The position numbers and the translations under genes were made by a program. Below are positions 1-64,000 of a DNA stretch of 64,000 bases, in pieces. Every line of letters begins with the position of its first letter. The first letter of the stretch is position 1. Source of the stretch: Amphibalanus amphitrite (taxonomy: Eukaryota; Arthropoda; Thecostraca; Balanomorpha; Balanidae); NCBI RefSeq assembly GCF_019059575.1, contig NW_024881523.1:124001-188000 (forward strand). The letters run 5' to 3'. Below the pieces are notes generated by a model. It ran no database searches, had not been told where the DNA came from, and saw nothing but the letters and a program-made list of their open reading frames with translations.

Positions 1-117
1 ACAGATATACGGTTCTTCGCGGGCCATAACAGTGGCAGTGGCTGCACCATTGTCCATCTGTCCGTCTCCACACACCGAATACCTCTCGATCCACGCCCGT
101 CCGGACAATCCCGCCAC

Positions 118-3100
118 TCAGGTGAACTGGAACAGGCCGCTGGGCAGCTGCACCTGTGACATCACGGTGGTGGCGGGCTGCGCGCCGGACGGCGGGGCGG
201 CCTCCAACAGCTGCTGGACACGCTGTCTTACCTCGAGCCGCCCGAGGTCTCCTCGCAGCAGCAGCAGGCCGGTCAGGTGGTCGGAGCTGGCGTCCGGACA
301 GTGGCGCAGTAGACCGTGCAGCTCCAGAGTCAGCAGGTCTGCGTCCTCGACACGCAGCACCTGGCAGCGAGATGGGAGGATGAGAGGTCACATGAGTGTA
401 GGGTAACGGTTAGCACATAGTGCGGCTGCAGATATGACTCGCTGACAATTACGCTCGAAAGAATGGGTGCGTGAACACACTAGAAAGATAAGTCAGGAGA
501 CAGATAAGATGGAACAGTAAAAATGAGCAAGGAGAGGTAGACAGTGAAAACGAGCTGGGAAGACAAAACGCGGAGAGAAGACATACTGGTAAGGCGGAAT
601 GAGTGAGCTTGAAGAGACGAGCTAACGAGCAGAGAAGACTGAGGAAAGACGAAGTGTGTGGGACATGGTACAAGACGGACTGTGTAGGCCGGAGAGACGC
701 CTTAGACAGCGGCGCCGACTACAGCCTGCGGATCTCACCTCTGTCATTGCTCGGAGAATGGCGTCCGGACTGTCCTCCTCGTGGGAGACACTGGCCGGCG
801 AGATGCGCTCGAACGTCTCCACCAGCTGGGACGTGTCCGAGACGATCTTGTCGGCGCCGGCCTTACGCTCCTCGGGGGACCTGACGGGAAGAGCAGTCAG
901 GGATTAGTGGAACAGTGGACGACGGTCGGTGGGCATTCAGCGGTTAGAACTTAGATGACAGACTCAGTATTCAGTGGGCAGTGGAAGGCTGTTAGTCAAG
1001 TGCACTTTGGACGGCGTTCACTCAATAATGGACAACTGTCAGTGAACGGTGGAAATCCAATGGGAAATACATGTCTGTGCAGCCAGCGCATATTGTTTCA
1101 TCTTAGTTTCTCTTAATCTTAGTTTAATTTTTTTAAATTAAAATTTAATCTTAGTTCCAGTCCCAGCGCCAGTCCAATCTCAGCCCCAGCCTCGCATCAC
1201 AGCATGGAAAGCTTTCTGACCCACCGTCGCCCCTGACCGCTGACGATTCTCCCTCCCCCCCCCCCCATCACATAATGCACTTGCCACTTCCCAAAGCCAC
1301 CTCTTCCACCACCAGACAGCCAACCATACGATTCAGACACTGACACATCCACAGACTCACTTGAAGGTGATTCTCTTCTGGAGCAGCGCGGCCAGGTACT
1401 TTTGGTAGATCATCTGGAGGGCGTCAGCCACCGTTTGCTCGAACGTCTCGGGCCTGAGATGGACGTAGTCGTGGCAGTAGTCCTCCACGGTGGCACAGAT
1501 GGTGTTGACCGCCTCCGGCGAGCCCATCCAACGGCGGGTGAGCAGGTCACGGAAGTGCGGCTCCAGGTCCAGAGCCATCTCCTCCAGCAGGAAGCCGGCA
1601 CTGTCGTTACCCAGCTTCTGTGGACGGGAGGGCAGGGCGGGGGAAGGTCAGCGGGCGGGTGAATCGTCAGCAAATCGGTGAGGGGAAGAATGATGCTGGA
1701 CAAGGGGGAAATCAAAGACTGCAACACTCAGCTCACATCTGGGACTGCAATGAACTGTACTCACTGAAGACAGAAGACACTGAAGACGGAAGGCACGGCG
1801 TTATAGAGAGGAGACTCGCCTGGTACGTCGATAGCAGCGTCTCGAGGGAGCGCGCCACTCCATAGTCGTTGGACAGCGGCTTCCAGTAGCGGTCCCGGGT
1901 CTGCTTGGCCAGCTCCATGATGCTGGAGCAGTTGTTGACGATGGCGATCATGTAGTGGGTGAAGTAGCGGATCTGCGGCATAGGTACAGAGGGCATATGT
2001 CATCTGTCAACACGTCAGGAGGCTTGCAAACAAGCCGCCGAAACATTGGTAGACTCAACCAGCTGTCTGATGTGGAAAACACTAGCAGTCGGTACAACAG
2101 GCACGTTATGGACATATTGGCTCACTCACCAGACTACATTCAGTAAAGCATGTAAGACTCACTTACGACACTATGGTCAGATAAGTAAATATAGCTTGCT
2201 CACCACACTAGTCCGAAAAAACACTCATCGAGGGCACGTTGTAAGTACAGCTCGCTTACCAGACTACGGTCAGTGAAGTGTTGACCCTTGTAAGCGACGA
2301 TGGCTTCTCGATAGTCGCCGCAGAATTTGGTTACTTGCGACAGACTGACGGACAACACTTGCATGGCAAAGTCGTCACTGTCGGACACCGAAGAGCAACG
2401 TCAGATGGATACTCCAATAACAATGTCAACAATTGTTATTGGAACACGATATCAGAGTCTCCAATAACAATGTCGCGTAATTGTACCTAAGCGACAATTA
2501 CGATATGATCCCGCGAATGACCTGTCTGGGTCACGCAACTTGCCACTGACCTGACCGACTTGGCCACCTGCAGGTTCTGGTCGATCATCTGGAAGACGAT
2601 GAGCGGCGCGGCCGTCTGGAAGAGGTCTCCGTCGGCGTCGGGCGGCACGTCGCGGCGCCAGTCCGACACCTCCTGCGCCACCGTCTTCTCCAGCCACGAC
2701 TGGTAGTTGGTCTCGATTTTCTGCAGGTGCAAGATGGTGTAGTTCAGCGTGAATCACGTGTTGTACGAAAAAGATATTCGCTCAGGCTTTGGTGAATACA
2801 AAACAATAAAATATGCTTAGCTTACCGTAGAATAGCTTCTAATCGTACGCTAGCCCCCTACCTAGCTCGTGTACTTATCACCTTACGCTGCACGGCGTAC
2901 TGACCTCATAAAATCAGTGTGGTTTTCTTATACCTTAGTTAGATCAACGAGGTTTCCCTTTACATCCTCTCCTTCATAACATTATCAAAGGAATCATCTT
3001 GTATCACGGTCAGGGGCGGCGTCTATACCACTGAGCCTATGCCGGGATTCAGCAGCCTGCGCCGGCCGCCACCCACCTCCACATACTCCTTGATGAGGGT

Positions 3101-6100
3101 ATCGACCGTATGCTGGTCGAGCAGCGGTGGCAGCGCCTTGGTGCTGATGGCCAGACTCGGATGACCCAGCAGCTCCGGTCCCGGGTAGGTGTTCTGCGTC
3201 CACGACAGCAGCGTGAAGTACTCGTTACCCTCCAGGCCGCACGAGATGGTCTCCATCAGCTGTTGGGCGGCGCGATGTAGGTAAGCGAGGAACATCAGCA
3301 GCGTAGAGGTCAAGGTTTAGCAGGTCTCGACCGATCAACTACTCTGGCAATTGGCAAACCTTTCCTTCCGGTCCTACAGTATCATCGACAAAGTAAACAT
3401 ATTACGAACCGAATTGCGCACTTCAACAGCAGAAGTGTGTCGACAGCATGCTGTATGAAACACGGTCTTTCAACATATGAGTGTCAACATTCAAAGGCAC
3501 ACTCAAATGGCACCCTGAAGCAGACCTTAACACCGGATGTATCGAACCGGGGAATAACCACGAGTTTCGTTGCAGTGTTGGTCGTTGAAAACAGACTCAC
3601 GTGTTTGGATAGGGCCGTGTGGTACATTTTCACGTAGGTGTTGAGGATGCCGTAGTGGGGCGGGAAGCAGGCGACGCAGAGTTTCTTGACCACCTGCAGG
3701 TCCTCCAGAACGAGCAGTCTGCAGACCTGGTAGGAAGAGTGACATGATAGGTAACTGCTCGATAGGTAACTGATAAGTGCTCATAAAGCACGATCTGATG
3801 GGTATTTCACCTAGATATAGCATTTGTTATCAATATACAACAGCAGGGCAGCAAAAGATTGGGTAGCAGCGAAGGCAGTTACGAGCATGATTCACCTCGT
3901 GATAGCGCAGAATAACCACCGGACACCGACCCTCGTCTCAAAATGTCACCTCACTACTAAAACGTTCATCCATATCAGCGCATGACAGTTCGGAGCGCCC
4001 AGCTCGCCATTCCCGAGCCTCACTTCTAGATGTCGGACCAGCCACATCTTGTTGTCAGCTCTACTCTCGAAGGCGTTCGCTTCTATACGAGTGTTGACGG
4101 CTTCCTCCAGTACCTGTTAGAGACAGACAGGAACTCCGGTTACAGTGTTCTAAAATTGGATTTTGGTTGGGTGTGCCGATGAAGAAAAAAAATCCTAGGA
4201 TGAGAAAAAAGGAAATAAATAACTGAAGTATATTTGCAAAATGGTGTAATGCCAATTTGTATGCCAACTGCTAAACCAGGATTTCATGTCAGAATCTTGA
4301 CAGGGTGTGAAACAAAAGGATGTGGGTGCCTCAACTGTCAAGTGACATGTAAACTGGCTGTTGGGAATACATGAATTTTTTTCAGAGATGAAATAAAGTC
4401 GGTAATTCATATTTTAGGGATGAAAGTATTTTCCCTATTAGGTGTGATTTGCCACCAAAAAGTCTGAAAAATGGAACGCTGTCCGGTTATGGTTGAGCGA
4501 TTATCTTGAGAGGCCTGCAGTGAGTAATTCGGGTGACGAGTGCTCTGACACTTCCACACTGCAATCCTATCGACTGTTCTACATTTAGCCGGTGGTCTTC
4601 GCCTGTTATCATTCATGTTCCCTAGCTCATCAGTCAGCATTCACATGAATTACCACCATATACGAATTAGCAGTGACTTCCCACCTTCTCTCAAATGGCA
4701 ATCCATAACAAATTAAGGTCTCCAAACCCAGCCTCATGACGTTGAGCAGTCTCTCCATTCCTCTATCATATCTGAGTCTCTCAACCGTAACCCTTGCCCG
4801 TCAATCCCGGTCGCTGCCGTGTCTGCCAACCTGGAGTGCGCGCTGCCGCCAGCGTTTGGGCCGACCCGGCGGCACATAGTCGGTGGTCAGGGCGTCACGC
4901 AGCTCAGCGTCCGCCTGTTCCTCCCGCTCGACGATACGCAGAACGGTGACGATCTCCTGCGGCTCACGGCGCACAGTGGCCAGTGTGCGGCTCAGCTTCA
5001 GCCACAGCTGCTTACCTGGAGGCATGGGGGAGGCGGTCAAAGGCGGTGGGGATGCAGCGACCCCTGGATGGGGTGCACTGAGAATCAGACAGAGTGAAAT
5101 ACGGACGAATGCACGACCGGGAAAATACAGTCATCTATGAGGCACAGAGTCCGATCAGTCCAACGGACACATCGACGACAAAGGGATCAGATCGGCTGTA
5201 GCCCACGCAACTCGGCCCACAGAAACAGGTGACATGATTAGGTTGCAGCTAGACGTCACATTTTTCATACAAATCGGGAGATAACACGTCAAACCAACGG
5301 TCTTAACTATTTCCGATATATCTAGGGATGATTCGAAACTGCAGACTTTACATTACGTCTAAAACTATTGTTCATCGTGCTTAAGGCGGCGATTCAGTGA
5401 CTCGAGGTATGTGGATCAGCCAATTTGACCGCACCCGCGGTGGCTGAGCCCGAACGACCTACCAAGCCGGTCGGAGAGCGCCTCCACCTCCTTGAAGTGC
5501 GCCTTGAGCCGCTCCATCTCACTGCTGTGACCGCCCAATTTCCGCAGAAGGTCGATCAACAGACGGTCCCGCGTCCGCTCCAGCTCAATCAGATACTGCC
5601 GCGACACCACAGAGAAAGGAGTGTCAATGTCTGACTGGTAACTATTCACAGAGCATGAGGATAGCTCGATAGTAACCTCATGTGTGTCTGATCAAAACAG
5701 TGTGCAACACCTACCCGCAAAAATTCATTTACCCATCAATGCAACAACTCTAGCAAAAAAAAAAAAAATACTTGCATTCCATACATTGGGTCATAATGCG
5801 AGAGTGCCAGCGAGCGCCATCCCACCATCTGCACACTTCTCAGTTAGTGATGTGAGCCATCAGACGCCCCATACCCTCCGACCAGTGTACCGGCGCATCA
5901 CCAGCCACCAAACCCCGGCCAGCCGACTGACCTTGTGCGCCGCCAGCAGGGTGCCCTGATCCATGACCTTCTGTGCGCGCTCCACAAACTTGTCGATCAT
6001 CAGGGTGAAGTCCATGGTACAGACGGCTGCTTCGTACTGCTGGTGGAGGCGACTCTCCTCTCGCAGCTCGGAGAACTGCGGCAGTAAGGCCGGCACCTCC

Positions 6101-7109
6101 TCCAGCGCCGCCTCGATCTCCTGCAGACTGAGGTCAGATGGTGGAGGGGTGGTCAGAATCGGCTGAAGTCAGGGACAACAGGGGTCAGGAAAACCATTGG
6201 GTCAGAAACTACAAGGGGCGGTAAGAGAGCAGAGTGACAATGGCACAAAAGTAGCACAGGGATGACAAGAGGCTCAGGGGTTGTGAGGTGACTGGAGGTA
6301 ATTACAGCAGATGGGGACAGGAAACTTGTACTTGAGGGTGTACTCGTACTTACAAGGTAGATAGGTACCAGTTGGGGGACTAGACACATACCTAATTGAG
6401 CCATAGGCTCTTGTGGCCATGACTTTCACTGGGGGGTTGGAAGTTGGAACTGCAGTCAGGGCCTGACTGGGTCTGAGAGTGCTCAAATATACAGGCAATC
6501 AGTTCCAGGCCATTATGAAGGATTGTGAGTCACTCAAGGATTGATTTGGGCCCTCAAAGTTCCAGCAGAGGTTTGTACCTTTGTCTGGACTCCTGAATAT
6601 CATGCAGTGCTGCCTGCAACTGGTTCAGGCCCAGCTTCACATCATCCAGCTGGCTCTGCATCGCTGTCTTCAGCATGGCCTCAACAGAGTTCTTCTTCCT
6701 GATCACCCTGTGACAGAACCAATGCCAATGTGAGTCGATTGTGCACCAGACATCAGTTCCAAATCTTGTGCATAAGAATTAGGTAGGTATTTGCCTTGGA
6801 AGAGTCTAGTAAAATTCACAAGCAAGATATTATAACTGACATATTGGTAAAGTTAGAAGGCAGCAGAGAGCTGCTAACTTTTCACTTTTGTTCTAACAAA
6901 AGAAAAATGTCCAGAATGAGAATAAAATTTAATGCAGGAAAATCTGATTAGTGGAACCAGCAAATATAATTTCACAAGAAAGAACAGGTGACAGCCTACC
7001 TCTGTTTATATTGGTCAACTTTTTCCAGCTGGTCGGGCCGCTGCAGCATGTTGGCAACCTGTTGCAGTGCCAGCCGCTGGGCCTCTGCTTCTAGCTGGTC
7101 AATATCCAT
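118..7109 (-). CDS. EXOC3: Exocyst complex component SEC6/EXOC3 (14 coding exons)
   Basis: Core exocyst subunit that helps tether secretory vesicles to the plasma membrane before SNARE fusion (family knowledge). Coding exons, 5' to 3' on the minus strand: 7000-7109, 6579-6707, 5932-6127, 5463-5595, 4831-5015, 4024-4113, 3601-3726, 3077-3259, 2551-2720, 2260-2377, 1820-1972, 1361-1617, 739-880, 118-360. Phases agree at every junction. The sum is 2235 nt, 744 codons plus stop, matching the usual length of about 745 aa. SEC6 landmarks appear in order: MLQRPDQLEKV near residue 21, ATVRREP and VEREEQ, YVPPGRPKRW near 240, KMWLVRHLE, ACFPPHY, LLSWTQNTY, IVFQMIDQNLQVA, YMIAIVNNC, ATVEDY, LLQKRITF, SPEERK, and a C-terminal SSDHLTGLLLLRGD. 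The start is the first ATG of an exon whose translation matches the family N-terminus. All introns are GT-AG except intron 11, whose donor is GC. Introns are short (about 80-900 bp). The gene looks intact; a 3' UTR of at least 117 nt runs off the window. Confidence 0.95.
1818..1820 (-). other. EXOC3: Non-canonical GC splice donor of SEC6 exon 11
   Basis: Exon 11 ends CAG followed by GCGAGT. Only this cut keeps frame with exon 12 (KLGNDSAGF), where the protein matches the family without gap. The nearest GT, seven bases upstream in the exon, would give the wrong phase. A GC donor with otherwise good consensus fits the minor GC-AG class. Confidence 0.7.
2121..2184 (-). repeat. Duplicated exon-10 3' edges with decoy splice donors in SEC6 intron 10
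   Basis: The last 20 or so bases of exon 10 plus its donor (minus strand of 2251-2280) recur degenerately in the following intron, at 2121-2150 (23 of 30 bases alike, donor GTGAGT) and 2157-2184 (22 of 28 alike, donor GTAAGT). They look like partial tandem duplications that kept usable donor motifs. Confidence 0.55.
4135..4489 (-). mobile_element. hAT-type non-autonomous element in SEC6 intron 5, 8-bp TSD
   Basis: Element 4143-4481 (339 bp) ends in short inverted termini CAGTGTTC / GAACGCTG and is flanked by an exact 8-bp target duplication TCCGGTTA (4135-4142 and 4482-4489), as expected for hAT transposition. On the minus strand it is closely similar to the ends of the element at 29635-30375 but lacks that copy's central LINE-derived segment; the join falls at a shared GCCA. 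No coding capacity. Confidence 0.9.
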
Positions 7110-7629
7110 CTTGCTGTAAATTGAGAATATCCCTGTGACCAAAGTGCTAGATTGGACTCTTATCTATTAAAGGATTAACATATATCCCAGGGGCAGAGTA
7201 CATATATGGTTAAGCTTCAGCTGAACACAACTGAGTTAGAGTACTGACTGTGAAGTGTTATGTGAGAGATTAAGTGCGACTTATATCATCTAAAAAAACT
7301 AAGCATTGCAGCAAGATGACCCATGCAGTGTTGAAAGGTCTGGATGATATATATCTGTAGCATTCCTATAAGTTGGAATTTGATGTAACTTAATATGGCA
7401 AGGTATAGTCAAAGGTCAGCACAAAGCATACTTATTGGCTATAATTTCAATAACAATCTTGGAATTAATGCTAAATTGCTAATAATGGGCTGATGGGAGC
7501 TGGTCTGTAAGTGCTGAGCTCAGTAATTTCCTCTCTTTATAACCTTTAAAATCTGAAGAAATTCACAAAACAAATGCATAAAAAACAGACACATAAAAGA
7601 AACAACACATCCTTCTAAGGTTGGAAACC
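7110..7629. other. SEC6 upstream region
   Basis: AT-rich sequence 5' of the SEC6 start codon. It should hold the promoter and any 5' UTR, but I see no clear TATA box or conserved element and cannot place the transcription start. Confidence 0.4.
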
Positions 7630-8512
7630 GACCTTGTTTTTGATCTACATCAATGAGCTTCCAACCCTGGTGCAGAGTGGCTGTAAACTGTTCGCAGATG
7701 ACACAAAACTGTTCAAAGACATAGTAACCCAACAGGACTGTGCAACACTGCAAGCAGACCTTGACAGGCTATCTGAATGGTCAGATCAGTGGCTGCTTAA
7801 GTTCAACGTTGAAAAGTGCAAGATCATGCATTGTGGATATATGAACCCTGCAGAGGACTATGTCATGAAAGGTAATGATGAAGCCAGGACGATCTGCACT
7901 ACAACTCACGAACGTGATCTGGGCGTGATTGTAGCCAACAACCTGAAAGCAACATGCCACTGCCAAGCTGCGGCACTGAAAGGAATGACTGCACTAAGGC
8001 TTTTAAAAATGTCTTTCAGAAATATTGATGTCAACAACTTCAGGTCCTTGTACACCACTTATGTTCGCCCGCATCTAGATTATTGCCTGTCTGCGGTTGG
8101 TCCTCACATGGTTCAAGATATACAAAAGCTTGAAAAAGTTCAGAGACGAGCTACCAAGCTTGTACGGGAAATTAGAGCCTATCCCTATGAAGAACGGCTG
8201 ACGAGGCTTGATCTGATGAGCATGCGAGATCGACTCAAGCGTGGTGACTTAATTGAGACTTACAAGATTGTAACAGGAAAAGTTGATATAGATGCAGAAC
8301 GATTCTTTGAATTTCAAGACCATGAAAGAACCAGGGGTCATCGATTTAAGTTGAAGAAAAGACGGTCAATGCACCACTTCAGAAACATGTCATTTGCTAA
8401 CAGAGTAGTCACCCCTTGGAATGAGCTGCCAGACTATGTTGTGTCAGCACCAAGTACTAGTGCCTTCAAGAAGAGACTTGACCGACATTGGGCTACCCTA
8501 GTCGACCACTAA
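7630..8512 (+). pseudogene. 5'-truncated CR1-like non-LTR retrotransposon, reverse transcriptase C-terminus
   Basis: An open frame of about 292 residues holds the second half of a LINE reverse transcriptase. It begins mid-domain (FLIYINELP), carries the catalytic-box form FADDTKLF near residue 20, then LSEWSDQWLLKFNVEKC, the thumb region YVRPHLDYC and the CR1-style tail TRGHRFKL...WNELP. Upstream RT motifs and the endonuclease are missing, so the copy was truncated at its 5' end on insertion, near 7630. The frame is uninterrupted, suggesting recent arrival. The 3' UTR continues to about 8620 and includes a short CCTAAACCTGAA-type repeat. It is not expected to move by itself. Confidence 0.85.
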
Positions 8513-8696
8513 AGCTCATCCTCTGATTAGTGCATTCCACGATATGAGCACCAAATAGACAGTGTCTACTCCTAGCTCATAACCTAAACCTGAACCTAAA
8601 CCTGAAACTGAGACCACATATCAATACTTCTACTACTTTCTACACAGGACATTTATAAGTTACACCCAACCACACATTGAGTCAGGTAAAGTTATG

Positions 8697-9704
8697 TTAA
8701 CCCGCGCACCGACGGGGGGGGGCGGATATCCGCCCCCCCTGAGGTTTTTCGCGGATAGCGGGAAAACCGCGGCGCGTAGCGCCGCGAAATTTGGTATGAC
8801 TATTCTCTCATCAATTTTACACATGGTGTGCAAGTTTGAACCTCCTAACTTTTAAGGTCAGTTCACCAGGTCACTTTGAATGACCCAACCTCAAGTCACT
8901 TTTTTGCAACTTTGTCACCGTGCCAGAGCTACAGTAGATGTCGGAGGCCTTTGAAAGTCGCAGGATGTTATTAGGTCATTAGTAGCTACAATTTGTATAT
9001 ATCGGAATTTTGATGTCGGTGACCTAAGGTCAGGTCAATTTCGCGACCTCCCCATTACAAGTCAATGGGGGAAAAATCAACTCCCTGTTTTTACCACTAA
9101 AACGGGTCGGAATGGCCCCATATACCATACATGACTTCACATACGATCAACCTTCACTACCTTGAGGTCTGTTTTGCTGTTGGGCAGCTGTAAGGTCATG
9201 TGACGTCATCAAAGGTCACCAAAGGTTTTTTTGCCAATAACTCCTTACAGGAACAAGATACAGCCGCGCGGATGGTCTCATTGTGTTCAGCTCGTCAAGA
9301 CGCATCGAATGATATACATGATGACCTCGAGGTCACGTGACCTGAGTTCAACCTTTGACCTTGACCTTTCGAGGTCAACATATATATCATTCGATGCGGA
9401 TTGACGAGAGGATCACGATGATGCCCTTAGTTTGTTCCTATCTTGACTACTTCGAAAGTTATTTGAGAAAAACCCTCTCGATATCTAGCGCCGCCATTTT
9501 GACTTTTTCGACCCCTGTGACGTCATCTTTGACCTGACCTGAAAATGACCTTAGTAAAAATTGTAGACCTTGTCCGTGCGTATCCGATGCCGTTTACCGC
9601 TTGTCGCTATCTTGCTTCATTCTCGAGATCTCAGGGGGGCGGTCATCCGCCCCCCCCCCCGTCGGTACTAAGTTGGCGCAGACCCCCGTCAGTGCGCGGG
9701 TTAA
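8697..9704. mobile_element. piggyBac-type MITE, 1000 bp, TTAA target site
   Basis: The element spans 8701-9700 between TTAA copies (8697-8700, 9701-9704). Termini are inverted: CCCGCGCACCGACGGGGG on the left, CCCGCGCACTGACGGGGG reading inward from the right. CCC ends and a TTAA site are the piggyBac signature. G-rich subterminal dyads sit at both ends (around GGCGGATATCCGCC on the left and GGCGGTCATCCGCC on the right). No transposase frame is present, so it is non-autonomous. It contains 17 exact AGGTCA/TGACCT hexamers and two TGACGTCA motifs. Confidence 0.88.
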
Positions 9705-10971
9705 GAAACGTTAGGTCAGGTTAGAATGGGTTTTGTTATTTCTGCTTGTCTGGTACCTACCTAATTTGTTTAGCATTGCAATAAATAATCGTATGATCCA
9801 TTGGTTAGGTTGATAGGTTGATATATGGTTCATGACAATATGGTGAGGTTTTTATTCCATTTTGAGCCTAGGGTGCAAAGGGGGACTTCATCCTCAGCTC
9901 ATACACAGTAGGTTAATTCTGCCGTGCAAAGACAACCTGATTATGTTTTGGTGACCTCCTCTGACCTGACTATGAGTTAATGGCCTCTGACCCAAAATTG
10001 TCAAATTTGCCTTTACACAGCAGATGTCTTAGGTGACAGAAAGATTGCTTTCTTGCAAAGCATCAAAGAAAGTGTGTTAGTAGCCGGCAGATGCAGTCAC
10101 ACGTCACACCAGTTTCCTTTCTTTATAAAGGCCTAAGGCTACTAGGGGCCACCAAGGCTATAGAACGGGGCCACTAGCATAACCACAGTGGCTACCGTGG
10201 CTACGTTGCTATGCTTTGCTCACAAACGTGAGCAAATGAATAAAAAATAAATCAAAAACTTACACAGCGTATCCTCTTCTTGAACGTTATGGAAATATCA
10301 ACAACGAGAGGCCTTTCACTTTTCTATAGATAAAAAAAATCTGGTGAAAATACACCCAGCCATCGGTACAGTCCGCATGCTATTTTGAAGGATATTGTGT
10401 TCAAAGCTGCTCGCTCGAAGAGCCCACGATGCAAGTGTCGGTCGCTGATTTGATGATACTAGCTTACTGAACGAATATGCGCCAAATAGAACCGATAGAA
10501 CAGCTTGAAAAACATCGGTATTATGAGTACAAAAACTGCGCGCTGAAGACATTCTGGAGAAAATTGTTTTAAATTTACTGCAATATTCTTGAAAGTACTT
10601 AAAAGATATTAAGCAATATATCACAGCATAAAGTAAATTTTCACGCTATGAATGTGCGGTTTTCATCTGAGAATAGACAATGAAGCTCAATCATCTTAAC
10701 TTTAGTGGATTTTAAAATGTCAATAACAGAAAAAATATCAAGTTTCTACATATTCAGAACTTAATATTTAGCAGCAGTTTAAGCAGTGCATTTTTGACAG
10801 GAACGCTTTGTTGGACAAGATATTCCGGATATTCCGAAGCGGTCGACGATTAGTTGTATTTCAATTTCGTGCGGGTTTTCTGCGTTACTTTTAGTGATAG
10901 GATACAATATTCTGTCATCCCGCTTCTGTCGTCTCATCGTAAGTCAAAGCAGAATCTGAATCATGCTATTG
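9705..10971. other. Intergenic, no gene seen
   Basis: Mixed-composition sequence between two MITEs. I see no long frame, RNA gene or repeat with clear ends. A short TAACCTAAC-like patch lies just after the piggyBac-type element. Confidence 0.4.
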
Positions 10972-11608
10972 TTAAGCCTAAGCTACACTAGCATGAATTC
11001 TGACGTTTTTTTCGGTTTCTGTGGGATTTCGGTTCGCGTCGTCAAGTTCGCCTCATAGCGAATACATTGCGCAAGCTACACTGCCAGTTTGGCGTCCCTT
11101 GGAACGAAAACCCGCAAAAACCGACGAGTCGGAACCGAAAAAAAGTTCAGGGCTGTGAACTTTTTTTCGGTTTCTGCGGGATTTCGTTTTAGTGATGAAT
11201 GATTAGAAGTGATCGTTGCTAATAATATTGTAACGATGGAACAGTTTCAAATGTAAATAATGAAAATCGTGTAATTCATGATTAAAGAAGACAAGATGTG
11301 TTTTAAAAGTCATCATTCTACTTCAAATATGTTAATTGTAATTAAGCTGACAAATGATAATGATCGAAAATATATTCTTGCTAGTTGTAAAATCCTTTAA
11401 ACAATTATTTAATTATAGTTTTGTTAAAACACGATAATTTTAAACATGAATAATTAATTAATTTGATCACTTATCCATCACTACGCTAATAAACAACACC
11501 GGCCACGCGGCGGCCGCCCGGAACGAAAAAACGCAGAAACCGTAAAAACGCGGAAACCGAAATCACGCAGAAACCGAAAAAAACGCTGATAGTGTAGCCT
11601 GAGCTTTA
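10972..11608. mobile_element. Harbinger-like MITE with probable TTA TSD
   Basis: Element 10975-11605 (631 bp) has imperfect 16-bp termini AGCCTAAGCTACACTA / AGCTCAGGCTACACTA (right end reverse-complemented) followed on both sides by a TTTTTTTCGGTTTCTG tract. TTA lies directly outside each end (10972-10974, 11606-11608), the usual PIF/Harbinger target. The interior repeats CGGTTTCTGCGGGATTTCG-like segments in both orientations. It is non-coding. Confidence 0.65.
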
Positions 11609-11843
11609 TAGTTACACACACTCAATTTAACGTTTCCCCTCCGCCTCCTTTAGTCTACTCACTCTGATTGTGATTGCAATTTGCATGACCTGCAATAGGT
11701 ATGAATCAAATGTTTCGTTGAGTACCATTCATTGATATGAAGCTATGTGATTGAGATTTAGGAGACAAGAGCTGGAGAAATCAAAATCCAGGCAGTGTTG
11801 GTGTTTCTTTTGTATGGAATTTTATAAGGAAGAAGATTCGGTA

Positions 11844-12244
11844 GGTAGTCGTAAAGCAGGCATCACACTTTGACTGTTTTTTTTTTTGCAACCAAGAAGA
11901 GGTGCCGTACCCAGAGATGCTTTCTAATCAAACCAAACCAAACCTAACCTAACCTAAACTAACCTAACTAAGCCTGACCTAACCTTACCCATACACTGTA
12001 TACACTGTGGACTGTATACTGTACACCTATACACTGTGGACTGTAATTGCCATGCCCCTACTAGTGGATTGTCCATGATGGTAATACAATACATTATACA
12101 ATATAATACAATACAGCCTAAAACCTACAGCCTAAAACCTAAAACCTACACCCTAAAATCCAAAGCCTAGTCCTACAACCTAACAGCCTATAGCACCTCT
12201 CCTTGGCTGCAAAACACAAGTGTGATGCCTGCTTTACTACTACC
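11844..12244. mobile_element. MITE with long inverted termini, family unassigned
   Basis: Inverted ends share GGTAGT(C/A)GTAAAGC followed by AGGCATCACACTT, then further matching sequence (GCAACCAAGAAGAGGTGC against GCAGCCAAGGAGAGGTGC). The interior is CCTAACCT- and CCTAAAACCT-rich. I could not settle a target duplication, so the superfamily is open. Confidence 0.65.
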
Positions 12245-13024
12245 AAAGTTTCTAGTGGAATGACTTGTTTGTCAAATGAATATTGCTATCAGACATCATT
12301 GCAAGCTTGTCATTATGCATGTGCTTAGTGCTATGTGCCAATGTGTTTAGAAGGTTCAATTTAAGCAAGTAAAATTAGTAGCATAAATAGCAGATTTAAG
12401 GTCACATTTTTTCAGGTTTGTGATATTTTAGAGCTCCATGATGCACCAGGTCATAAATATGGCATCTGAAAAGTGGTGGTCATGAAGTATCATTTTTACA
12501 AAGACCATATCTCATAATTGTGTACATAAGTAGCATTGGCTGTATAAATAACAATATATTCCCTGGCAGCTCATTGTCAAGCACTTCTGCTTTCAGGACA
12601 GTTAGGGATCAGGATGACATATTGTGTAGGTACCTACTGTTACAAGTTACAGCAATGCACACAATCAGTTTCATAACAAGATGCATAAAACATTGAACAT
12701 GTGCTAGATATGTGACATTATTTTGGATAAATAGCAAGCACTTTTATTGCACCATTTAATTTGGCATTGATTTTTTTTTTCAAATGCTATATGACAGTGA
12801 TATATGATTAGTCATTTTTTACTACAAAGCTGATTATTTTCCAAATTTTTGCACTTCTCCAATAGTCATGAAAACTAACTTTCAAAAATATGCTCTTGTG
12901 GGATAACACATTTGCTTAAGAATAGTCTAGTAGTAGTCACTAGGTATTGCACTGCATGTTCTACATTTATTTGCTGATGAATGAATCAAAGATTGGCTAG
13001 CAGGATCACCTAGTAGGTAATTAT

Positions 13025-13499
13025 TTAAAGGGACACTCCCACCTTAACATTAGTTTTGAGTTGAGATAGCCAAATTGGTGGCCATGGCCTGCAAATACCG
13101 GTTTGGGCACTCACAACATCGACAAATGCTTTAATTCGGAGATATGGAATTTCAAACTTGCAGTTTTCGGATTCTAAGGGGCTAGTGCATTGGTATGCCC
13201 CCTTAGAATTTGTGACGTCAGCGGAGATCTAACGATTTTTAAATCTTTTACTAAAACGTTTGGTAGCACGCGGTGGTATATGCTGCTTTGCGCGCAACAA
13301 ATGCCGCGCTTTCAAATAAAGTCGCTAGGAACAGCGGAGATCCCAAAAAGTAAACAAAAGTAAAAGTTTAATATCTTGAAAACCGGTGAATATTTTTCGA
13401 TGAAATTTGGTAGATATTCGTTTTCGCTCTTTCTGAACCGAGCGACATCACTTTCGTGCCAATTCATTAACTTTTTTGAAGGTGGGAGGGTCCCTTTAA
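13025..13499. mobile_element. TTAA-flanked MITE (piggyBac-like), 467 bp
   Basis: Element 13029-13495 has ends AGGGACACTCCCACCTT / AGGGACCCTCCCACCTT (inverted), with TTAA directly outside each (13025-13028, 13496-13499). There is no coding capacity. TTAA targeting suggests piggyBac mobilisation, but the terminus AGGGAC is not the CCC typical of that group. Confidence 0.75.
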
Positions 13500-14900
13500 C
13501 ATTAAAAAAAAGATATTGTATCATAATGATTTGATGTTAAAATGTTCTTTATTGATGTGATCCCAACCTGTCTGGTAGCTGGTAGGTGTGTTGGAATCTG
13601 GTAATAAGTTGCTACCTACAACTAGGTGTTGCTTACTACAGCTACTAGTCTTACTAATAACTTCTGATTATTATGCTGGTCCATAACCAAGTATGGTGGG
13701 AGTGGCAGTATGTTTGTGGGATGTTTGATAAGACATCCAGTGAGCTGTTTTGTTTGCCACATTCCACATTTCATGATATAATTATCAGTTTGTTTGGCAT
13801 GCACCACTGTTTCCCATCCAGTGTGTCCAATGGTTAGGTTAGGTTAGGTTGGGTTACTGCCCAGCTCTGCCAGTTGATTCTTATACTGGCTTCACTACAT
13901 AACCAATCATCTGCCAGCATCCCCAATATTGAGATCATGGAATTAATTTCTGGCCATGACCATGATAAACAGTGCCGGAGAGGGATGTTTATCCAGTCCA
14001 ATGATGCCTTAACTTGAGTTTTCTTTTAGAATGGTAGAGATATTTGAATCCTTCTGTTTGTTCGCTTTTTATGAAATGCTTTGCTAGCAAACATATTCCT
14101 ACACTGCCATAGGTTATCCTATTATGCCTTTTGAATTGAATTTTACGACCGATATCGGTTAAAATAGTTTGACCGCTGCTGAGTATAAAATTGTGTTCCC
14201 CAGTAGCTCGCTGGTCAGGCTGTTCTGAGCCCTGATTATGTCCTATCACATCATCACCACCAGGCAATCCATGTCGAGAGTCATTCTTGTCCTGACACCA
14301 TTTCTCACCATTCAAGCACATTTCCAATACTGATTGGCAAAAAGCTTTGGATACATTTTGTGGCGCTGTGGTCTGCGACACTTCATTGAAGTGGCATGGG
14401 GCTCGTAATATCTAGCTCTTGACTCTTACGGTTAATGATGTCAAACGGTTATAAGCGAAGATTAAACTACACCCGATCTCGTTAGAAAAAGGTTAACTTT
14501 CCCTTTCTCAGTTGTGTGGCACTTGATGGCATCACCGTATTTTTTTGCGGTGTGCTTTTGAAAAATCAACCCTCACTGAAGTGATATACCGCTTGTAGGT
14601 ATCGGTATTCTCAGGAATATTATTTGTGCATATATGCGTTATGCCAACGGTTTTCTTCAATAAAAAATACATGGCAGTAATGCATACCATATTGTTACAA
14701 GTCACGTAGTACTCTTCGGTTCATTCCGATCGGGAAGCGGCATTTGCGGTCTGACTGACATGCCACAGCTTTCGGACCGCTCCTGCTGCCGCGTTAGTGG
14801 CACGGATCGCAAACCTAACGGGGCTACTGGCGCCAATGGATGACTGAAACCACGGGCCTGTCCTGGCTCCTCCAGTACAGAAATCGCTGACGGTGATGAA
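13500..14900. other. Intergenic, no gene seen
   Basis: AT-leaning sequence with a short TTAGG-type run (about 13832-13855, ending in a TTGGG variant). The 130-residue minus frame at 13989-14381 has no recognisable domain and I do not call it a gene. Confidence 0.4.
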
Positions 14901-15480
14901 GACCTGATGTACCTATTCACGGGCTTTTCGCTGGTCTGTCAGGCTGCTGATTGTCGACGGCATTCATTCATAGTGCCTGCCCCCGCTTCCAAACTCATAG
15001 CCTGGCAGAGCTGTCGTCAGGGAGTCTCCTGTGCGGGGCGCGGGCATGCCGTGGCCTGCCCACGCTCGCTCCCCGGCCGGCCCGTGCCCTCCCCCGCTCC
15101 GCGGCGGGTGCCACATTGACCCGGGGCGGCGACCCGCGCGGCCGGTCGATCAGTGTCGCTGCGATGGGCGCCGCTCCATCTCCCAGCCGTGCTCCGCGTG
15201 ACGTGGCCGGTGTGTGCGGCTCTCCCCGACCCTCCTCGGACCGTCATTTCCCTCTCCGGCCCGTCACTGCCCTCCCCAGTCTGTCGCCGCCGCCGCTGGT
15301 GGCCGGGGCGTTCTCAGGCCCGATTGGGAACTTCCTGTCGCCCCGGCGCCCCGGGGCAGCGGGCGAGCGCAACCGGACAGTAGTACGATGGGAACTGGGC
15401 GCCGCGGGCGGCGGCAGAGGTTCACCAGGGAGGTGACCGGCCGGGTCCCGGTGTCGCCGCGTGGGAAAGGATGTCCTCAA
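14900..15480. promoter_or_regulatory. CpG-rich block, possible promoter region
   Basis: Composition shifts sharply from AT-leaning to GC- and CpG-rich (densest 15030-15460) at the left edge of the long GC-rich domain preceding ANKRD50. It could mark a distal 5' exon or promoter. Long frames here exist on several strands at once, the usual result of stop-poor GC-rich DNA, and match nothing I know. Confidence 0.35.
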
Positions 15481-18400
15481 TTTTCGCTCTTTGCACTTAC
15501 GGTATTTGGATGTCTGGTCAAGTCAATTGTGAGTCAATGTTGGCCCGTGGACGTGAGCCGAGTAATCAAAAACAAATGGTCAGATGATTCAATTGGTATC
15601 GACGAAGTTGGTGTGACGTGAGCCTTGTGACGTTTGACGGGTTCCGAGAACATTGTTATTCCCACTATTGTGTTCATTGTACGGGTATGCCTCTGGAATA
15701 ATGCATCTGTCCCGGATATGTCGGGAATTACGTTATAAAATGCCGGCCGAGGTGCCCAGTAGGTGTTTTCCCGATGAGTTTCAATCACAATGAACTGGGC
15801 TGACCCCTGAACACGTTGGACCGGATGCTTTGTGGCTGGCGGTTACACTGCATCTGTTGTAGGGTAGGGACTAGGGATGCTATTATCCATTACCATATAC
15901 CCGTTTAATTGCTGCCACGGGTATGTATGTGGTGTGAGGGTCATAAGGTCGGTGTGTTGTATTGTAAGCGTGGCTGATCCAGGCAGCTCCGTTGGTGCCA
16001 GGAAGTTGTTTGTTTAAGCTGCACCCCCGGTTCCAACAATGCTTTGCACGTGTCTTCTAAACAATTATGTCTGTGTGGAATGGGCACAAAAGGCGGTGGG
16101 AGTCGTGGGCCACCGTCCTCCATACATTATGTGGGCACCGCAGTGCCGACAGCAGCATGTGCCGGGAGGCGCCAGAACGAGCTAACATTCCATGGTGGCG
16201 CCCTAGAATCGGATCGGCGCCCATTCTCTTTCACTGCAGCTTTCCGGGTTTGAAAACGATTAGCTTCGAGCAGCTCCTTTTGGCGCTTACTGACATTAAT
16301 AGGGTGTTAAGAGGCTTAAGTCGCTAGTACGGCTTCCTTATAAGGTCAAGAGCGCTGCGCTCCTCAAAGGGAGTAACATAGCCGTGCGAAGTCTGCCGTC
16401 TGATAGCCGAATAGGTCACCCGAACAGTAATGGAAATTCACATTTGGCACTTGATGGCCTACATTTGCTGAAGCACCCGCCCAAAAGCTTAAAGTACACG
16501 AAAAATGCAATTAAGTTGTAGAAAAAGATATTATTTTGACAGTTTGTTCCCGTGGGAAACTGCAAGGAAGTTTAAACTTTTACTCCAAGTCTGATCTAAC
16601 ATGAAAGTAGTCCGCGATGATTTGGCCCTCAGTCGTGACCGTTGGCTGAGGATGTGTTATGTTTTGCATGTGTGCGGTGAAGCCCAGAGCATCACGCCAT
16701 GGCTCGATATGGGCTGTGGCGGCCCCTGGACCGGTGGTTGTGCCCATCCACCTGGTAGTGTTCCGCGATCTGGGCACTACTGGTGCGACGGGGGCTGACC
16801 CCGGTCTCCGCGGCCGGCCTCTTTGACTTACCGCTGCTGGTCTGATTACATATCTTTGAAGCCTCGTAAACAATGTCTCATTGACCGACTGGTGGGTCTC
16901 ACTGACCCATTGACAAGCCTCGCCGACCAGTAGACAACCTTACTAACCATCTGACAGGCAAACCTCACTGAATGATACATAAGCGTCACTGACCCAGTTT
17001 ACATTTGCCACCCGGAGTGAGGTCAGTTTAATGTCTGTTTGTGTGTGTTTCACGTGGTCATTTGAGGCACCGACCCTTTGCTGGGACTTATCGCGCTGAG
17101 TCATGTGTATGGAGATCAGCCGTTCAGTGCCCGTCTCGTCCATCCGGCGTGGCGTTTCAGTTCTGCCTCTTCCATTTGACCTTAATGGAATTGTGTTCTC
17201 AGCCGTCTGCCCGGGAACCAAAACCTACATACAGTGGGTCGCTCAGTATCCGCCGCTTCCAACCGTCCGCTGAATTTCCGCCGCTTTCAGCCGTCCTTTC
17301 TGCAGTCGTGTTCCGCCGGCCGCTCGTCGTGTCTGGCTGCTGTCTGAGCCGCCGCGCGTGGCTGCTCGCTGTCACGAGATATGCATCCCGTCCGTGTTCC
17401 GATCAGTAGTTGGCCTTCTGGCGCTCCTGGCGGGTACCTGTTACCGCTCCGACCAGCCAGCTGGCAGCTCCGGGCCCCGACGGCTGGGAGCCGACAGGAA
17501 ACGCTTTCCGGCCGCTCCGAGTCTGGTGAGCGGCCAGCGTCAACGGGGGGCCGGTCCAAACACAAACACACCCAGCGCGGCGCGAGGCGTCACCTTACCG
17601 CCCGTAAAAAGGTGTCGCCGTAGCTCATAATGTCTTCAATTAGGGCTGTTTGTGCGCAGATCGTGTCGGTCATACAACAAACTGTCATAACAAAGCTAAT
17701 TAAAATGAGCGGTGAATATCCAGATGAATTCACCTGTGCCGTGACCTATTTCTGCTCTGAGATGGATGTGGACCGCTCTACTGACCTGTGTCGAGCATTA
17801 ACTTTCGGATAGTCATTCATAAATGTATGATCCGCTGGTCGGGGGCCGTCGCTTGCTCGGGGTCTCAGTGCCACCTAAGCTGACCGGTCGGAAAGCGATC
17901 GGTGCCGGCCTCGTGACCCGTACCGTGTAAGACACGAGCGGCCATCTTCTGGCGTCTCCATTTCTTTATCGATTGGTACTCTGTCTGACACCGGATGTGC
18001 TCCGCTTCTGCAATGCCCTACGTAAGAGCGGTGTTGGATTTCCTCACCTCAAAGGCTCCGGTCGGCGGCTCTGCCAGACCTCAGACGCCGCGTCCCACAT
18101 AGTCACCGGCTCGGCCCGTGATTGGTATGCTCTCTCCGTCACCGTGCGCCGCGTCCGGTGACCTCCCTCGGTCGCTCGACATGTCTCTGCGGCGCTGTGC
18201 AGCGGGAGTATGACTGCAGACGCGCTGTATGACTCGGTCGTCACCCTGGCCCCGATCTGACCGGCGTGGATCGCTGAGATCAACACGCTCTGCACTGGAG
18301 TGAGAGCATTAGCACCCCGGGTGATCATCAGCTGCTTCGACCGGTCTGTGTGGATAGGAACTGTCTTCTCCAAACCGCCAGCGCGCCGTTCGATAGCTGT

Positions 18401-20670
18401 TTCTGTCGAACCGTCATTGGTCGTCAGCTTTTTCTTGGACCACGGCCCCGGGAACCGACTGGCTGGTCGGAAGCTGTCGCCCTTGGATTCCACTTCGGTC
18501 GATATGTCGATCAACTTCGCTTCTTATGTTGGGAGTACCTGTACCATGTAAATTTGATTCTTTCGATTTTCACATACTGCTATTTTACAATGGAGTCATT
18601 TGCGACTTGCGTCTTCCCTTTGGAGCTTTGATGTTCCATGTTATGCTCCGCCCATTCTCCCCCGGCGCTGTAGCGGCCAGTTGCAGCGGCGGTGGCCCTG
18701 GGCGGGCGGGCGGCGGCGGCGACGCTGACGTAGACCGTGCCAAATCCGGCCCAGTGCCCTCCTGCCGCTGACGACGGGGGCGGGGCGGCGGCGGCCGGAC
18801 CGACCGGCTCGGGAGCGTACCAGGCGGCGGCGGCGGCGGCATCCCGGCGGCGCCCCCGCCGTCACTGGCTGCGACGGGCGGCGACCCGGCGGGACCTCCA
18901 ACATACGGGGAGGATGGGGCTTAGATGGGACTTGGTAACATTACCAGACGTGGTGGCACTCCACGGGGCTGTCACGAATCCCGCACCGTTCGTACCGTTC
19001 GTTCGGTTGCGGCAGGCTGAGCGACACTTGCGTCACGCTTCTGCCCGTCCTGGAGCATTATTGCTTACACTCCGTCTTGGGTCGCAGCAGGAGACCAGGG
19101 CGGGACGGGGTGATGTCGCGGGAAATAATTAACTTCTCAAGTACAATGGGGAACGCTGACAGGAGCAGCCTGTTTGGCTCGACCGTGGTCCATTCATTCA
19201 GAAGCTTGCTTTGTATTGGCAGAGTTGCCCGGAGTCGCGTGCCCAGAGCTCCTTGCAGTGTGTTGTTGCTCGTGCTTGAAAGCAGCAGCATTCCTTTACA
19301 CCGAATGGTCACACGGATCGTTTGTTCACGTTGCAGAGCAAGAGATTCTAAAAACTGGTTTTACGTGCATTTGGAAATCATGTTATGCATTGTTTTGGTC
19401 GATTTACATTAAAAATGTGTAGCATGGCATGACAAACTTGAAACCATAATCCGTATCCAAAACAAAACAAAAAACTACTTGTATTGTCTGGTAGGGTTTG
19501 AAAGAATCACATTTAGCGCAATACTGCTCACTGCATCAGAAATGGCATTGGTATTTCACACTTCTTACGGCAACGCAATTATCTTCACATTGGCGACACA
19601 TCCGAGTCCATCTGAATGTGATGAAAGCCACTACCAGCGCTAAAAGATTCCATAACCAGTAACAATTTCGTGAGCACCGACAACCTTTGCCCGTTGCGGT
19701 GTGTCTGGGTTTGAACAATCGTGCATCGGACGGACCACTGGAGCACGGCTTATGGTCACCGTTCTGCCGTACTGCCGCGGCCGCAACAGGCGAATGACGA
19801 CAGAAGCGAAACAGTCTTCCTGTCTGTCATTCGGTGACAGGGGGCCGGCCAGGCTGTCCTGTGTCTGTCGGTCGCGACACTTCTGCCACGCCCCTGTTAA
19901 CTCTCTGGGACTGACTGAGAAGTACCGACTGAGGAGAACACGCAGACTTTATCTGACTAACGCCACTGTTTTCGGGCAAAGCCATGCGCTCAGGTCGGTC
20001 GGCTCGGGCTGAACCGGAACTTGCATGGGTCTCGACAGCTCCACCAGAGGTGATCCGCCCACTTCACTGCTCTACTCGCTCTTTTGTGTCTGATGGCGCT
20101 GGCACACCTGTGCGCCGCGCCGGTTAGAACAGCAATGGACGGATGGCTTGTGATCCGGATAGCTCGGCGAGTGTTCTGCTCGTGATAACTTTCCGAGTGC
20201 ACTGGCCGTAAAAATGAACACCATTTGCGTCACACAATCAGCCGTAACTCACTCCAACTATTCACAGTGAATCCGTGTCTGAAAATAAGTGGCCGCGGTG
20301 TTCCCACCGTGGCCACGGCTCGCTGACATCCGCCGGGCCGTCAGCTCCATTCTGACTTTGTCCTCGTGTAAACGTGCACACTGCGCAGTCGGAAAGACAG
20401 CCGGGAGGTGTCTGGTGTTATTTGGGCCGTGCTCTGCCGGCCCGTCGGTGCTGGTCTTTTGTATAACTGCTGGCCTGGCTGGAAAGGGTCTGTCCTCTAG
20501 GTCCCTCGCTGAGCTGGACAGGGTTTAGCGTCCCTCGCCGGAATATCTTTCGTTCCTCGCTGGAGAGGACCCGATTCTCCAGCGTGATACCTCACCTCAC
20601 CGCCAAACAGGCATCCTGTCCTGGAGGCCTGGCCTCTGTGTGGGACGTCCCCCGCCAACCACACCTCCTG
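15481..20670. other. GC-rich non-coding region
   Basis: No convincing exons. A strongly CpG-rich patch with GGCGGC runs lies at 18640-18910. The stretch 16860-17010 repeats variants of 'ACTGACC...GACAAGCCTC'. Probably intronic or upstream regulatory DNA of ANKRD50 (inference from position only). Confidence 0.35.
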
Positions 20671-20671
20671 C

Positions 20672-20784
20672 CAACCTCCCCTCCCCTCTCCTCCCCCTCC
20701 CCTCCTCTCTCCTCCCCTCCCCTCCCCTCCCCTCTCCTCTCCCCTCCTCTCCCCTCCCCTCCCCTCCCCTCCCCTCCCCTCCCC
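20672..20784. repeat. Polypyrimidine (CCCCT)n low-complexity tract
   Basis: About 110 bases of almost pure C and T built of CCCCTCC and CCTCT units; the other strand is G/A only. Mirror-symmetric stretches make triplex (H-DNA) formation possible. Open frames across it are composition artefacts. Confidence 0.9.
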
Positions 20785-21892
20785 GTCACGGCTGTCTCCA
20801 ACGCCTCGCTTACGACCGGGCGTGGTATGCGGTGCTGGCGAGAGTATGCACCGTGTTCCGGCTGCGGTCGGTGAAGTAGTGCCGACACCGTACTCACTCC
20901 TCACAGTGCCAACTGGGTCTGTCGTAATGACCACCACACGACGTCGCCATCCGGTATTGATATCCCGACATCCATTGAGTCCCGATCGTATGTATCGCGC
21001 CCTTCGTCTGCCTCGGCGTCCGCTGCAGCTTCGGCTCGGGTTCCGGCGTCTGCTATTTATTTATTTTGTCGTCCGTCGAGTAGCATTATTTACATAGCGT
21101 AAATAGTGTATGGGTCGTGCTGACGTCGGCGGTCGGCGGAGCTAGCTGTTGACCGACGGGTGGCGGGATGGTGGGATGAACGCTAGCACGGTGGGATGGT
21201 GGGAGGGGTGCTGGCACGTCGGGATGATGGTCGAACTGACAGGCATTTTCATGGTGGGATGATGGGACATCCGCCGATACGGTGGGTGTTAGGAACCATG
21301 GGAACTCTGATCGCACACGCTGTCTGGAGTGTGATGGTGCCAGTCAGGCTCCGTCACCGCTGTGTGTTTTACTCAGTTTGTCCCAAGGAGGCAGCGACTC
21401 GCTGAGCCCAGCCTCGTCGGATGCGAGAGTGTGGCACATACTCCGGCTCAGTGGGCCGGCGCGGCGGTTCCCGGTCGGCCGCTCAGTGAATGCGATTGCC
21501 GTGTCGCTGTCTGGTAGCTCCACCACCGACTGAGTCCAGCAGGGCCCGAAATAGGGCGACATTTACGTGAGCCGGCACCGCCGCCTGTCCGCGTGTCCAG
21601 TGAGCTGTCCGGAGTGATTTGTTACGGGAACTGGGTGAGGACAGCGGTCGTCGAGACAAGGGTCACTTGGAGGCATTGGTTCATATGGGCTCGGCCCGGA
21701 GCTGAACAGATTGCATAAATTGGGTTCAGACTTCAGGTGGGGAGTGATTTGGTGCTTTGCTGGTGTGTTGTTTATTTGATGTCGTGTTTGCACCGACTTT
21801 GAGCGGCCAAAGCTGCTGAAGACTCTCGTTCTAAGGGAGGACTGTATAGTGAAGAACTCGCTCCGTGGAGCCCGTGAGTTGAGACCCACAGA

Positions 21893-22105
21893 GTCACAGA
21901 CTCTGTCACAGACTCTGTGGGTCTGTGAGGCTCGCTCTACGGGACTGAACTGTGGATTCCGCTCAGTGGGTCTGCGAGATCCATTCTATGGCACTGCGAA
22001 TTCCGCTCTATGACTCTCTGAGGCCCGCTCTATGAGACTGGATTCCGCTCCTTGGGCCTGTGAGGTCCATTCTTTGGGACTGCGGATTCCGCTCGGCGGT
22101 CCGTT
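21893..22105. repeat. Minisatellite, CTCTGTGGGTCTGTGAGG type
   Basis: Degenerate tandem units of about 45-50 bp containing TGTGAGGYCCRTTCTATGG- and GATTCCGCTC-like phrases, repeated four or five times. Confidence 0.7.
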
Positions 22106-22184
22106 CACGGCCGCTGGGCTAATGGTGTGCCGCGGCTGGCGACTGGCCAGCGGCGCCGGAAGGCTGCCGCGGCCGCCGGCCCAG

Positions 22185-22420
22185 CTCGGAGCGCTGTCCT
22201 GCGCGCCTGTGTGGACCGGGAGTCGGCTGAGCGCCTGTGCCGGTCGGAGTCGGGAGCTCGGAGCGCTGTCCTGCGCGACTGGGCAGGTCGGGAGTCTGCG
22301 GAGCGCCTGTTCTGTGCCGTTCGGGAGTCGAGAGCTGAGAGTGGTGTCCTGCGCGCCGGGGTGAGTTGTGAGCTCAGAGGGCTGTCCTGCGCGACTGGGC
22401 GGTCGGGAGTCGGCGGTGCG
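22185..22420. repeat. Minisatellite, GCGCTGTCCTGCGCG type
   Basis: Three to four degenerate copies of a unit of about 60-75 bp holding GAGCGCTGTCCTGCGCGAC, then GGTCGGGAGTC and GGAGCGCCTGT. Frames crossing it on both strands are repeat artefacts. Confidence 0.7.
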
Positions 22421-23025
22421 CCTTGGGAGTCGTGTCGGGGCTCTCCCCGTGGTCGGTGCATCGTCCGTACGGTCAGTGGGGATGGTGCTACTGTGGGAGA
22501 CTGCCGACTGGGTCAGTCGGCTGGGACGGAGTCCGTGCAGGTCAGCGGGACAGTCTATGGTGCTTTTAGCGGAGTAACGTGGCGTTAGGCAGGCTGGAAG
22601 GGAAACCCTGCTGGTGACAATTGATTTGCTAGCAGTGCATTGGTCTGGCTGTTATTGATTTCCCGTCTCGTCCAATTATTCGCGATTCGCTGAGCTCACT
22701 GTTGTATTGATGTTTTCCATTGATGATCCGTCTGATATTTACGAGTCATGATCTCCGTAGATGTATGAGTAATTGTTTTCGCAGAGATCTGACAAGATTG
22801 TGTCTTGTGTTTCGTATCCCGCGCAGCGTATGACAAATGACCGGAGCGTATGTTTCGTAACAGTTCGGTATTCGACTTTGTGCCGTATATTGGACCTTGT
22901 GACCGGTGGGGCTGCACTCTGGGCTGCTGTTAGAGATGCTCCGCTCACAGGCGAGGTCTGGCCTTTGTCTGAAAACACCGCCTCGGCTTTGCTTACGTTT
23001 CACGAGGCGAGGCTGTCATTGAGCG

Positions 23026-23612
23026 GATTAGGCCCCCGTTGCCCGCGCCACTATCACCAAGCGTTCGCCTCAGTTGGCTGTCAGCGGCCGAAACCACTCG
23101 CGTCGGCTCGTTTGTAGGGTAGGACGGCCCCTAAAAAACGCACCGACGGAGTGATAACGACGAGGTATATGGTCGGGATTAAGGATATGCAGGTTTGACG
23201 AATCTCGAAGTCGCATCTATTAAATAGGTGAGGGTGGGTGGGAAACTTCTCGCCCACTCTCTGCTCCACTCGCCGTCCGTCGCAGTCGACGACTGCCGTT
23301 CGCGCCTCTCGGCTCTCCTGCCAGCGGCGCGCCCGTTCCTACACTCCCCTTCGCACCACCCCTAGTCAGGGTCTGCCCCGCGTCTGTCGGCGGGGTGATT
23401 TATCTATCTCCGACCCCCGTCTCCCTTTGCTCCGGTCACGTTCAGTGGCGCCCGGGCAGGGTCCTAACCTTCCATAGCCGCGTCGCCGCTATGAGTTGAT
23501 TAGGCCCCCGTTGCCCGCGCCACTATCACCAAGCGTTCGCCTCAGTTGGCTGTCAGCGGCCGAAACCACTCGCGTCGGCTCGTTTGTAGGGTAGGACGGC
23601 CCCTAAAAAACG
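23026..23612. repeat. Perfect 115-bp direct repeat flanking a 357-bp unique segment
   Basis: The 115-bp sequence at 23026-23140 (starting GATTAGGCCCCCG, ending CCTAAAAAACG) recurs without a visible difference at 23498-23612. The layout resembles a miniature LTR element, but no primer-binding site follows the first copy and no polypurine tract precedes the second. A tandem duplication is equally possible. Confidence 0.8.
23245..23499 (+). repeat. 255-bp dispersed repeat, copy 1
   Basis: Appears identical base for base to 29261-29515. It starts ACTTCTCGCCCAC and ends CGCTATGAGTTGA. Near its end is TGGCGCCCGGGCAGGG, which resembles an LTR-retroelement primer-binding site, so the unit may be an LTR-and-leader remnant. 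The right end falls within two bases of the second 115-bp repeat copy. Confidence 0.85.
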
Positions 23613-25674
23613 CCAAATACACCCAATGGAATGAAAAAATCTTAGGCTAAGCGTCCGCTGCCCACACCTTTCTCGATCTCTGCTGAGCAGTTAATGGTTT
23701 GACCACGAATCCGGGCACATGCCGCATGCGGAAGGTTCCCAGTGTGTTCCGCTGGCGATGCCCGGTCTGTTATTGCGGCATGGCTCTTGGTGGTGAGTTT
23801 GGGTCGAACCAGTTAGTGTGAACCGGGGCGGCGAGGGACTCCCTCCACCCCAAGGTCGGCTCCCGTCCTGAGTCAGCTGTGACTGGACCCCATACTCCCC
23901 GCACAGTGACGCCAGTGACTCACTGTCGACCGGCGTGGGGGCGCCGCGACCCACTAATGGAACGTGACCGTGTTCGGGGTGTTCGTTAGTCGTCTGCCTC
24001 TCGTGGCCGCCGGGGGACCAGCGGGGGAGCCGGGTCGTGCGGCGTCGGCTGGTATCAGGTTGCGGCGGGCGGCCCGTCCCGCCGCTGTCGCCCGGTTTGA
24101 GGACCGTGGCGGCCCCACTGTGAGCCTCTGTGGCCCCGCGGACAGTACCGGCAGGCGGGCCCGCGGCTGCCCCGGCGTTGACTGTCTCATCAGCCGGTCC
24201 GGTGTCATGGCGGTGCCGGGGCTGTGACAGCGGCCGGCGGCCGGCTCTGGCTCCGCCGATGGCTGTCTTTTCTGACTGGCGGTCGGCGCGGTCGGCCTTG
24301 GGGGAGGGGGTGGGGGGGGGGGAGGGGCGACTGTGGTTCCCGGCGGCCCTGCCGTGTCGTTCGCTGATATTCCGGTGTGTGTGAAGCCATGCCTGGACAC
24401 ACTGCGGTGAGAGGGGGGGGGGGGGGTCCGATCCGATGGTTTTGTCCTCGTGTCGGTCTTGGACCCCCGTGTTCACGGCCTCGGGGTTGTGATGTTTAGC
24501 CCGGCACGCTTCCCGGCGCCTAAACCGACGTCATCGGTGCTGGCTAAAATGGAATGCCGCAAATCTGGGATCAGTGGCCTGGTTTCGTCTTTGATATCGT
24601 GCTGCAGATTATCTAGTCGTCTGCAGCGGTCCCGTAGACCTATGTTGCGCGCAACTTAGCCGCGGCGTCGGCGGCGGACCCGGTTTACGTGCTCATACGA
24701 CCGCACATACATAAATGGGGTTTGTATGGCCATGTGGCCGTGAATGACTGGTAGAAAAGGTTGTGCGTAGATTCCGGTGCTGTGATGGCACCGCACGCAA
24801 AGCACAGTGCCTCACGGAAAGTAGGAACGGTGCATTGTTAGGGTACTTTAAACGCACCTACCCCTACCTAAGAATCACGTGCTGTTCATGAGGCCTGTGA
24901 GCACGGGCGCCGATGACTTTTCTGCCGCTCCGTTCTGGCCTGCGGGATGACAACTTTGCATTGCCAGCGCATATGGGGACTCACATTTGGCAGCTGCTCG
25001 CACGGGTTACCGTGGGTGGGCAGGGTTCGCGAAAGTGTCGGCTGCCAGCTTGCCGCAGATTGCAGTGTCGCGACGCTTACTCGGAGTCTCGAGAGTGGGG
25101 AGCCGGCAGGCAGCGGCGTAGTCGGTGTAGTTGTGTCCGGGCATGATCTTGCATGCATTTTGTCTGTGCTTGCTCGATTCCTGCACTCAGAATACACTTT
25201 GAGAGCAGTTTGAATATAAAGACTCAATTGAGCGCTGAAAACCAGCCTCAAATGTGTCTGATTTTAAAACGGTTTCAGTAAGGCTTCCTAAGGGCTCATG
25301 TACCCGAATACTGGATTCAAGCGATACCGAAACTGGGGTTCGGACTGGAAACTGGTTTCATAGTAAGACTAATTTTTAAAAGCTTGACACCGAAAATAGG
25401 TACCGACTGAGCTCTGTTTCTGCGATCAATGGCGTTGCTCAGAAAATATTCTCAAAATGTGTGATCTGTTTTGAATCGGGGACATTAGCCCGAAACTGAT
25501 CTCTGAGACCGAAAAAGGAGAAACTGTTTTCTCAGTGTGTGCGGATTGTTCGTTCGGTCTCGTCTGCCACCGTTGAGCCCAGTATTTCAGACATTGGACG
25601 AAAGAAGTTCATAGTCTGTCGATAGCTAGATGCCTGTCGAGTTGCAGAGCAGCCGATGCATGACGCAGACCGGG
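23613..25674. other. GC-rich non-coding region with G-runs
   Basis: Holds G-runs at about 24300-24325 and 24413-24426. The 261-residue minus frame (23691-24476) is low-complexity Pro/Arg/Thr with no domain, overlaps open frames on other strands, and I do not accept it as a gene. Confidence 0.4.
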
Positions 25675-25703
25675 TGTGTATGTGTGTGTGTGTGGGGGGG
25701 GGG

Positions 25704-25734
<31 letters not shown>

Positions 25735-25743
25735 CGTATGTGT
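25675..25743. repeat. (GT)n microsatellite
   Basis: TG dinucleotide runs broken by a G-run, directly left of the minisatellite series. Confidence 0.95.
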
Positions 25744-25753
25744 TAAGCGCAAA

Positions 25754-25925
25754 GTGGCCGAGGCGTCGGCAGCGGACCAGGTGTGTAGTGTAGACAGAGT
25801 GGCCGAGGCGTCGGCAGCGGACCAGGTGTGTAGTGTAGACAGAGTAGCCGAGGCGTCGGCAGCGGACCAGGTGTGTAGTGTAGACAGAGTGGTCGAGGCG
25901 TCGGCGCCGGACCGGATGTATGCGT
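25754..25925 (+). repeat. 45-bp minisatellite, GCCGAGGCGTCGGC core
   Basis: Four units start at 25754, 25799, 25844 and 25889, each exactly 45 bp (15 codons), sharing the core CCGAGGCGTCGGCAGCGGAC. Because the period divides by three, frames stay open on both strands and mimic a coding repeat (EASAADQV). No other coding evidence. Confidence 0.9.
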
Positions 25926-26426
25926 ATGCCGATTTGCAGAAATACGGAGGCGGCCACTTAGAAAATACTTTGAGACCTTTTCACAAAGAGACTCCTTGAG
26001 TGCTAAACCGAGCCTCCAAGGTGACTGGCTGAGATGTGTTTCTGCGGCAGCGTATGTCCATCAGGTTGCGTTCGGAAGCGCTTCTCGAAATGCGTGGTCT
26101 GTTTTGACAAGGGGCCTTATCCCATCTAACCAACCCCGCCACGTTGCCTCGTCAACAAGTGCTGCTTTATCTCGCTATTGAAGCGGCTCCCAGGCAGGTT
26201 CGTGTCAGGTTTCGTGGCAAGATGTTATATGCGATGACAATAGCGTGTCTGAACTACGCCTGCCAGACTCCGATCGAATCGCCGGCGTGACTAAATGGTC
26301 TGCGTTCCGTGTTGTACGGTACGGCGGTGAACACCTCCACGAGTGACCAGGTCGCCGGCGATCGACTCAGGCTCTGATGTCACTAAAATGCGCTTTAGTA
26401 AGCTAAGTGCCTACCGTGTTGCAGAG

Positions 26427-27300
26427 GGCCGAGGTGACGGCGGCGCACCTGGCGCCTGTAAGTTGCAGAGTAGCCGAGGCGTCGGCGGCAGGCCTGATGC
26501 GTGTGCATGGGTTGCAGATTAGCCGAGGCGCCGGTGGCGGACCCGATGTGTGCAGGGGTTACAGTGCAGCCCAGGCGTCGGCGGCGGGCCCGATGTATGT
26601 GCATGAGTTGCAGAGTAGCTGAGGCGTCGGCGGCGGTCCTGATGTAGGTACTTACGTGCAAGGGGTGTAGCGTAGCCGAGGCGTCAGTGGCGGACCTGAT
26701 GCGTGTGCGTGAGTTGCAGAGTAGCCGAAGCGTCGGCGGCGGACCTGATGTATGTGCCGTTGCAGAGTAACCGAGGCGTCGGCGGCGGACCTGATGCATG
26801 TGTGTGAGTTGCAGAGTAGCCGAGGCGTCGGCGGCGGACCTCATGTACGTGCGAACATGGGTGGAGAATTGTTTTCAAAGTTGGTATGGCGCCAGTTGCT
26901 CGAAACAATACTATCGTGTTTTATTCTTATCAAACTGAAATCCTTAAATTTCGTAGCTGTTACCCTGAAAAGTTGGTATGGCATTGCCATACCATCTTTT
27001 AAGTTGGTGTGGCGCGTGCCATGCCTGCCATACCATATTCTCGACCCATGCCGGTGCAGATTTTACGGGGTGGCTGAGGCTATACGACGGCGGGCCTGAT
27101 GTGTGTGCATGAGTAGCAGAGGGGCCGAGGCGTCGGCGGCGGACCTGATGCATGTGCATGAGTTGCAGAGTAGCCGAGGCGTCGGCGGCGGACCTGATGT
27201 ATGTGCGTGATTTGCGGAGTGGCCGGGGCGTTGTCGGCGAACCTGATGTGTGTGCGTGGGTTGCAGAGTAGCCGAGGCGTCGGTGGCGGACCTGTTGTAT
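26427..27300 (+). repeat. Degenerate 50-56-bp minisatellite, same core, two blocks
   Basis: Further units of the GCCGAGGCGTCGGCGGCGG family with linkers like TGTGCATGAGTTGCAGAGTA, at about 26427-26855 and 27063-27300. Between them, 26870-27055 holds a short unrelated segment with repeated AAGTTGGTATGG motifs and a small palindrome GGTATGGCATTGCCATACC. Confidence 0.85.
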
Positions 27301-27309
27301 GTGCAGTGC

Positions 27310-28830
27310 AGTGTATTGATGTCAACTACGGAAAAACGGAATACCGATACCAAACCAAGTACCAGCCTATGGTTCATTATACCATCAAAATACCGAACAC
27401 ATTAGGAATCAAATACCAAGTACCGAGTTGGTATCAGTATGGTATCGGTATACCGAAAAGTTGTATCCGAGGACATCTCTACTGCAGAGTAGCCGAGGCG
27501 TCGGCGGCGGACCTGATGCGTGTGCGTGCCGAGGCGTCGGCGGCGGACCTGATGTATGTGCGGTGCAGAGTAGGACGTCGACTACGGAAAATCGGAATAC
27601 CGATACCAAACCAAGTACCAACCTAGGGTGCATTATACCAACAAAATACCGAACACATTAGGAATCAAATACCAAGTACCGAGTTGGTATCAGTATGGTA
27701 TCGGTATACCGAAAGTTGTATCCGAGGACATCTCTACAGCAGAGTAGCCGAGGCGTCGGCGGCGGACCTGATGCGTGTGGGTGCCGAGGCGTCGGCGGCG
27801 GACCTGATGCATGTGCGGTGCAGAGTAGGACGTCGACTACGGAAAATCGGAATACCGATACCAAACCAAGTACCAACCTAGGGTGCATTATACCAACAAA
27901 ATACCGAACACATTAGGAATCAATTAGCAAGTACCGAGTTGGTATCAGTATGGTATCGGTATACCGAAAAGTTATATCCGAGGACATCTCTACTGCAGAG
28001 TAGCCGAGGCGTCGGCGGCGGACCTGATGCCTGTGCGTGCCGAGGCGTCGGCGGCGGACCTGATGTATGTGCAGTGCCGAGTAGGACGTCGACTACGGAA
28101 AATCGGAATACCGATACCAAACCAAGTACCAACCTAGGGTGCATTATACCAACAAAATACCGAACACATTAGGAATCAAATACCAAGTACCGAGTTGGTA
28201 TCAGTATGGTATCGGTATACCGAAAGTTGTATCCGAGGACATCTCTACAGCAGCGTAGCCGAGGCGTCGGCGGCGGACCTGATGCGTGTGGGTGCCGAGG
28301 CGTCGGCGGCGGACCTGATGCGTGTGGGTGCCGAGGCGTCGGCGGCGGACCTGATGTATGTGCGGCGCAGAGTAGGACGTCGACTACGGAAAGTCGGAAT
28401 ACCGATACCAAACCAAGTACCAACCTAGGGTGCATTATACCAACAAAATACCGAACACATTAGGAATCAATTAGCAAGTACCGAGTTGGTATCAGTATGG
28501 TATCGGTATACCGAAAAGTTATATCCGAGGACATCTCTACTGCAGAGTAGCCGAGGCGTCGGCGGCGGACCTGATGCATGTGCGTGCCGAGGCGTCGGCG
28601 GCGGACCTGATGTATGTGCGTGCCGAGGCGTCGGCGGCGGACCTGATGCATGTGCATGAGATGTATGTGCGTGAGTTGCAGAGTAGCCGAGGCGTCGGCA
28701 GCGGGCCTGATGTATTTGCAGTGCGGAGTTGCCGGGGCGTCGGACGCATTGCAGTTGCAGAGTAGCCGAGGGGTCGGCGGCGGACCTGATGTGTGTGCAT
28801 GAGTTGTAGGGTGGCCGGAACCAGGTGTTT
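27310..28830 (+). repeat. Higher-order repeat: 255-bp composite units in alternating X-Y order
   Basis: Each unit joins an AT-rich part (ACTACGGAAAATCGGAATACC ... GTTGGTATCAGTATGG) to two or three copies of the 34-bp GCCGAGGCGTCGGCGGCGGAC core. CTACGG anchors lie at 27326, 27582, 27837, 28093 and 28384, giving periods of 256, 255, 256 and 291; the last unit gained one core copy. Diagnostic variants alternate: units at 27582 and 28093 share AAATACCAAG, CGAAAGTTGTA and GTGTGGGTGCC; units at 27837 and 28384 share ATTAGCAAG, CGAAAAGTTATA and GTGCGTGCC. This implies amplification of a dimer of about 511 bp. The tail to 28830 is plain minisatellite. Confidence 0.9.
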
Positions 28831-29260
28831 TGTGTGTATCGCGTCGCAGGTTGGGGTGCCGCGTTGCACGACCCTTCAAAGCGTGCCTACCAGGCTCCCC
28901 GGTTTCCTTTACGATTGCGTGTGCGCTTAATATGCCTCTGAATAGATGCGCGTCAGTCGCCGGGGAAACCATCCTCATGGTGGCGCCGCGTCAGTCGCCG
29001 GGCGACCATCCTCGTGGTGTCGCCGCCAAGGAACCGCACTCCGCTGTACGTACCCCCGAGCCGTGCTCGATACGCCTCACCTGCCGTGCCGGCGTTAGTA
29101 TGCCTGACCATAGAATCCTTGTAGCCGTTGGTACTCCCCACAGCTTCCCTGCCTTCTCGCTCGCTCTCCGCTCCACTCGCCGGCGGCCATGTCGGCGTTA
29201 AGGAGTGCGTGATCGGATAATCCTCGTAGCCGTTGGCACTCCGCACGGATTCCTTAGCTC
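28831..29260. repeat. Short local duplications, non-coding
   Basis: GCGTCAGTCGCCGGG occurs twice (about 28948 and 28990), each followed by a CCATCCTC phrase. A second pair repeats 'GTAGCCGTTGG(T/C)ACTCC' and a TTCTCGC...CTCCACTCGCCG phrase that leads into the 255-bp repeat. Confidence 0.6.
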
Positions 29261-29515
29261 ACTTCTCGCCCACTCTCTGCTCCACTCGCCGTCCGTCGCA
29301 GTCGACGACTGCCGTTCGCGCCTCTCGGCTCTCCTGCCAGCGGCGCGCCCGTTCCTACACTCCCCTTCGCACCACCCCTAGTCAGGGTCTGCCCCGCGTC
29401 TGTCGGCGGGGTGATTTATCTATCTCCGACCCCCGTCTCCCTTTGCTCCGGTCACGTTCAGTGGCGCCCGGGCAGGGTCCTAACCTTCCATAGCCGCGTC
29501 GCCGCTATGAGTTGA
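29261..29515 (+). repeat. 255-bp dispersed repeat, copy 2
   Basis: Same sequence and orientation as 23245-23499, without the 115-bp repeat beside it. Sharp ends at ACTTCTCG and GAGTTGA define the unit. Near-identity over 6 kb distance implies recent duplication or gene conversion. Confidence 0.85.
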
Positions 29516-29626
29516 ATGTGTGCCGAACAGCGCGGCAGACAGACACACAAACACGCCGCTGTGTGTGGAGCGGACGGATGAGTGGAGTGGATCGCGGTGT
29601 CGAGTGGTGGTTTGTGTGTTTTATGC

Positions 29627-30383
29627 GCCCTGCTCAGTGTTCCATTTTTCAGAATTTTTGGTGGCAAATCACACCTAATGGGGAAAATACTTTCATCCCT
29701 CAAATATGAATGACCGACTTTACTTCATCTCTGAAAAAGTTTCATGTATTCCCGACAGCCATGCTTACGACACACGCTCTTCCAGTGTGGAAAGCTATTT
29801 TCTAATTGTATTCGACATGATAGAAGTCTTCAAAATTGTCAAGGGCTTTGATGTGGTGAAAGCTGGTGATAAGTTTCTTCAAATGGACGCTGGACCACGC
29901 AGCGACAGGACTCGCGGCCACTCACTTAAACTCGCCAAGCCAAGACACAGAACCCTCAAGAGAACCATGTTCTTCTCATCACGAGTTGTTGACCACTGGA
30001 ATAATTTGCCTGAAGAAGTGGTAGAAAGTCCCAGCATCAGTTCATTCAAAAACAGATACGACCAATACATGAATAGACAGTGAGAGAGGCAGCATCCCAT
30101 GAGCCCAGCTCCCTTGCCTCTTATCCTACATTCTAGGTAAGAATTCTAGGTAAGCCAGTTTACATGCCACTTGACAGTTGATGCACCCAACGTCCCACAT
30201 CCTTTTGTCCAACACCCTGTCAAGATTCTGACATGGTCTTGGTTTAGCAGTTGGCATACAAATTGGGATTACACCATTTTACAACTATATTTCGGTTATT
30301 TATTTCCTTTTTTCTCATCCTAGGATTTTTTCTCTTCATCGGCACACCCAACCAAAATCCAATTTTAGAACACTGGCCCTGCT
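29627..30383 (+). mobile_element. hAT-type element carrying a LINE reverse-transcriptase fragment, 8-bp TSD
   Basis: Element 29635-30375 (741 bp) has ends CAGTGTTCC / GAACACTG and an exact 8-bp target duplication GCCCTGCT (29627-29634, 30376-30383). The outer 125 bp on the left and 220 bp on the right match the intronic element at 4143-4481. The middle, about 29762-30150, holds LINE-derived coding sequence absent from the other copy. Either the family captured a LINE piece or the intronic copy lost it by deletion at a GCCA microhomology. Confidence 0.88.
29760..30083 (+). pseudogene. CR1-like RT C-terminal fragment inside the hAT element
   Basis: The frame ending at 30083 encodes the CR1-type tail: MIEVFKIVKG, RSDRTRGHSLKL, SSRVVDHWNNLPEEVV and SSFKNRYDQYM, comparable to residues near the C-terminus of the LINE fragment at 7630-8512 but clearly diverged from it. 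No RT catalytic motifs remain. A preceding HAYDTRSSS phrase joins directly to the tail, so the fragment is itself rearranged. Confidence 0.75.
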
Positions 30384-30688
30384 TGACTTGATCGGTCATC
30401 CTTCAAGTGCGCTGGCTCTGCAGGTCCCGAATACTGCTGGTTATCTGTGTGACTATGTGCTGTAGCTCTGCATTGTGCCCTCCGTGGAGTTTCACCATTC
30501 ACCATGTCTCACTCTGCAGTGTCTGTCTTTTGTGGCCCGTATTAGAGACATGTCATGCTCCCTGTGCAATGTGCATGTGTGGTTTCCCGTGTCTAATTGG
30601 TACTGCAGTACATAGGTGCATGGTGTGCCGCTTTGACTACCTGTCATGGCCAGCCTCACTGACTCCATTGTCCCTGTTTTCCCCCAGG

Positions 30689-33600
30689 ACGTGTGCCGGC
30701 GCCGTGGGCCGGCCGGTGATGTCTCCCGCTCATCCCTCTGACAGAGCGGCTCGGTCATGACGGACGCGCCCGGTGCCGAGCCGGCCGCCTCTGCTGCCGC
30801 CTCCGCCTCGCGGCTCGATGGCAAGCCGTTCTTCTGCCGCCAGTGGGCCTTCACAAAAATCTCTCAATGTCTGCAGCACAAACAGAGCAAGTTAGGCGGT
30901 GCGCTGGTGGTGGGCGGCGTCGGCTCGGGCAAGACGGCGCTCTGCAGCGAGTTAGCGCGTCCGACGGCCGCCACCGGTCGCCAGCTGTCCCTGCATGCGC
31001 GGCTAGTGGCGCACCATTTCTGCCGCACCGAGCAGGCGGACTCGCTGCGCGCCGGCACGTTCGTGCTGCAGCTGTCAGCGCAGCTGGCGCGCAGCCGACT
31101 GCTGCCCGGTTACGCGGAGAAGCTGCGCGACCCGGACGTGAGCGCGGTGCTGACGCCGGTGTTCTGCAGCCGCCAGCCGGAGGAAGCGCTGCGCCGCGCG
31201 GTGCTGTTTCCGCTGCTGGAGCTGGACGAGCCGCCGCAGCCGCTGCTGTTCGTGGTGGACGGTGTGGATGACTCGCACCGGGCGGCGGCCGGCGGCGCGG
31301 GCAGCGTGGCCGCTCTGCTGGCCAGCCACCAGCACCTGCTGCCGCGCTGGCTGCTGCTGGTCGTCACTGCGCGACGCTCCAGTCGGGATGTCACGCGGCT
31401 GTTCGCCGGCTTCAGAAAGGTAGGCAGGCGCGACCGGCCCGGGTGACGACAGTGCATGATGGCGTTACAATGGAGAAGCCAGAGACGGTTAGCTCTTGCG
31501 GCGAAATTTCACGCAACTTGATAACAAAACTCCACGCAATTTGAATTTGCTGGCCAGTGTTTAACCTGACGATGTCCCATTGAACCATTCATTAATTATA
31601 TAATATGCTATCATTCGTTGTTGATTCGGAACACTTAATGGTAGTTGCATTGTCATCGTTCAATACCTAATTGCCTCCGTCCCCCTCCCCTCGCAGTATA
31701 TTGGTGGAATTCCTCTGGTGCTGTCATCTGAACCCCCCCCCCCCCCCGTCTGTGCCATTGGCAGATTGTGCTGGACGACCTGCGGAAGGCGAACGTGGTC
31801 ACCGACCTGCAGCAGTACATCCTCAGTCGGCTGGAGCGGGAGGCGGCGCTGCGCCAGCACCTCAGCCACGAGACCGCCGAGATGCTCAACCAGTTGCACA
31901 TCAAGAGCAACGGCTGCCTGCTGTACCTAGAGAAGGTGCTTAGTGGTGTGTCGGAGGGCTTCATCCGGCTTAGTGAGGTCCGAGAGATACCCGGCACCCT
32001 GAACGGGCTCTATCTGTGGCTCAGTCAACGGCTGTTCACCAAGAAACACTTCCACAAGGCCCTGCCGGTGTTGAATGTGTTATTGGCGGCGCTTCGGCCA
32101 CTGCCTGTCAGCACAATCTTCGAGTGTGTGCGGCTCAAGAACGCGGCGGTGACGTGTGATGACTTTGAGCGGCGGCTGTCTGTGCTGGCGCGTCTTACGG
32201 TGGATACGACCGACGGTGCGCGGCTCCTCTTCCATCACAGCTACGCCGAGTGGCTGACTGACGTCAAGTACTGCACGCAGCGCTTCCTGTGCCAGCCGGA
32301 GGCCGGCCATGGCATGCTGGCCGCCTGGCTGCTGCGGCGGGCGCCCCAGCTGGCACCGGACGAGGTGCAGCTGTTGGCTGAGCACCTGGTGCGGATGGAG
32401 TCGGGCCGGCCGCCGGCCGAGCCAGATCTCCTGCCGCTGCTGCTGCTCTGGTCCGGCGCAGAGGTGGAGACCTGTCTCCAGGACGGACAACCCGACTCGC
32501 CGGTCACACTCGAACTGCTGCAGCGGGCGGGAGCAGAGACGGTGCCCCTCACACTACCCGACAGCCGGCAGGCGAGCGTGGAACCGACAGGAGAGGATCG
32601 GCTGGCTCCACCGGCGGCTGAGGCACAGCCGGGGCTGGAGCCGGAGCCAAGCTCTGAACTGGAGCCGGCGCTCAGCTCTGAGCTAGCGCTGAGCTCTGAG
32701 CCGGACCGAGCGCCGAGCTCGGAGCTAGAACTGGAGCCGGAGCCAGAGGCGGCGCCTAGTTCGGAGCCGGAGCCGGGGCCGGAGAGTGAGCGGGACGCGG
32801 ACAGTGACGGCCGACTACTGGAGATGTACCTGGCGGAGGGCGAGCCGGCCGAGCCCGCCGCCGAGCAGGCGCTGCTGCTGTCGGCGGCGCGGCAGGGCGA
32901 CGCCGGCCTGGTGGCTCTGCTCCTCCGCCGCCGCGTGCCCGCCGACTGCGCGGACGCCGCCGGCCAGTCGCCGCTCACACTCGCCGCTAGGCACGGACAC
33001 GCGGACGTGGTGGCGGCCCTGCTCTCGGCCGGCGCGGCGCCGGACCGGCCGGACGCCGACGGCTGGACTCCGCTGCGGTCGGCCGCCTGGGCCGGTCACA
33101 CGGCCACGGTGCAGCTACTGCTCAGTGCCGGCGCTACCGTGGACAGTGTTGACGGAGAACAGAGAACAGCTCTGCGCGCGGCCGCCTGGGCCGGACACGA
33201 CGATATCGTATCAGCTCTTCTCTCGGCTGGCGCAGATGTGAACGGCACTGATCGCGAGGGACGTACGGCGCTGATCGCCGCCGCATACATGGGTCATGTG
33301 GAGATCGTTCGCCGTCTGCTAGACGCCGGGGCGGACATTGATCACGCGGATGGGGACGGGCGCACGGCGCTGGCCGTGGCCGCGCTCTGTGTGCCTGCCT
33401 GTGAGGGCGCCGGCCGGGTGGTGGCGCTGCTACTAGAAAGGAACGCCAATGTGAATCATGAGGACCGTGAGGGGATGACTCCGCTGCTGGTCGCCGCCTT
33501 TGAGGGGCACAGGTGAGAAAAGTGGTGGACAGAGGAAGGGTGGGGCTAGGAGTGGTCTTGAGTTTCCGGGAACTGCGGTTGGCAACTGTGAAATCCCAGG

Positions 33601-35828
33601 ACTGGGATAGCTAAAACGTTTGTGATTTCTCCTATGTGGTTATTGTCACAGAAGCCAGCTCAGCTCCATGACAGTTACGTCCCGTTTCAGTGGTTTCTAA
33701 AGCTGTCAATGACATGCACCTGTCGCTTCAGCGATGTGTGGCCCTCCATCTGCTCCCTAATGCGGCCTCAGACCCTCCCACCTGTCCCCCAGACTGCGTG
33801 CTATCCTTATTCCTCTCACAGGGACGTGTGTAGCCGTTCTCCGTCCTTTCTGGTTGTATAACTCCCTCGCCCACTCGTAGGGACGTATATGAGCTACTGT
33901 TAGAGGCGGACGCGAACCACTCTGACAGAATCTGACCTTTTTCTCTCCCTCTTTCCTTCAGGGACGTCTGTGAGCTGCTGTTAGAGGCGGACGCAGACGT
34001 GGACCAGTCGGACGGAATCTGACCCTCCCCCTCCCTCTCTCCTCTCAGGGACGTATGTGAACTGCTTCTGGAGGCGGACGCGGACGTGGATCACTCGGAC
34101 GGCGCCGGCCGGTGCGCGCTCTTCGCCGCCGCCTCGATGGGCCACCACACAGTGGTCCAGCTGCTGCTGTTTTGGGGCTGCTACTGCGACACAATCGACC
34201 CAGAGGGACGCACAGTGCTCAGTGTGGCCGCCGCCCAGGGCTGTATTCAGACTGTCCGCCTGCTGCTTGACCGAGGCCTGGACGAGGGCCACCGCGATAA
34301 CGGCGGGTGGACACCGCTTCACTACGCCGCCTACGAGGGACACGCAGATGTGATTGACGCTCTTCTAGACGCCGGCGCACGAGTCAATGAGGTGGATAAT
34401 GACGGAAAGCACGCGCTGATCCTGGCGGCCCAGGAGGGTCACGTATCGGCAGTGGCGGCGTTGGTGGAGCGCGGTGCCGATGTCAATCTGCGCTCACATG
34501 ATGGCAAGACCCCGCTGAGAATGGCAGCGCTGGAGAGGCATAAGGACGTGGTGCATTACCTGGTGTGTAACGGCGCAGACGCCAGCTACCGTGACATGGA
34601 CGGCCGGAGTACGCTCTACCTGCTGGCTCTGGATAACCGGACCGCGATGGCAGCGTTCCTCCTGGACAGCGGAGCGGATGTCGAGAGCTGTGACCTGGAG
34701 GGACGCACCGCGCTGCACGTCAGTGCCTGGCAGGGGCATACGGAGACTGTGCGTCTATTACTGCAGCGCGGGGCAGACCCAGACGCCATTGACGCCGAGC
34801 GTCGCACGCCTCTGATCGGCGCCGCCTGGCAGGGCCGCCCGGCGGTGGTGCGCGCGCTCCTGGCGCATGGCGCTACTGTGGACCACACCTGCAGTCAAGG
34901 AGCCACCGCGCTCTGCATCGCCGCTCAGGAGGGACACCTCGAGTGTGTGCGCGTGCTGCTGGACCATTTTGCTGACCCGAATCACTCTGACATGCACGGT
35001 CGGAGCGCGCTCAAAGTGGCGCTCAAGGGCCGCCACGAGGCGGTGGTGCGTCTACTGGAGGAGTATGGGGCCAGCAGCGCCGCACCGCCGCCTCAGCCGC
35101 CGCCACTGCCGGTCCATCAGCCGCCCTGCCACGCGAGCGCCAGTAACGCGTCCATGAACTCTGTCTCGACCGCCGAGACGAAGCCGAGCAGTGCGGCGCT
35201 GGGTGGCGCCTCCCCGGTTGATTCTCCCTCCTCGACCTTTGAAAAGCGCCAGTCGTGCGCCTCATTCGGCAATCACTCGCACTCCAAGTCTAGCAGTAAT
35301 CTGACCGACTCGACCGGCAAATCGTCGCAGACGTCTCAACCGGCCGCTGACGCTTCACCCACTCCGGCGGCAGTCTCTGGCGGGCTGTCCTTCACCCAGC
35401 AGCTGCAGCGGTGTCGGCGGCGCGGCGGCCGGCCCGTGGAGACCACCACCGTCGCCGAGTCGCCGCCGTGCAGCCCAGCGGAGCGGCGCTCCACGCCCGT
35501 CAGTCCGCAGGCGCACCTGCCGCTCATCTACGCTGACCCGCACGACTCGCGCGCGCCATCTGCCGCCGTTCGACCACGCACCTCGGCACCATTCACCTTC
35601 GACCAGAACGAGCACATGCGTATCATTCTGGGTACCAAAAGCGGCAGCAGCTCTGTATCGTCAGAGTCGCGGCCGCGCCGCGGGCTGGCCGCCCAGGCCA
35701 ACTCCGGTCTCAAGGCGGGTGCGGCGGCGCTGCGCGCGCGAGCGGCTCCCTCCAAACAGAGGACGTCTGCGCTGGCTTCGGATGGCTCCTCGAATGGGTT
35801 CCACCTGCGCCGAGAGACGCCACTATAG
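30689..35828 (+). CDS. ANKRD50: ANKRD50 orthologue: P-loop NTPase plus ankyrin repeats (3 coding exons)
   Basis: In vertebrates ANKRD50 works with SNX27-retromer and WASH in recycling membrane proteins from endosomes (family knowledge). Coding exons are 30757-31419, 31765-33512 and 34049-35828; GT-AG junctions are in phase and give 1396 aa against about 1430 in human. Residues 20-43 hold the FFCRQWAFTKISQCLQ segment, 53-60 the Walker A GGVGSGKT, 164-171 a Walker-B-like FVVDGVDD; TAEMLNQLHIKS, IPGTLNGLYLWL and DVKYCTQRFLC follow. Residues about 513-568 are a Glu/Ser/Pro repeat linker not in the human protein. About 17 ankyrin repeats span 588-1146 (e.g. GRTALIAAAYMGH, GATALCIAAQEGH). The tail is Ser/Pro-rich and ends in the family's conserved ETPL. 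The start ATG fits the family N-terminus; an acceptor at 30687-30688 (CCCCCAG) shows a spliced 5' UTR begins at 30689. A GTGAGT donor nine bases after the stop suggests a 3' UTR intron to about 36627. Confidence 0.93.
33822..34022 (+). repeat. Tandem decoy copies of ANKRD50 exon-3 start inside intron 2
   Basis: The start of the last coding exon (acceptor AG then GGACGTATGTGAACTGC, at 34049) is repeated upstream at 33822 (short), 33881 and 33962. The latter two keep an AG acceptor, the reading phase and an ankyrin-like frame (RDVYELLLEADANHSDRI, RDVCELLLEADADVDQSDGI), each ending in an in-frame TGA at 33933-33935 and 34020-34022. Periods are 81 and 87 bp. Use of either acceptor would truncate the protein about halfway through the ankyrin domain. 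Confidence 0.8.
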
Positions 35829-37420
35829 CAGCGCCGGTGAGTGACTGGACGGATGAATGAATTAGCGAATGTTGAATGCAATGATGGAATGCTATAAATC
35901 AATGCAATTAGTAGATACAATGAGTGAATAAATGCAATGAATGAATGAGGAGGTCAGGAAGTGAGACTAAGGATAGGTTGGTTTTGACAATGACTCAAAT
36001 GTCAATTTCCATTGTCTTGAACATATTTTGATTTTTTATTGTAGGATTCGTAATAAGTTTCGATAATGTTTCCAATAAATTCGAGGGATAAAGTTCCAAG
36101 CATCTTAATTTTGGTCGGTCAAGGAAATTGTCAGTGGTGTCTCCGTGTCTTTTAGATGATTTTAACACTATAGTCTCTATCTGGCTTATGCATGCGTGTA
36201 TGCCCCCCCCCCCCCCCGCTCGACTTGTCCTCAAGTATCCTAGGCCTTTTGCTATTTAAGTTGCGGTGTCTACTATCTAGGGAGACATAATAACTCTTTT
36301 TTCTTAACTACTAATAACTTGTGCCACTTTTTGACCCTTAAAGTCTCAGGCTGTGTTCAACTTAGAACAGTGGTAATTTTATCAGAATTAGTTGATGCAT
36401 CAGATTAGCCATTTATCGGTCATTGATCAGAGTGGTCTGTTGACTCTCAGGAACCTCGTGAATTTCATTCCTCGGACTTCGGAGTTCATTTAAATTGCGT
36501 AAAAGCTCCCATTCCAGATTCGATGTCAGTTCAGTGCACTGACCCGGCCGATGTTAGGCTCAGGAAGGTCTCTGCAGTCTGCAGTCCGCAGTCCGCTGAC
36601 GTTCTGCCCCGCCGTGTGTGTTGCAGGGCTCGGGCTGACCCTCCCGCCGCCTGTGGTGGCGCCCGTCCCGACCCTCCGGCCGGCGGTGGCCGCCCCGTGC
36701 CCTCCACCGCCGCCCCTGAGCGGCCGAGCCGGCCCCGTCGTCCGGACCGCCTCCCGAAACGGTCTCTGTGTTTCTAGTCTGCATCTCTGGCGCCGGGCGC
36801 CACTGTTTCGTTTGCATAATTTATTTAGTGTGGGCCCCAATGCGGGGCCCGGTGGTGTCCCTGTGCCCCGGTGACCGGCCAGCGCGGGTCACCGGGTGAC
36901 TCACGGGCCGTTGGCCCCTGGCCGGTCCTTTCCGGCACAGGCCGAGCGGCGTCTCTCAGCGTCCTCTAGCAATACTGGTGTGTCTGTGTATAGCTGTATC
37001 GTGCCCTAACCTGCACTGCCTTTACCACAGCCGAGCCAGGCGCCGGATCGGCGGCACGCTTCAACCGCTACTGCTTGTCGCACATACCGTGTAGGCTGGT
37101 GCATTGTGTGGTAGTCGCTCAGAGTAGGAATCATGTGGCGGACGAACGATCTATAGGCGGTGATCCTCCAAATAGGGACACTTTTGGGATGGGATCATCC
37201 CTGCCTGCACTTTCCCCATGCATACAGATATAGTGTTGTATGCTTTTTGTGTGACAGTGACCTGAGGTCTTCAGTGTTGATTACATGTGTCTCTTCATTC
37301 TGCTTACAGTGGATAGGTTTAGATGCTTGTTTATTGATATTCACTGACGCTTACTTAGTATATTCACCGGCAACGGGTAAAACACTGAATCAAATAAACC
37401 ATACACCGCTGTGTCTTCTG
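35829..37420 (+). other. ANKRD50 3' region, probable spliced 3' UTR
   Basis: A donor at 35837 (CCGGTGAGTG) and an acceptor at 36625-36626 (GTGTGTTGCAG) would bracket a 788-bp UTR intron. A CpG-rich exon-like block follows (36627-36960). AATAAA on the plus strand at 37393-37398 could end the transcript. A C-run lies at 36204-36218. No coding frame is credible. Confidence 0.4.
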
Positions 37421-37814
37421 CTATTTTGATTTGGGTTACTGGCAAGAAGCGTCTTATGTCAATAGCAAACGTGACCGTTAATTGTGGGTCGGTACACGTC
37501 AGAATAAATAACGACCTTCTCCACTCGTACCTTACACCGATAATGCGTTGACTGGAGCGACCTGCCAAGCTCCTACAGGGCTTTTGAGCAGCACCACGTA
37601 CTGAGCCACATAACTCGCGCTTACACACTCATAGCTATGAAATAAATAAGATGCAATATGAGTTCAAAATAAATACAACGCACCGCTCAAGGTAAAATTG
37701 CCTCAAACGAAAACCACGCAAACGCACGGTACCTGCCCGTCGCCTTTGTTCACTCCGTACTTGACTTCACTGATGGCGATTCAGTTCCAGCGAGAAGAGG
37801 GCGTGGCAGTCGTC

Positions 37815-38426
37815 TCACGCTTCCCCAAGACGTCCCCCTGCTGCGGCGGCGGACGACGGCTGCTCTGCAATTGGCAGCCACTTACCCTGGTCGTACTGAA
37901 CGGATGGTGCTGGGCCTGGCGCGTTTCCGGACTCAACCGTCTGCACACCACGGCCAAATCTCCGTCCGACCGCAGCACCGACTGGGGTTCGAGCGACCTC
38001 CCGAGAGCCGCGCCTGAGCCATCTTCGGAACGTCTTACCTACTGAGGACCGAGCTGCTGCCTGCAGCTGGGCGGCCCTGGTTCGGACGAGGGCCCAGTAG
38101 CCGCCGGGACCGCTGGATCCCGTGCCGTACCCGCTGGATCCCGTGCCGTATCCGCTGAATCCTGTGTCGTATCCGCTGGAACCGTATGCTCCGGTGTCGT
38201 ACCCGATGGGGCCGCTGGCTCCAGTGTCGTACTCGCCGTACCCTCCAAAGTCGTACTGCTCACCGGCGTTGTAGCCTCCGAGTCCGCTGGGCGCCGTGGG
38301 GTTGGTCTGGAGTTTCGTGGCCACGTTGTTCCACATCGAGATGAGCTGACCGGCGCCGATGAGGGTCATGACCAGATTGGCAGCGTTGGGAGGCACCAGC
38401 GCTATCGCCGCGGCCACAGCGTCCAT
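37815..38426 (-). CDS. Orphan Gly/Tyr-rich protein, hypothetical
   Basis: A 203-residue frame. Residues 1-36 are hydrophobic (AAAIALVPPNAANLVMTLIGAG), more like a membrane-inserting helix than a standard signal peptide. Residues 50-105 are repeats of GYDTG and GYGTGSS; the rest is Arg-rich and basic. I do not recognise a family. The ATG has a purine at -3 (CGACGATGG). Strong splice donors (AG/GTAAGA near 38035; GG/GTAAGT near 37880) lie inside the frame, so the real product may be spliced with a shorter or different C-terminus; one simple splice I tried hits a stop. The repeats argue for a real, quickly evolving protein; the C-terminal third is doubtful. Confidence 0.45.
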   Translation of the reverse strand: MDAVAAAIALVPPNAANLVMTLIGAGQLISMWNNVATKLQTNPTAPSGLGGYNAGEQYDFGGYGEYDTGASGPIGYDTGAYGSSGYDTGFSGYGTGSSGYGTGSSGPGGYWALVRTRAAQLQAAARSSVGKTFRRWLRRGSREVARTPVGAAVGRRFGRGVQTVESGNAPGPAPSVQYDQGKWLPIAEQPSSAAAAGGRLGEA

Positions 38427-38567
38427 CGTCGCGCTTGTGTAGCTCTGCGAAACTCGCTTCTCTCCTAAATCCGTCTGTCAGGTAGCAACTCACAGTCTGC
38501 CAGCGAAGTGTCCGTCCGTTAACGTGTCGACTGCCGTCCGTCAAACTTGGGAGAACCGTCCTCTGAG

Positions 38568-38574
38568 TATAAAA
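38568..38574 (+). promoter_or_regulatory. TATA box, plus direction
   Basis: TATAAAA followed about 15-20 bases later by an arthropod-initiator-like TCAGTC. It points rightward, away from the minus-strand Gly/Tyr ORF, and no credible coding frame follows before 39185, so the transcript may be non-coding or spliced. The flanks repeat AGAACCGTC and CCGTCCGT phrases. Confidence 0.4.
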
Positions 38575-40253
38575 GAACCGTCTTGCGTCAGTCCTTCCCT
38601 TGCGCTCTGTCCGTTACCGCACAGTACCTACTCTTCTTGCCTTTGTCACCCAAAGAACCGCACTGTGTAGGTCCGTACGCCGTCGGTCAGTCCGTTCGGC
38701 TCAAGAGAGCTGTCGCCCGTCCGTTTGCCCGTCTTCCAACACCGACACTGCAGCAATGCGTCGAGCAGCAGTGGCTGCTCAGTCAACGTGCCAGATCGGG
38801 CACCGGTATGTCACCTCATGCCGTACCTATCTGCAAAACCAGGTCATGAGGCGGCACATAGTGACCGGTGTCAGGTGTGCTTACAGGGCTACTGCAAGCC
38901 ATCTGCATAAATTACCGCAATAGCGGCATCTTACACGGGTACCGATGGTTGTCGAATGTCGGTCTGGATATGGTCATTGAAAGTGTCAGCCGTGGAGTCT
39001 GCAGCGCCGCTGAGCGGTGAGCGGATCCGGGGGACATACATTTACCGTCGTGCATGTCTGCACTTGGTCTGCACCCCTAGTGGCTACTTCGGCTTTCGTC
39101 ACTCCCTCCCATCAAAAGCAAGATTACTTTACCAAAAAAAAGATCCTAAAAATGCTGCAAAACTGCTGTAGAGGTATACTAGTAGGGGAGAACGGGGTTA
39201 ATTGTAACATTTTTTGCATTTTATCATCTGGTGCAAACACGTTTGCAGTTATAAAACTCTTTCTTTTATTTTCAGAAACTATGAGGTTTTGTCTTTAAAA
39301 TGCTGTTAAAACATTTCCGAAATAACTTATTTTTTGGGTCAAAATTGTTGTCCGAAAAAGTCAATTCATCTGTTACAATTCACCCCAGATACGGGGTCAA
39401 AAGTAACACCACCCGGGGACAATTGTAACATGCTAATTTACAGGCTACAGCAACACAATTTTTCCCAAAACTTTGATTTAACAAAAGTATTGAACACTTG
39501 TTCATCTTCCCAGACTTGGTGGAGACGGTTCTTCTCAGGAAAAAAGGCTTAAAACCTCGCACTTATACAGGGGTTGGATGGACCTCCTCTCCCTCGGTTT
39601 TTCGCAAAAAAATCGCGTAAAAAGCTGCCGATTGCGACAAAACTTACAGCTCTCTTAATTCTAGCAATGTTTCATCTCCCTTGAAAATTTGACGACTTTG
39701 ACATAATGGCGACTGATCTATAACCTGTTACATTTGACCCCTGCAAAAATGTTACAATCAAGATACCTATAAGAAACGTTGCTACTGTTTTCCACTCACA
39801 AACGCTGCCCTCCGTGGACAGCAGCAGCAGCAGTGAAACGTCACCCGTGGTGTGACATCATCACCCATGACGTAATGGAAATCCAGTTGTTACCAAGGCC
39901 CCGCATTTTCGGTCTTAACATTAGCGCATTCTATTGGTAAGTTTATGAATTATTAACACTGTTACAATTCGCCTCGTGACTCAGAAGTGGCTGACATCTG
40001 GTGGCCGTTTCCTGAACTACTATAGGTAGGATCTGGCGGCCGCTCCGCAGGCAGACCGGCCGGTCTAATCTCTCGAGACCTCGGATTTCGAATACTTTTT
40101 CTTTCAAAATTGGAATGCAATGCACATAATTCGACGACAAATTCCTCATAGATCACGAATAATGATTCTCATAGCCCATCATACATTCTTTCACAGTCAA
40201 AAGGGCCCTGAACAAAGCGTCCCGTGGCACTTCGTAAGCAGTATTGGTGATCA

Positions 40254-40871
40254 CAACCAATCAGTGCTGCCAGATGGGGAAGGCTGTAATCCTCCAGATC
40301 AGTTACAAAAATCCTCCAGATTCCTCCAAATCCTATTGGTAGATATAGAAAGGCGGTCTTGGACGCTGCGGGGGGCTATACCCCCAAAAAAAGTTTCCCC
40401 AAATTCTAAAAACTCATCGGATTTCGAATCCTTTCGCACTGCTGTGCAGTTTAAAAGATACTTTTTCTAATAAAAGTTAAGTTTTCGTTCTATCCTAAAA
40501 AAACGAAAATTTTCGTCGATTTCGGGGGCTACAGGGGGGCCGGGGGCATTTGCCCCAAATGTTCCCCTTAGATCCGCCAGTAGTTTGGTACCCTCGTAGA
40601 TATAGCTACAGACTGAGACATTCTGCAGTCTCACGGTGATAAAGGACATGATATATCCTAACGGGTAGGGTAACGCTGGGCAGGAAAATGCCTTTTTAGT
40701 CTCGAATGTTTTATATGTTTCCATGAAATTAAATATAATAATTGGGCGACAAATCCTCCAGATTTCCCTCCAGAATAAAAAATCCTCCAAAAACGAAATT
40801 TGTCCGCAAATAGAGTTCAAAATCCTCCAGATTTGCGGAAATCCTCCAAATCTGGCAGCACTGCAACCAAT
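40254..40871. mobile_element. hAT MITE, 602 bp, TSD CAACCAAT
   Basis: Element 40262-40863 has inverted termini CAGTGCTGCCAGAT at both ends and an exact 8-bp duplication CAACCAAT (40254-40261, 40864-40871). The subterminal parts repeat AATCCTCCA in clusters on both sides, typical of hAT transposase-binding repeats. It is non-coding. Confidence 0.93.
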
Positions 40872-42731
40872 GCTAGGGCGGTAAGGGCGGCCGATAAGGA
40901 TATTGCAATCCGCCGAAAGAGCAAGGTTCCGGGCACCGACCCCCACCGGACACGATTTGGTAGCCGAGGTCTGTGACGTCAGCCGGGCGTGAAGTTTTCC
41001 CTTCACCATAGGCTTCACACACAAACCGGCCGAAGTTCATGCCAGGATAGCCCGGCTTGAAAGTGCAAAAATGATTAAATTTTGCCCTCAATAGATTCAT
41101 TGCTTCATTTTATAACTAAAAACGTCCGTTATTAGGACTCAATGAAGGTAAAAAGTACTCAAAATCGAAGTTCAAGAAGATGCTGTCCGAGCACAATCTG
41201 GTAACATCACGTGACCTCTTTTAAGCAGAATGTATATAATTCAAGGATGTTATTACACGATTGCTGCCTAAAACATCATAAATAATACGTTTGTAACATT
41301 TATTGCTTCTGTTTAAGTCATAACATTGCAAAACGCAAAGTTTATCATGGAAGTCACGTGACCAAAGGTATAGCAGGGGTTGGGACAAGCACTCAAAGGA
41401 TTTCAAGTTATTTAATTAAATTATATAAGTTTCATGATGAAATTGAAAGAATGTATTTTTTCCTAATGAAATACAAATTTCCGTATGTAAAATATTTTCC
41501 TTATGGGCGAAATTCTCCATATAAGAAATGTCAGTGACGTCACCAGGGCTTTACTGGGCTTTACTCAAAACATCGGACCTACCTGTTTCTTATAGGTATC
41601 TTGCCGGGCACATTGTCTGAACCAAGGCTATATAAACCAGGTAGAACGCTCCGGGAAAAAAGTTGGAAACAATAAATTAGTTGCGGCATTCCCTGATGAC
41701 GCGAATGTGGGTCAGCGGCCGGCGGCCGGCCGCCGCTAACACTGTATGAGGAGGGATGCGCGGAACTTTTGCTTGTTGGTGATTGCGCTAGGCAGTTAAA
41801 TGGTAATGTTAGGATATGTTTCGAAAGTAAATTGAACGACGCTTCGAACGCCGTCAATGAATTTGCGATACGACGACTATTTGTTTAGTTAGAGCCGGCG
41901 AACTTTTACCTTCCGGCCGCGCGCGGAGGCGATATGGTGCCACACTGGCGGTTTTTACCATAGCTCAAAATTCTTTTGAGATAAAGAGATGAAATTTGAC
42001 ATGTCCTATCTTTTGATCAAGCTGGATCTTATGGTACAAGTCGCATATTTAAGGTAGGTCAGGTTGTTGACCTATGTTGTCGCTCGTGAGCCTCTGCGCA
42101 GTCCTAAAACAACGCAATTTCTGAACACTCAGTGCCAAGAAATCCTTCACAGAAAGATGACACTTGGCAGAAAGAAGAGTTGTCGGTTTCTTAACGTTCG
42201 TATGTGTCGTGTTTTCACAAGAGTTTAGTAAGGTCAGGTCCGTCACGTGACCTCCCCTCATAACTCAATAGGTTTACTATCATAGAAGCGTTTATCAATC
42301 GCCGGAAATCTTAGCCAATCCCACTGGACACTGGATCCATACCCACATGGGGCCCTTTTGACTGGCCACTCCCTCTGAAATCCACAATAACATTGGGCTG
42401 CGGCCACGGTTATGTATTAATGCTTTTCATTAACAGAAATACAACTTCAACCAGCACAGTGCACGCCGCCACAACAGTCCGACCCACGTCCCTGATATCG
42501 ACTAGCTCCCGGCCGGATGCACATACGCGGAGCCAATCAGTCCGAATGTGACCTGCAGCTTACAATTGCTGTGTCGCATGGCGCATGGCACAGGACGATT
42601 CCTAGCAGCTGTCGGCTGGAGTGGAGAAACAGCACGTTGCGACACACCGCGCCGGCGACAGAGCTCAGCAGGGCTGGTTGGAGGCTGGAGCCGGAGGTAA
42701 GGGCGGACACAGGCACAGACATTGCAGGACA
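40872..42731. other. Non-coding DNA inside the nest
   Basis: No gene-like frame. Includes a GGCCGGCGGCCGGCC patch near 41716-41733. I could not assign it to an element. Confidence 0.35.
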
Positions 42732-42996
42732 CAGGGCTGCGGAGTCGGAGTCGGAGTCGGTCGGAGTCGACAGTTGTGACCGGAGTCGGAGTCGATTTTA
42801 GAAACCCGAGCCGGAGTCGGAGTCGGAGTCACCGAAAATCTGTCGACTCCGCAGCCCTGCTAGGTCTGCGGAGTCGGAGCCGGGAGTTGGAGTCGATCGG
42901 AGTCGACAATTCTGCCCGGAGTCGGAGCTGGTTTTTGAAAGCCGGAGTCGGAGTCGGAGTCGGAGTCGCCGAAAATCCATCGACTCCGCAGCCCTG
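42732..42996. repeat. Two tandem copies of a CAGGGCTGCGGAGTCGG palindromic repeat
   Basis: Copy 1 (42732-42859) starts CAGGGCTGCGGAGTCGG and ends CGACTCCGCAGCCCTG. Copy 2 (about 42860-42996) starts CTAGGTCTGCGGAGTCGG and ends the same way. Both are filled with GGAGTC hexamers. A related, left-truncated piece lies at about 60330-60385. The ends look hAT-like, but the target duplication is not clean (GGACA is near both outer ends). Confidence 0.7.
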
Positions 42997-44577
42997 GAGG
43001 ACAAATAACAGTATGTCAGTTAGGGATATAATTCAAGACGAATGATTCAAGACGGACTGAAATAATACACATTTTGCTCACTTGGATACCAACTTCAAAC
43101 TTGACGTTTATGTATAGCACCATGGAAACAATGGGCACACAGGAAAGAAACAAAAGATGAGGGTTTTTTAACTCAAGGAAGTAAAACAGCCCGAAGTGCA
43201 GACAAGCACATACTTTTGGTAATAGCTATCAACTGTCCTACTCCTCTTCTCCCTTCATCAACTACTGGACACATTTGAAGCATCATATATAGCACTAATG
43301 TCCATAACCAAAGCTTGCAAGTAGTTTTAACTTCTATGAAGCCAAGGGAAATGTGCATGTAAACTCAAAATTACACATGCATGACAAAGGAAGCTTATGT
43401 AAAGAGAATAGTTGACAAAAGCATCTCATGGTTAAAATTATTCAAAACTGCACACAGGGCAAACATAAAAAGCAGCAAGTGTACTGTTCTGTTATGCTAA
43501 GAAATAATCCAAAACAAAATACAATCTTTTCATGTTTGAACTGGTTGTTCTTCTATGCCCCTTCATCCATATCTTGATTACAGATGGGCTGTTACTGTAG
43601 GCTGATGAAGTGACACTTGATTGCCTTTGTGCGAGTTTCAGTTGCAGCCTCCTTGGTACTGCACTGGAAAGCAGATTGAATTGAATGCCTCTGAAAGATA
43701 GGAATACAGGCAGGGTTCGCTGTAGTAGTGTCAATGATAAAAGACATGACATTTTTGTCCTTTGACATACATTTGTTGAAGTACAAAAAGGTACAAAATA
43801 AATTGGTTTGTTTCAAGACACGCACACTGCACAAAGCCGCACAGACATTACACAGGCATACGAAATTGGTACACATAAAATTTGATGATTAAAAAGGTCA
43901 AAACTTGCAATAATAATTGAAGTAAAAGTTACAATCACAATCATTTGATTTAAAATGACTTGACATAAGTCACAAGATGCAATGCTCCTATTCTTTTATG
44001 CTTTCATTATCCTCCACATATCAACCAGCTTGATACCAGGCTGTGCAATAGTGTGTACATAACCCCATGTTGCCATTTTATTAGAGCAAGTGGGGTTAAA
44101 ACAACAATGCTAATGTCAAACCCACATCTGCAACCCGTACTGCAGTTTCAATCACCTAACAAGCACACCTTCTGGCAGTTTGATAGGCAGAATGGTCATT
44201 ACTACTTTCCCCTCATATTCAACACATATTCCCTTTATACAAATACAGTTTAGACCTGGTTATGGCAAGCACTTTCGAGAAAAGATATGATTAAAGTCCA
44301 AGACAAAGGTCGAGAGAAACAACACCAACATAAAACACCGACTATGTAGCACTAATACTGTCAAATTCATAAAAATATATACATGAGTCGATCAAAAATT
44401 CACTGTAGATTTCGAAAATGGTGTCAAATGCCACTCAAATACCCCCATTCGCATGTACGAAGCAATAAAACACTGACCTTCAATTCCGCGTGCCAGTCTC
44501 CATAGGCCACTGTGTATTAAATAACGCGTTCACTGATAGCAAAAAATGAGACCCACATATGACGCGTTTGCTACCAG
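42997..44577. other. AT-rich non-coding segment
   Basis: No long or conserved frame on either strand. It may be 3' UTR or intron of something unseen; I see no sign of which. Confidence 0.35.
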
Positions 44578-44611
44578 CCAATCAGCGCTCGAGTTACCGA
44601 GCGCTGATTGG
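44578..44611. promoter_or_regulatory. Perfect 14-bp palindrome with inverted CCAAT boxes
   Basis: CCAATCAGCGCTCG (44578-44591), six-base loop, then its exact complement (44598-44611), giving CCAAT and ATTGG at the edges. Two GACGCGTT/AACGCGTT motifs lie just left. It resembles an NF-Y-type bidirectional promoter core, but no gene can be attached. Confidence 0.45.
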
Positions 44612-44925
44612 TGGAGAGGGCCGTCGTCAGCAGCTAATTACACGTTGTTTTCCTTGAACATGTGCGTGAGCGCTGATGCTGCTCACGGGCTGTTGCCATT
44701 TTTCGTAATGCTGAAGGCACGGGAGCGAACCCCCCTGGTCTGAACCCTCGCCGTAACGGTTTTCTACGTAGGTAGGTACCGCCCGATGCTGAACCGCCCT
44801 GAGATCTTAAGAGCATTCAAATGCCGGCATAAGGGCATAAGACATTCACCTTTTATAGCCCGTCACAGGCCGACGTGGGGCCCTCAGAAATAGGCATGGA
44901 GTTCTCGGAAACCTGCATAAGGTCC

Positions 44926-47900
44926 CCATCAGTTGGTGACATATCAGGGAAATAAGCTAAAATTAGAGTGCTCTATTTATTGCTCCTGCCCCATGTTGAA
45001 GAGATACCCCTAAAAACGTGATCTTTTATCGGCCCTTACGCAGCAAGGCAGTAATTCTCAGACCGGTGGATGGTATCAATAGAAAGAGAATGCGTCAAAG
45101 ATTAAAATGAATTAATTAAAATAACATTAAAATGTTAATTAAGCGTGGAAATTAGTCCCAAACATAAGCTAATTATTGCTTCTACCTCGGCGACGGCGCT
45201 CCCCGCAGTCAGCGGAGAAGCTAAAATAAAAGCCACCATCCTCCTCCGTAAGTCAATTTTAGAGCGGCCGAGTGGGCCGATGCGGGGCCACCAAACTGAG
45301 GTAAGACGTGGCTAGCAATTGCAAACCGCCATAGAAATCAATATCTTAAGACGTACAATATGGGATGATTACTCTGAAGCTGGAGTGAAAGCATGAGTAG
45401 ATTGCAAGAAACGAAATGCATAGATTGGTTGAATTATGTACAATAGGCACAGCTCAATAGATGAAGCCATTTCCATTATGTTGACATTTGACATAACCCT
45501 TCCTCTCCTCACCTATGACCTAAGTGCATTGGCAGTTACCGGCATAGTTTTTGAGCACGAGTTTAATTCGCCATCGGACCACAATGCATGTTGCTAGGCT
45601 GCTGCAATTACAACGAACATACGAATACTGCCTTCATTTGTAGACGTTTGCAAGGTATATAAAAACACTCACTGACGTTTGTTTTTTAAGCGGTCTTTGA
45701 CGTACAAGGGGGCATACCTGTCGACAACTTGAGTTTCTCCGAATTTCAAAAACTCCCAGAATTTCAATTCCTTATGCACTGTTGTAGGTACAGCTACGTT
45801 CACAAGTTTTCGTTTCCTCCTGTTCTAAAAAGGATGATATTTGTCGATTTCGTGCGTCGCTGATAAGAGGGTGCGTTTAATAATTAGGCCCAACGCTTTC
45901 TGCATCCGCGAGTACCTACCTTCAAAAGGGAACAACAGTTTCCATTTATTACACTATGGGACATGTGACAAAATGACCACTGGAACACGCATGAAACGGA
46001 GCTCATATTCCTAAAAATGTCTACAATCACTTCCTTTCTGACACTGTTAGCAAATACCATCTCAAGTTAGGTGGTTGACAGACAGTCAATGGAGATCTGG
46101 GGAGACTGAGTGATGCCAATTCACCACTTAACTGATAATGAGGGCTGAGGGCAGAGAAACAGGCAACATGCACAACTGACAACTTGACAAGTGACAAAAC
46201 ACTACCAATATTGCGCAGTGCACAACATATTACAGCGGCCAGCCCAAAAAATGCTTTTGGTGGCTAATTGCAAAACAAGTCACTAATAAAATATGTCTTA
46301 GTTGCAGCTGAACACTGCACAATGATCACACTGTTCACGCATTGAGTGAGATGACACAGGTGGTTTGAATCACACTTTGATACAACTGCAAATCTGAAGT
46401 GTTATTATGAGATTCATGCCTCCATGATCACAGCACTTTGGTTGTGGTTGGCATAACACTTGTAGTCTGCAGAGTTCCACATGAACTGCAGACACCTCAT
46501 CTGGTGGTCTTCATGTTGCTCAACTTCTTCAGGAGGCAAATGTCGACCACCCAGCGGAAGCATGGTCCTGCAGAAAAGAAAGGTAATGCATAAGGTACAA
46601 ACATTATCTGCTGAAACAGCCCCTTCTGTTGGCTGTTATTAAACTTTTAACATAACATAACAACATGTATTCCATGTATATTACATTTGTTGAAGTAAAA
46701 TACTGCCGGCTATTTCAATACCAGAAAATGAAATTATATTGTGGCATAATTCACATGCTCAGCTATCAGTATCAAATAATAAAATAATTTAAAATTTGGC
46801 ATATTCTATAAAACACATTCATAGAATATTCTACTTCACGTCACAAGGACTCACAATCTTTCTGTTGGGTGTTTGATTGACGCATTAACTAAGTTTGTCT
46901 TAGGTCTTATTATTACACAAAAAATTCATATTGCATTATTGTATCAAAATACTGCCAGCAATAACAAAACAAGAACATGAAATGTCAATGAGCAGGCCGC
47001 CTTTCCTAAAAATGGGTTACTTTGAAAAGAATTTTAGTTTCTTTTAAGGAAAAGGAGAAATGATTATCAGGTAATTATCAGAAAACCACTCAACCAGCAA
47101 GTGGCTGGGTGGTTTCACAGCAAACATCAAGCCAAAACATATATTTACATTTATCTAACAATTGAGCCATTTGACTACCACAAGGATATGTGAGCAAAAT
47201 AAGAATCCAATTATCCAATGTTGACTTCCTTGCAAAGTTTATGCCTTATTTTATGAAAACGTGTCACTAGAATATGATACTTATCATCGAATATTATTTA
47301 ATTTACGATTTATTTTGATCGAAACGCACATGGAGTCACGCGCCATTTTCGTCGACGATTAATATGATCGTGTTTCATGAAGAGATAAGGGGTTTCAATG
47401 GTCTTTCAAAGCAATAATTTGATGCAAAAATTGGTAGGAAATAATATAAAGCTGGTTCAAATGGCCATCAACCATTTAAAACACCGAAAATACTCACAAC
47501 TCCGTCCCGACGACCACGCAGCACCGCGCACGCCACACTACTGGCACAATGCCAAAACTGCTGTCACAGCAGAAATGTTTTTTATTCTCGATTGCAATTA
47601 TGGAATTATTTATTAAACAGAAGACGATCTTTCCGAAAAACCGACTGATTTCATACACAGATGCATGGAAAATAAAAAAATCCCGGGAAATTTATTTGTA
47701 TTGTTTTGTCGATTTTGACATGCTCCTAGTTTGCAGCCATATTTCGATATGTTCTACAGGGAGTTCAGAATTATTTCAGGACCAATCTTTTCCTCGTTCA
47801 TTTTCCCGTCGATCATGAAATTTTTAGAGCGGAACAATTAGTTTCCAGGCGGTCCGAGCGGTTTTCGTGAGAAGGGTGCAAAAATCGGCGTCATTTTTAG

Positions 47901-48012
47901 AGCCTCGACACCAGCTCAACACAGGACCCTATGGGAGACGGTGAAGTAGCGGGAGCAATAAATAGAGCGCTCTAATTTTAGCTTATTTCCCTGTAGTGTC
48001 ACCGACTGCCAT
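44926..48012. mobile_element. 3.08-kb element with about 60-bp inverted termini
   Basis: Element 44930-48008. Both ends read CAGT(T/C)GGTGACA, a few variable bases, CAGGGAAATAAGC, TAAAATTAGAG(T/C)GC and TCTATTTATTGCTCC. CCAT lies directly outside each end (44926-44929, 48009-48012), possibly a 4-bp target duplication. No transposase is visible; the only gene-like content is a small minus-strand exon at 46414-46563. Superfamily unknown. Confidence 0.75.
46414..46563 (-). CDS. 49-residue small protein, candidate second exon
   Basis: Just inside a strong acceptor (CTTTTCTGCAG, ending at 46568 on the minus strand) an ATG in good context (GGACCATGC) opens 49 codons with normal amino-acid use: PLGGRHLPPEEVEQHEDHQM then CLQFMWNSADYKCY, stop TGA. 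It is too short to be obvious among random frames, but acceptor, start context and composition favour a real exon. A possible non-coding first exon with donor GTGAGT lies near 47495 on the minus strand. It is Cys/His/Trp-rich with no membrane segment; I do not recognise a family. It lies inside the 3.08-kb TIR element, so it may be the element's own gene or a host gene exon. Confidence 0.4.
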   Translation of the reverse strand: MLPLGGRHLPPEEVEQHEDHQMRCLQFMWNSADYKCYANHNQSAVIMEA

Positions 48013-49483
48013 TGACTACCGTCGGAACTTAAATCTGCGATGGGCCCCAAAACGCCACCGTGGAGCCCTCAAAGACCTGTAGATTGCAGCCTTCAGAAAC
48101 CAGCGTGGACGCTCGGGTGCCGATGTAGAATGATCAGGGATTGGTGCGGGCCAACGGTGAGTTCAGTGCGGGTTCGCTCAACCTTTCAAATGACCTGTTG
48201 ACCAGTGGGATGGAATGGAACAGACTTACAAAACCAGCTGCTCGAACGGCGCCCCGGAAGGCGAAGGGACATGTTCATTTCACCTTGCTTTTTGCTAATG
48301 ATATCTGCATGTCAGGGCCAAAAGGCAGTAGCTACTAGCCTGAGCACTGAGCAGGGAATGAGGGATGTATTCGGTTCAGAAGAGACTGATTCTGCTCCCA
48401 ATGATAGGGGGTTGGATATGTTATCTGTGTAATTCAAACTCAGTTCTGAGTTATCACTTCAGATTCATAAGGCTTCAGAGGGTGGAGCCTTATGACCAGT
48501 GACACCAAAAATTTGTGACTTTTACATTCTTCCATTCAGTTATCAGTTACATATGTGAAAGATAAATGAAAATAACTTTAAGGGTACCCCAGGCTTGTTG
48601 AAGGGAAGGTATGAATGAACACCCGAGGACATCAGATTGCTTCCCTCTCCCAGGTAGTATTCTCACACCACACCATTGATCATATGATGTTGATATAGTT
48701 CAGGAAACAAAAGAGATATATGTGCAAATTCAGGCCAGCTGTGAACGTATCATTGATTACAATGCCTCTAATGCCACCAATACTGCACCAACTTCTAAAG
48801 CACTGAGCAGAGGTTGTAACTAATAAAGCAGACCATTTGTCGATTCAATGCTGAGTAAGGGGGTGACTGAGGTGAGGTGCAATGAGCTAAATATGTTCTG
48901 TGCTCTGCTGGACACATGTGCAGAACACATGTAGCATATTGTGCTGCACCACACATGCCAGCAACAGACTTAATTGTAGGTCTAATCTCTTCAGCTAACT
49001 CCTTGAAACAAACAGCCATCTCAGCAGCAAGTGGGTTTTGAGGGTTGGCAGCAAGACTCCTCAGTTCCTTCCTTCCAGGGCTGCAGCCTGCTGCTGGAAG
49101 CTGCCTCAGAAACCCTAGCATAGTGGAACAGCTGCTGTTAGCAGTGGAATCGGGTTGGCAGCCATCACTTCTGACTTCCGATTTTGGTCAAATGCCACTA
49201 GTTGTAGTCTGAGTCCTGTCTTTTGTACTTGTATGGTCATGTCATTGTCATACCATGCTATTGCTACAACATGAAAGATTGCATATGCACCTTATTGCCT
49301 GAAATATATCCATTCTAATAATGGAAACAAGATCATTTAACGAATTGCCATGCGACTTTGTAAGCTGCTTCAGACTGAGATTAAAAGTCAAAGGTCATAG
49401 CGAATTCTGCAGCCAAATGCTGTATGATATTCACTAGCGATAGCAGGGTAATTTACTCCAAAGGTCAAAAACCCAAAACGTTA
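48013..49483. other. Non-coding, with a doubtful minus-strand frame
   Basis: A 108-residue minus frame (48795-49121) includes NPQNPLAAEMAVCFKELAEE, reminiscent of transposon-encoded DNA-binding accessory proteins, but no domain can be named; it may be an element remnant. Nothing else seen. Confidence 0.3.
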
Positions 49484-50238
49484 CATAAGAGGGATCTTGC
49501 TTGCTTGCTTGCTGGGTTAGGACGCGCAGCCTCGAGACCCAGGCGTCCAACTTCACTGATCGTCTTGTTCTTGGTCTTGTAACTCGGTCTTGTTGGTAGC
49601 GTTAAACGTCACCTCGGTCTTGTTGGTAGCGTTAAACTTTAGTCTCTTCCGTTTTTGTAGATGTTGATAGCATTTAACTTTGCCACTTCCCTTTTCCGTG
49701 AAAGAGGGGTACTAAGCGGTACTAAGCAAGGTATATCACGTAATAGTATAAACAGGATAGAGATATTGCGAGGGGGGATTTGCAACGGGAGGGTAAACTA
49801 CGAAATGCTAGCGTCTACATTCTAGCTACTTACTAAGTGCGGGAATAAGCGGCCTCTAAGGCTAAACAAAAAATGGGAAAAACAAACGCTACAGTATTTC
49901 TAGTTACAACTTAACAGAAACCAACAAAAAATAAGTAAGTAAATAAATAAGGTTGAGATGTAGTAAGGACTAGAGACAGGTGCGCAAGAGCACCGTGTCT
50001 CACAGAGGAATTGAGCACTTAAAGACATAAGTACGCAGATGTGAACAAGACAGTTTTGACAGGACTATGAATACACAAACACACAGACGGACGACGACCA
50101 AACAACTTTGCGATCGATCACTATCCGGTCCGGAAAGATAATGACAGACAATGATCACTTTCGATTTCCTAAAACTAGTATTTTTGAGTGCACACTGTAA
50201 TCAGAAGTGCTACATTGGAGATCCACGGACGGGTATGG

Positions 50239-53200
50239 TTACAGCTTATCTAGAAGGTTACACTGTCGAAGATACAAGAACAGAGCATCAAGTACTTCAC
50301 AATCATTTCCGAGCAAGTTCTCCACTGTAGGGCGGATGCCTCTGGTCCTACAGGCTGAGATCAGACGCAGTCTCTCCACACGATATTGTCGACAATCAAG
50401 GAGAATGTGTCCCACGTCTTGTTGGCAACGACACACCTCACACACAGGCGCTGGATCATGGTCAATGATGTGTGAGTGAGTAAGTACAGTATGCCCTATC
50501 CTGAGCCGGCAAAGTACAACCTCTTCCTTGCGGTTTTCACGTACACATGATGACCAGAAACCAATGTTCGGTTTGATGACCTTCAACTGGGTGTTGCGGT
50601 AATCTTGCCACAGCCTCGAAAAGAGTTCCCTTACGCGGTCTTTCACCATAGGTATGTATTCCCGCGGTCCTACCGTGACCCTTGTCACGTTTGGTTTATC
50701 ATGTGCCTTTTTGGCCCAGTAATCGGCCTTCACATTGCCACCAATACCGCTGTGACCTGGTATCCAGACTAGGGTACATTCTAAGCCAGCACATACATTG
50801 GTGTGGTTTAGTTCTAGAATAGCTTCCAGAATCGGATGATCGTCATTTTTATTTTTCAAGGCCCTGATAGCGGACAAAGAGTCCGTACAAATAAGGGCTT
50901 TTGGAATGCTTTTTGCGCGAACATACCCGATCGCTTCTCTTATAGCCACCAATTCCGCAGTAAATATGGACAAACCGTCCTGGAGCTTAAACGAGAAAAA
51001 GGCATTATTTATCGTGAAAGCACAGGTAGCGGAATCTCCTATTTTGGACCCATCAGTAAATAGGATGCGATAACCCGGGTGGTCCTCCACCAGGTCGTTG
51101 AAGGCCATCTGGATGTCAGTCAAAGTCATTTGTCGCTTGTCTTGGGTCAAAAGCATGTGCGTTTTGACCGGATGTCTTGTCCATGGGGCTGTCGACTTCG
51201 TGGGTTTAGTCACCGGAGGGGGTCTGAAACGCAATTCATTCAGCACTTTCCTAACTCTATAAAGTATTGGGAATCCTGATATTCTGTGCATATAACTTTC
51301 CGACAAGCCATGGTATGGGTCAGTAATGTCTTGCAGGTTCATTAGGTCGTAGCAGGGGTGCTTCTGGTCACCCTGTACTTTCAGGAAATACCTGACCAGA
51401 AGTTCTTTCCTTCTGACAGAAAGTGGGTGCACGTTCGTATCCACCTGCAAGGCTCGTACTGGAGACGTTCGGATGGCCCCTGATGCGATTCTCAAACATG
51501 CATTTTGTATGGTTTCTAATGACTCTATTCTTTTGTTTCCAGGTCCGTCAATAACACATGATGCATACTCCAATATAGGTCGTATAATAGCCTTGTACAT
51601 GCGCAGTAGGACTATGCGGTCCGCACCGTAACTTTTTCCGGCAACACATTTCAACACGGAAATACGCTGCTGAGCTCTGCCTTTTGTATATTCCACGTGG
51701 GCATGCAAGTTCAGCTTTGAGTCCAGGATAACTCCCAAGTATTTCACCTGATCGACCAGGGAGATAGCATCGCCTCCAATGTGTAGGTCAGGAAGAACTT
51801 CCGGGTTAAGACGTTTAAGGCTACGTCGAAACAATATAGCTTTCGACTTGGTAGGTGAAAATGTGAATCCGTGTGTGGAAGCCCAGTTTCCAATCCGATC
51901 CAGTGCTTTCTGTATTTTGTGGAACAATGTTGGGATACGTCTACCCTGCGTCCAGATGGTCACGTCGTCGGCGTATACAGCATAATATATACCCTGAGGA
52001 ATGTCATCCATCAAGGAATCAATTGCCAGGTTGAAAAGTATCGGCGAGATGACCCCACCTTGCACTATGCCATGCTCCTGAGTAAATACATCAGACAAGA
52101 CACCACACCTCACCTGAAAAGTTCTGTTGCTCAGAAAGCCACGAATAAAGTGCATCATGTGGCCCCGGAAGCCGGTGCGGTGCATTTGGTGTAGGAGAAG
52201 AGTAGGTGATACCAAATTGTAAGCAGACTTAATGTCGAGGAATACCGCCAAGGTGCTCGAATGGTGAAGAAAGCCGTCTCTAACATGGGAGTCCAATCGA
52301 ACCAAATGATCTACAGTAGACCGTCCAGTACGGAATGCGCACTGATGTTTGTTCAACAGCTCATATTTTTCAATACACCAACTCAGTCGTTTTCCAACAA
52401 CCCTCTCCATTAGTTTACACAGACACGATGTCAGTTGGATCGGTCGGTACGATGTAACCAATGTAGGGTCTTTACCTGGTTTAACAATTGGCACAATGTA
52501 CGAGTGGCACCACGACTCCGGGAATGTGTCTTTCAGCCATATGTGATTGAATACCTTTAGTAGCTCGTGAAGTTGGGTAGCATCCATGTGTCTTACAAAG
52601 TCATAATGCACTTTATCTGGGCCTACAGATGAGGAACCCGAGCTCTTTATTGCCTCACTTAGCTCTTCAATAGTAATTGGTCTGTTGTAGAGGTCTCGAT
52701 TATCGCTACCAAAGTCTGGGAGCCGCGCCATCATCTCTTGCTCTTTGTCCAGAAAGAGCCTAGAATAGTTAGATTGAGAGCTGAGTTCCTCAAAGTATTT
52801 CCCAAAGGTGTTCGCCACAACGTAAGGATCGTCCACAGTAATGCCGTTGTGGAGTAGGACAGGGAAAGGTTTCGCTACTCTGTGCTTAGTTGAAAACTTA
52901 CGTATAATATCCCACAGACGATTCATAGGTGTTCTATGATTGAACTGAGATAGAAGTTCTCTCCAAGAAGCTTGTTGAGCCTCTCTGAGGATCCGTCGGG
53001 TCTGTGCTTTGATTCTGCGATATTCTACCCGCAAGAACTGAGAGTGAGGATCGCGACGCATCCTATTTTGTGCCCGTCGGCGGTTTTGTATTGCCTCCCG
53101 ACATTTATGTGACCACCAAGGGCACTGGTATTTGGTGTTAGCATTTCTCATAGGAATGAATTGTTTGGCCACATTGATAATCTCTTCAGTTAGAGCTGCA

Positions 53201-54050
53201 CAATTATTCACTCCCATGTCGTCTTTGAAACGAAAAGTGCATGCAGATCGAAAGGCCGGCCAGTCCGCTCTCCTGGTACTCCACCCAGAAAAGACGAATG
53301 GTAGGTCTGGAACAGGTACCGCAGGTCTAAACTGGATCCGTATGGGATAGTGGTCACTGGAATGCAGATCCTTGTCTGTGTCCCATACGAGCAGATGTCC
53401 TATGTCACTGGAGGCTAGAGTCAGATCGATGTGTGATTCGGTACCTGTAGACTCATCAAACCTGGTAGGTTGACCATCATTAAGTACAAGTAGGTCATAT
53501 TGATTAATAACTGTCATCCACATCATTCCTCTTTGGTCACAACACTGTGAACCCCACATCACATGCTTGCTATTCGCGTCTGTGCACAGAATGAACGGTT
53601 TAGGAAGCTGTGCAATCAGCTGTGCCAGATCAGTACATGAAAATTGTTCTGTGGGTGGCAAATACAATGAACACAATGTGATTCGTCTATTTTGGGTCCG
53701 GATAGCACAAGCGAGCGCCTGTAGTGTTGTTTGCAGTGGCAGTCGGTGATGTGGCAATCTATTCGAAACGTAGATGGATACACCTCCTCTCCTGCCCCCC
53801 TGGTCTGAGTACGCATTGAATAAAGTGTAATGAGGGAGGTTGAAAGAGTATTTGTCATTTACAATGAAATGTGTTTCCTGGAGGCAAATTGCATGATAAG
53901 AACCCTCTGTCAGCATCTGTTTGGCTTCTGCCCATTTTCCTATCAGTCCTCTACAATTCCACTGTAGGATATCCAGGGACTGGTCAGGTTGGAATTCAGG
54001 AAGCTCTCCTGAACTTTGGCAAGCTTTTTCATTAGGTTCAATGCGAGATC
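50239..54050 (-). CDS. LINE ORF2: endonuclease, reverse transcriptase, RNase H
   Basis: The polyprotein nicks target DNA, copies the element RNA and removes RNA from the hybrid. The first ATG at 53916 gives 1225 residues, but the open frame reaches back to about 54050 and that extra part encodes SLDILQWNCRGLIGKW, the start of the APE-type endonuclease; no ATG precedes it. Numbering from 53916: endonuclease residues ICLQETHF (E14), TDAN near 110, SSDHYP near 185; RT core from about 430, with YADDVTIW near 649; RNase H with FTDGSK near 954, TAELVAIREA, TDSLSA and KADYWAK; C-terminal zinc motif CEVCRCQQDVGHILLDC near 1155. All catalytic residues I can place are present. The start codon is the open question: loss of ATG, non-AUG initiation, or recoding. 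Confidence 0.92.
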
Positions 54051-54200
54051 ATTTAAACTGAGTGAGCATATGCCAAACAGTACAACAAGGAGTGTGGAAT
54101 TAATGTACGCACACAAGCCCTTCGTCATCCTGGGATGAAGAGCCGTCCTTTTCATGGGACGACAAAACTGATCCAAAACGAAAAACGAAATAAAGAACAT
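53943..54200 (-). other. Small frame in the ORF1-ORF2 gap overlapping ORF2
   Basis: An 85-residue frame with a hydrophobic N-terminal half (LLVVLFGICSL) overlaps the AUG-less start of ORF2 in a different frame. It could feed ORF2 by frameshift or reinitiation, or be chance. No known domain. Confidence 0.25.
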
Positions 54201-54365
54201 CTTCTGGAACTAAACAATGACTCTACTGAATGTCTTCTCAGACTATTAGAGTACTCTTCCAGGAAAGAAAAACAAAAATATGATCTAGTCTTACACTAGA
54301 CTTAGACTCTGCTGGACTTGAAAGAAATAAAACTACCTTCTACAAAACCGTGAGAAGTTGGGAGA

Positions 54366-55844
54366 TTAGGTGGGAGGGCGGGATGCCACCCCAGCCTGGT
54401 TTGTCACCTTTTTTCCTTTCGGTGGTTGGGTGTGCTGGAAATCCATGTGGGCTCCGTGGGGGGAGGCTAGGGGGTTCAATGGAGCAGCGCCACCAGTCTT
54501 TGTCATGCTTCCACCTCTGGTCCCAATGGGGCTTCCTCCGAGGCCATGGGGGCTCTGAGTGGGGACTTTCATCTCTGAGGGTGAGACATGTATCATGTCC
54601 TGACTTTGTTCTACTCCCTGAGAGTGGCTGTCGTGTGTTGCTGACTCCTGCTCAGCACATGCCAGGTCATACATATTCTGCTCTGAGTCAGAGAGAGTGG
54701 ACAGCTGTGTGCTTTCTGATGGGGTGCCGTGCAGGTCCATGGTGTCTCTCTCTCCATCTGTGTCTGCGCTGTGCTGACTCTGCTGTGTCTGGGTCTGTTG
54801 CAGGGTGTCCGTATCAACTCCATCTCCTGAGACCTGAACTCTCACTCCTTGCTGATAGTGTTTGGGCACCCCCAGTTGAGCTTTCTGGACACTTGTGTTC
54901 TGCTGCAGGAACTGTTCGAGTAGTGTCAGTATTTTGTCCATTTTCTCCTCCATGTGGTCCATTCGGGTTTTTGAGGAGTCATTTCGGGGAGCCTCAGCTT
55001 GAACCCTCGCGGCAGTTGCATAAAGGCGTGTGGTTGGGACCTGGTGTTCTTTTTCATAGAGTCTACGAGCATGTGGGTAGGACACGTCCCTGTCAACCTT
55101 CAACTCGCAGATCTCTTTTTCTCTTTTCCAAACGGGACACTGTCTCGAAAGGCAGTCATGGTCAGCTTGGTCGCAGTTTATGCACTTTTTGGCACATGGT
55201 CCATCATGTTTGTTTTCCCCGCATGTTAGGCACACTCCCGTCGACCGGCATCTCTCCTTTGTGTGCCCATACTTTCCACAGTTGTGGCAAATGAGAGGAT
55301 TGGGCACATGCTTTTTGACTTTGTACTCCACGTAGTCAAACTGGAGCTTTGTAGGGCAAGATGGTTTGTTGAAAGTCAGAAGAATCGTTGGTGTCTTTTC
55401 TAGATGGTTACCTGTTTTTCTCATAAATCGCTTGGCAGCTACCACCCCAAACTCTGCCAACCATCCCAGGATGTCATCGTCGGACAGGTCTAGAAGGTCA
55501 AAAGCATGGATAGTTCCTCGGCTTTGGTTCAGTTTTTGATCTCTCTGGATCTCACATTCCTCACCCCCAAAAAGCCTGGCATTGATGAGCTTTTCGGCCT
55601 GGGACTGATCCTGGGTTTTGACCAGAAGCCTTCCATCGTTCATGAAACTGGCCTTCTCCACTTTGTTCCTTCCACCCAGTATCCCCCTTACTGCCTGCTG
55701 GACCCAGGGCCAGCCTTTTTCTTTGACAGGTTTACCAGACAGAAGTTTTATGGTAAGATACACCCCAGTATCCTCACCATCGTCCCAGAAACTTTCAGAG
55801 AAGCCTTCCCCTCTCACCCTTTTGAAGGCCCGTTTTGGCCCCAT
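54366..55844 (-). CDS. LINE ORF1: Gag-like RNA-binding protein with zinc knuckles
   Basis: 492 residues. The N-terminal 170 carry a Gag-like region with an RRM-like fold suggested by the VYLTIKLLSGK and LLVKTQDQSQAEKL strands (inference). Zinc knuckles follow: CHNCGKYGHTKERC near 190, then CLTCGENKHDGPC and CINCDQADHDCLSRQC. A coiled-coil stretch MDHMEEKMDKILTLLEQFLQ lies near 300, and the C-terminal third is Gln/Ser/Thr-rich. ORF1 proteins of this type package element RNA into particles for nuclear import. The start ATG is the first of the frame and sits 230 nt from the element's 5' end. Confidence 0.9.
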   Translation of the reverse strand: MGPKRAFKRVRGEGFSESFWDDGEDTGVYLTIKLLSGKPVKEKGWPWVQQAVRGILGGRNKVEKASFMNDGRLLVKTQDQSQAEKLINARLFGGEECEIQRDQKLNQSRGTIHAFDLLDLSDDDILGWLAEFGVVAAKRFMRKTGNHLEKTPTILLTFNKPSCPTKLQFDYVEYKVKKHVPNPLICHNCGKYGHTKERCRSTGVCLTCGENKHDGPCAKKCINCDQADHDCLSRQCPVWKREKEICELKVDRDVSYPHARRLYEKEHQVPTTRLYATAARVQAEAPRNDSSKTRMDHMEEKMDKILTLLEQFLQQNTSVQKAQLGVPKHYQQGVRVQVSGDGVDTDTLQQTQTQQSQHSADTDGERDTMDLHGTPSESTQLSTLSDSEQNMYDLACAEQESATHDSHSQGVEQSQDMIHVSPSEMKVPTQSPHGLGGSPIGTRGGSMTKTGGAAPLNPLASPHGAHMDFQHTQPPKGKKVTNQAGVASRPPT

Positions 55845-56087
55845 CTTCTAGATTTGCCCTACATCAACATGCAAACCCACCTTTCGCTCTTGTAGCTACA
55901 CGTCAACCTTATTTGAACTCTGACCGCTTCCAACGAAATTACAGCTCCAAACACTCTCGGAGTACTCTTAAAACCCTTTGTAGCAACAAATATCGGTCTA
56001 CGTCTTAAATCTTAAATCTTTAAATAGTCGTGACTGAAACCCGTCCTCTCCGCCACGTGGTGCGCCGGAAACTGCATAAGAGGGATC

Positions 56088-56514
56088 AAAATCGATAATA
56101 ATCAGCTTCCCCCCAACCCCAATTTCCACTGAAGCTGATACAGAAATACATGTTTACCGGTATTCGTAACTCGTGCGCCACATTCGCTATCCTATCTATA
56201 CGGTTCTACGGTGCTGCCACCTAGCGAGGTGTCACGAGGCGAATTGCCCCGTGTTACATTTGACCCCGCTCTCCCCTATATGGAAGCCAGAATTCATGAC
56301 GTTGCTGGCGCGTATAAAACAATTGTAATGTATTCTTTAGGTGAACAAGCCGCTGTGGTTTTGCTGCCAGCGAAAGCTCATTGGTAACCATAGTTTCGGA
56401 GGAGGCCGTGATTTGCTACAATGTCCTACTAGCAATCTAAGAACATAATTATTTCTTAGTAGGACATCGAATGTGATTGGAATATGATATCTTTAAGGGG
56501 GATAATTTTTTCGG
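56088..56514. other. Right end of the nest and flank
   Basis: 56088-56276 is the remaining right portion of the TA-flanked element, ending in its terminal repeat. 56279-56514 is unassigned and includes an inverted pair (GTCCTACTAG...CTTAGTAGGAC, about 56423-56466). Confidence 0.4.
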
Positions 56515-56630
56515 ACGCGTGTATATCACACCACGGTGAGATTTACATAATGCATCGCACTGTAGTGTAAACCTCACCCGGGTGTGATTTACACAATACA
56601 CTACTCCTGTGTATATCACACCACGCGGAG

Positions 56631-56690
56631 ACCTAACCTAACCTAACCTAACCTAACCTAACCTAACCTAACCTAACCTAACCTGACCTA
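56631..56690 (-). repeat. Interstitial telomeric repeat (TTAGG)n, left arm
   Basis: Ten perfect ACCTA units then one ACCTG, that is TTAGG on the minus strand, the ancestral arthropod telomere repeat. It closes the left palindrome arm at its outer edge. Confidence 0.95.
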
Positions 56691-56735
56691 CTGATTTTTG
56701 CCTACCCGTGGATGAGGAAGAAGGTACTCGCATGA

Positions 56736-56870
56736 AGAGATTGCAAGCAATGGTAAGTCAAATATTTTTAGGTTAAGTGGTTGTGCATCAGGCTTCAGGC
56801 CTTCGGCCTGAAGCCAGATACACAACCACTTAACCTAAAAATATTTGACTTACCATTGCCTGTAATCTCT
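56736..56870. repeat. Hairpin with 66-bp stem, left arm
   Basis: Stem 56736-56801 pairs with 56805-56870 with four mismatches around a TTC loop; the loop end is the symmetric CTTCAGGCC/GGCCTGAAG. Both strands contain AGGTTAAGTGGTTGTG and AATGGTAAGTCAAATA, so TTAGG-like sequence is also built into the stem. Confidence 0.9.
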
Positions 56871-57005
56871 CCTAAGGCATTGCCTTCGGCACTGCACCGC
56901 TTCGCCACGAGCATTCAGACGTCGCTTTCCATATTGTATTGGTGCTTTTAAACTTGTCGGTCGGCAGCGAACCCACCGCTACCAAGGAAAAGCGAAAATG
57001 CGGGA

Positions 57006-57086
57006 AAAAGCGCCCGCACCGACGGGACTAGAACCCGCAACATTCGGATCATGGTGCAAGCACCTTCACCACTAGGCCAGCCGGTC
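57006..57086 (-). ncRNA. tRNA-like Pol III unit, left arm
   Basis: Mirror copy of 59277-59357: B box 57025-57035, A box 57069-57079, T-run just beyond on the minus strand. It carries the one base that differs between arms (57047), within the would-be anticodon arm. Confidence 0.6.
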
Positions 57087-57154
57087 AGGTGATTCCGAGG
57101 GAGAGGACGCCCGTAATACCGCCGGAATATTCGTAGTGCTTAGTCTGATCTGAC

Positions 57155-57216
57155 CAATGGGCGAGCAGAGTCACTGCTCTGACCAATGGACGTTCAGCGT
57201 TGCTATGACGTCACAT
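57155..57216. promoter_or_regulatory. CRE plus two CCAAT boxes, left arm
   Basis: TCTGACCAATGG occurs twice, separated by the small palindrome GAGCAGAGTCACTGCTC, followed by the full CRE TGACGTCA (57206-57213). The mirror copy is at 59147-59208. The combination is a common promoter-proximal module in animals. Confidence 0.5.
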
Positions 57217-57379
57217 CGTGGTGAGATATACACACAGCTGCCCTCTCTGTGTATTCCTCACCCGGGTGTGATTTACACTACGTAGTAGATTTTGTGTATA
57301 TCACACCGGGGTGGGTGTGATTTACACAAATGGCCGGTATTGTGTAAATCTCACCGTGGTGTGATATACACGGTCCCAA

Positions 57380-58983
57380 ATATTATCATTTCAAGAATGG
57401 GAGAGGCTAAGAATCAAAGTAACTTACATTCTGCCTAAAAGAGACAACGATCTTCAAAGTACCTGAGGTAAATAAAAACACTTAAGCCAGTTTAACGTAA
57501 TTTAAATCGGCTTATTGCGTTGCGATATTCAAATATCAAATCAAATTAAAGATAGGATGGTAATTTTCTCAGCACTAAAAACCGGTCATTTTGTGGTATT
57601 TTCGGCAAAACTAGGCATTTCCAGTTAATTTGAGGTATAACAGGGTCATTTAGCACCTAACCAGTTATAACACCTATTTAAGGGACTTTAGCACTACTTT
57701 CAGTCTAATTCGCAGTATTTTTAGTTTGAATGGCACCTAATGGTAGTCATTTCGCACTATTTTTGGTAGATGTTTAGGCATCCCTACTAAATCTAGAAGG
57801 ATTTAAGTATATTATGGAGAAACAAACTACAATACTAGTCTGTACTAGCTACAGATTGTTTGTTGCCAGGTCGATTAGCGTCCTTCGGCGCATGCGTTTT
57901 GAGAGGACCGATAGGACGCAGGGCGCGCTTCTTGGACGGATTTGGCAAGGAATTTGGACAGATTGATTTGCGTACAGCCTCAGCGTGTGCCGATCATCCT
58001 GCCTTTTCTTGTCCAAGAGTGAACTGAGCGAGGTTCTTAGCATGGAGATTGGAGAGTGATGACGATTTCCGCGAGGATGTTGGGTCCTACCGTCCGCCCA
58101 AGCGTACTGGTCCGCCAGTGCTGCTGTCTTTATTCTGTCAGGTTATCTAACGGCGCTATGGGCATGTAGGTACAGCATTGCAGCAGCAAATGCTTAATCT
58201 AAATGTGCGGTGGCATTTTCCCATGCTTAGTAGGAAGCGCTCGACGTCCCTTCCGTACGTGTCGTGGAAGGGACGTGTCTGTCATTGACGCACATCAACT
58301 AGATGGATCTTGATTGTAGCATTTCGCAGCAGCGTTTCATCGTTCAGCGGCCTAACGCCTAGCCAGCTCTCATTTCGAGGGAGTGGTACTTTGCTGACTG
58401 CTGAGGAGCATGAGTGGTCACGCTGCATCGTGAGCCAGATGAAGCCGGTGGGCAGACCGCGTGTACCGTACATTTGCGTACATGATTTTGTCCCACGAAC
58501 CTTAGCGATGCGCATTTTTGTCCACAAATTTACCTAATATATACCCAGCATGCCTATTAGTCGTTAGGGGGCAGCACCGGGCGTGGTGTATTGCGTAGAG
58601 GGCAGGACCTATGCAACAAAACTTGCTCCAATTCCGTTTTCATCGTGGAAGTAATACGCTGAATGGAGGATCATACTTTGATGTCCAACTTACGTACAAC
58701 ATAAAAAATAAATACCTCAAGGCTCAAGAATACTGTGATCATAGCAGCAGCGATCGTGCTCGGCAGTGAAATCATGAATAGTGCTCATATACCGGATTTA
58801 GTGCAAAATGAGCTACCACACACCCATTTATTATGCCAGATCTGGCATCGCCTCTGTACTAGCTAAAATAGTGCGGAATGACCGGATATACCTGTGTTTG
58901 ACAGGAATTGCCTGCGAAAAGACGATAGTGCAAACTGAACTTATGATAGTGCAAAATAACTGAAATTTATGGTACTGAAAAAA
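57380..58983. other. Spacer of the giant palindrome
   Basis: AT-rich 1604 bp. Repeated phrases such as TAGTGCAAAAT / AGCACTA and TTAGGCA occur on both sides. The longest frames are under 85 codons without recognisable motifs. A small palindrome TGCCAGATCTGGCA lies at 58834-58847. Confidence 0.5.
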
Positions 58984-59276
58984 TTGGGACCGTGTATATC
59001 ACACCACGGTGAGATTTACACAATACCGGCCATTTGTGTAAATCACACCCACCCCGGTGTGATATACACAAAATCTACTACGTAGTGTAAATCACACCCG
59101 GGTGAGGAATACACAGAGAGGGCAGCTGTGTGTATATCTCACCACGATGTGACGTCATAGCAACGCTGAACGTCCATTGGTCAGAGCAGTGACTCTGCTC
59201 GCCCATTGGTCAGATCAGACTAAGCACTACGAATATTCCGGCGGTATTACGGGCGTCCTCTCCCTCGGAATCACCT

Positions 59277-59357
59277 GACCGGCTGGCCTAGTGGTGAAGG
59301 TGCTTGCACCATGATGCGAATGTTGCGGGTTCTAGTCCCGTCGGTGCGGGCGCTTTT
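59277..59357 (+). ncRNA. tRNA-like Pol III unit, right arm
   Basis: A box TGGCCTAGTGG (59284-59294) and B box GGTTCTAGTCC (59328-59338) are 44 bases apart, matching type-2 Pol III promoters; a T-arm-like CGGG-TTCTAGT-CCCG forms, and a T5 terminator stands at about 59353-59357. The acceptor stem pairs only over ACCG/CGGT and the anticodon arm is irregular, so this is a tRNA-derived RNA (SINE-like) rather than a working tRNA. Confidence 0.6.
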
Positions 59358-59492
59358 TCCCGCATTTTCGCTTTTCCTTGGTAGCGGTGGGTTCGCTGCC
59401 GACCGACAAGTTTAAAAGCACCAATACAATATGGAAAGCGACGTCTGAATGCTCGTGGCGAAGCGGTGCAGTGCCGAAGGCAATGCCTTAGG

Positions 59493-59627
59493 AGAGATTA
59501 CAGGCAATGGTAAGTCAAATATTTTTAGGTTAAGTGGTTGTGTATCTGGCTTCAGGCCGAAGGCCTGAAGCCTGATGCACAACCACTTAACCTAAAAATA
59601 TTTGACTTACCATTGCTTGCAATCTCT
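59493..59627. repeat. Hairpin with 66-bp stem, right arm
   Basis: Inverted copy of 56736-56870, with the same four stem mismatches. Confidence 0.9.
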
Positions 59628-59675
59628 TCATGCGAGTACCTTCTTCCTCATCCACGGGTAGGCAAAAATCAGTAG

Positions 59676-59750
59676 GTCAGGTTAGGTTAGGTTAGGTTAG
59701 GTTAGGTTAGGTTAGGTCAGGTCAGGTCAGGTCAGGTCAGGTCAGGTCTA
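59676..59750 (+). repeat. Interstitial telomeric repeat, TTAGG changing to TCAGG
   Basis: After one GTCAG, seven GTTAG units are followed by six GTCAG units. The arm identity with the left side ends at this switch. The block-wise change of one base in six successive units suggests local amplification of a variant. Confidence 0.95.
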
Positions 59751-59780
59751 AGGTTTGGTTAAGTGTCTTGTTACCGTGCC

Positions 59781-60125
59781 TACTGTGTAAATCTCACCCA
59801 GGTGCTGCGTGGTTTGACACCCAGGTGTGATTTACCCACTACCGAGCACACAGTGTATATCACACCCTGGTGAGATTTACACATTGGCTAGGCCTACTGT
59901 GTAAATCACACCCAGGTGCTGCGTGGTTTGACACCCAGGTGTGATTTACACACTAGGAGCACATTGTGTATATCACACCACGGTGTGATTTACGCATTTG
60001 CCGGGCCTACTGTGTAAATCACACCCAGGTGCTGCGTGGTCTGACACCCGGGTGTGATTTACACACTAGGAGCACATTGTGTATATCACACCCCGGTGTG
60101 ATTTACGCATTGCCGGCCCACTGTG
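59781..60125 (+). repeat. Three 113-bp tandem units made of hairpin motifs
   Basis: Units start (TACTGTGTAAAT) at 59781, 59895 and 60008. Each contains GTGTAAATCACACC paired with GGTGTGATTTACAC around a spacer with GTGCTGCGTGG, then a GTGTATATCACACC...GGTGTGATTTACGC pair, that is two potential hairpins. The same motifs edge the palindrome arms and the left flank (56517-56625). Confidence 0.85.
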
Positions 60126-60329
60126 TAAAGCGAAAGAAGCAGAAGACAGTAGATTCTTCAGAACTGCTTTTTAATTTTGTATGTTATTTTTAACGCATGA
60201 TTGCAATGCAAAGTCACGCACAAGGGGTCGTTTCAGGAAAGATAAAACATCTACAATATGAGCTTCAATATCATGATATGGATTTTAATAGGTCCGTCCG
60301 GATTCGCAGTCTGGGTCAGAGTCAATATG

Positions 60330-60385
60330 TGAAGCGGGAGTCCGAGTCGGAGTCACCCGAAAATCCATCGACTCTGCAGCCCTGT
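60330..60385 (-). repeat. Truncated GGAGTC-type repeat
   Basis: Carries GAGTCGGAGTCACCCGAAAA and ends ATCGACTCTGCAGCCCTG, the same terminus as the tandem copies at 42732-42996. Its other end is missing. Confidence 0.65.
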
Positions 60386-60433
60386 ACCTACCTGACCATA
60401 AAGAGATGCTGCTTCACATTGCTTTGTGGGATC

Positions 60434-60684
60434 AGAGGGCTGTTCACGGGCCCTGTGTGCGGTCGGACCGCACACAGCCTCCAAGCTCCGCCCACTGCGT
60501 CCCTACGTCAGCCTTCCGTCACCGCACACAGCGATCGCTGTGGCCGGTCGGGACTGGCCACAGCGGACCGTCCACCGCACGCAGCCGTGACGTCAGAACC
60601 GCCTACCCATCCCCTACCCCCACGCCTGCTGGACGCACCGCACACAGCGCACGCAGCAGTGTGCGGTGCCCGTGAACACCCCTC
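60434..60684. mobile_element. GC-rich MITE with GTTCACGGGC termini
   Basis: Inverted ends AGAGGGCTGTTCACGGGC and TGAGGGGTGTTCACGGGC (right end reverse-complemented) enclose about 215 bp rich in CCGCACACAGC motifs in both orientations. No clear target duplication. Confidence 0.6.
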
Positions 60685-61101
60685 AGGTTATATTCTCTGA
60701 TAAGTGATGACACCAGACACATTCATTGTGCATTAGAATCATGTATAGAAACAAACAACAAACAGGATTGGTGATTGGTGGATCACATGATAGAAGTTAT
60801 TTCTGAGTTATGGTAGTAAGTGCTTGTTTCAAATTATGAAGGTCATGAATGATGATCCTGCTAAGGCCAAACTGAGTGATTATATTTCACTTAATGCTCA
60901 ATGCGGTTGTTTGCTTATTCTGGGCATGAAGTTCTGATCAAAGTGGCATGGTTGCAACGTGCATCATGAGGAAGACTGAACAGGATGAGTTGATCCTGTC
61001 AATAGTCATTCATTATGGTGCATCCAATTCCATGAGAATGCTCGTTTTCAAAGTCACCTGATGGAAGCTGTGGCATGTGGATGCCACTCATCAGTTAGCA
61101 G

Positions 61102-61800
61102 TTGTTTCCATCGCCGAGGTCGGGCCGCTCTGCTGACACCCGGTGTTGCCTGTGTGCCACCAGGAGTGCGCTCAGCGTGCTGCGGTGCCGGCTGGCGGCG
61201 GGCCGGCCGCCGGTCCTCTGTTCGCCGCGCCTGCTGCCGCCGGCCGGCCGGACCGTGTGGCGCGGCCCGGCGGCTCACTCTCGCGCTCTGGTGGTGCTGG
61301 ACGACCTGCGCCAGCTGCCGCAGTCGCCGCGGCCGGCGCTGCTGTTGGGCGCCGCCGGCCTGCTGCCGTTCGCCGCCGCGCCCGTGCTGATGCTGCGCAC
61401 CGGCCACTTCAGCGCCGAGCTGCTGCACGCCCAGCTGGCGTACGGCGCGTGCATCCTGTCCTTCCTGGGCGGCGTGCGCTGGGGCGTGACGCTGCCGGAC
61501 GGCGCGCCGCAGCGGCCCGACTGGGCCAACCTGACGCGCAGCGTCACACCCTCGCTGCTGGCCTGGGCCGGCCTGCTGGCTCCGCCCAGCGCCGGCGGCC
61601 TGATGCTGATCGGCGGCCTCGGCCTGGCCGGCTACTGGGATATGGTGATGTACGGCTACCCGGCCTGGTTCAAGGCGCTGCGCTTCTGTCTGAGCGTGGG
61701 TGCCATCCTGTCGCTGTGGACGGCGCTCATGTGCAAGTGGTTCCTGGTGGACCAGGAGAAGGCGGCTGCCAAGCCCGAGGGCGACTCCGCGAGCCAGTAG
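61102..61800 (+). CDS. TMEM69: TMEM69-like multi-pass membrane protein (DUF3429), terminal exon
   Basis: The frame ends at 61800. Family features are clear from about residue 75: PALLLGAAGLLPFAAAPVLM (first hydrophobic helix), AQLAYGACILSFLGGVRWG, NLTRSVTPSLLAWAGL, GGLMLIGGLGLAGYWDMVMY, YPAWFKALRFCLSVGAILSL. That gives five or so membrane helices; the biochemical role of the family is not established. The nominal ATG at 61102 gives 232 aa, but a good acceptor (GTGTGCCACCAG, exon from 61164) lies inside, so the true N-terminus probably comes from an upstream exon I could not place. Very GC-rich, like the other host exons. A polyadenylation signal AATAAA lies at 62524-62529. Confidence 0.8.
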   Translation: MFPSPRSGRSADTRCCLCATRSALSVLRCRLAAGRPPVLCSPRLLPPAGRTVWRGPAAHSRALVVLDDLRQLPQSPRPALLLGAAGLLPFAAAPVLMLRTGHFSAELLHAQLAYGACILSFLGGVRWGVTLPDGAPQRPDWANLTRSVTPSLLAWAGLLAPPSAGGLMLIGGLGLAGYWDMVMYGYPAWFKALRFCLSVGAILSLWTALMCKWFLVDQEKAAAKPEGDSASQ

Positions 61801-63067
61801 ACGGACCCGAGCTCTGACCAGGGTAACAGTAGACGAACTCTATCCGTGGCGCGAAATTCAGTAGAAGAGACCGTCTTGACGACCGAAATGGTAGAGGACT
61901 CTGCCCAGGATAACGACAGACGAGCCCCAGGTCTGACGAGGACTGTACTAGGAGAACCTCGCCGTGACGAGGTCGTCAGTTTATGAGACACGTCGGACGT
62001 GTGAGTGCTGTGAACCCTGCCGGTTTGGTTTTATTGCTCACTGCCAGGCGCCAGCGCGGTCTGGCATGATCGGACACCACTGACGTTTGGTCGCGGGTAT
62101 GAGTCGCTGGCAATAAGCTGAACGACCTCTAAGGCATTGGGATGGTTACTGAAGCTAATTCGCATCGGTGTGTGATAAACTTGATGACTGGTTGAAGCCT
62201 ACACGTGTGTTATTCGCTGCAACAAATCCCCGGGTGTATAGAACGAACAGCATTGAGGGACACTGCTGGCTCTAAGGCCATTTTCAGTTGCATGGATTGC
62301 GTCTGGCATACCAATCGGTATTAGAAACTTGATGGCTTGCATCCACCCTCTTTTTTATGAAATATCGATTCTTTGTTCTCCGTAGTGGTCAGCAACAATC
62401 TCCGATTGGTATTACTTCACTACCTTTTCTTCGTTTCTTACTGCCTATAGCCTGGCAGATAGGACGATGCAAAGATGATATAAGAGGGTCTCCCTCATGT
62501 GTGAAAATCACGTCTGTGTGTGAAATAAAATAAATGCTGCCAAGCTTAAGCTTTTATTGTCGTCCATTTTCGCGCATTCCTGAAAAATACGAGATTTGAT
62601 ATGCCTGCACGCAAATCGTACCTCCACAACCAAAGAAGGTGCGACCGAAACGTAACCTTCACAGAAGCAGGATAAGTACTTGGCTTGATGACTTGGCATG
62701 ACCCCGAGTAAATGACCAGGCAAAGGCTGCAACATTTTCATCCTTGTTGAATTTCGACGGCGCTATGTTGACAGGGATAACAATGAACTTACCCTCAAAC
62801 GCTAACTAACTACACCTTCTTACGCCCAATTTAGGCGGCAGGGCACACATTTCAGTAATACTGCAGGCTATTTCGACAGTACGGCAGTTCGACTATGGCG
62901 AACGCTGAACTGTCGAGATCGATTGCACTATTACTGAATTGTTTGTTTTATGTCTATATTTGACCGTGAAAAGGTGTATAGCTGTGTCGACGGCTTACAT
63001 CATTATTTGACAGCGCACTTTAATCACTATTCACACCTTCAAATCACCGGACGGCTGTGATTTTCAG
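61801..63067 (+). other. TMEM69 3' UTR and intergenic region
   Basis: The first 720 bases are probable 3' UTR up to the AATAAA at 62524. The rest, to the acceptor at 63066-63067, shows no coding frame I trust and may contain the unseen first exon of the next gene. Confidence 0.4.
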
Positions 63068-63396
63068 ACTCTCCCACATCGCCGATGAACTTCCAGCAGT
63101 CTCCGTTCCCGAAGCTGGACCCGGTGGTGTCCTGCTCCTCCTGGAGCCGACTGGACCGGCGGACGGATGCCGAGCAGGAGCTGCGTCTGCAGGAGCAGGA
63201 GCAGCTGGAGCTGCTGACCCGGCTGCGCCAGCAGGGTAGCGACGCGCTGCCGCTCGGACGCTCCACCGTCGACGGAGCCGACGAGGAGGATGAGGCGGAG
63301 GAGGACGAGTATGACGACGATGATAACGACGATGAGGAGGAGGATGACTCGGAGATGGCTGAGGATCTGGACCCTCCGATCGACCAGCGCTTCTGA
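63068..63396 (+). CDS. Small acidic coiled-coil protein, C-terminal exon
   Basis: An acceptor (GATTTTCAG, ending 63067) precedes an open frame; the first ATG at 63085 gives 103 aa, and the frame is also open back to the acceptor (SPTSP before the Met), so the exon may continue an upstream coding exon. Residues 29-50 (AEQELRLQEQEQLELLTRLR) form a short coiled coil; 66-92 are almost all Asp/Glu; the end is LDPPIDQRF. I do not recognise the family. No membrane segment or signal peptide. AATAAA at 63787-63792 would end the transcript. Confidence 0.6.
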
Positions 63397-64000
63397 GGCG
63401 CCGGTTACAGAGGAGGAACAGACCTCTGCACTGGCTCTCGCCTGCTGAACGAAGTTTGGTTCAGCATCTCCGTCTACGGAACTCTACCAAGTAGGTTATA
63501 CTGAGCTCTGAGCTGTCTGTGTTTCATGCTGATTTTGAGTTGTGCGTACCTATACTGATCATTGGTCGATGCTCGTCTAACGTGATACTGTGTTGTGCGG
63601 TGACCGGTGTGTCCCTCAGATTGTGTGTTCTGTGCGCTGTGATGCAGTGGTGTTCGCTAGTGTATGTAACTACGAGTGTATTCCTAATCTCGACTTGCTT
63701 TTAGTGCAGTATCCCATCAGCCATCAGTTACTGTCCTGAATATTACTTATCACCAGTGACAGGCCTTCATTATTTGGAAAGGGGCAAATAAAATAGGTCA
63801 TTACAATGTTGTTTTTAGCATTAGCCTTCTGAAGTTATCCGGCCCATCCTTTCGAAAGGCTTGAATATGGATAGCAAAGATCATTTACAGCGCCCCTTAG
63901 CATTAACTTCGTCTTATAGAGAATACTCCTTCGTGACTCCTTGGAAGGCGTATTGCATACACATGCCCGTTCATGTACATTATGTAATATGTACCAGAAT
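63397..64000 (+). other. 3' UTR of the acidic gene and flank
   Basis: Non-coding after the stop at 63396. The AATAAA at 63787 is the likely polyadenylation signal; the last 200 bases hold nothing I can identify. Confidence 0.45.

Follow-up and report, generated by a model that had tools for sequence, protein, structure and literature searches.

Introduction

Pack-MULEs of plants are non-autonomous elements in which MULE ends surround captured gene exons. MER6, as portrayed in the available part of its source, is a mariner MITE with a V-SINE domain that carries the body and tail of a SINE without the tRNA head (PMC6887750). TRIMp3 elements (Cassandra, Helenus and Ajax) are, in the excerpt at hand, non-autonomous LTR retrotransposons with a Pol III promoter derived from a small RNA gene (PMC10886601). 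Finally, transcription-associated mutagenesis of tRNA genes (Thornlow et al. 2018, as cited in the accessible portion of PMC8113476) results in more mutation beside Pol III units, the gene bodies being kept by selection.

Here we analyse a palindrome in a 64,000-nucleotide stretch of Amphibalanus amphitrite DNA (the window) together with its relatives in the 807-Mb genome (assembly in 2644 contigs). In a LINE search, 120 of 214 proteins were listed, among which the sole animal named is Stegodyphus, at 32%. The palindrome is formed by two oppositely facing copies (A and B) of one transposon, of which A is nested in a further transposon, X. Judged from their sequence, the arms are copies of a young, recently active non-autonomous DNA transposon of MULE type. 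The full account, comprising a young non-autonomous MULE, a captured Pol III-type unit, a transcription-associated hotspot and an inversion at the window, appears probable.

Architecture and history of the locus

The inverted arms (56630-57384 and 58979-59733; 755 nt, 99% complementary) are separated by 1594 nt, and BLAST aligns 56630-57379 with 59733-58984 at 99.5% identity over 750 bp, which bears out the near-perfect mirroring described in the initial annotation. The 687-bp core between the arrays differs at 1 position between the two arms, which also have in common 2 variants absent from all 38 other copies; given these private variants, the arms may have been homogenised instead of being independent. 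Both end at the transposon terminus GGTCCC (57377 and 58986) and not at an arbitrary point. The other parts named initially are likewise present in each arm: a hairpin with 66-nt arms, the stem of which is longer in the RNA fold (-112.9 kcal/mol, z -21), a CRE TGACGTCA at 57206 and 59150, and two CCAAT boxes. For the Pol III unit, the two tRNA-like stretches reach 19.9 and 18.2 bits with the Rfam tRNA model, below its gathering score of 29, and ARAGORN calls no tRNA within the 64-kb window. The telomere repeats were also annotated correctly, but not as arm ends: palindromic TGTGTAWATCWCACC repeats lie outside the TTAGG arrays, which are therefore internal to the element. In agreement with the spacer having been described as devoid of a transposition gene, its longest wholly contained ORF comprises 81 aa, and most of its length belongs to another repeat family, transposon X (Table 1).

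Table 1. Features of the palindromic locus (window coordinates)
Feature	Positions	Strand	Remark
Transposon X, 9-bp target duplication	56488..56496	-	TTAAAGATA, inverted here
Transposon X, last 7 bp	56497..56503	-	displaced by the proposed inversion; uninterrupted X in L047 reads GAAAAAATTATCCCCC
Element A, 9-bp TSD, one copy	56504..56512	-	AATTTTTTC
Element A, 5' tip	56513..56630	+	element positions 1-118; palindromic half-site repeats
Element B, arm	56631..57377	+	TTAGG array to terminus GGTCCC
Element B, (ACCTA)n array	56631..56690	+	12 units
Element B, hairpin	56736..56870	.	66-nt arms, stem extends in fold
Element B, tRNA-like unit	57017..57085	-	mutation hotspot of the family
Two CCAAT boxes and CRE	57154..57213	.	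MULE-derived
Inner array of palindromic half-sites and 3' terminal inverted repeat	57215..57377	+	TGTGTAWATCWCACC
Element B, flank	57378..57386	+	AAATATTAT
Transposon X, 9-bp TSD	57546..57554	+	TTAAAGATA
Transposon X	57555..58985	+	other repeat family; insertion host of element A
Element A, TSD, second copy	58977..58985	+	GAAAAAATT
Element A without outer tip	58986..60129	-	element positions 1292 to 124; tip at 56513-56630
Element A, tRNA-like unit	59278..59346	+	19.9 bits
Element A, hairpin	59493..59627	.	
Element A, (TAGGT)n array	59673..59761	+	
Element A, outer palindromic-repeat array	59774..60129	-	

The arrangement of these features suggests that element A would have jumped into transposon X near B. 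An inversion with one break within A, between element positions 118 and 124, would have split the target duplication and transferred the tip of A, together with one TSD and the terminal part of X, to the opposite side; alternatively, recombination between the inverted copies could have had this outcome. The partner of B's flank duplication was not found in a search of positions 56000-60700. A breakage event, as considered initially, keeps one role: the inversion would have disrupted a single copy, whereas the second arm did not arise from it.

A young transposon family and its candidate autonomous partner

The short element is single-armed, spans about 1.29 kb and is present in about 80 copies. 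Full-length arm matches at 98-100% number 40 (40 candidates scored of 1517), and genome-wide searches with the two tips yield 70 and 85 exact matches, compared to 0 for the reversed-pattern control; 45 of the 62 tip pairs span 1100-1350 bp. The ends consist of an imperfect TIR of about 35 bp and subterminal half-sites, which form palindromic arrays at both ends. Perfect 9-bp TSDs of varied, A+T-rich sequence flank 30 of the 32 complete copies among the 38 fetched for their similarity to the window (cross-copy flank-pair control, 0/992), and 9-bp TSDs are also found at L049 and L050. A mobile element, one of the possibilities raised initially, is thus substantiated by many copies with fixed ends and target duplications.

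The features expected of MULEs are a TSD of 8-11 bp, here 9 bp, TIRs, and a MULE DDE/RNaseH transposase, which was found in a same-ended element. This 15.8-kb element (C2011:34294-50080) has the tips of the short elements, a 99% identical 3' end, a perfect 9-bp TSD TTTACGTCT on both sides and open MULE/ZSWIM-type frames, which run inward from the CCAAT/CRE end. In the genome profile search PF10551 scores 31.2 bits within it (cut-off 27.6); its frames match PF21056 at 9e-19, and against PF10551 the first frame remains below the cut-off at 25.5 bits and the other exceeds it at 29.3. The match to IS256 is weak and far under the cut-off, a sequence search of solved structures yielded nothing of use, and Pfam reports no PHD finger at E <= 0.1 in the two frames, which may not represent the whole protein. 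By these sequence criteria, the C2011 MULE is probably the autonomous partner of the short elements; its transposase would bind the half-site arrays, thereby cutting and pasting the short elements.

Other tip pairs were considered for this role. C508 was rejected, as its extra sequence contains a longest open frame of 149 aa (about 10 of 10.9 kb read), and so were C186 and C140, with extra sequence and frames of only 142 and 130 aa. The tip pair at C29:241317-250979 includes a PF10551 match in an 80-aa frame with a score like that of about 30 others in the genome, and this frame is provisionally taken as part of an unrelated insert. Among the 111 PF10551 matches listed, none falls in C508, C186, C140, C532, C607, C155, C678, C819 or C711.

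The probably captured unit and the substitution hotspot

Between the MULE ends, element positions ~485-1011 (~526 bp) comprise a tRNA-like head, a mid part, the hairpin and (TTAGG)n. In the ~8.9 kb that were read of the 15.8-kb C2011 element, this internal segment was not found, and neither its tRNA-like nor its mid 60-mer has a match in that element at <=3 mismatches. A related copy of the unit stands alone at C427 (92%), so that, as in a Pack-MULE, foreign DNA between MULE ends has an outside relative. The C427 copy ends at element position 1008, no more than about 4 bp from the MULE junction, has a short, degenerate TTAGG array and shows no clear TSD by eye. A second stand-alone copy, at L037, is 5'-truncated. 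Capture would have occurred in a Pack-MULE-like manner, as a MULE lost its interior.

The A/B box sequence GGTTCGAGTCC is found in most of the copies listed, and ARAGORN calls no tRNA in 42 loci nor in L054. The many retroposed copies with TSDs expected of a tRNA-derived SINE were not found, C427 and L037 being the stand-alone copies encountered in the sequences covered. A head search (84 candidates, 40 scored) led nearly always to known family places, and no stand-alone head lies more than 600 bp from elements in ~300 kb of window and loci. Read-through from the tRNA head into the hairpin was considered and rejected: behind the B box lies a T5 run at which a normal Pol III transcript is expected to end, before it reaches the hairpin. 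The hairpin, conserved relative to the C427 copy, may act as a functional RNA in its own right.

Substitutions among the copies cluster in the tRNA-like unit together with the ~30 bp upstream of it (core columns 318-430), where 113 of 687 bp contain 39 of 69 changes (6.6-fold, p 4.5e-14, with borders set after the data were seen and for 38 copies similar to the window); the tRNA-like stretch has about eight times the changes found in a neighbouring part of the element. Singletons are likewise enriched (25/49, 5.3-fold, p 2.6e-8). Genome-wide, the tRNA-like 60-mer is exact at 20 of 79 places, compared to 70 of 79 (mid) and 66 of 77 for the controls; in the unfetched copies alone, the corresponding values are 9/36, 32/36 and 26/34. 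CpG is not the driver. The hotspot extends past the edge of the captured unit into MULE-derived DNA (8 changes in 24 bp, compared to 14 in 257), and the A and B boxes, with 3 and 2 substitutions, lie somewhat under the stretches between and upstream. The best reading of this pattern is Pol III transcription-associated mutagenesis: in many copies, the captured unit would be transcribed by Pol III in the germ line, which would leave its DNA open to mutation.

Alternative explanations

Variability in this stretch might also stem from gene conversion or template switching that involves other tRNA-like sequences. The unit at C427 is most different precisely there (15/85 sites), and 14 of the 39 hotspot variants occur in two or more copies. 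The other 25 are singletons, however, and the hotspot reaches ~24 bp beyond the captured unit. Moreover, the tRNA-like 60-mer at <=3 mismatches occurs at 79 places, as many as the mid control, so that among close relatives, the range covered by this count, there is no sign of an outside donor pool, and we consider this source of the variants unlikely. It is rather improbable, too, that the tRNA-like unit evolves at the neutral rate while selection, or derivation from a single source, keeps the remainder of the element constant. The hairpin at C427 is indeed unusually conserved, differing from the family at 1 of 138 sites compared to 12 of 178 (p 0.008), but the mid and post-array stretches, which lack an evident function, are just as cold in the comparison of copies, and the family appears too young for selection on single copies to be a likely cause.

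With regard to the locus, the 99.5% arm identity is what a foldback transposon moving both arms and the spacer (56513-60129) as one unit would display. Yet a second full arm is present in 0 of 38 other fetched loci, L037 having a partial inverted unit in its vicinity, the spacer is mostly another transposon with its own TSD, and the TSDs of A are split and in inverted order; this possibility, raised initially, is hardly tenable. TTAGG is the telomere repeat of arthropods, and with 9 to 26 units among 32 copies the array might take part in end-joining or in telomeric integration of the kind found in telomere-integrating viruses. Such a link to telomeres, also proposed initially, is very improbable: the array lies in mid-element and is degenerate at C427, the TSDs vary, the 38 fetched copies are interior to contigs, and the flanks listed contain no TTAGG runs. 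An endogenous virus with nimavirus-type telomeric-repeat integration, suggested by TTAGG, was rejected, the array being internal and the partner a MULE; two pattern scans for viral contigs gave 0 matches each. Transcription-associated mutagenesis within a MULE-borne unit remains the preferred reading; its candidate autonomous MULE, captured segment and hotspot lie beyond the view from the window alone.

Implications and comparison with known systems

We tentatively propose, at chances slightly short of even, that the Pol III unit captured by the DNA transposon would retain its germ-line transcription following each jump, each insertion thereby adding a further tRNA-like gene, transcribed and hypermutating, next to a strong and conserved hairpin. 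Transcription-associated mutation of tRNA gene bodies is hard to see because selection removes it; many near-identical, dispersed copies with cold controls on both sides would make the footprint, borders and spectrum of one Pol III unit measurable. If the proposal is true, the ~80 near-identical copies act as natural reporters that reveal Pol III mutagenesis at single-base resolution, and the family, which would illustrate the spread of a Pol III unit via cut-and-paste, is a DNA-transposon counterpart of SINEs and TRIMp3. In the portions of the literature that were accessible, a Pol III unit spreading by a DNA transposon was not found described, MER6 with its SINE body in a MITE being near.

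The elements resemble MULE/Mutator transposons, as far as the available text of PMC6446971 and PMC13359780 describes them, in the 9-bp TSD, the TIRs and the transposase domain of the tip-matched 15.8-kb copy, and differ by dense palindromic half-site arrays, the captured Pol III-type unit, the hairpin and TTAGG. The 9-bp TSD, arthropod hosts and repeats near an end are also features of Rehavkus in the part of PMC6446971 at hand, but instead of a PHD finger, for which Pfam gives no match in either C2011 frame, a MULE/ZSWIM-type match is found. Raised mutation beside a Pol III-type unit is shared with the tRNA genes of the mutagenesis work, as excerpted, but in contrast to them the body itself varies here. 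TRIMp3, in the excerpted account, likewise places a Pol III promoter in a non-autonomous mobile element, which here is a DNA transposon. As in the available description of MER6, DNA-transposon ends carry and amplify SINE-type sequence, yet the present family retains a tRNA-like head that includes A and B boxes. Like Pack-MULEs of plants, the family consists of non-autonomous MULE ends around captured DNA, but its cargo resembles a small RNA gene and not exons, and its host is an animal.

The inverted arms belong to a MULE-derived family

The inverted arms of the initial annotation are borne out at 99% identity, and their TTAGG arrays, hairpins, CRE and CCAAT boxes lie where they had been placed. 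The tRNA-like unit also stands in its reported position but is weak, scoring 19.9 and 18.2 bits against a gathering score of 29. The inner ends of both arms read GGTCCC/GGGACC. The proposed search of the arm against its own genome (807.5 Mb in 2644 contigs) yielded many copies with fixed ends and 9-bp target duplications (TSDs), including 40 full-length matches at 98-100% among 40 scored of 1517 candidates. The 38 listed copies outside the window pair were fetched, a sample that favours copies resembling the window, and a second full arm was absent at all 38 loci.

The element, a MULE derivative, extends from GGACGCG to GGTCCC; L018, the copy used as reference, measures 1292 bp. Perfect 9-bp TSDs flank 30 of the 32 fetched copies with both ends, the exceptions being L019 and L041; this count leaves out L016, L029, L030, L032, L040 and L046, in which one end is missing or far off. 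The left flank of one copy equalled the right flank of a different copy in none of 992 comparisons. Exact matches to the 5' and 3' tips occur 70 and 85 times in the genome, while a reversed tip pattern, used as a control, gave none. Paired by position, the tips form 62 pairs, 45 of which span 1100-1350 bp, and leave 8 5' tips and 23 3' tips without partner. Internal 60-mers from the tRNA-like, mid and CCAAT parts were found at 79, 79 and 77 places, respectively, counts that include the window pair, a stand-alone unit on contig C427 (mid), the long element on C2011 (CCAAT) and one element on C1 with two mid copies. Tip and 60-mer counts thus point to a family of about 80 copies. Half-sites TGTGTAWATCWCACC (up to 3 mismatches; 12 forward and 13 reverse) form inverted pairs across both ends, and such arrays would suit transposase binding.

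Several copies are unusual. At C349:84275-85556 two copies with identical variants lie head to tail with zero bases between them: 84294 is the last position of one 3' tip and 84295 the first of the following 5' tip. Tip pairs of near-equal length (10.9 and 10.8 kb) occur at C508:83465-94374 and C532:72105-82940; in the part of the former that was read, the added sequence is repeat-like and the longest open frame does not exceed 149 aa. At C208:220762-221008 a 3' tip and the CCAAT stretch occur, and neither the tRNA-like nor the mid 60-mer lies close by; this is probably another MULE derivative. The copy at L046 harbours a further insert with inverted ends (GGGTTTGTTCCCGTCGCTCCTC; oriented positions 2007-2500).

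A probable autonomous copy

A genome search with PF10551 gave at least 111 matches (150 scored of 204 candidates). One of them, with a 643-aa open frame at C2011:41781, lies between exact family tips 15.8 kb apart and is probably an autonomous copy of the family. Three stretches of this element, about 8.9 kb in total, were read. It carries the TSD TTTACGTCT at both sides, and its ends match element positions 1-484 at 94% (5') and 1011-1292 at 99% (3'), with the inner array partly duplicated. Its frames of 426 and 643 aa show ZSWIM1/3 RNaseH-like (9e-19) and MULE (1.8e-5, 1.2e-6) matches, together with a weak SWIM match; the second frame has a homologue at 84% identity from another source, the next match being at 29% (best 8000 candidates scored). 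Since the frames run inward from the 3' side, which is the side of the CCAAT and CRE boxes, these boxes probably represent the transposase promoter. A second PF10551 match within a long tip pair, on C29, is taken for a separate repeat inserted between the tips, because about 30 matches share its score and its frame comprises 80 aa.

The captured unit

Element positions 485-1010 found no match in the parts of the C2011 element that were read, and the tRNA-like and mid 60-mers are absent from C2011:34294-50080 at up to 3 mismatches. The internal segment, here termed the captured unit, consists of a tRNA-like head, a mid part, a hairpin and a TTAGG array. Its stand-alone copy (L054, C427:343420-343990) matches element positions 574-1008 at 92%, stops at the head and has unrelated flanks. 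No TSD was seen around it, and a SINE origin of the unit is no more than possible. A second, 5'-truncated copy with a TTAGG tail is found at L037; a head search (40 scored of 84 candidates) revealed no larger outside family. Between the stand-alone copy and the family, differences occupy 15 of 85 sites in the head and 12 of 178 in the body, while the hairpin is near-unchanged (1 of 138). A separate RNA function of the hairpin is possible.

History of the window locus

The window palindrome arose by chance from two insertions and one inversion. Its arms are two copies, elements A and B, and element A inserted into transposon X, a repeat of about 1.44 kb with 9-bp TSDs and TIR-like ends (GGATGGTAATTTTCTCAG / GGGGGATAATTTTTTCAG), which has dozens of matches at 92-98%, itself aside, with 40 of 54 candidate places scored. 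At L047 transposon X runs through GAAAAAATTATCCCCC without interruption, and AACTTTATC borders it on either side; in the window, element A cuts into X after GAAAAAATT. At 56488-56512 lie, inverted, the missing end of X, its second TSD and the second TSD of element A, followed by the element A tip, which now abuts the TTAGG array of element B. The body of element A (58986-60129) reaches down to element position 124, so one break fell within element A at positions 118-124.

Recombination between the inverted copies is an alternative to inversion, but would require two unrelated defects at almost one position. Three variants are common to both arms and absent from 32 copies; one of them was found in L029, one of six further copies, and the other two in none of the 38 other copies. 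A local hop or conversion would be expected to leave such private variants.

Features of the window
Feature	Position	Strand	Remarks
Nested minisatellite blocks	25753-28680		unit GCCGAGGCGTCGGCGGCGGACCTGATG
TANC-like gene exons	30757-35828	+	AAA/NACHT, TANC winged helix, ankyrin repeats
CGGAGTCGGAGT-type repeat, common to two sites	42733-42996 and 60333-60384
Non-LTR retrotransposon, intact-looking	50239-55844	-	1225-aa endonuclease/RT/RNase H frame; relatives up to 80% in ENA contigs
Non-LTR retrotransposon, second frame	50239-55844	-	492 aa, CCHC-type knuckles by eye
Inverted X end and TSDs	56488-56512
Element A tip	56513-56630
Inverted arms	56630-57384 and 58979-59733
Transposon X	57555-58985
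Element A body	58986-60129		reaches down to element position 124

A mutation hotspot on the tRNA-like unit

The surprise of the family is a mutation hotspot on the captured tRNA-like unit. Within the 687-bp core inside the arrays, the 38 copies show 69 distinct substitutions, 39 of which fall into columns 318-430 (113 bp); with these borders set post hoc and substitutions assumed to be independent, the density is 6.6 times that of the remaining core (p 4.5e-14), and 5.3 times for singletons (25 of 49, p 2.6e-8). The hotspot begins at the T-run terminator, takes in the tRNA-like head and reaches about 30 bp further upstream; 37 of 38 copies bear at least one change within it, and CpG does not account for it. 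The A and B boxes are less variable than the stretches between and upstream of them, at small counts (3 and 2) and with the B-box window placed one base off. In both window copies the B box is altered (GGTTCTAG).

Genome-wide, with 60-mers counted at up to 3 mismatches, the tRNA-like 60-mer is exact at 20 of 79 places (101 mismatches in total), against 70 of 79 (12 mismatches) for the mid control and 66 of 77 (11 mismatches) for the CCAAT control; copies with more than 3 mismatches are lost, a bias that runs against the effect. Among copies outside the fetched set, 9 of 36 tRNA-like 60-mers are exact, versus 32 of 36 and 26 of 34 for the controls.

The hotspot extends past the capture boundary into MULE-derived DNA (8 substitutions in 24 bp versus 14 in 257 bp), and the remainder of the captured unit lacks it (31 in 89 versus 16 in 317 bp). 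Its borders are thus set by position relative to the putative promoter, not by sequence origin, which points to mutagenesis associated with a putative Pol III transcription of the unit. Transcription-associated mutagenesis is said in PMC8113476, citing Thornlow et al. 2018, to affect the flanks of tRNA genes.
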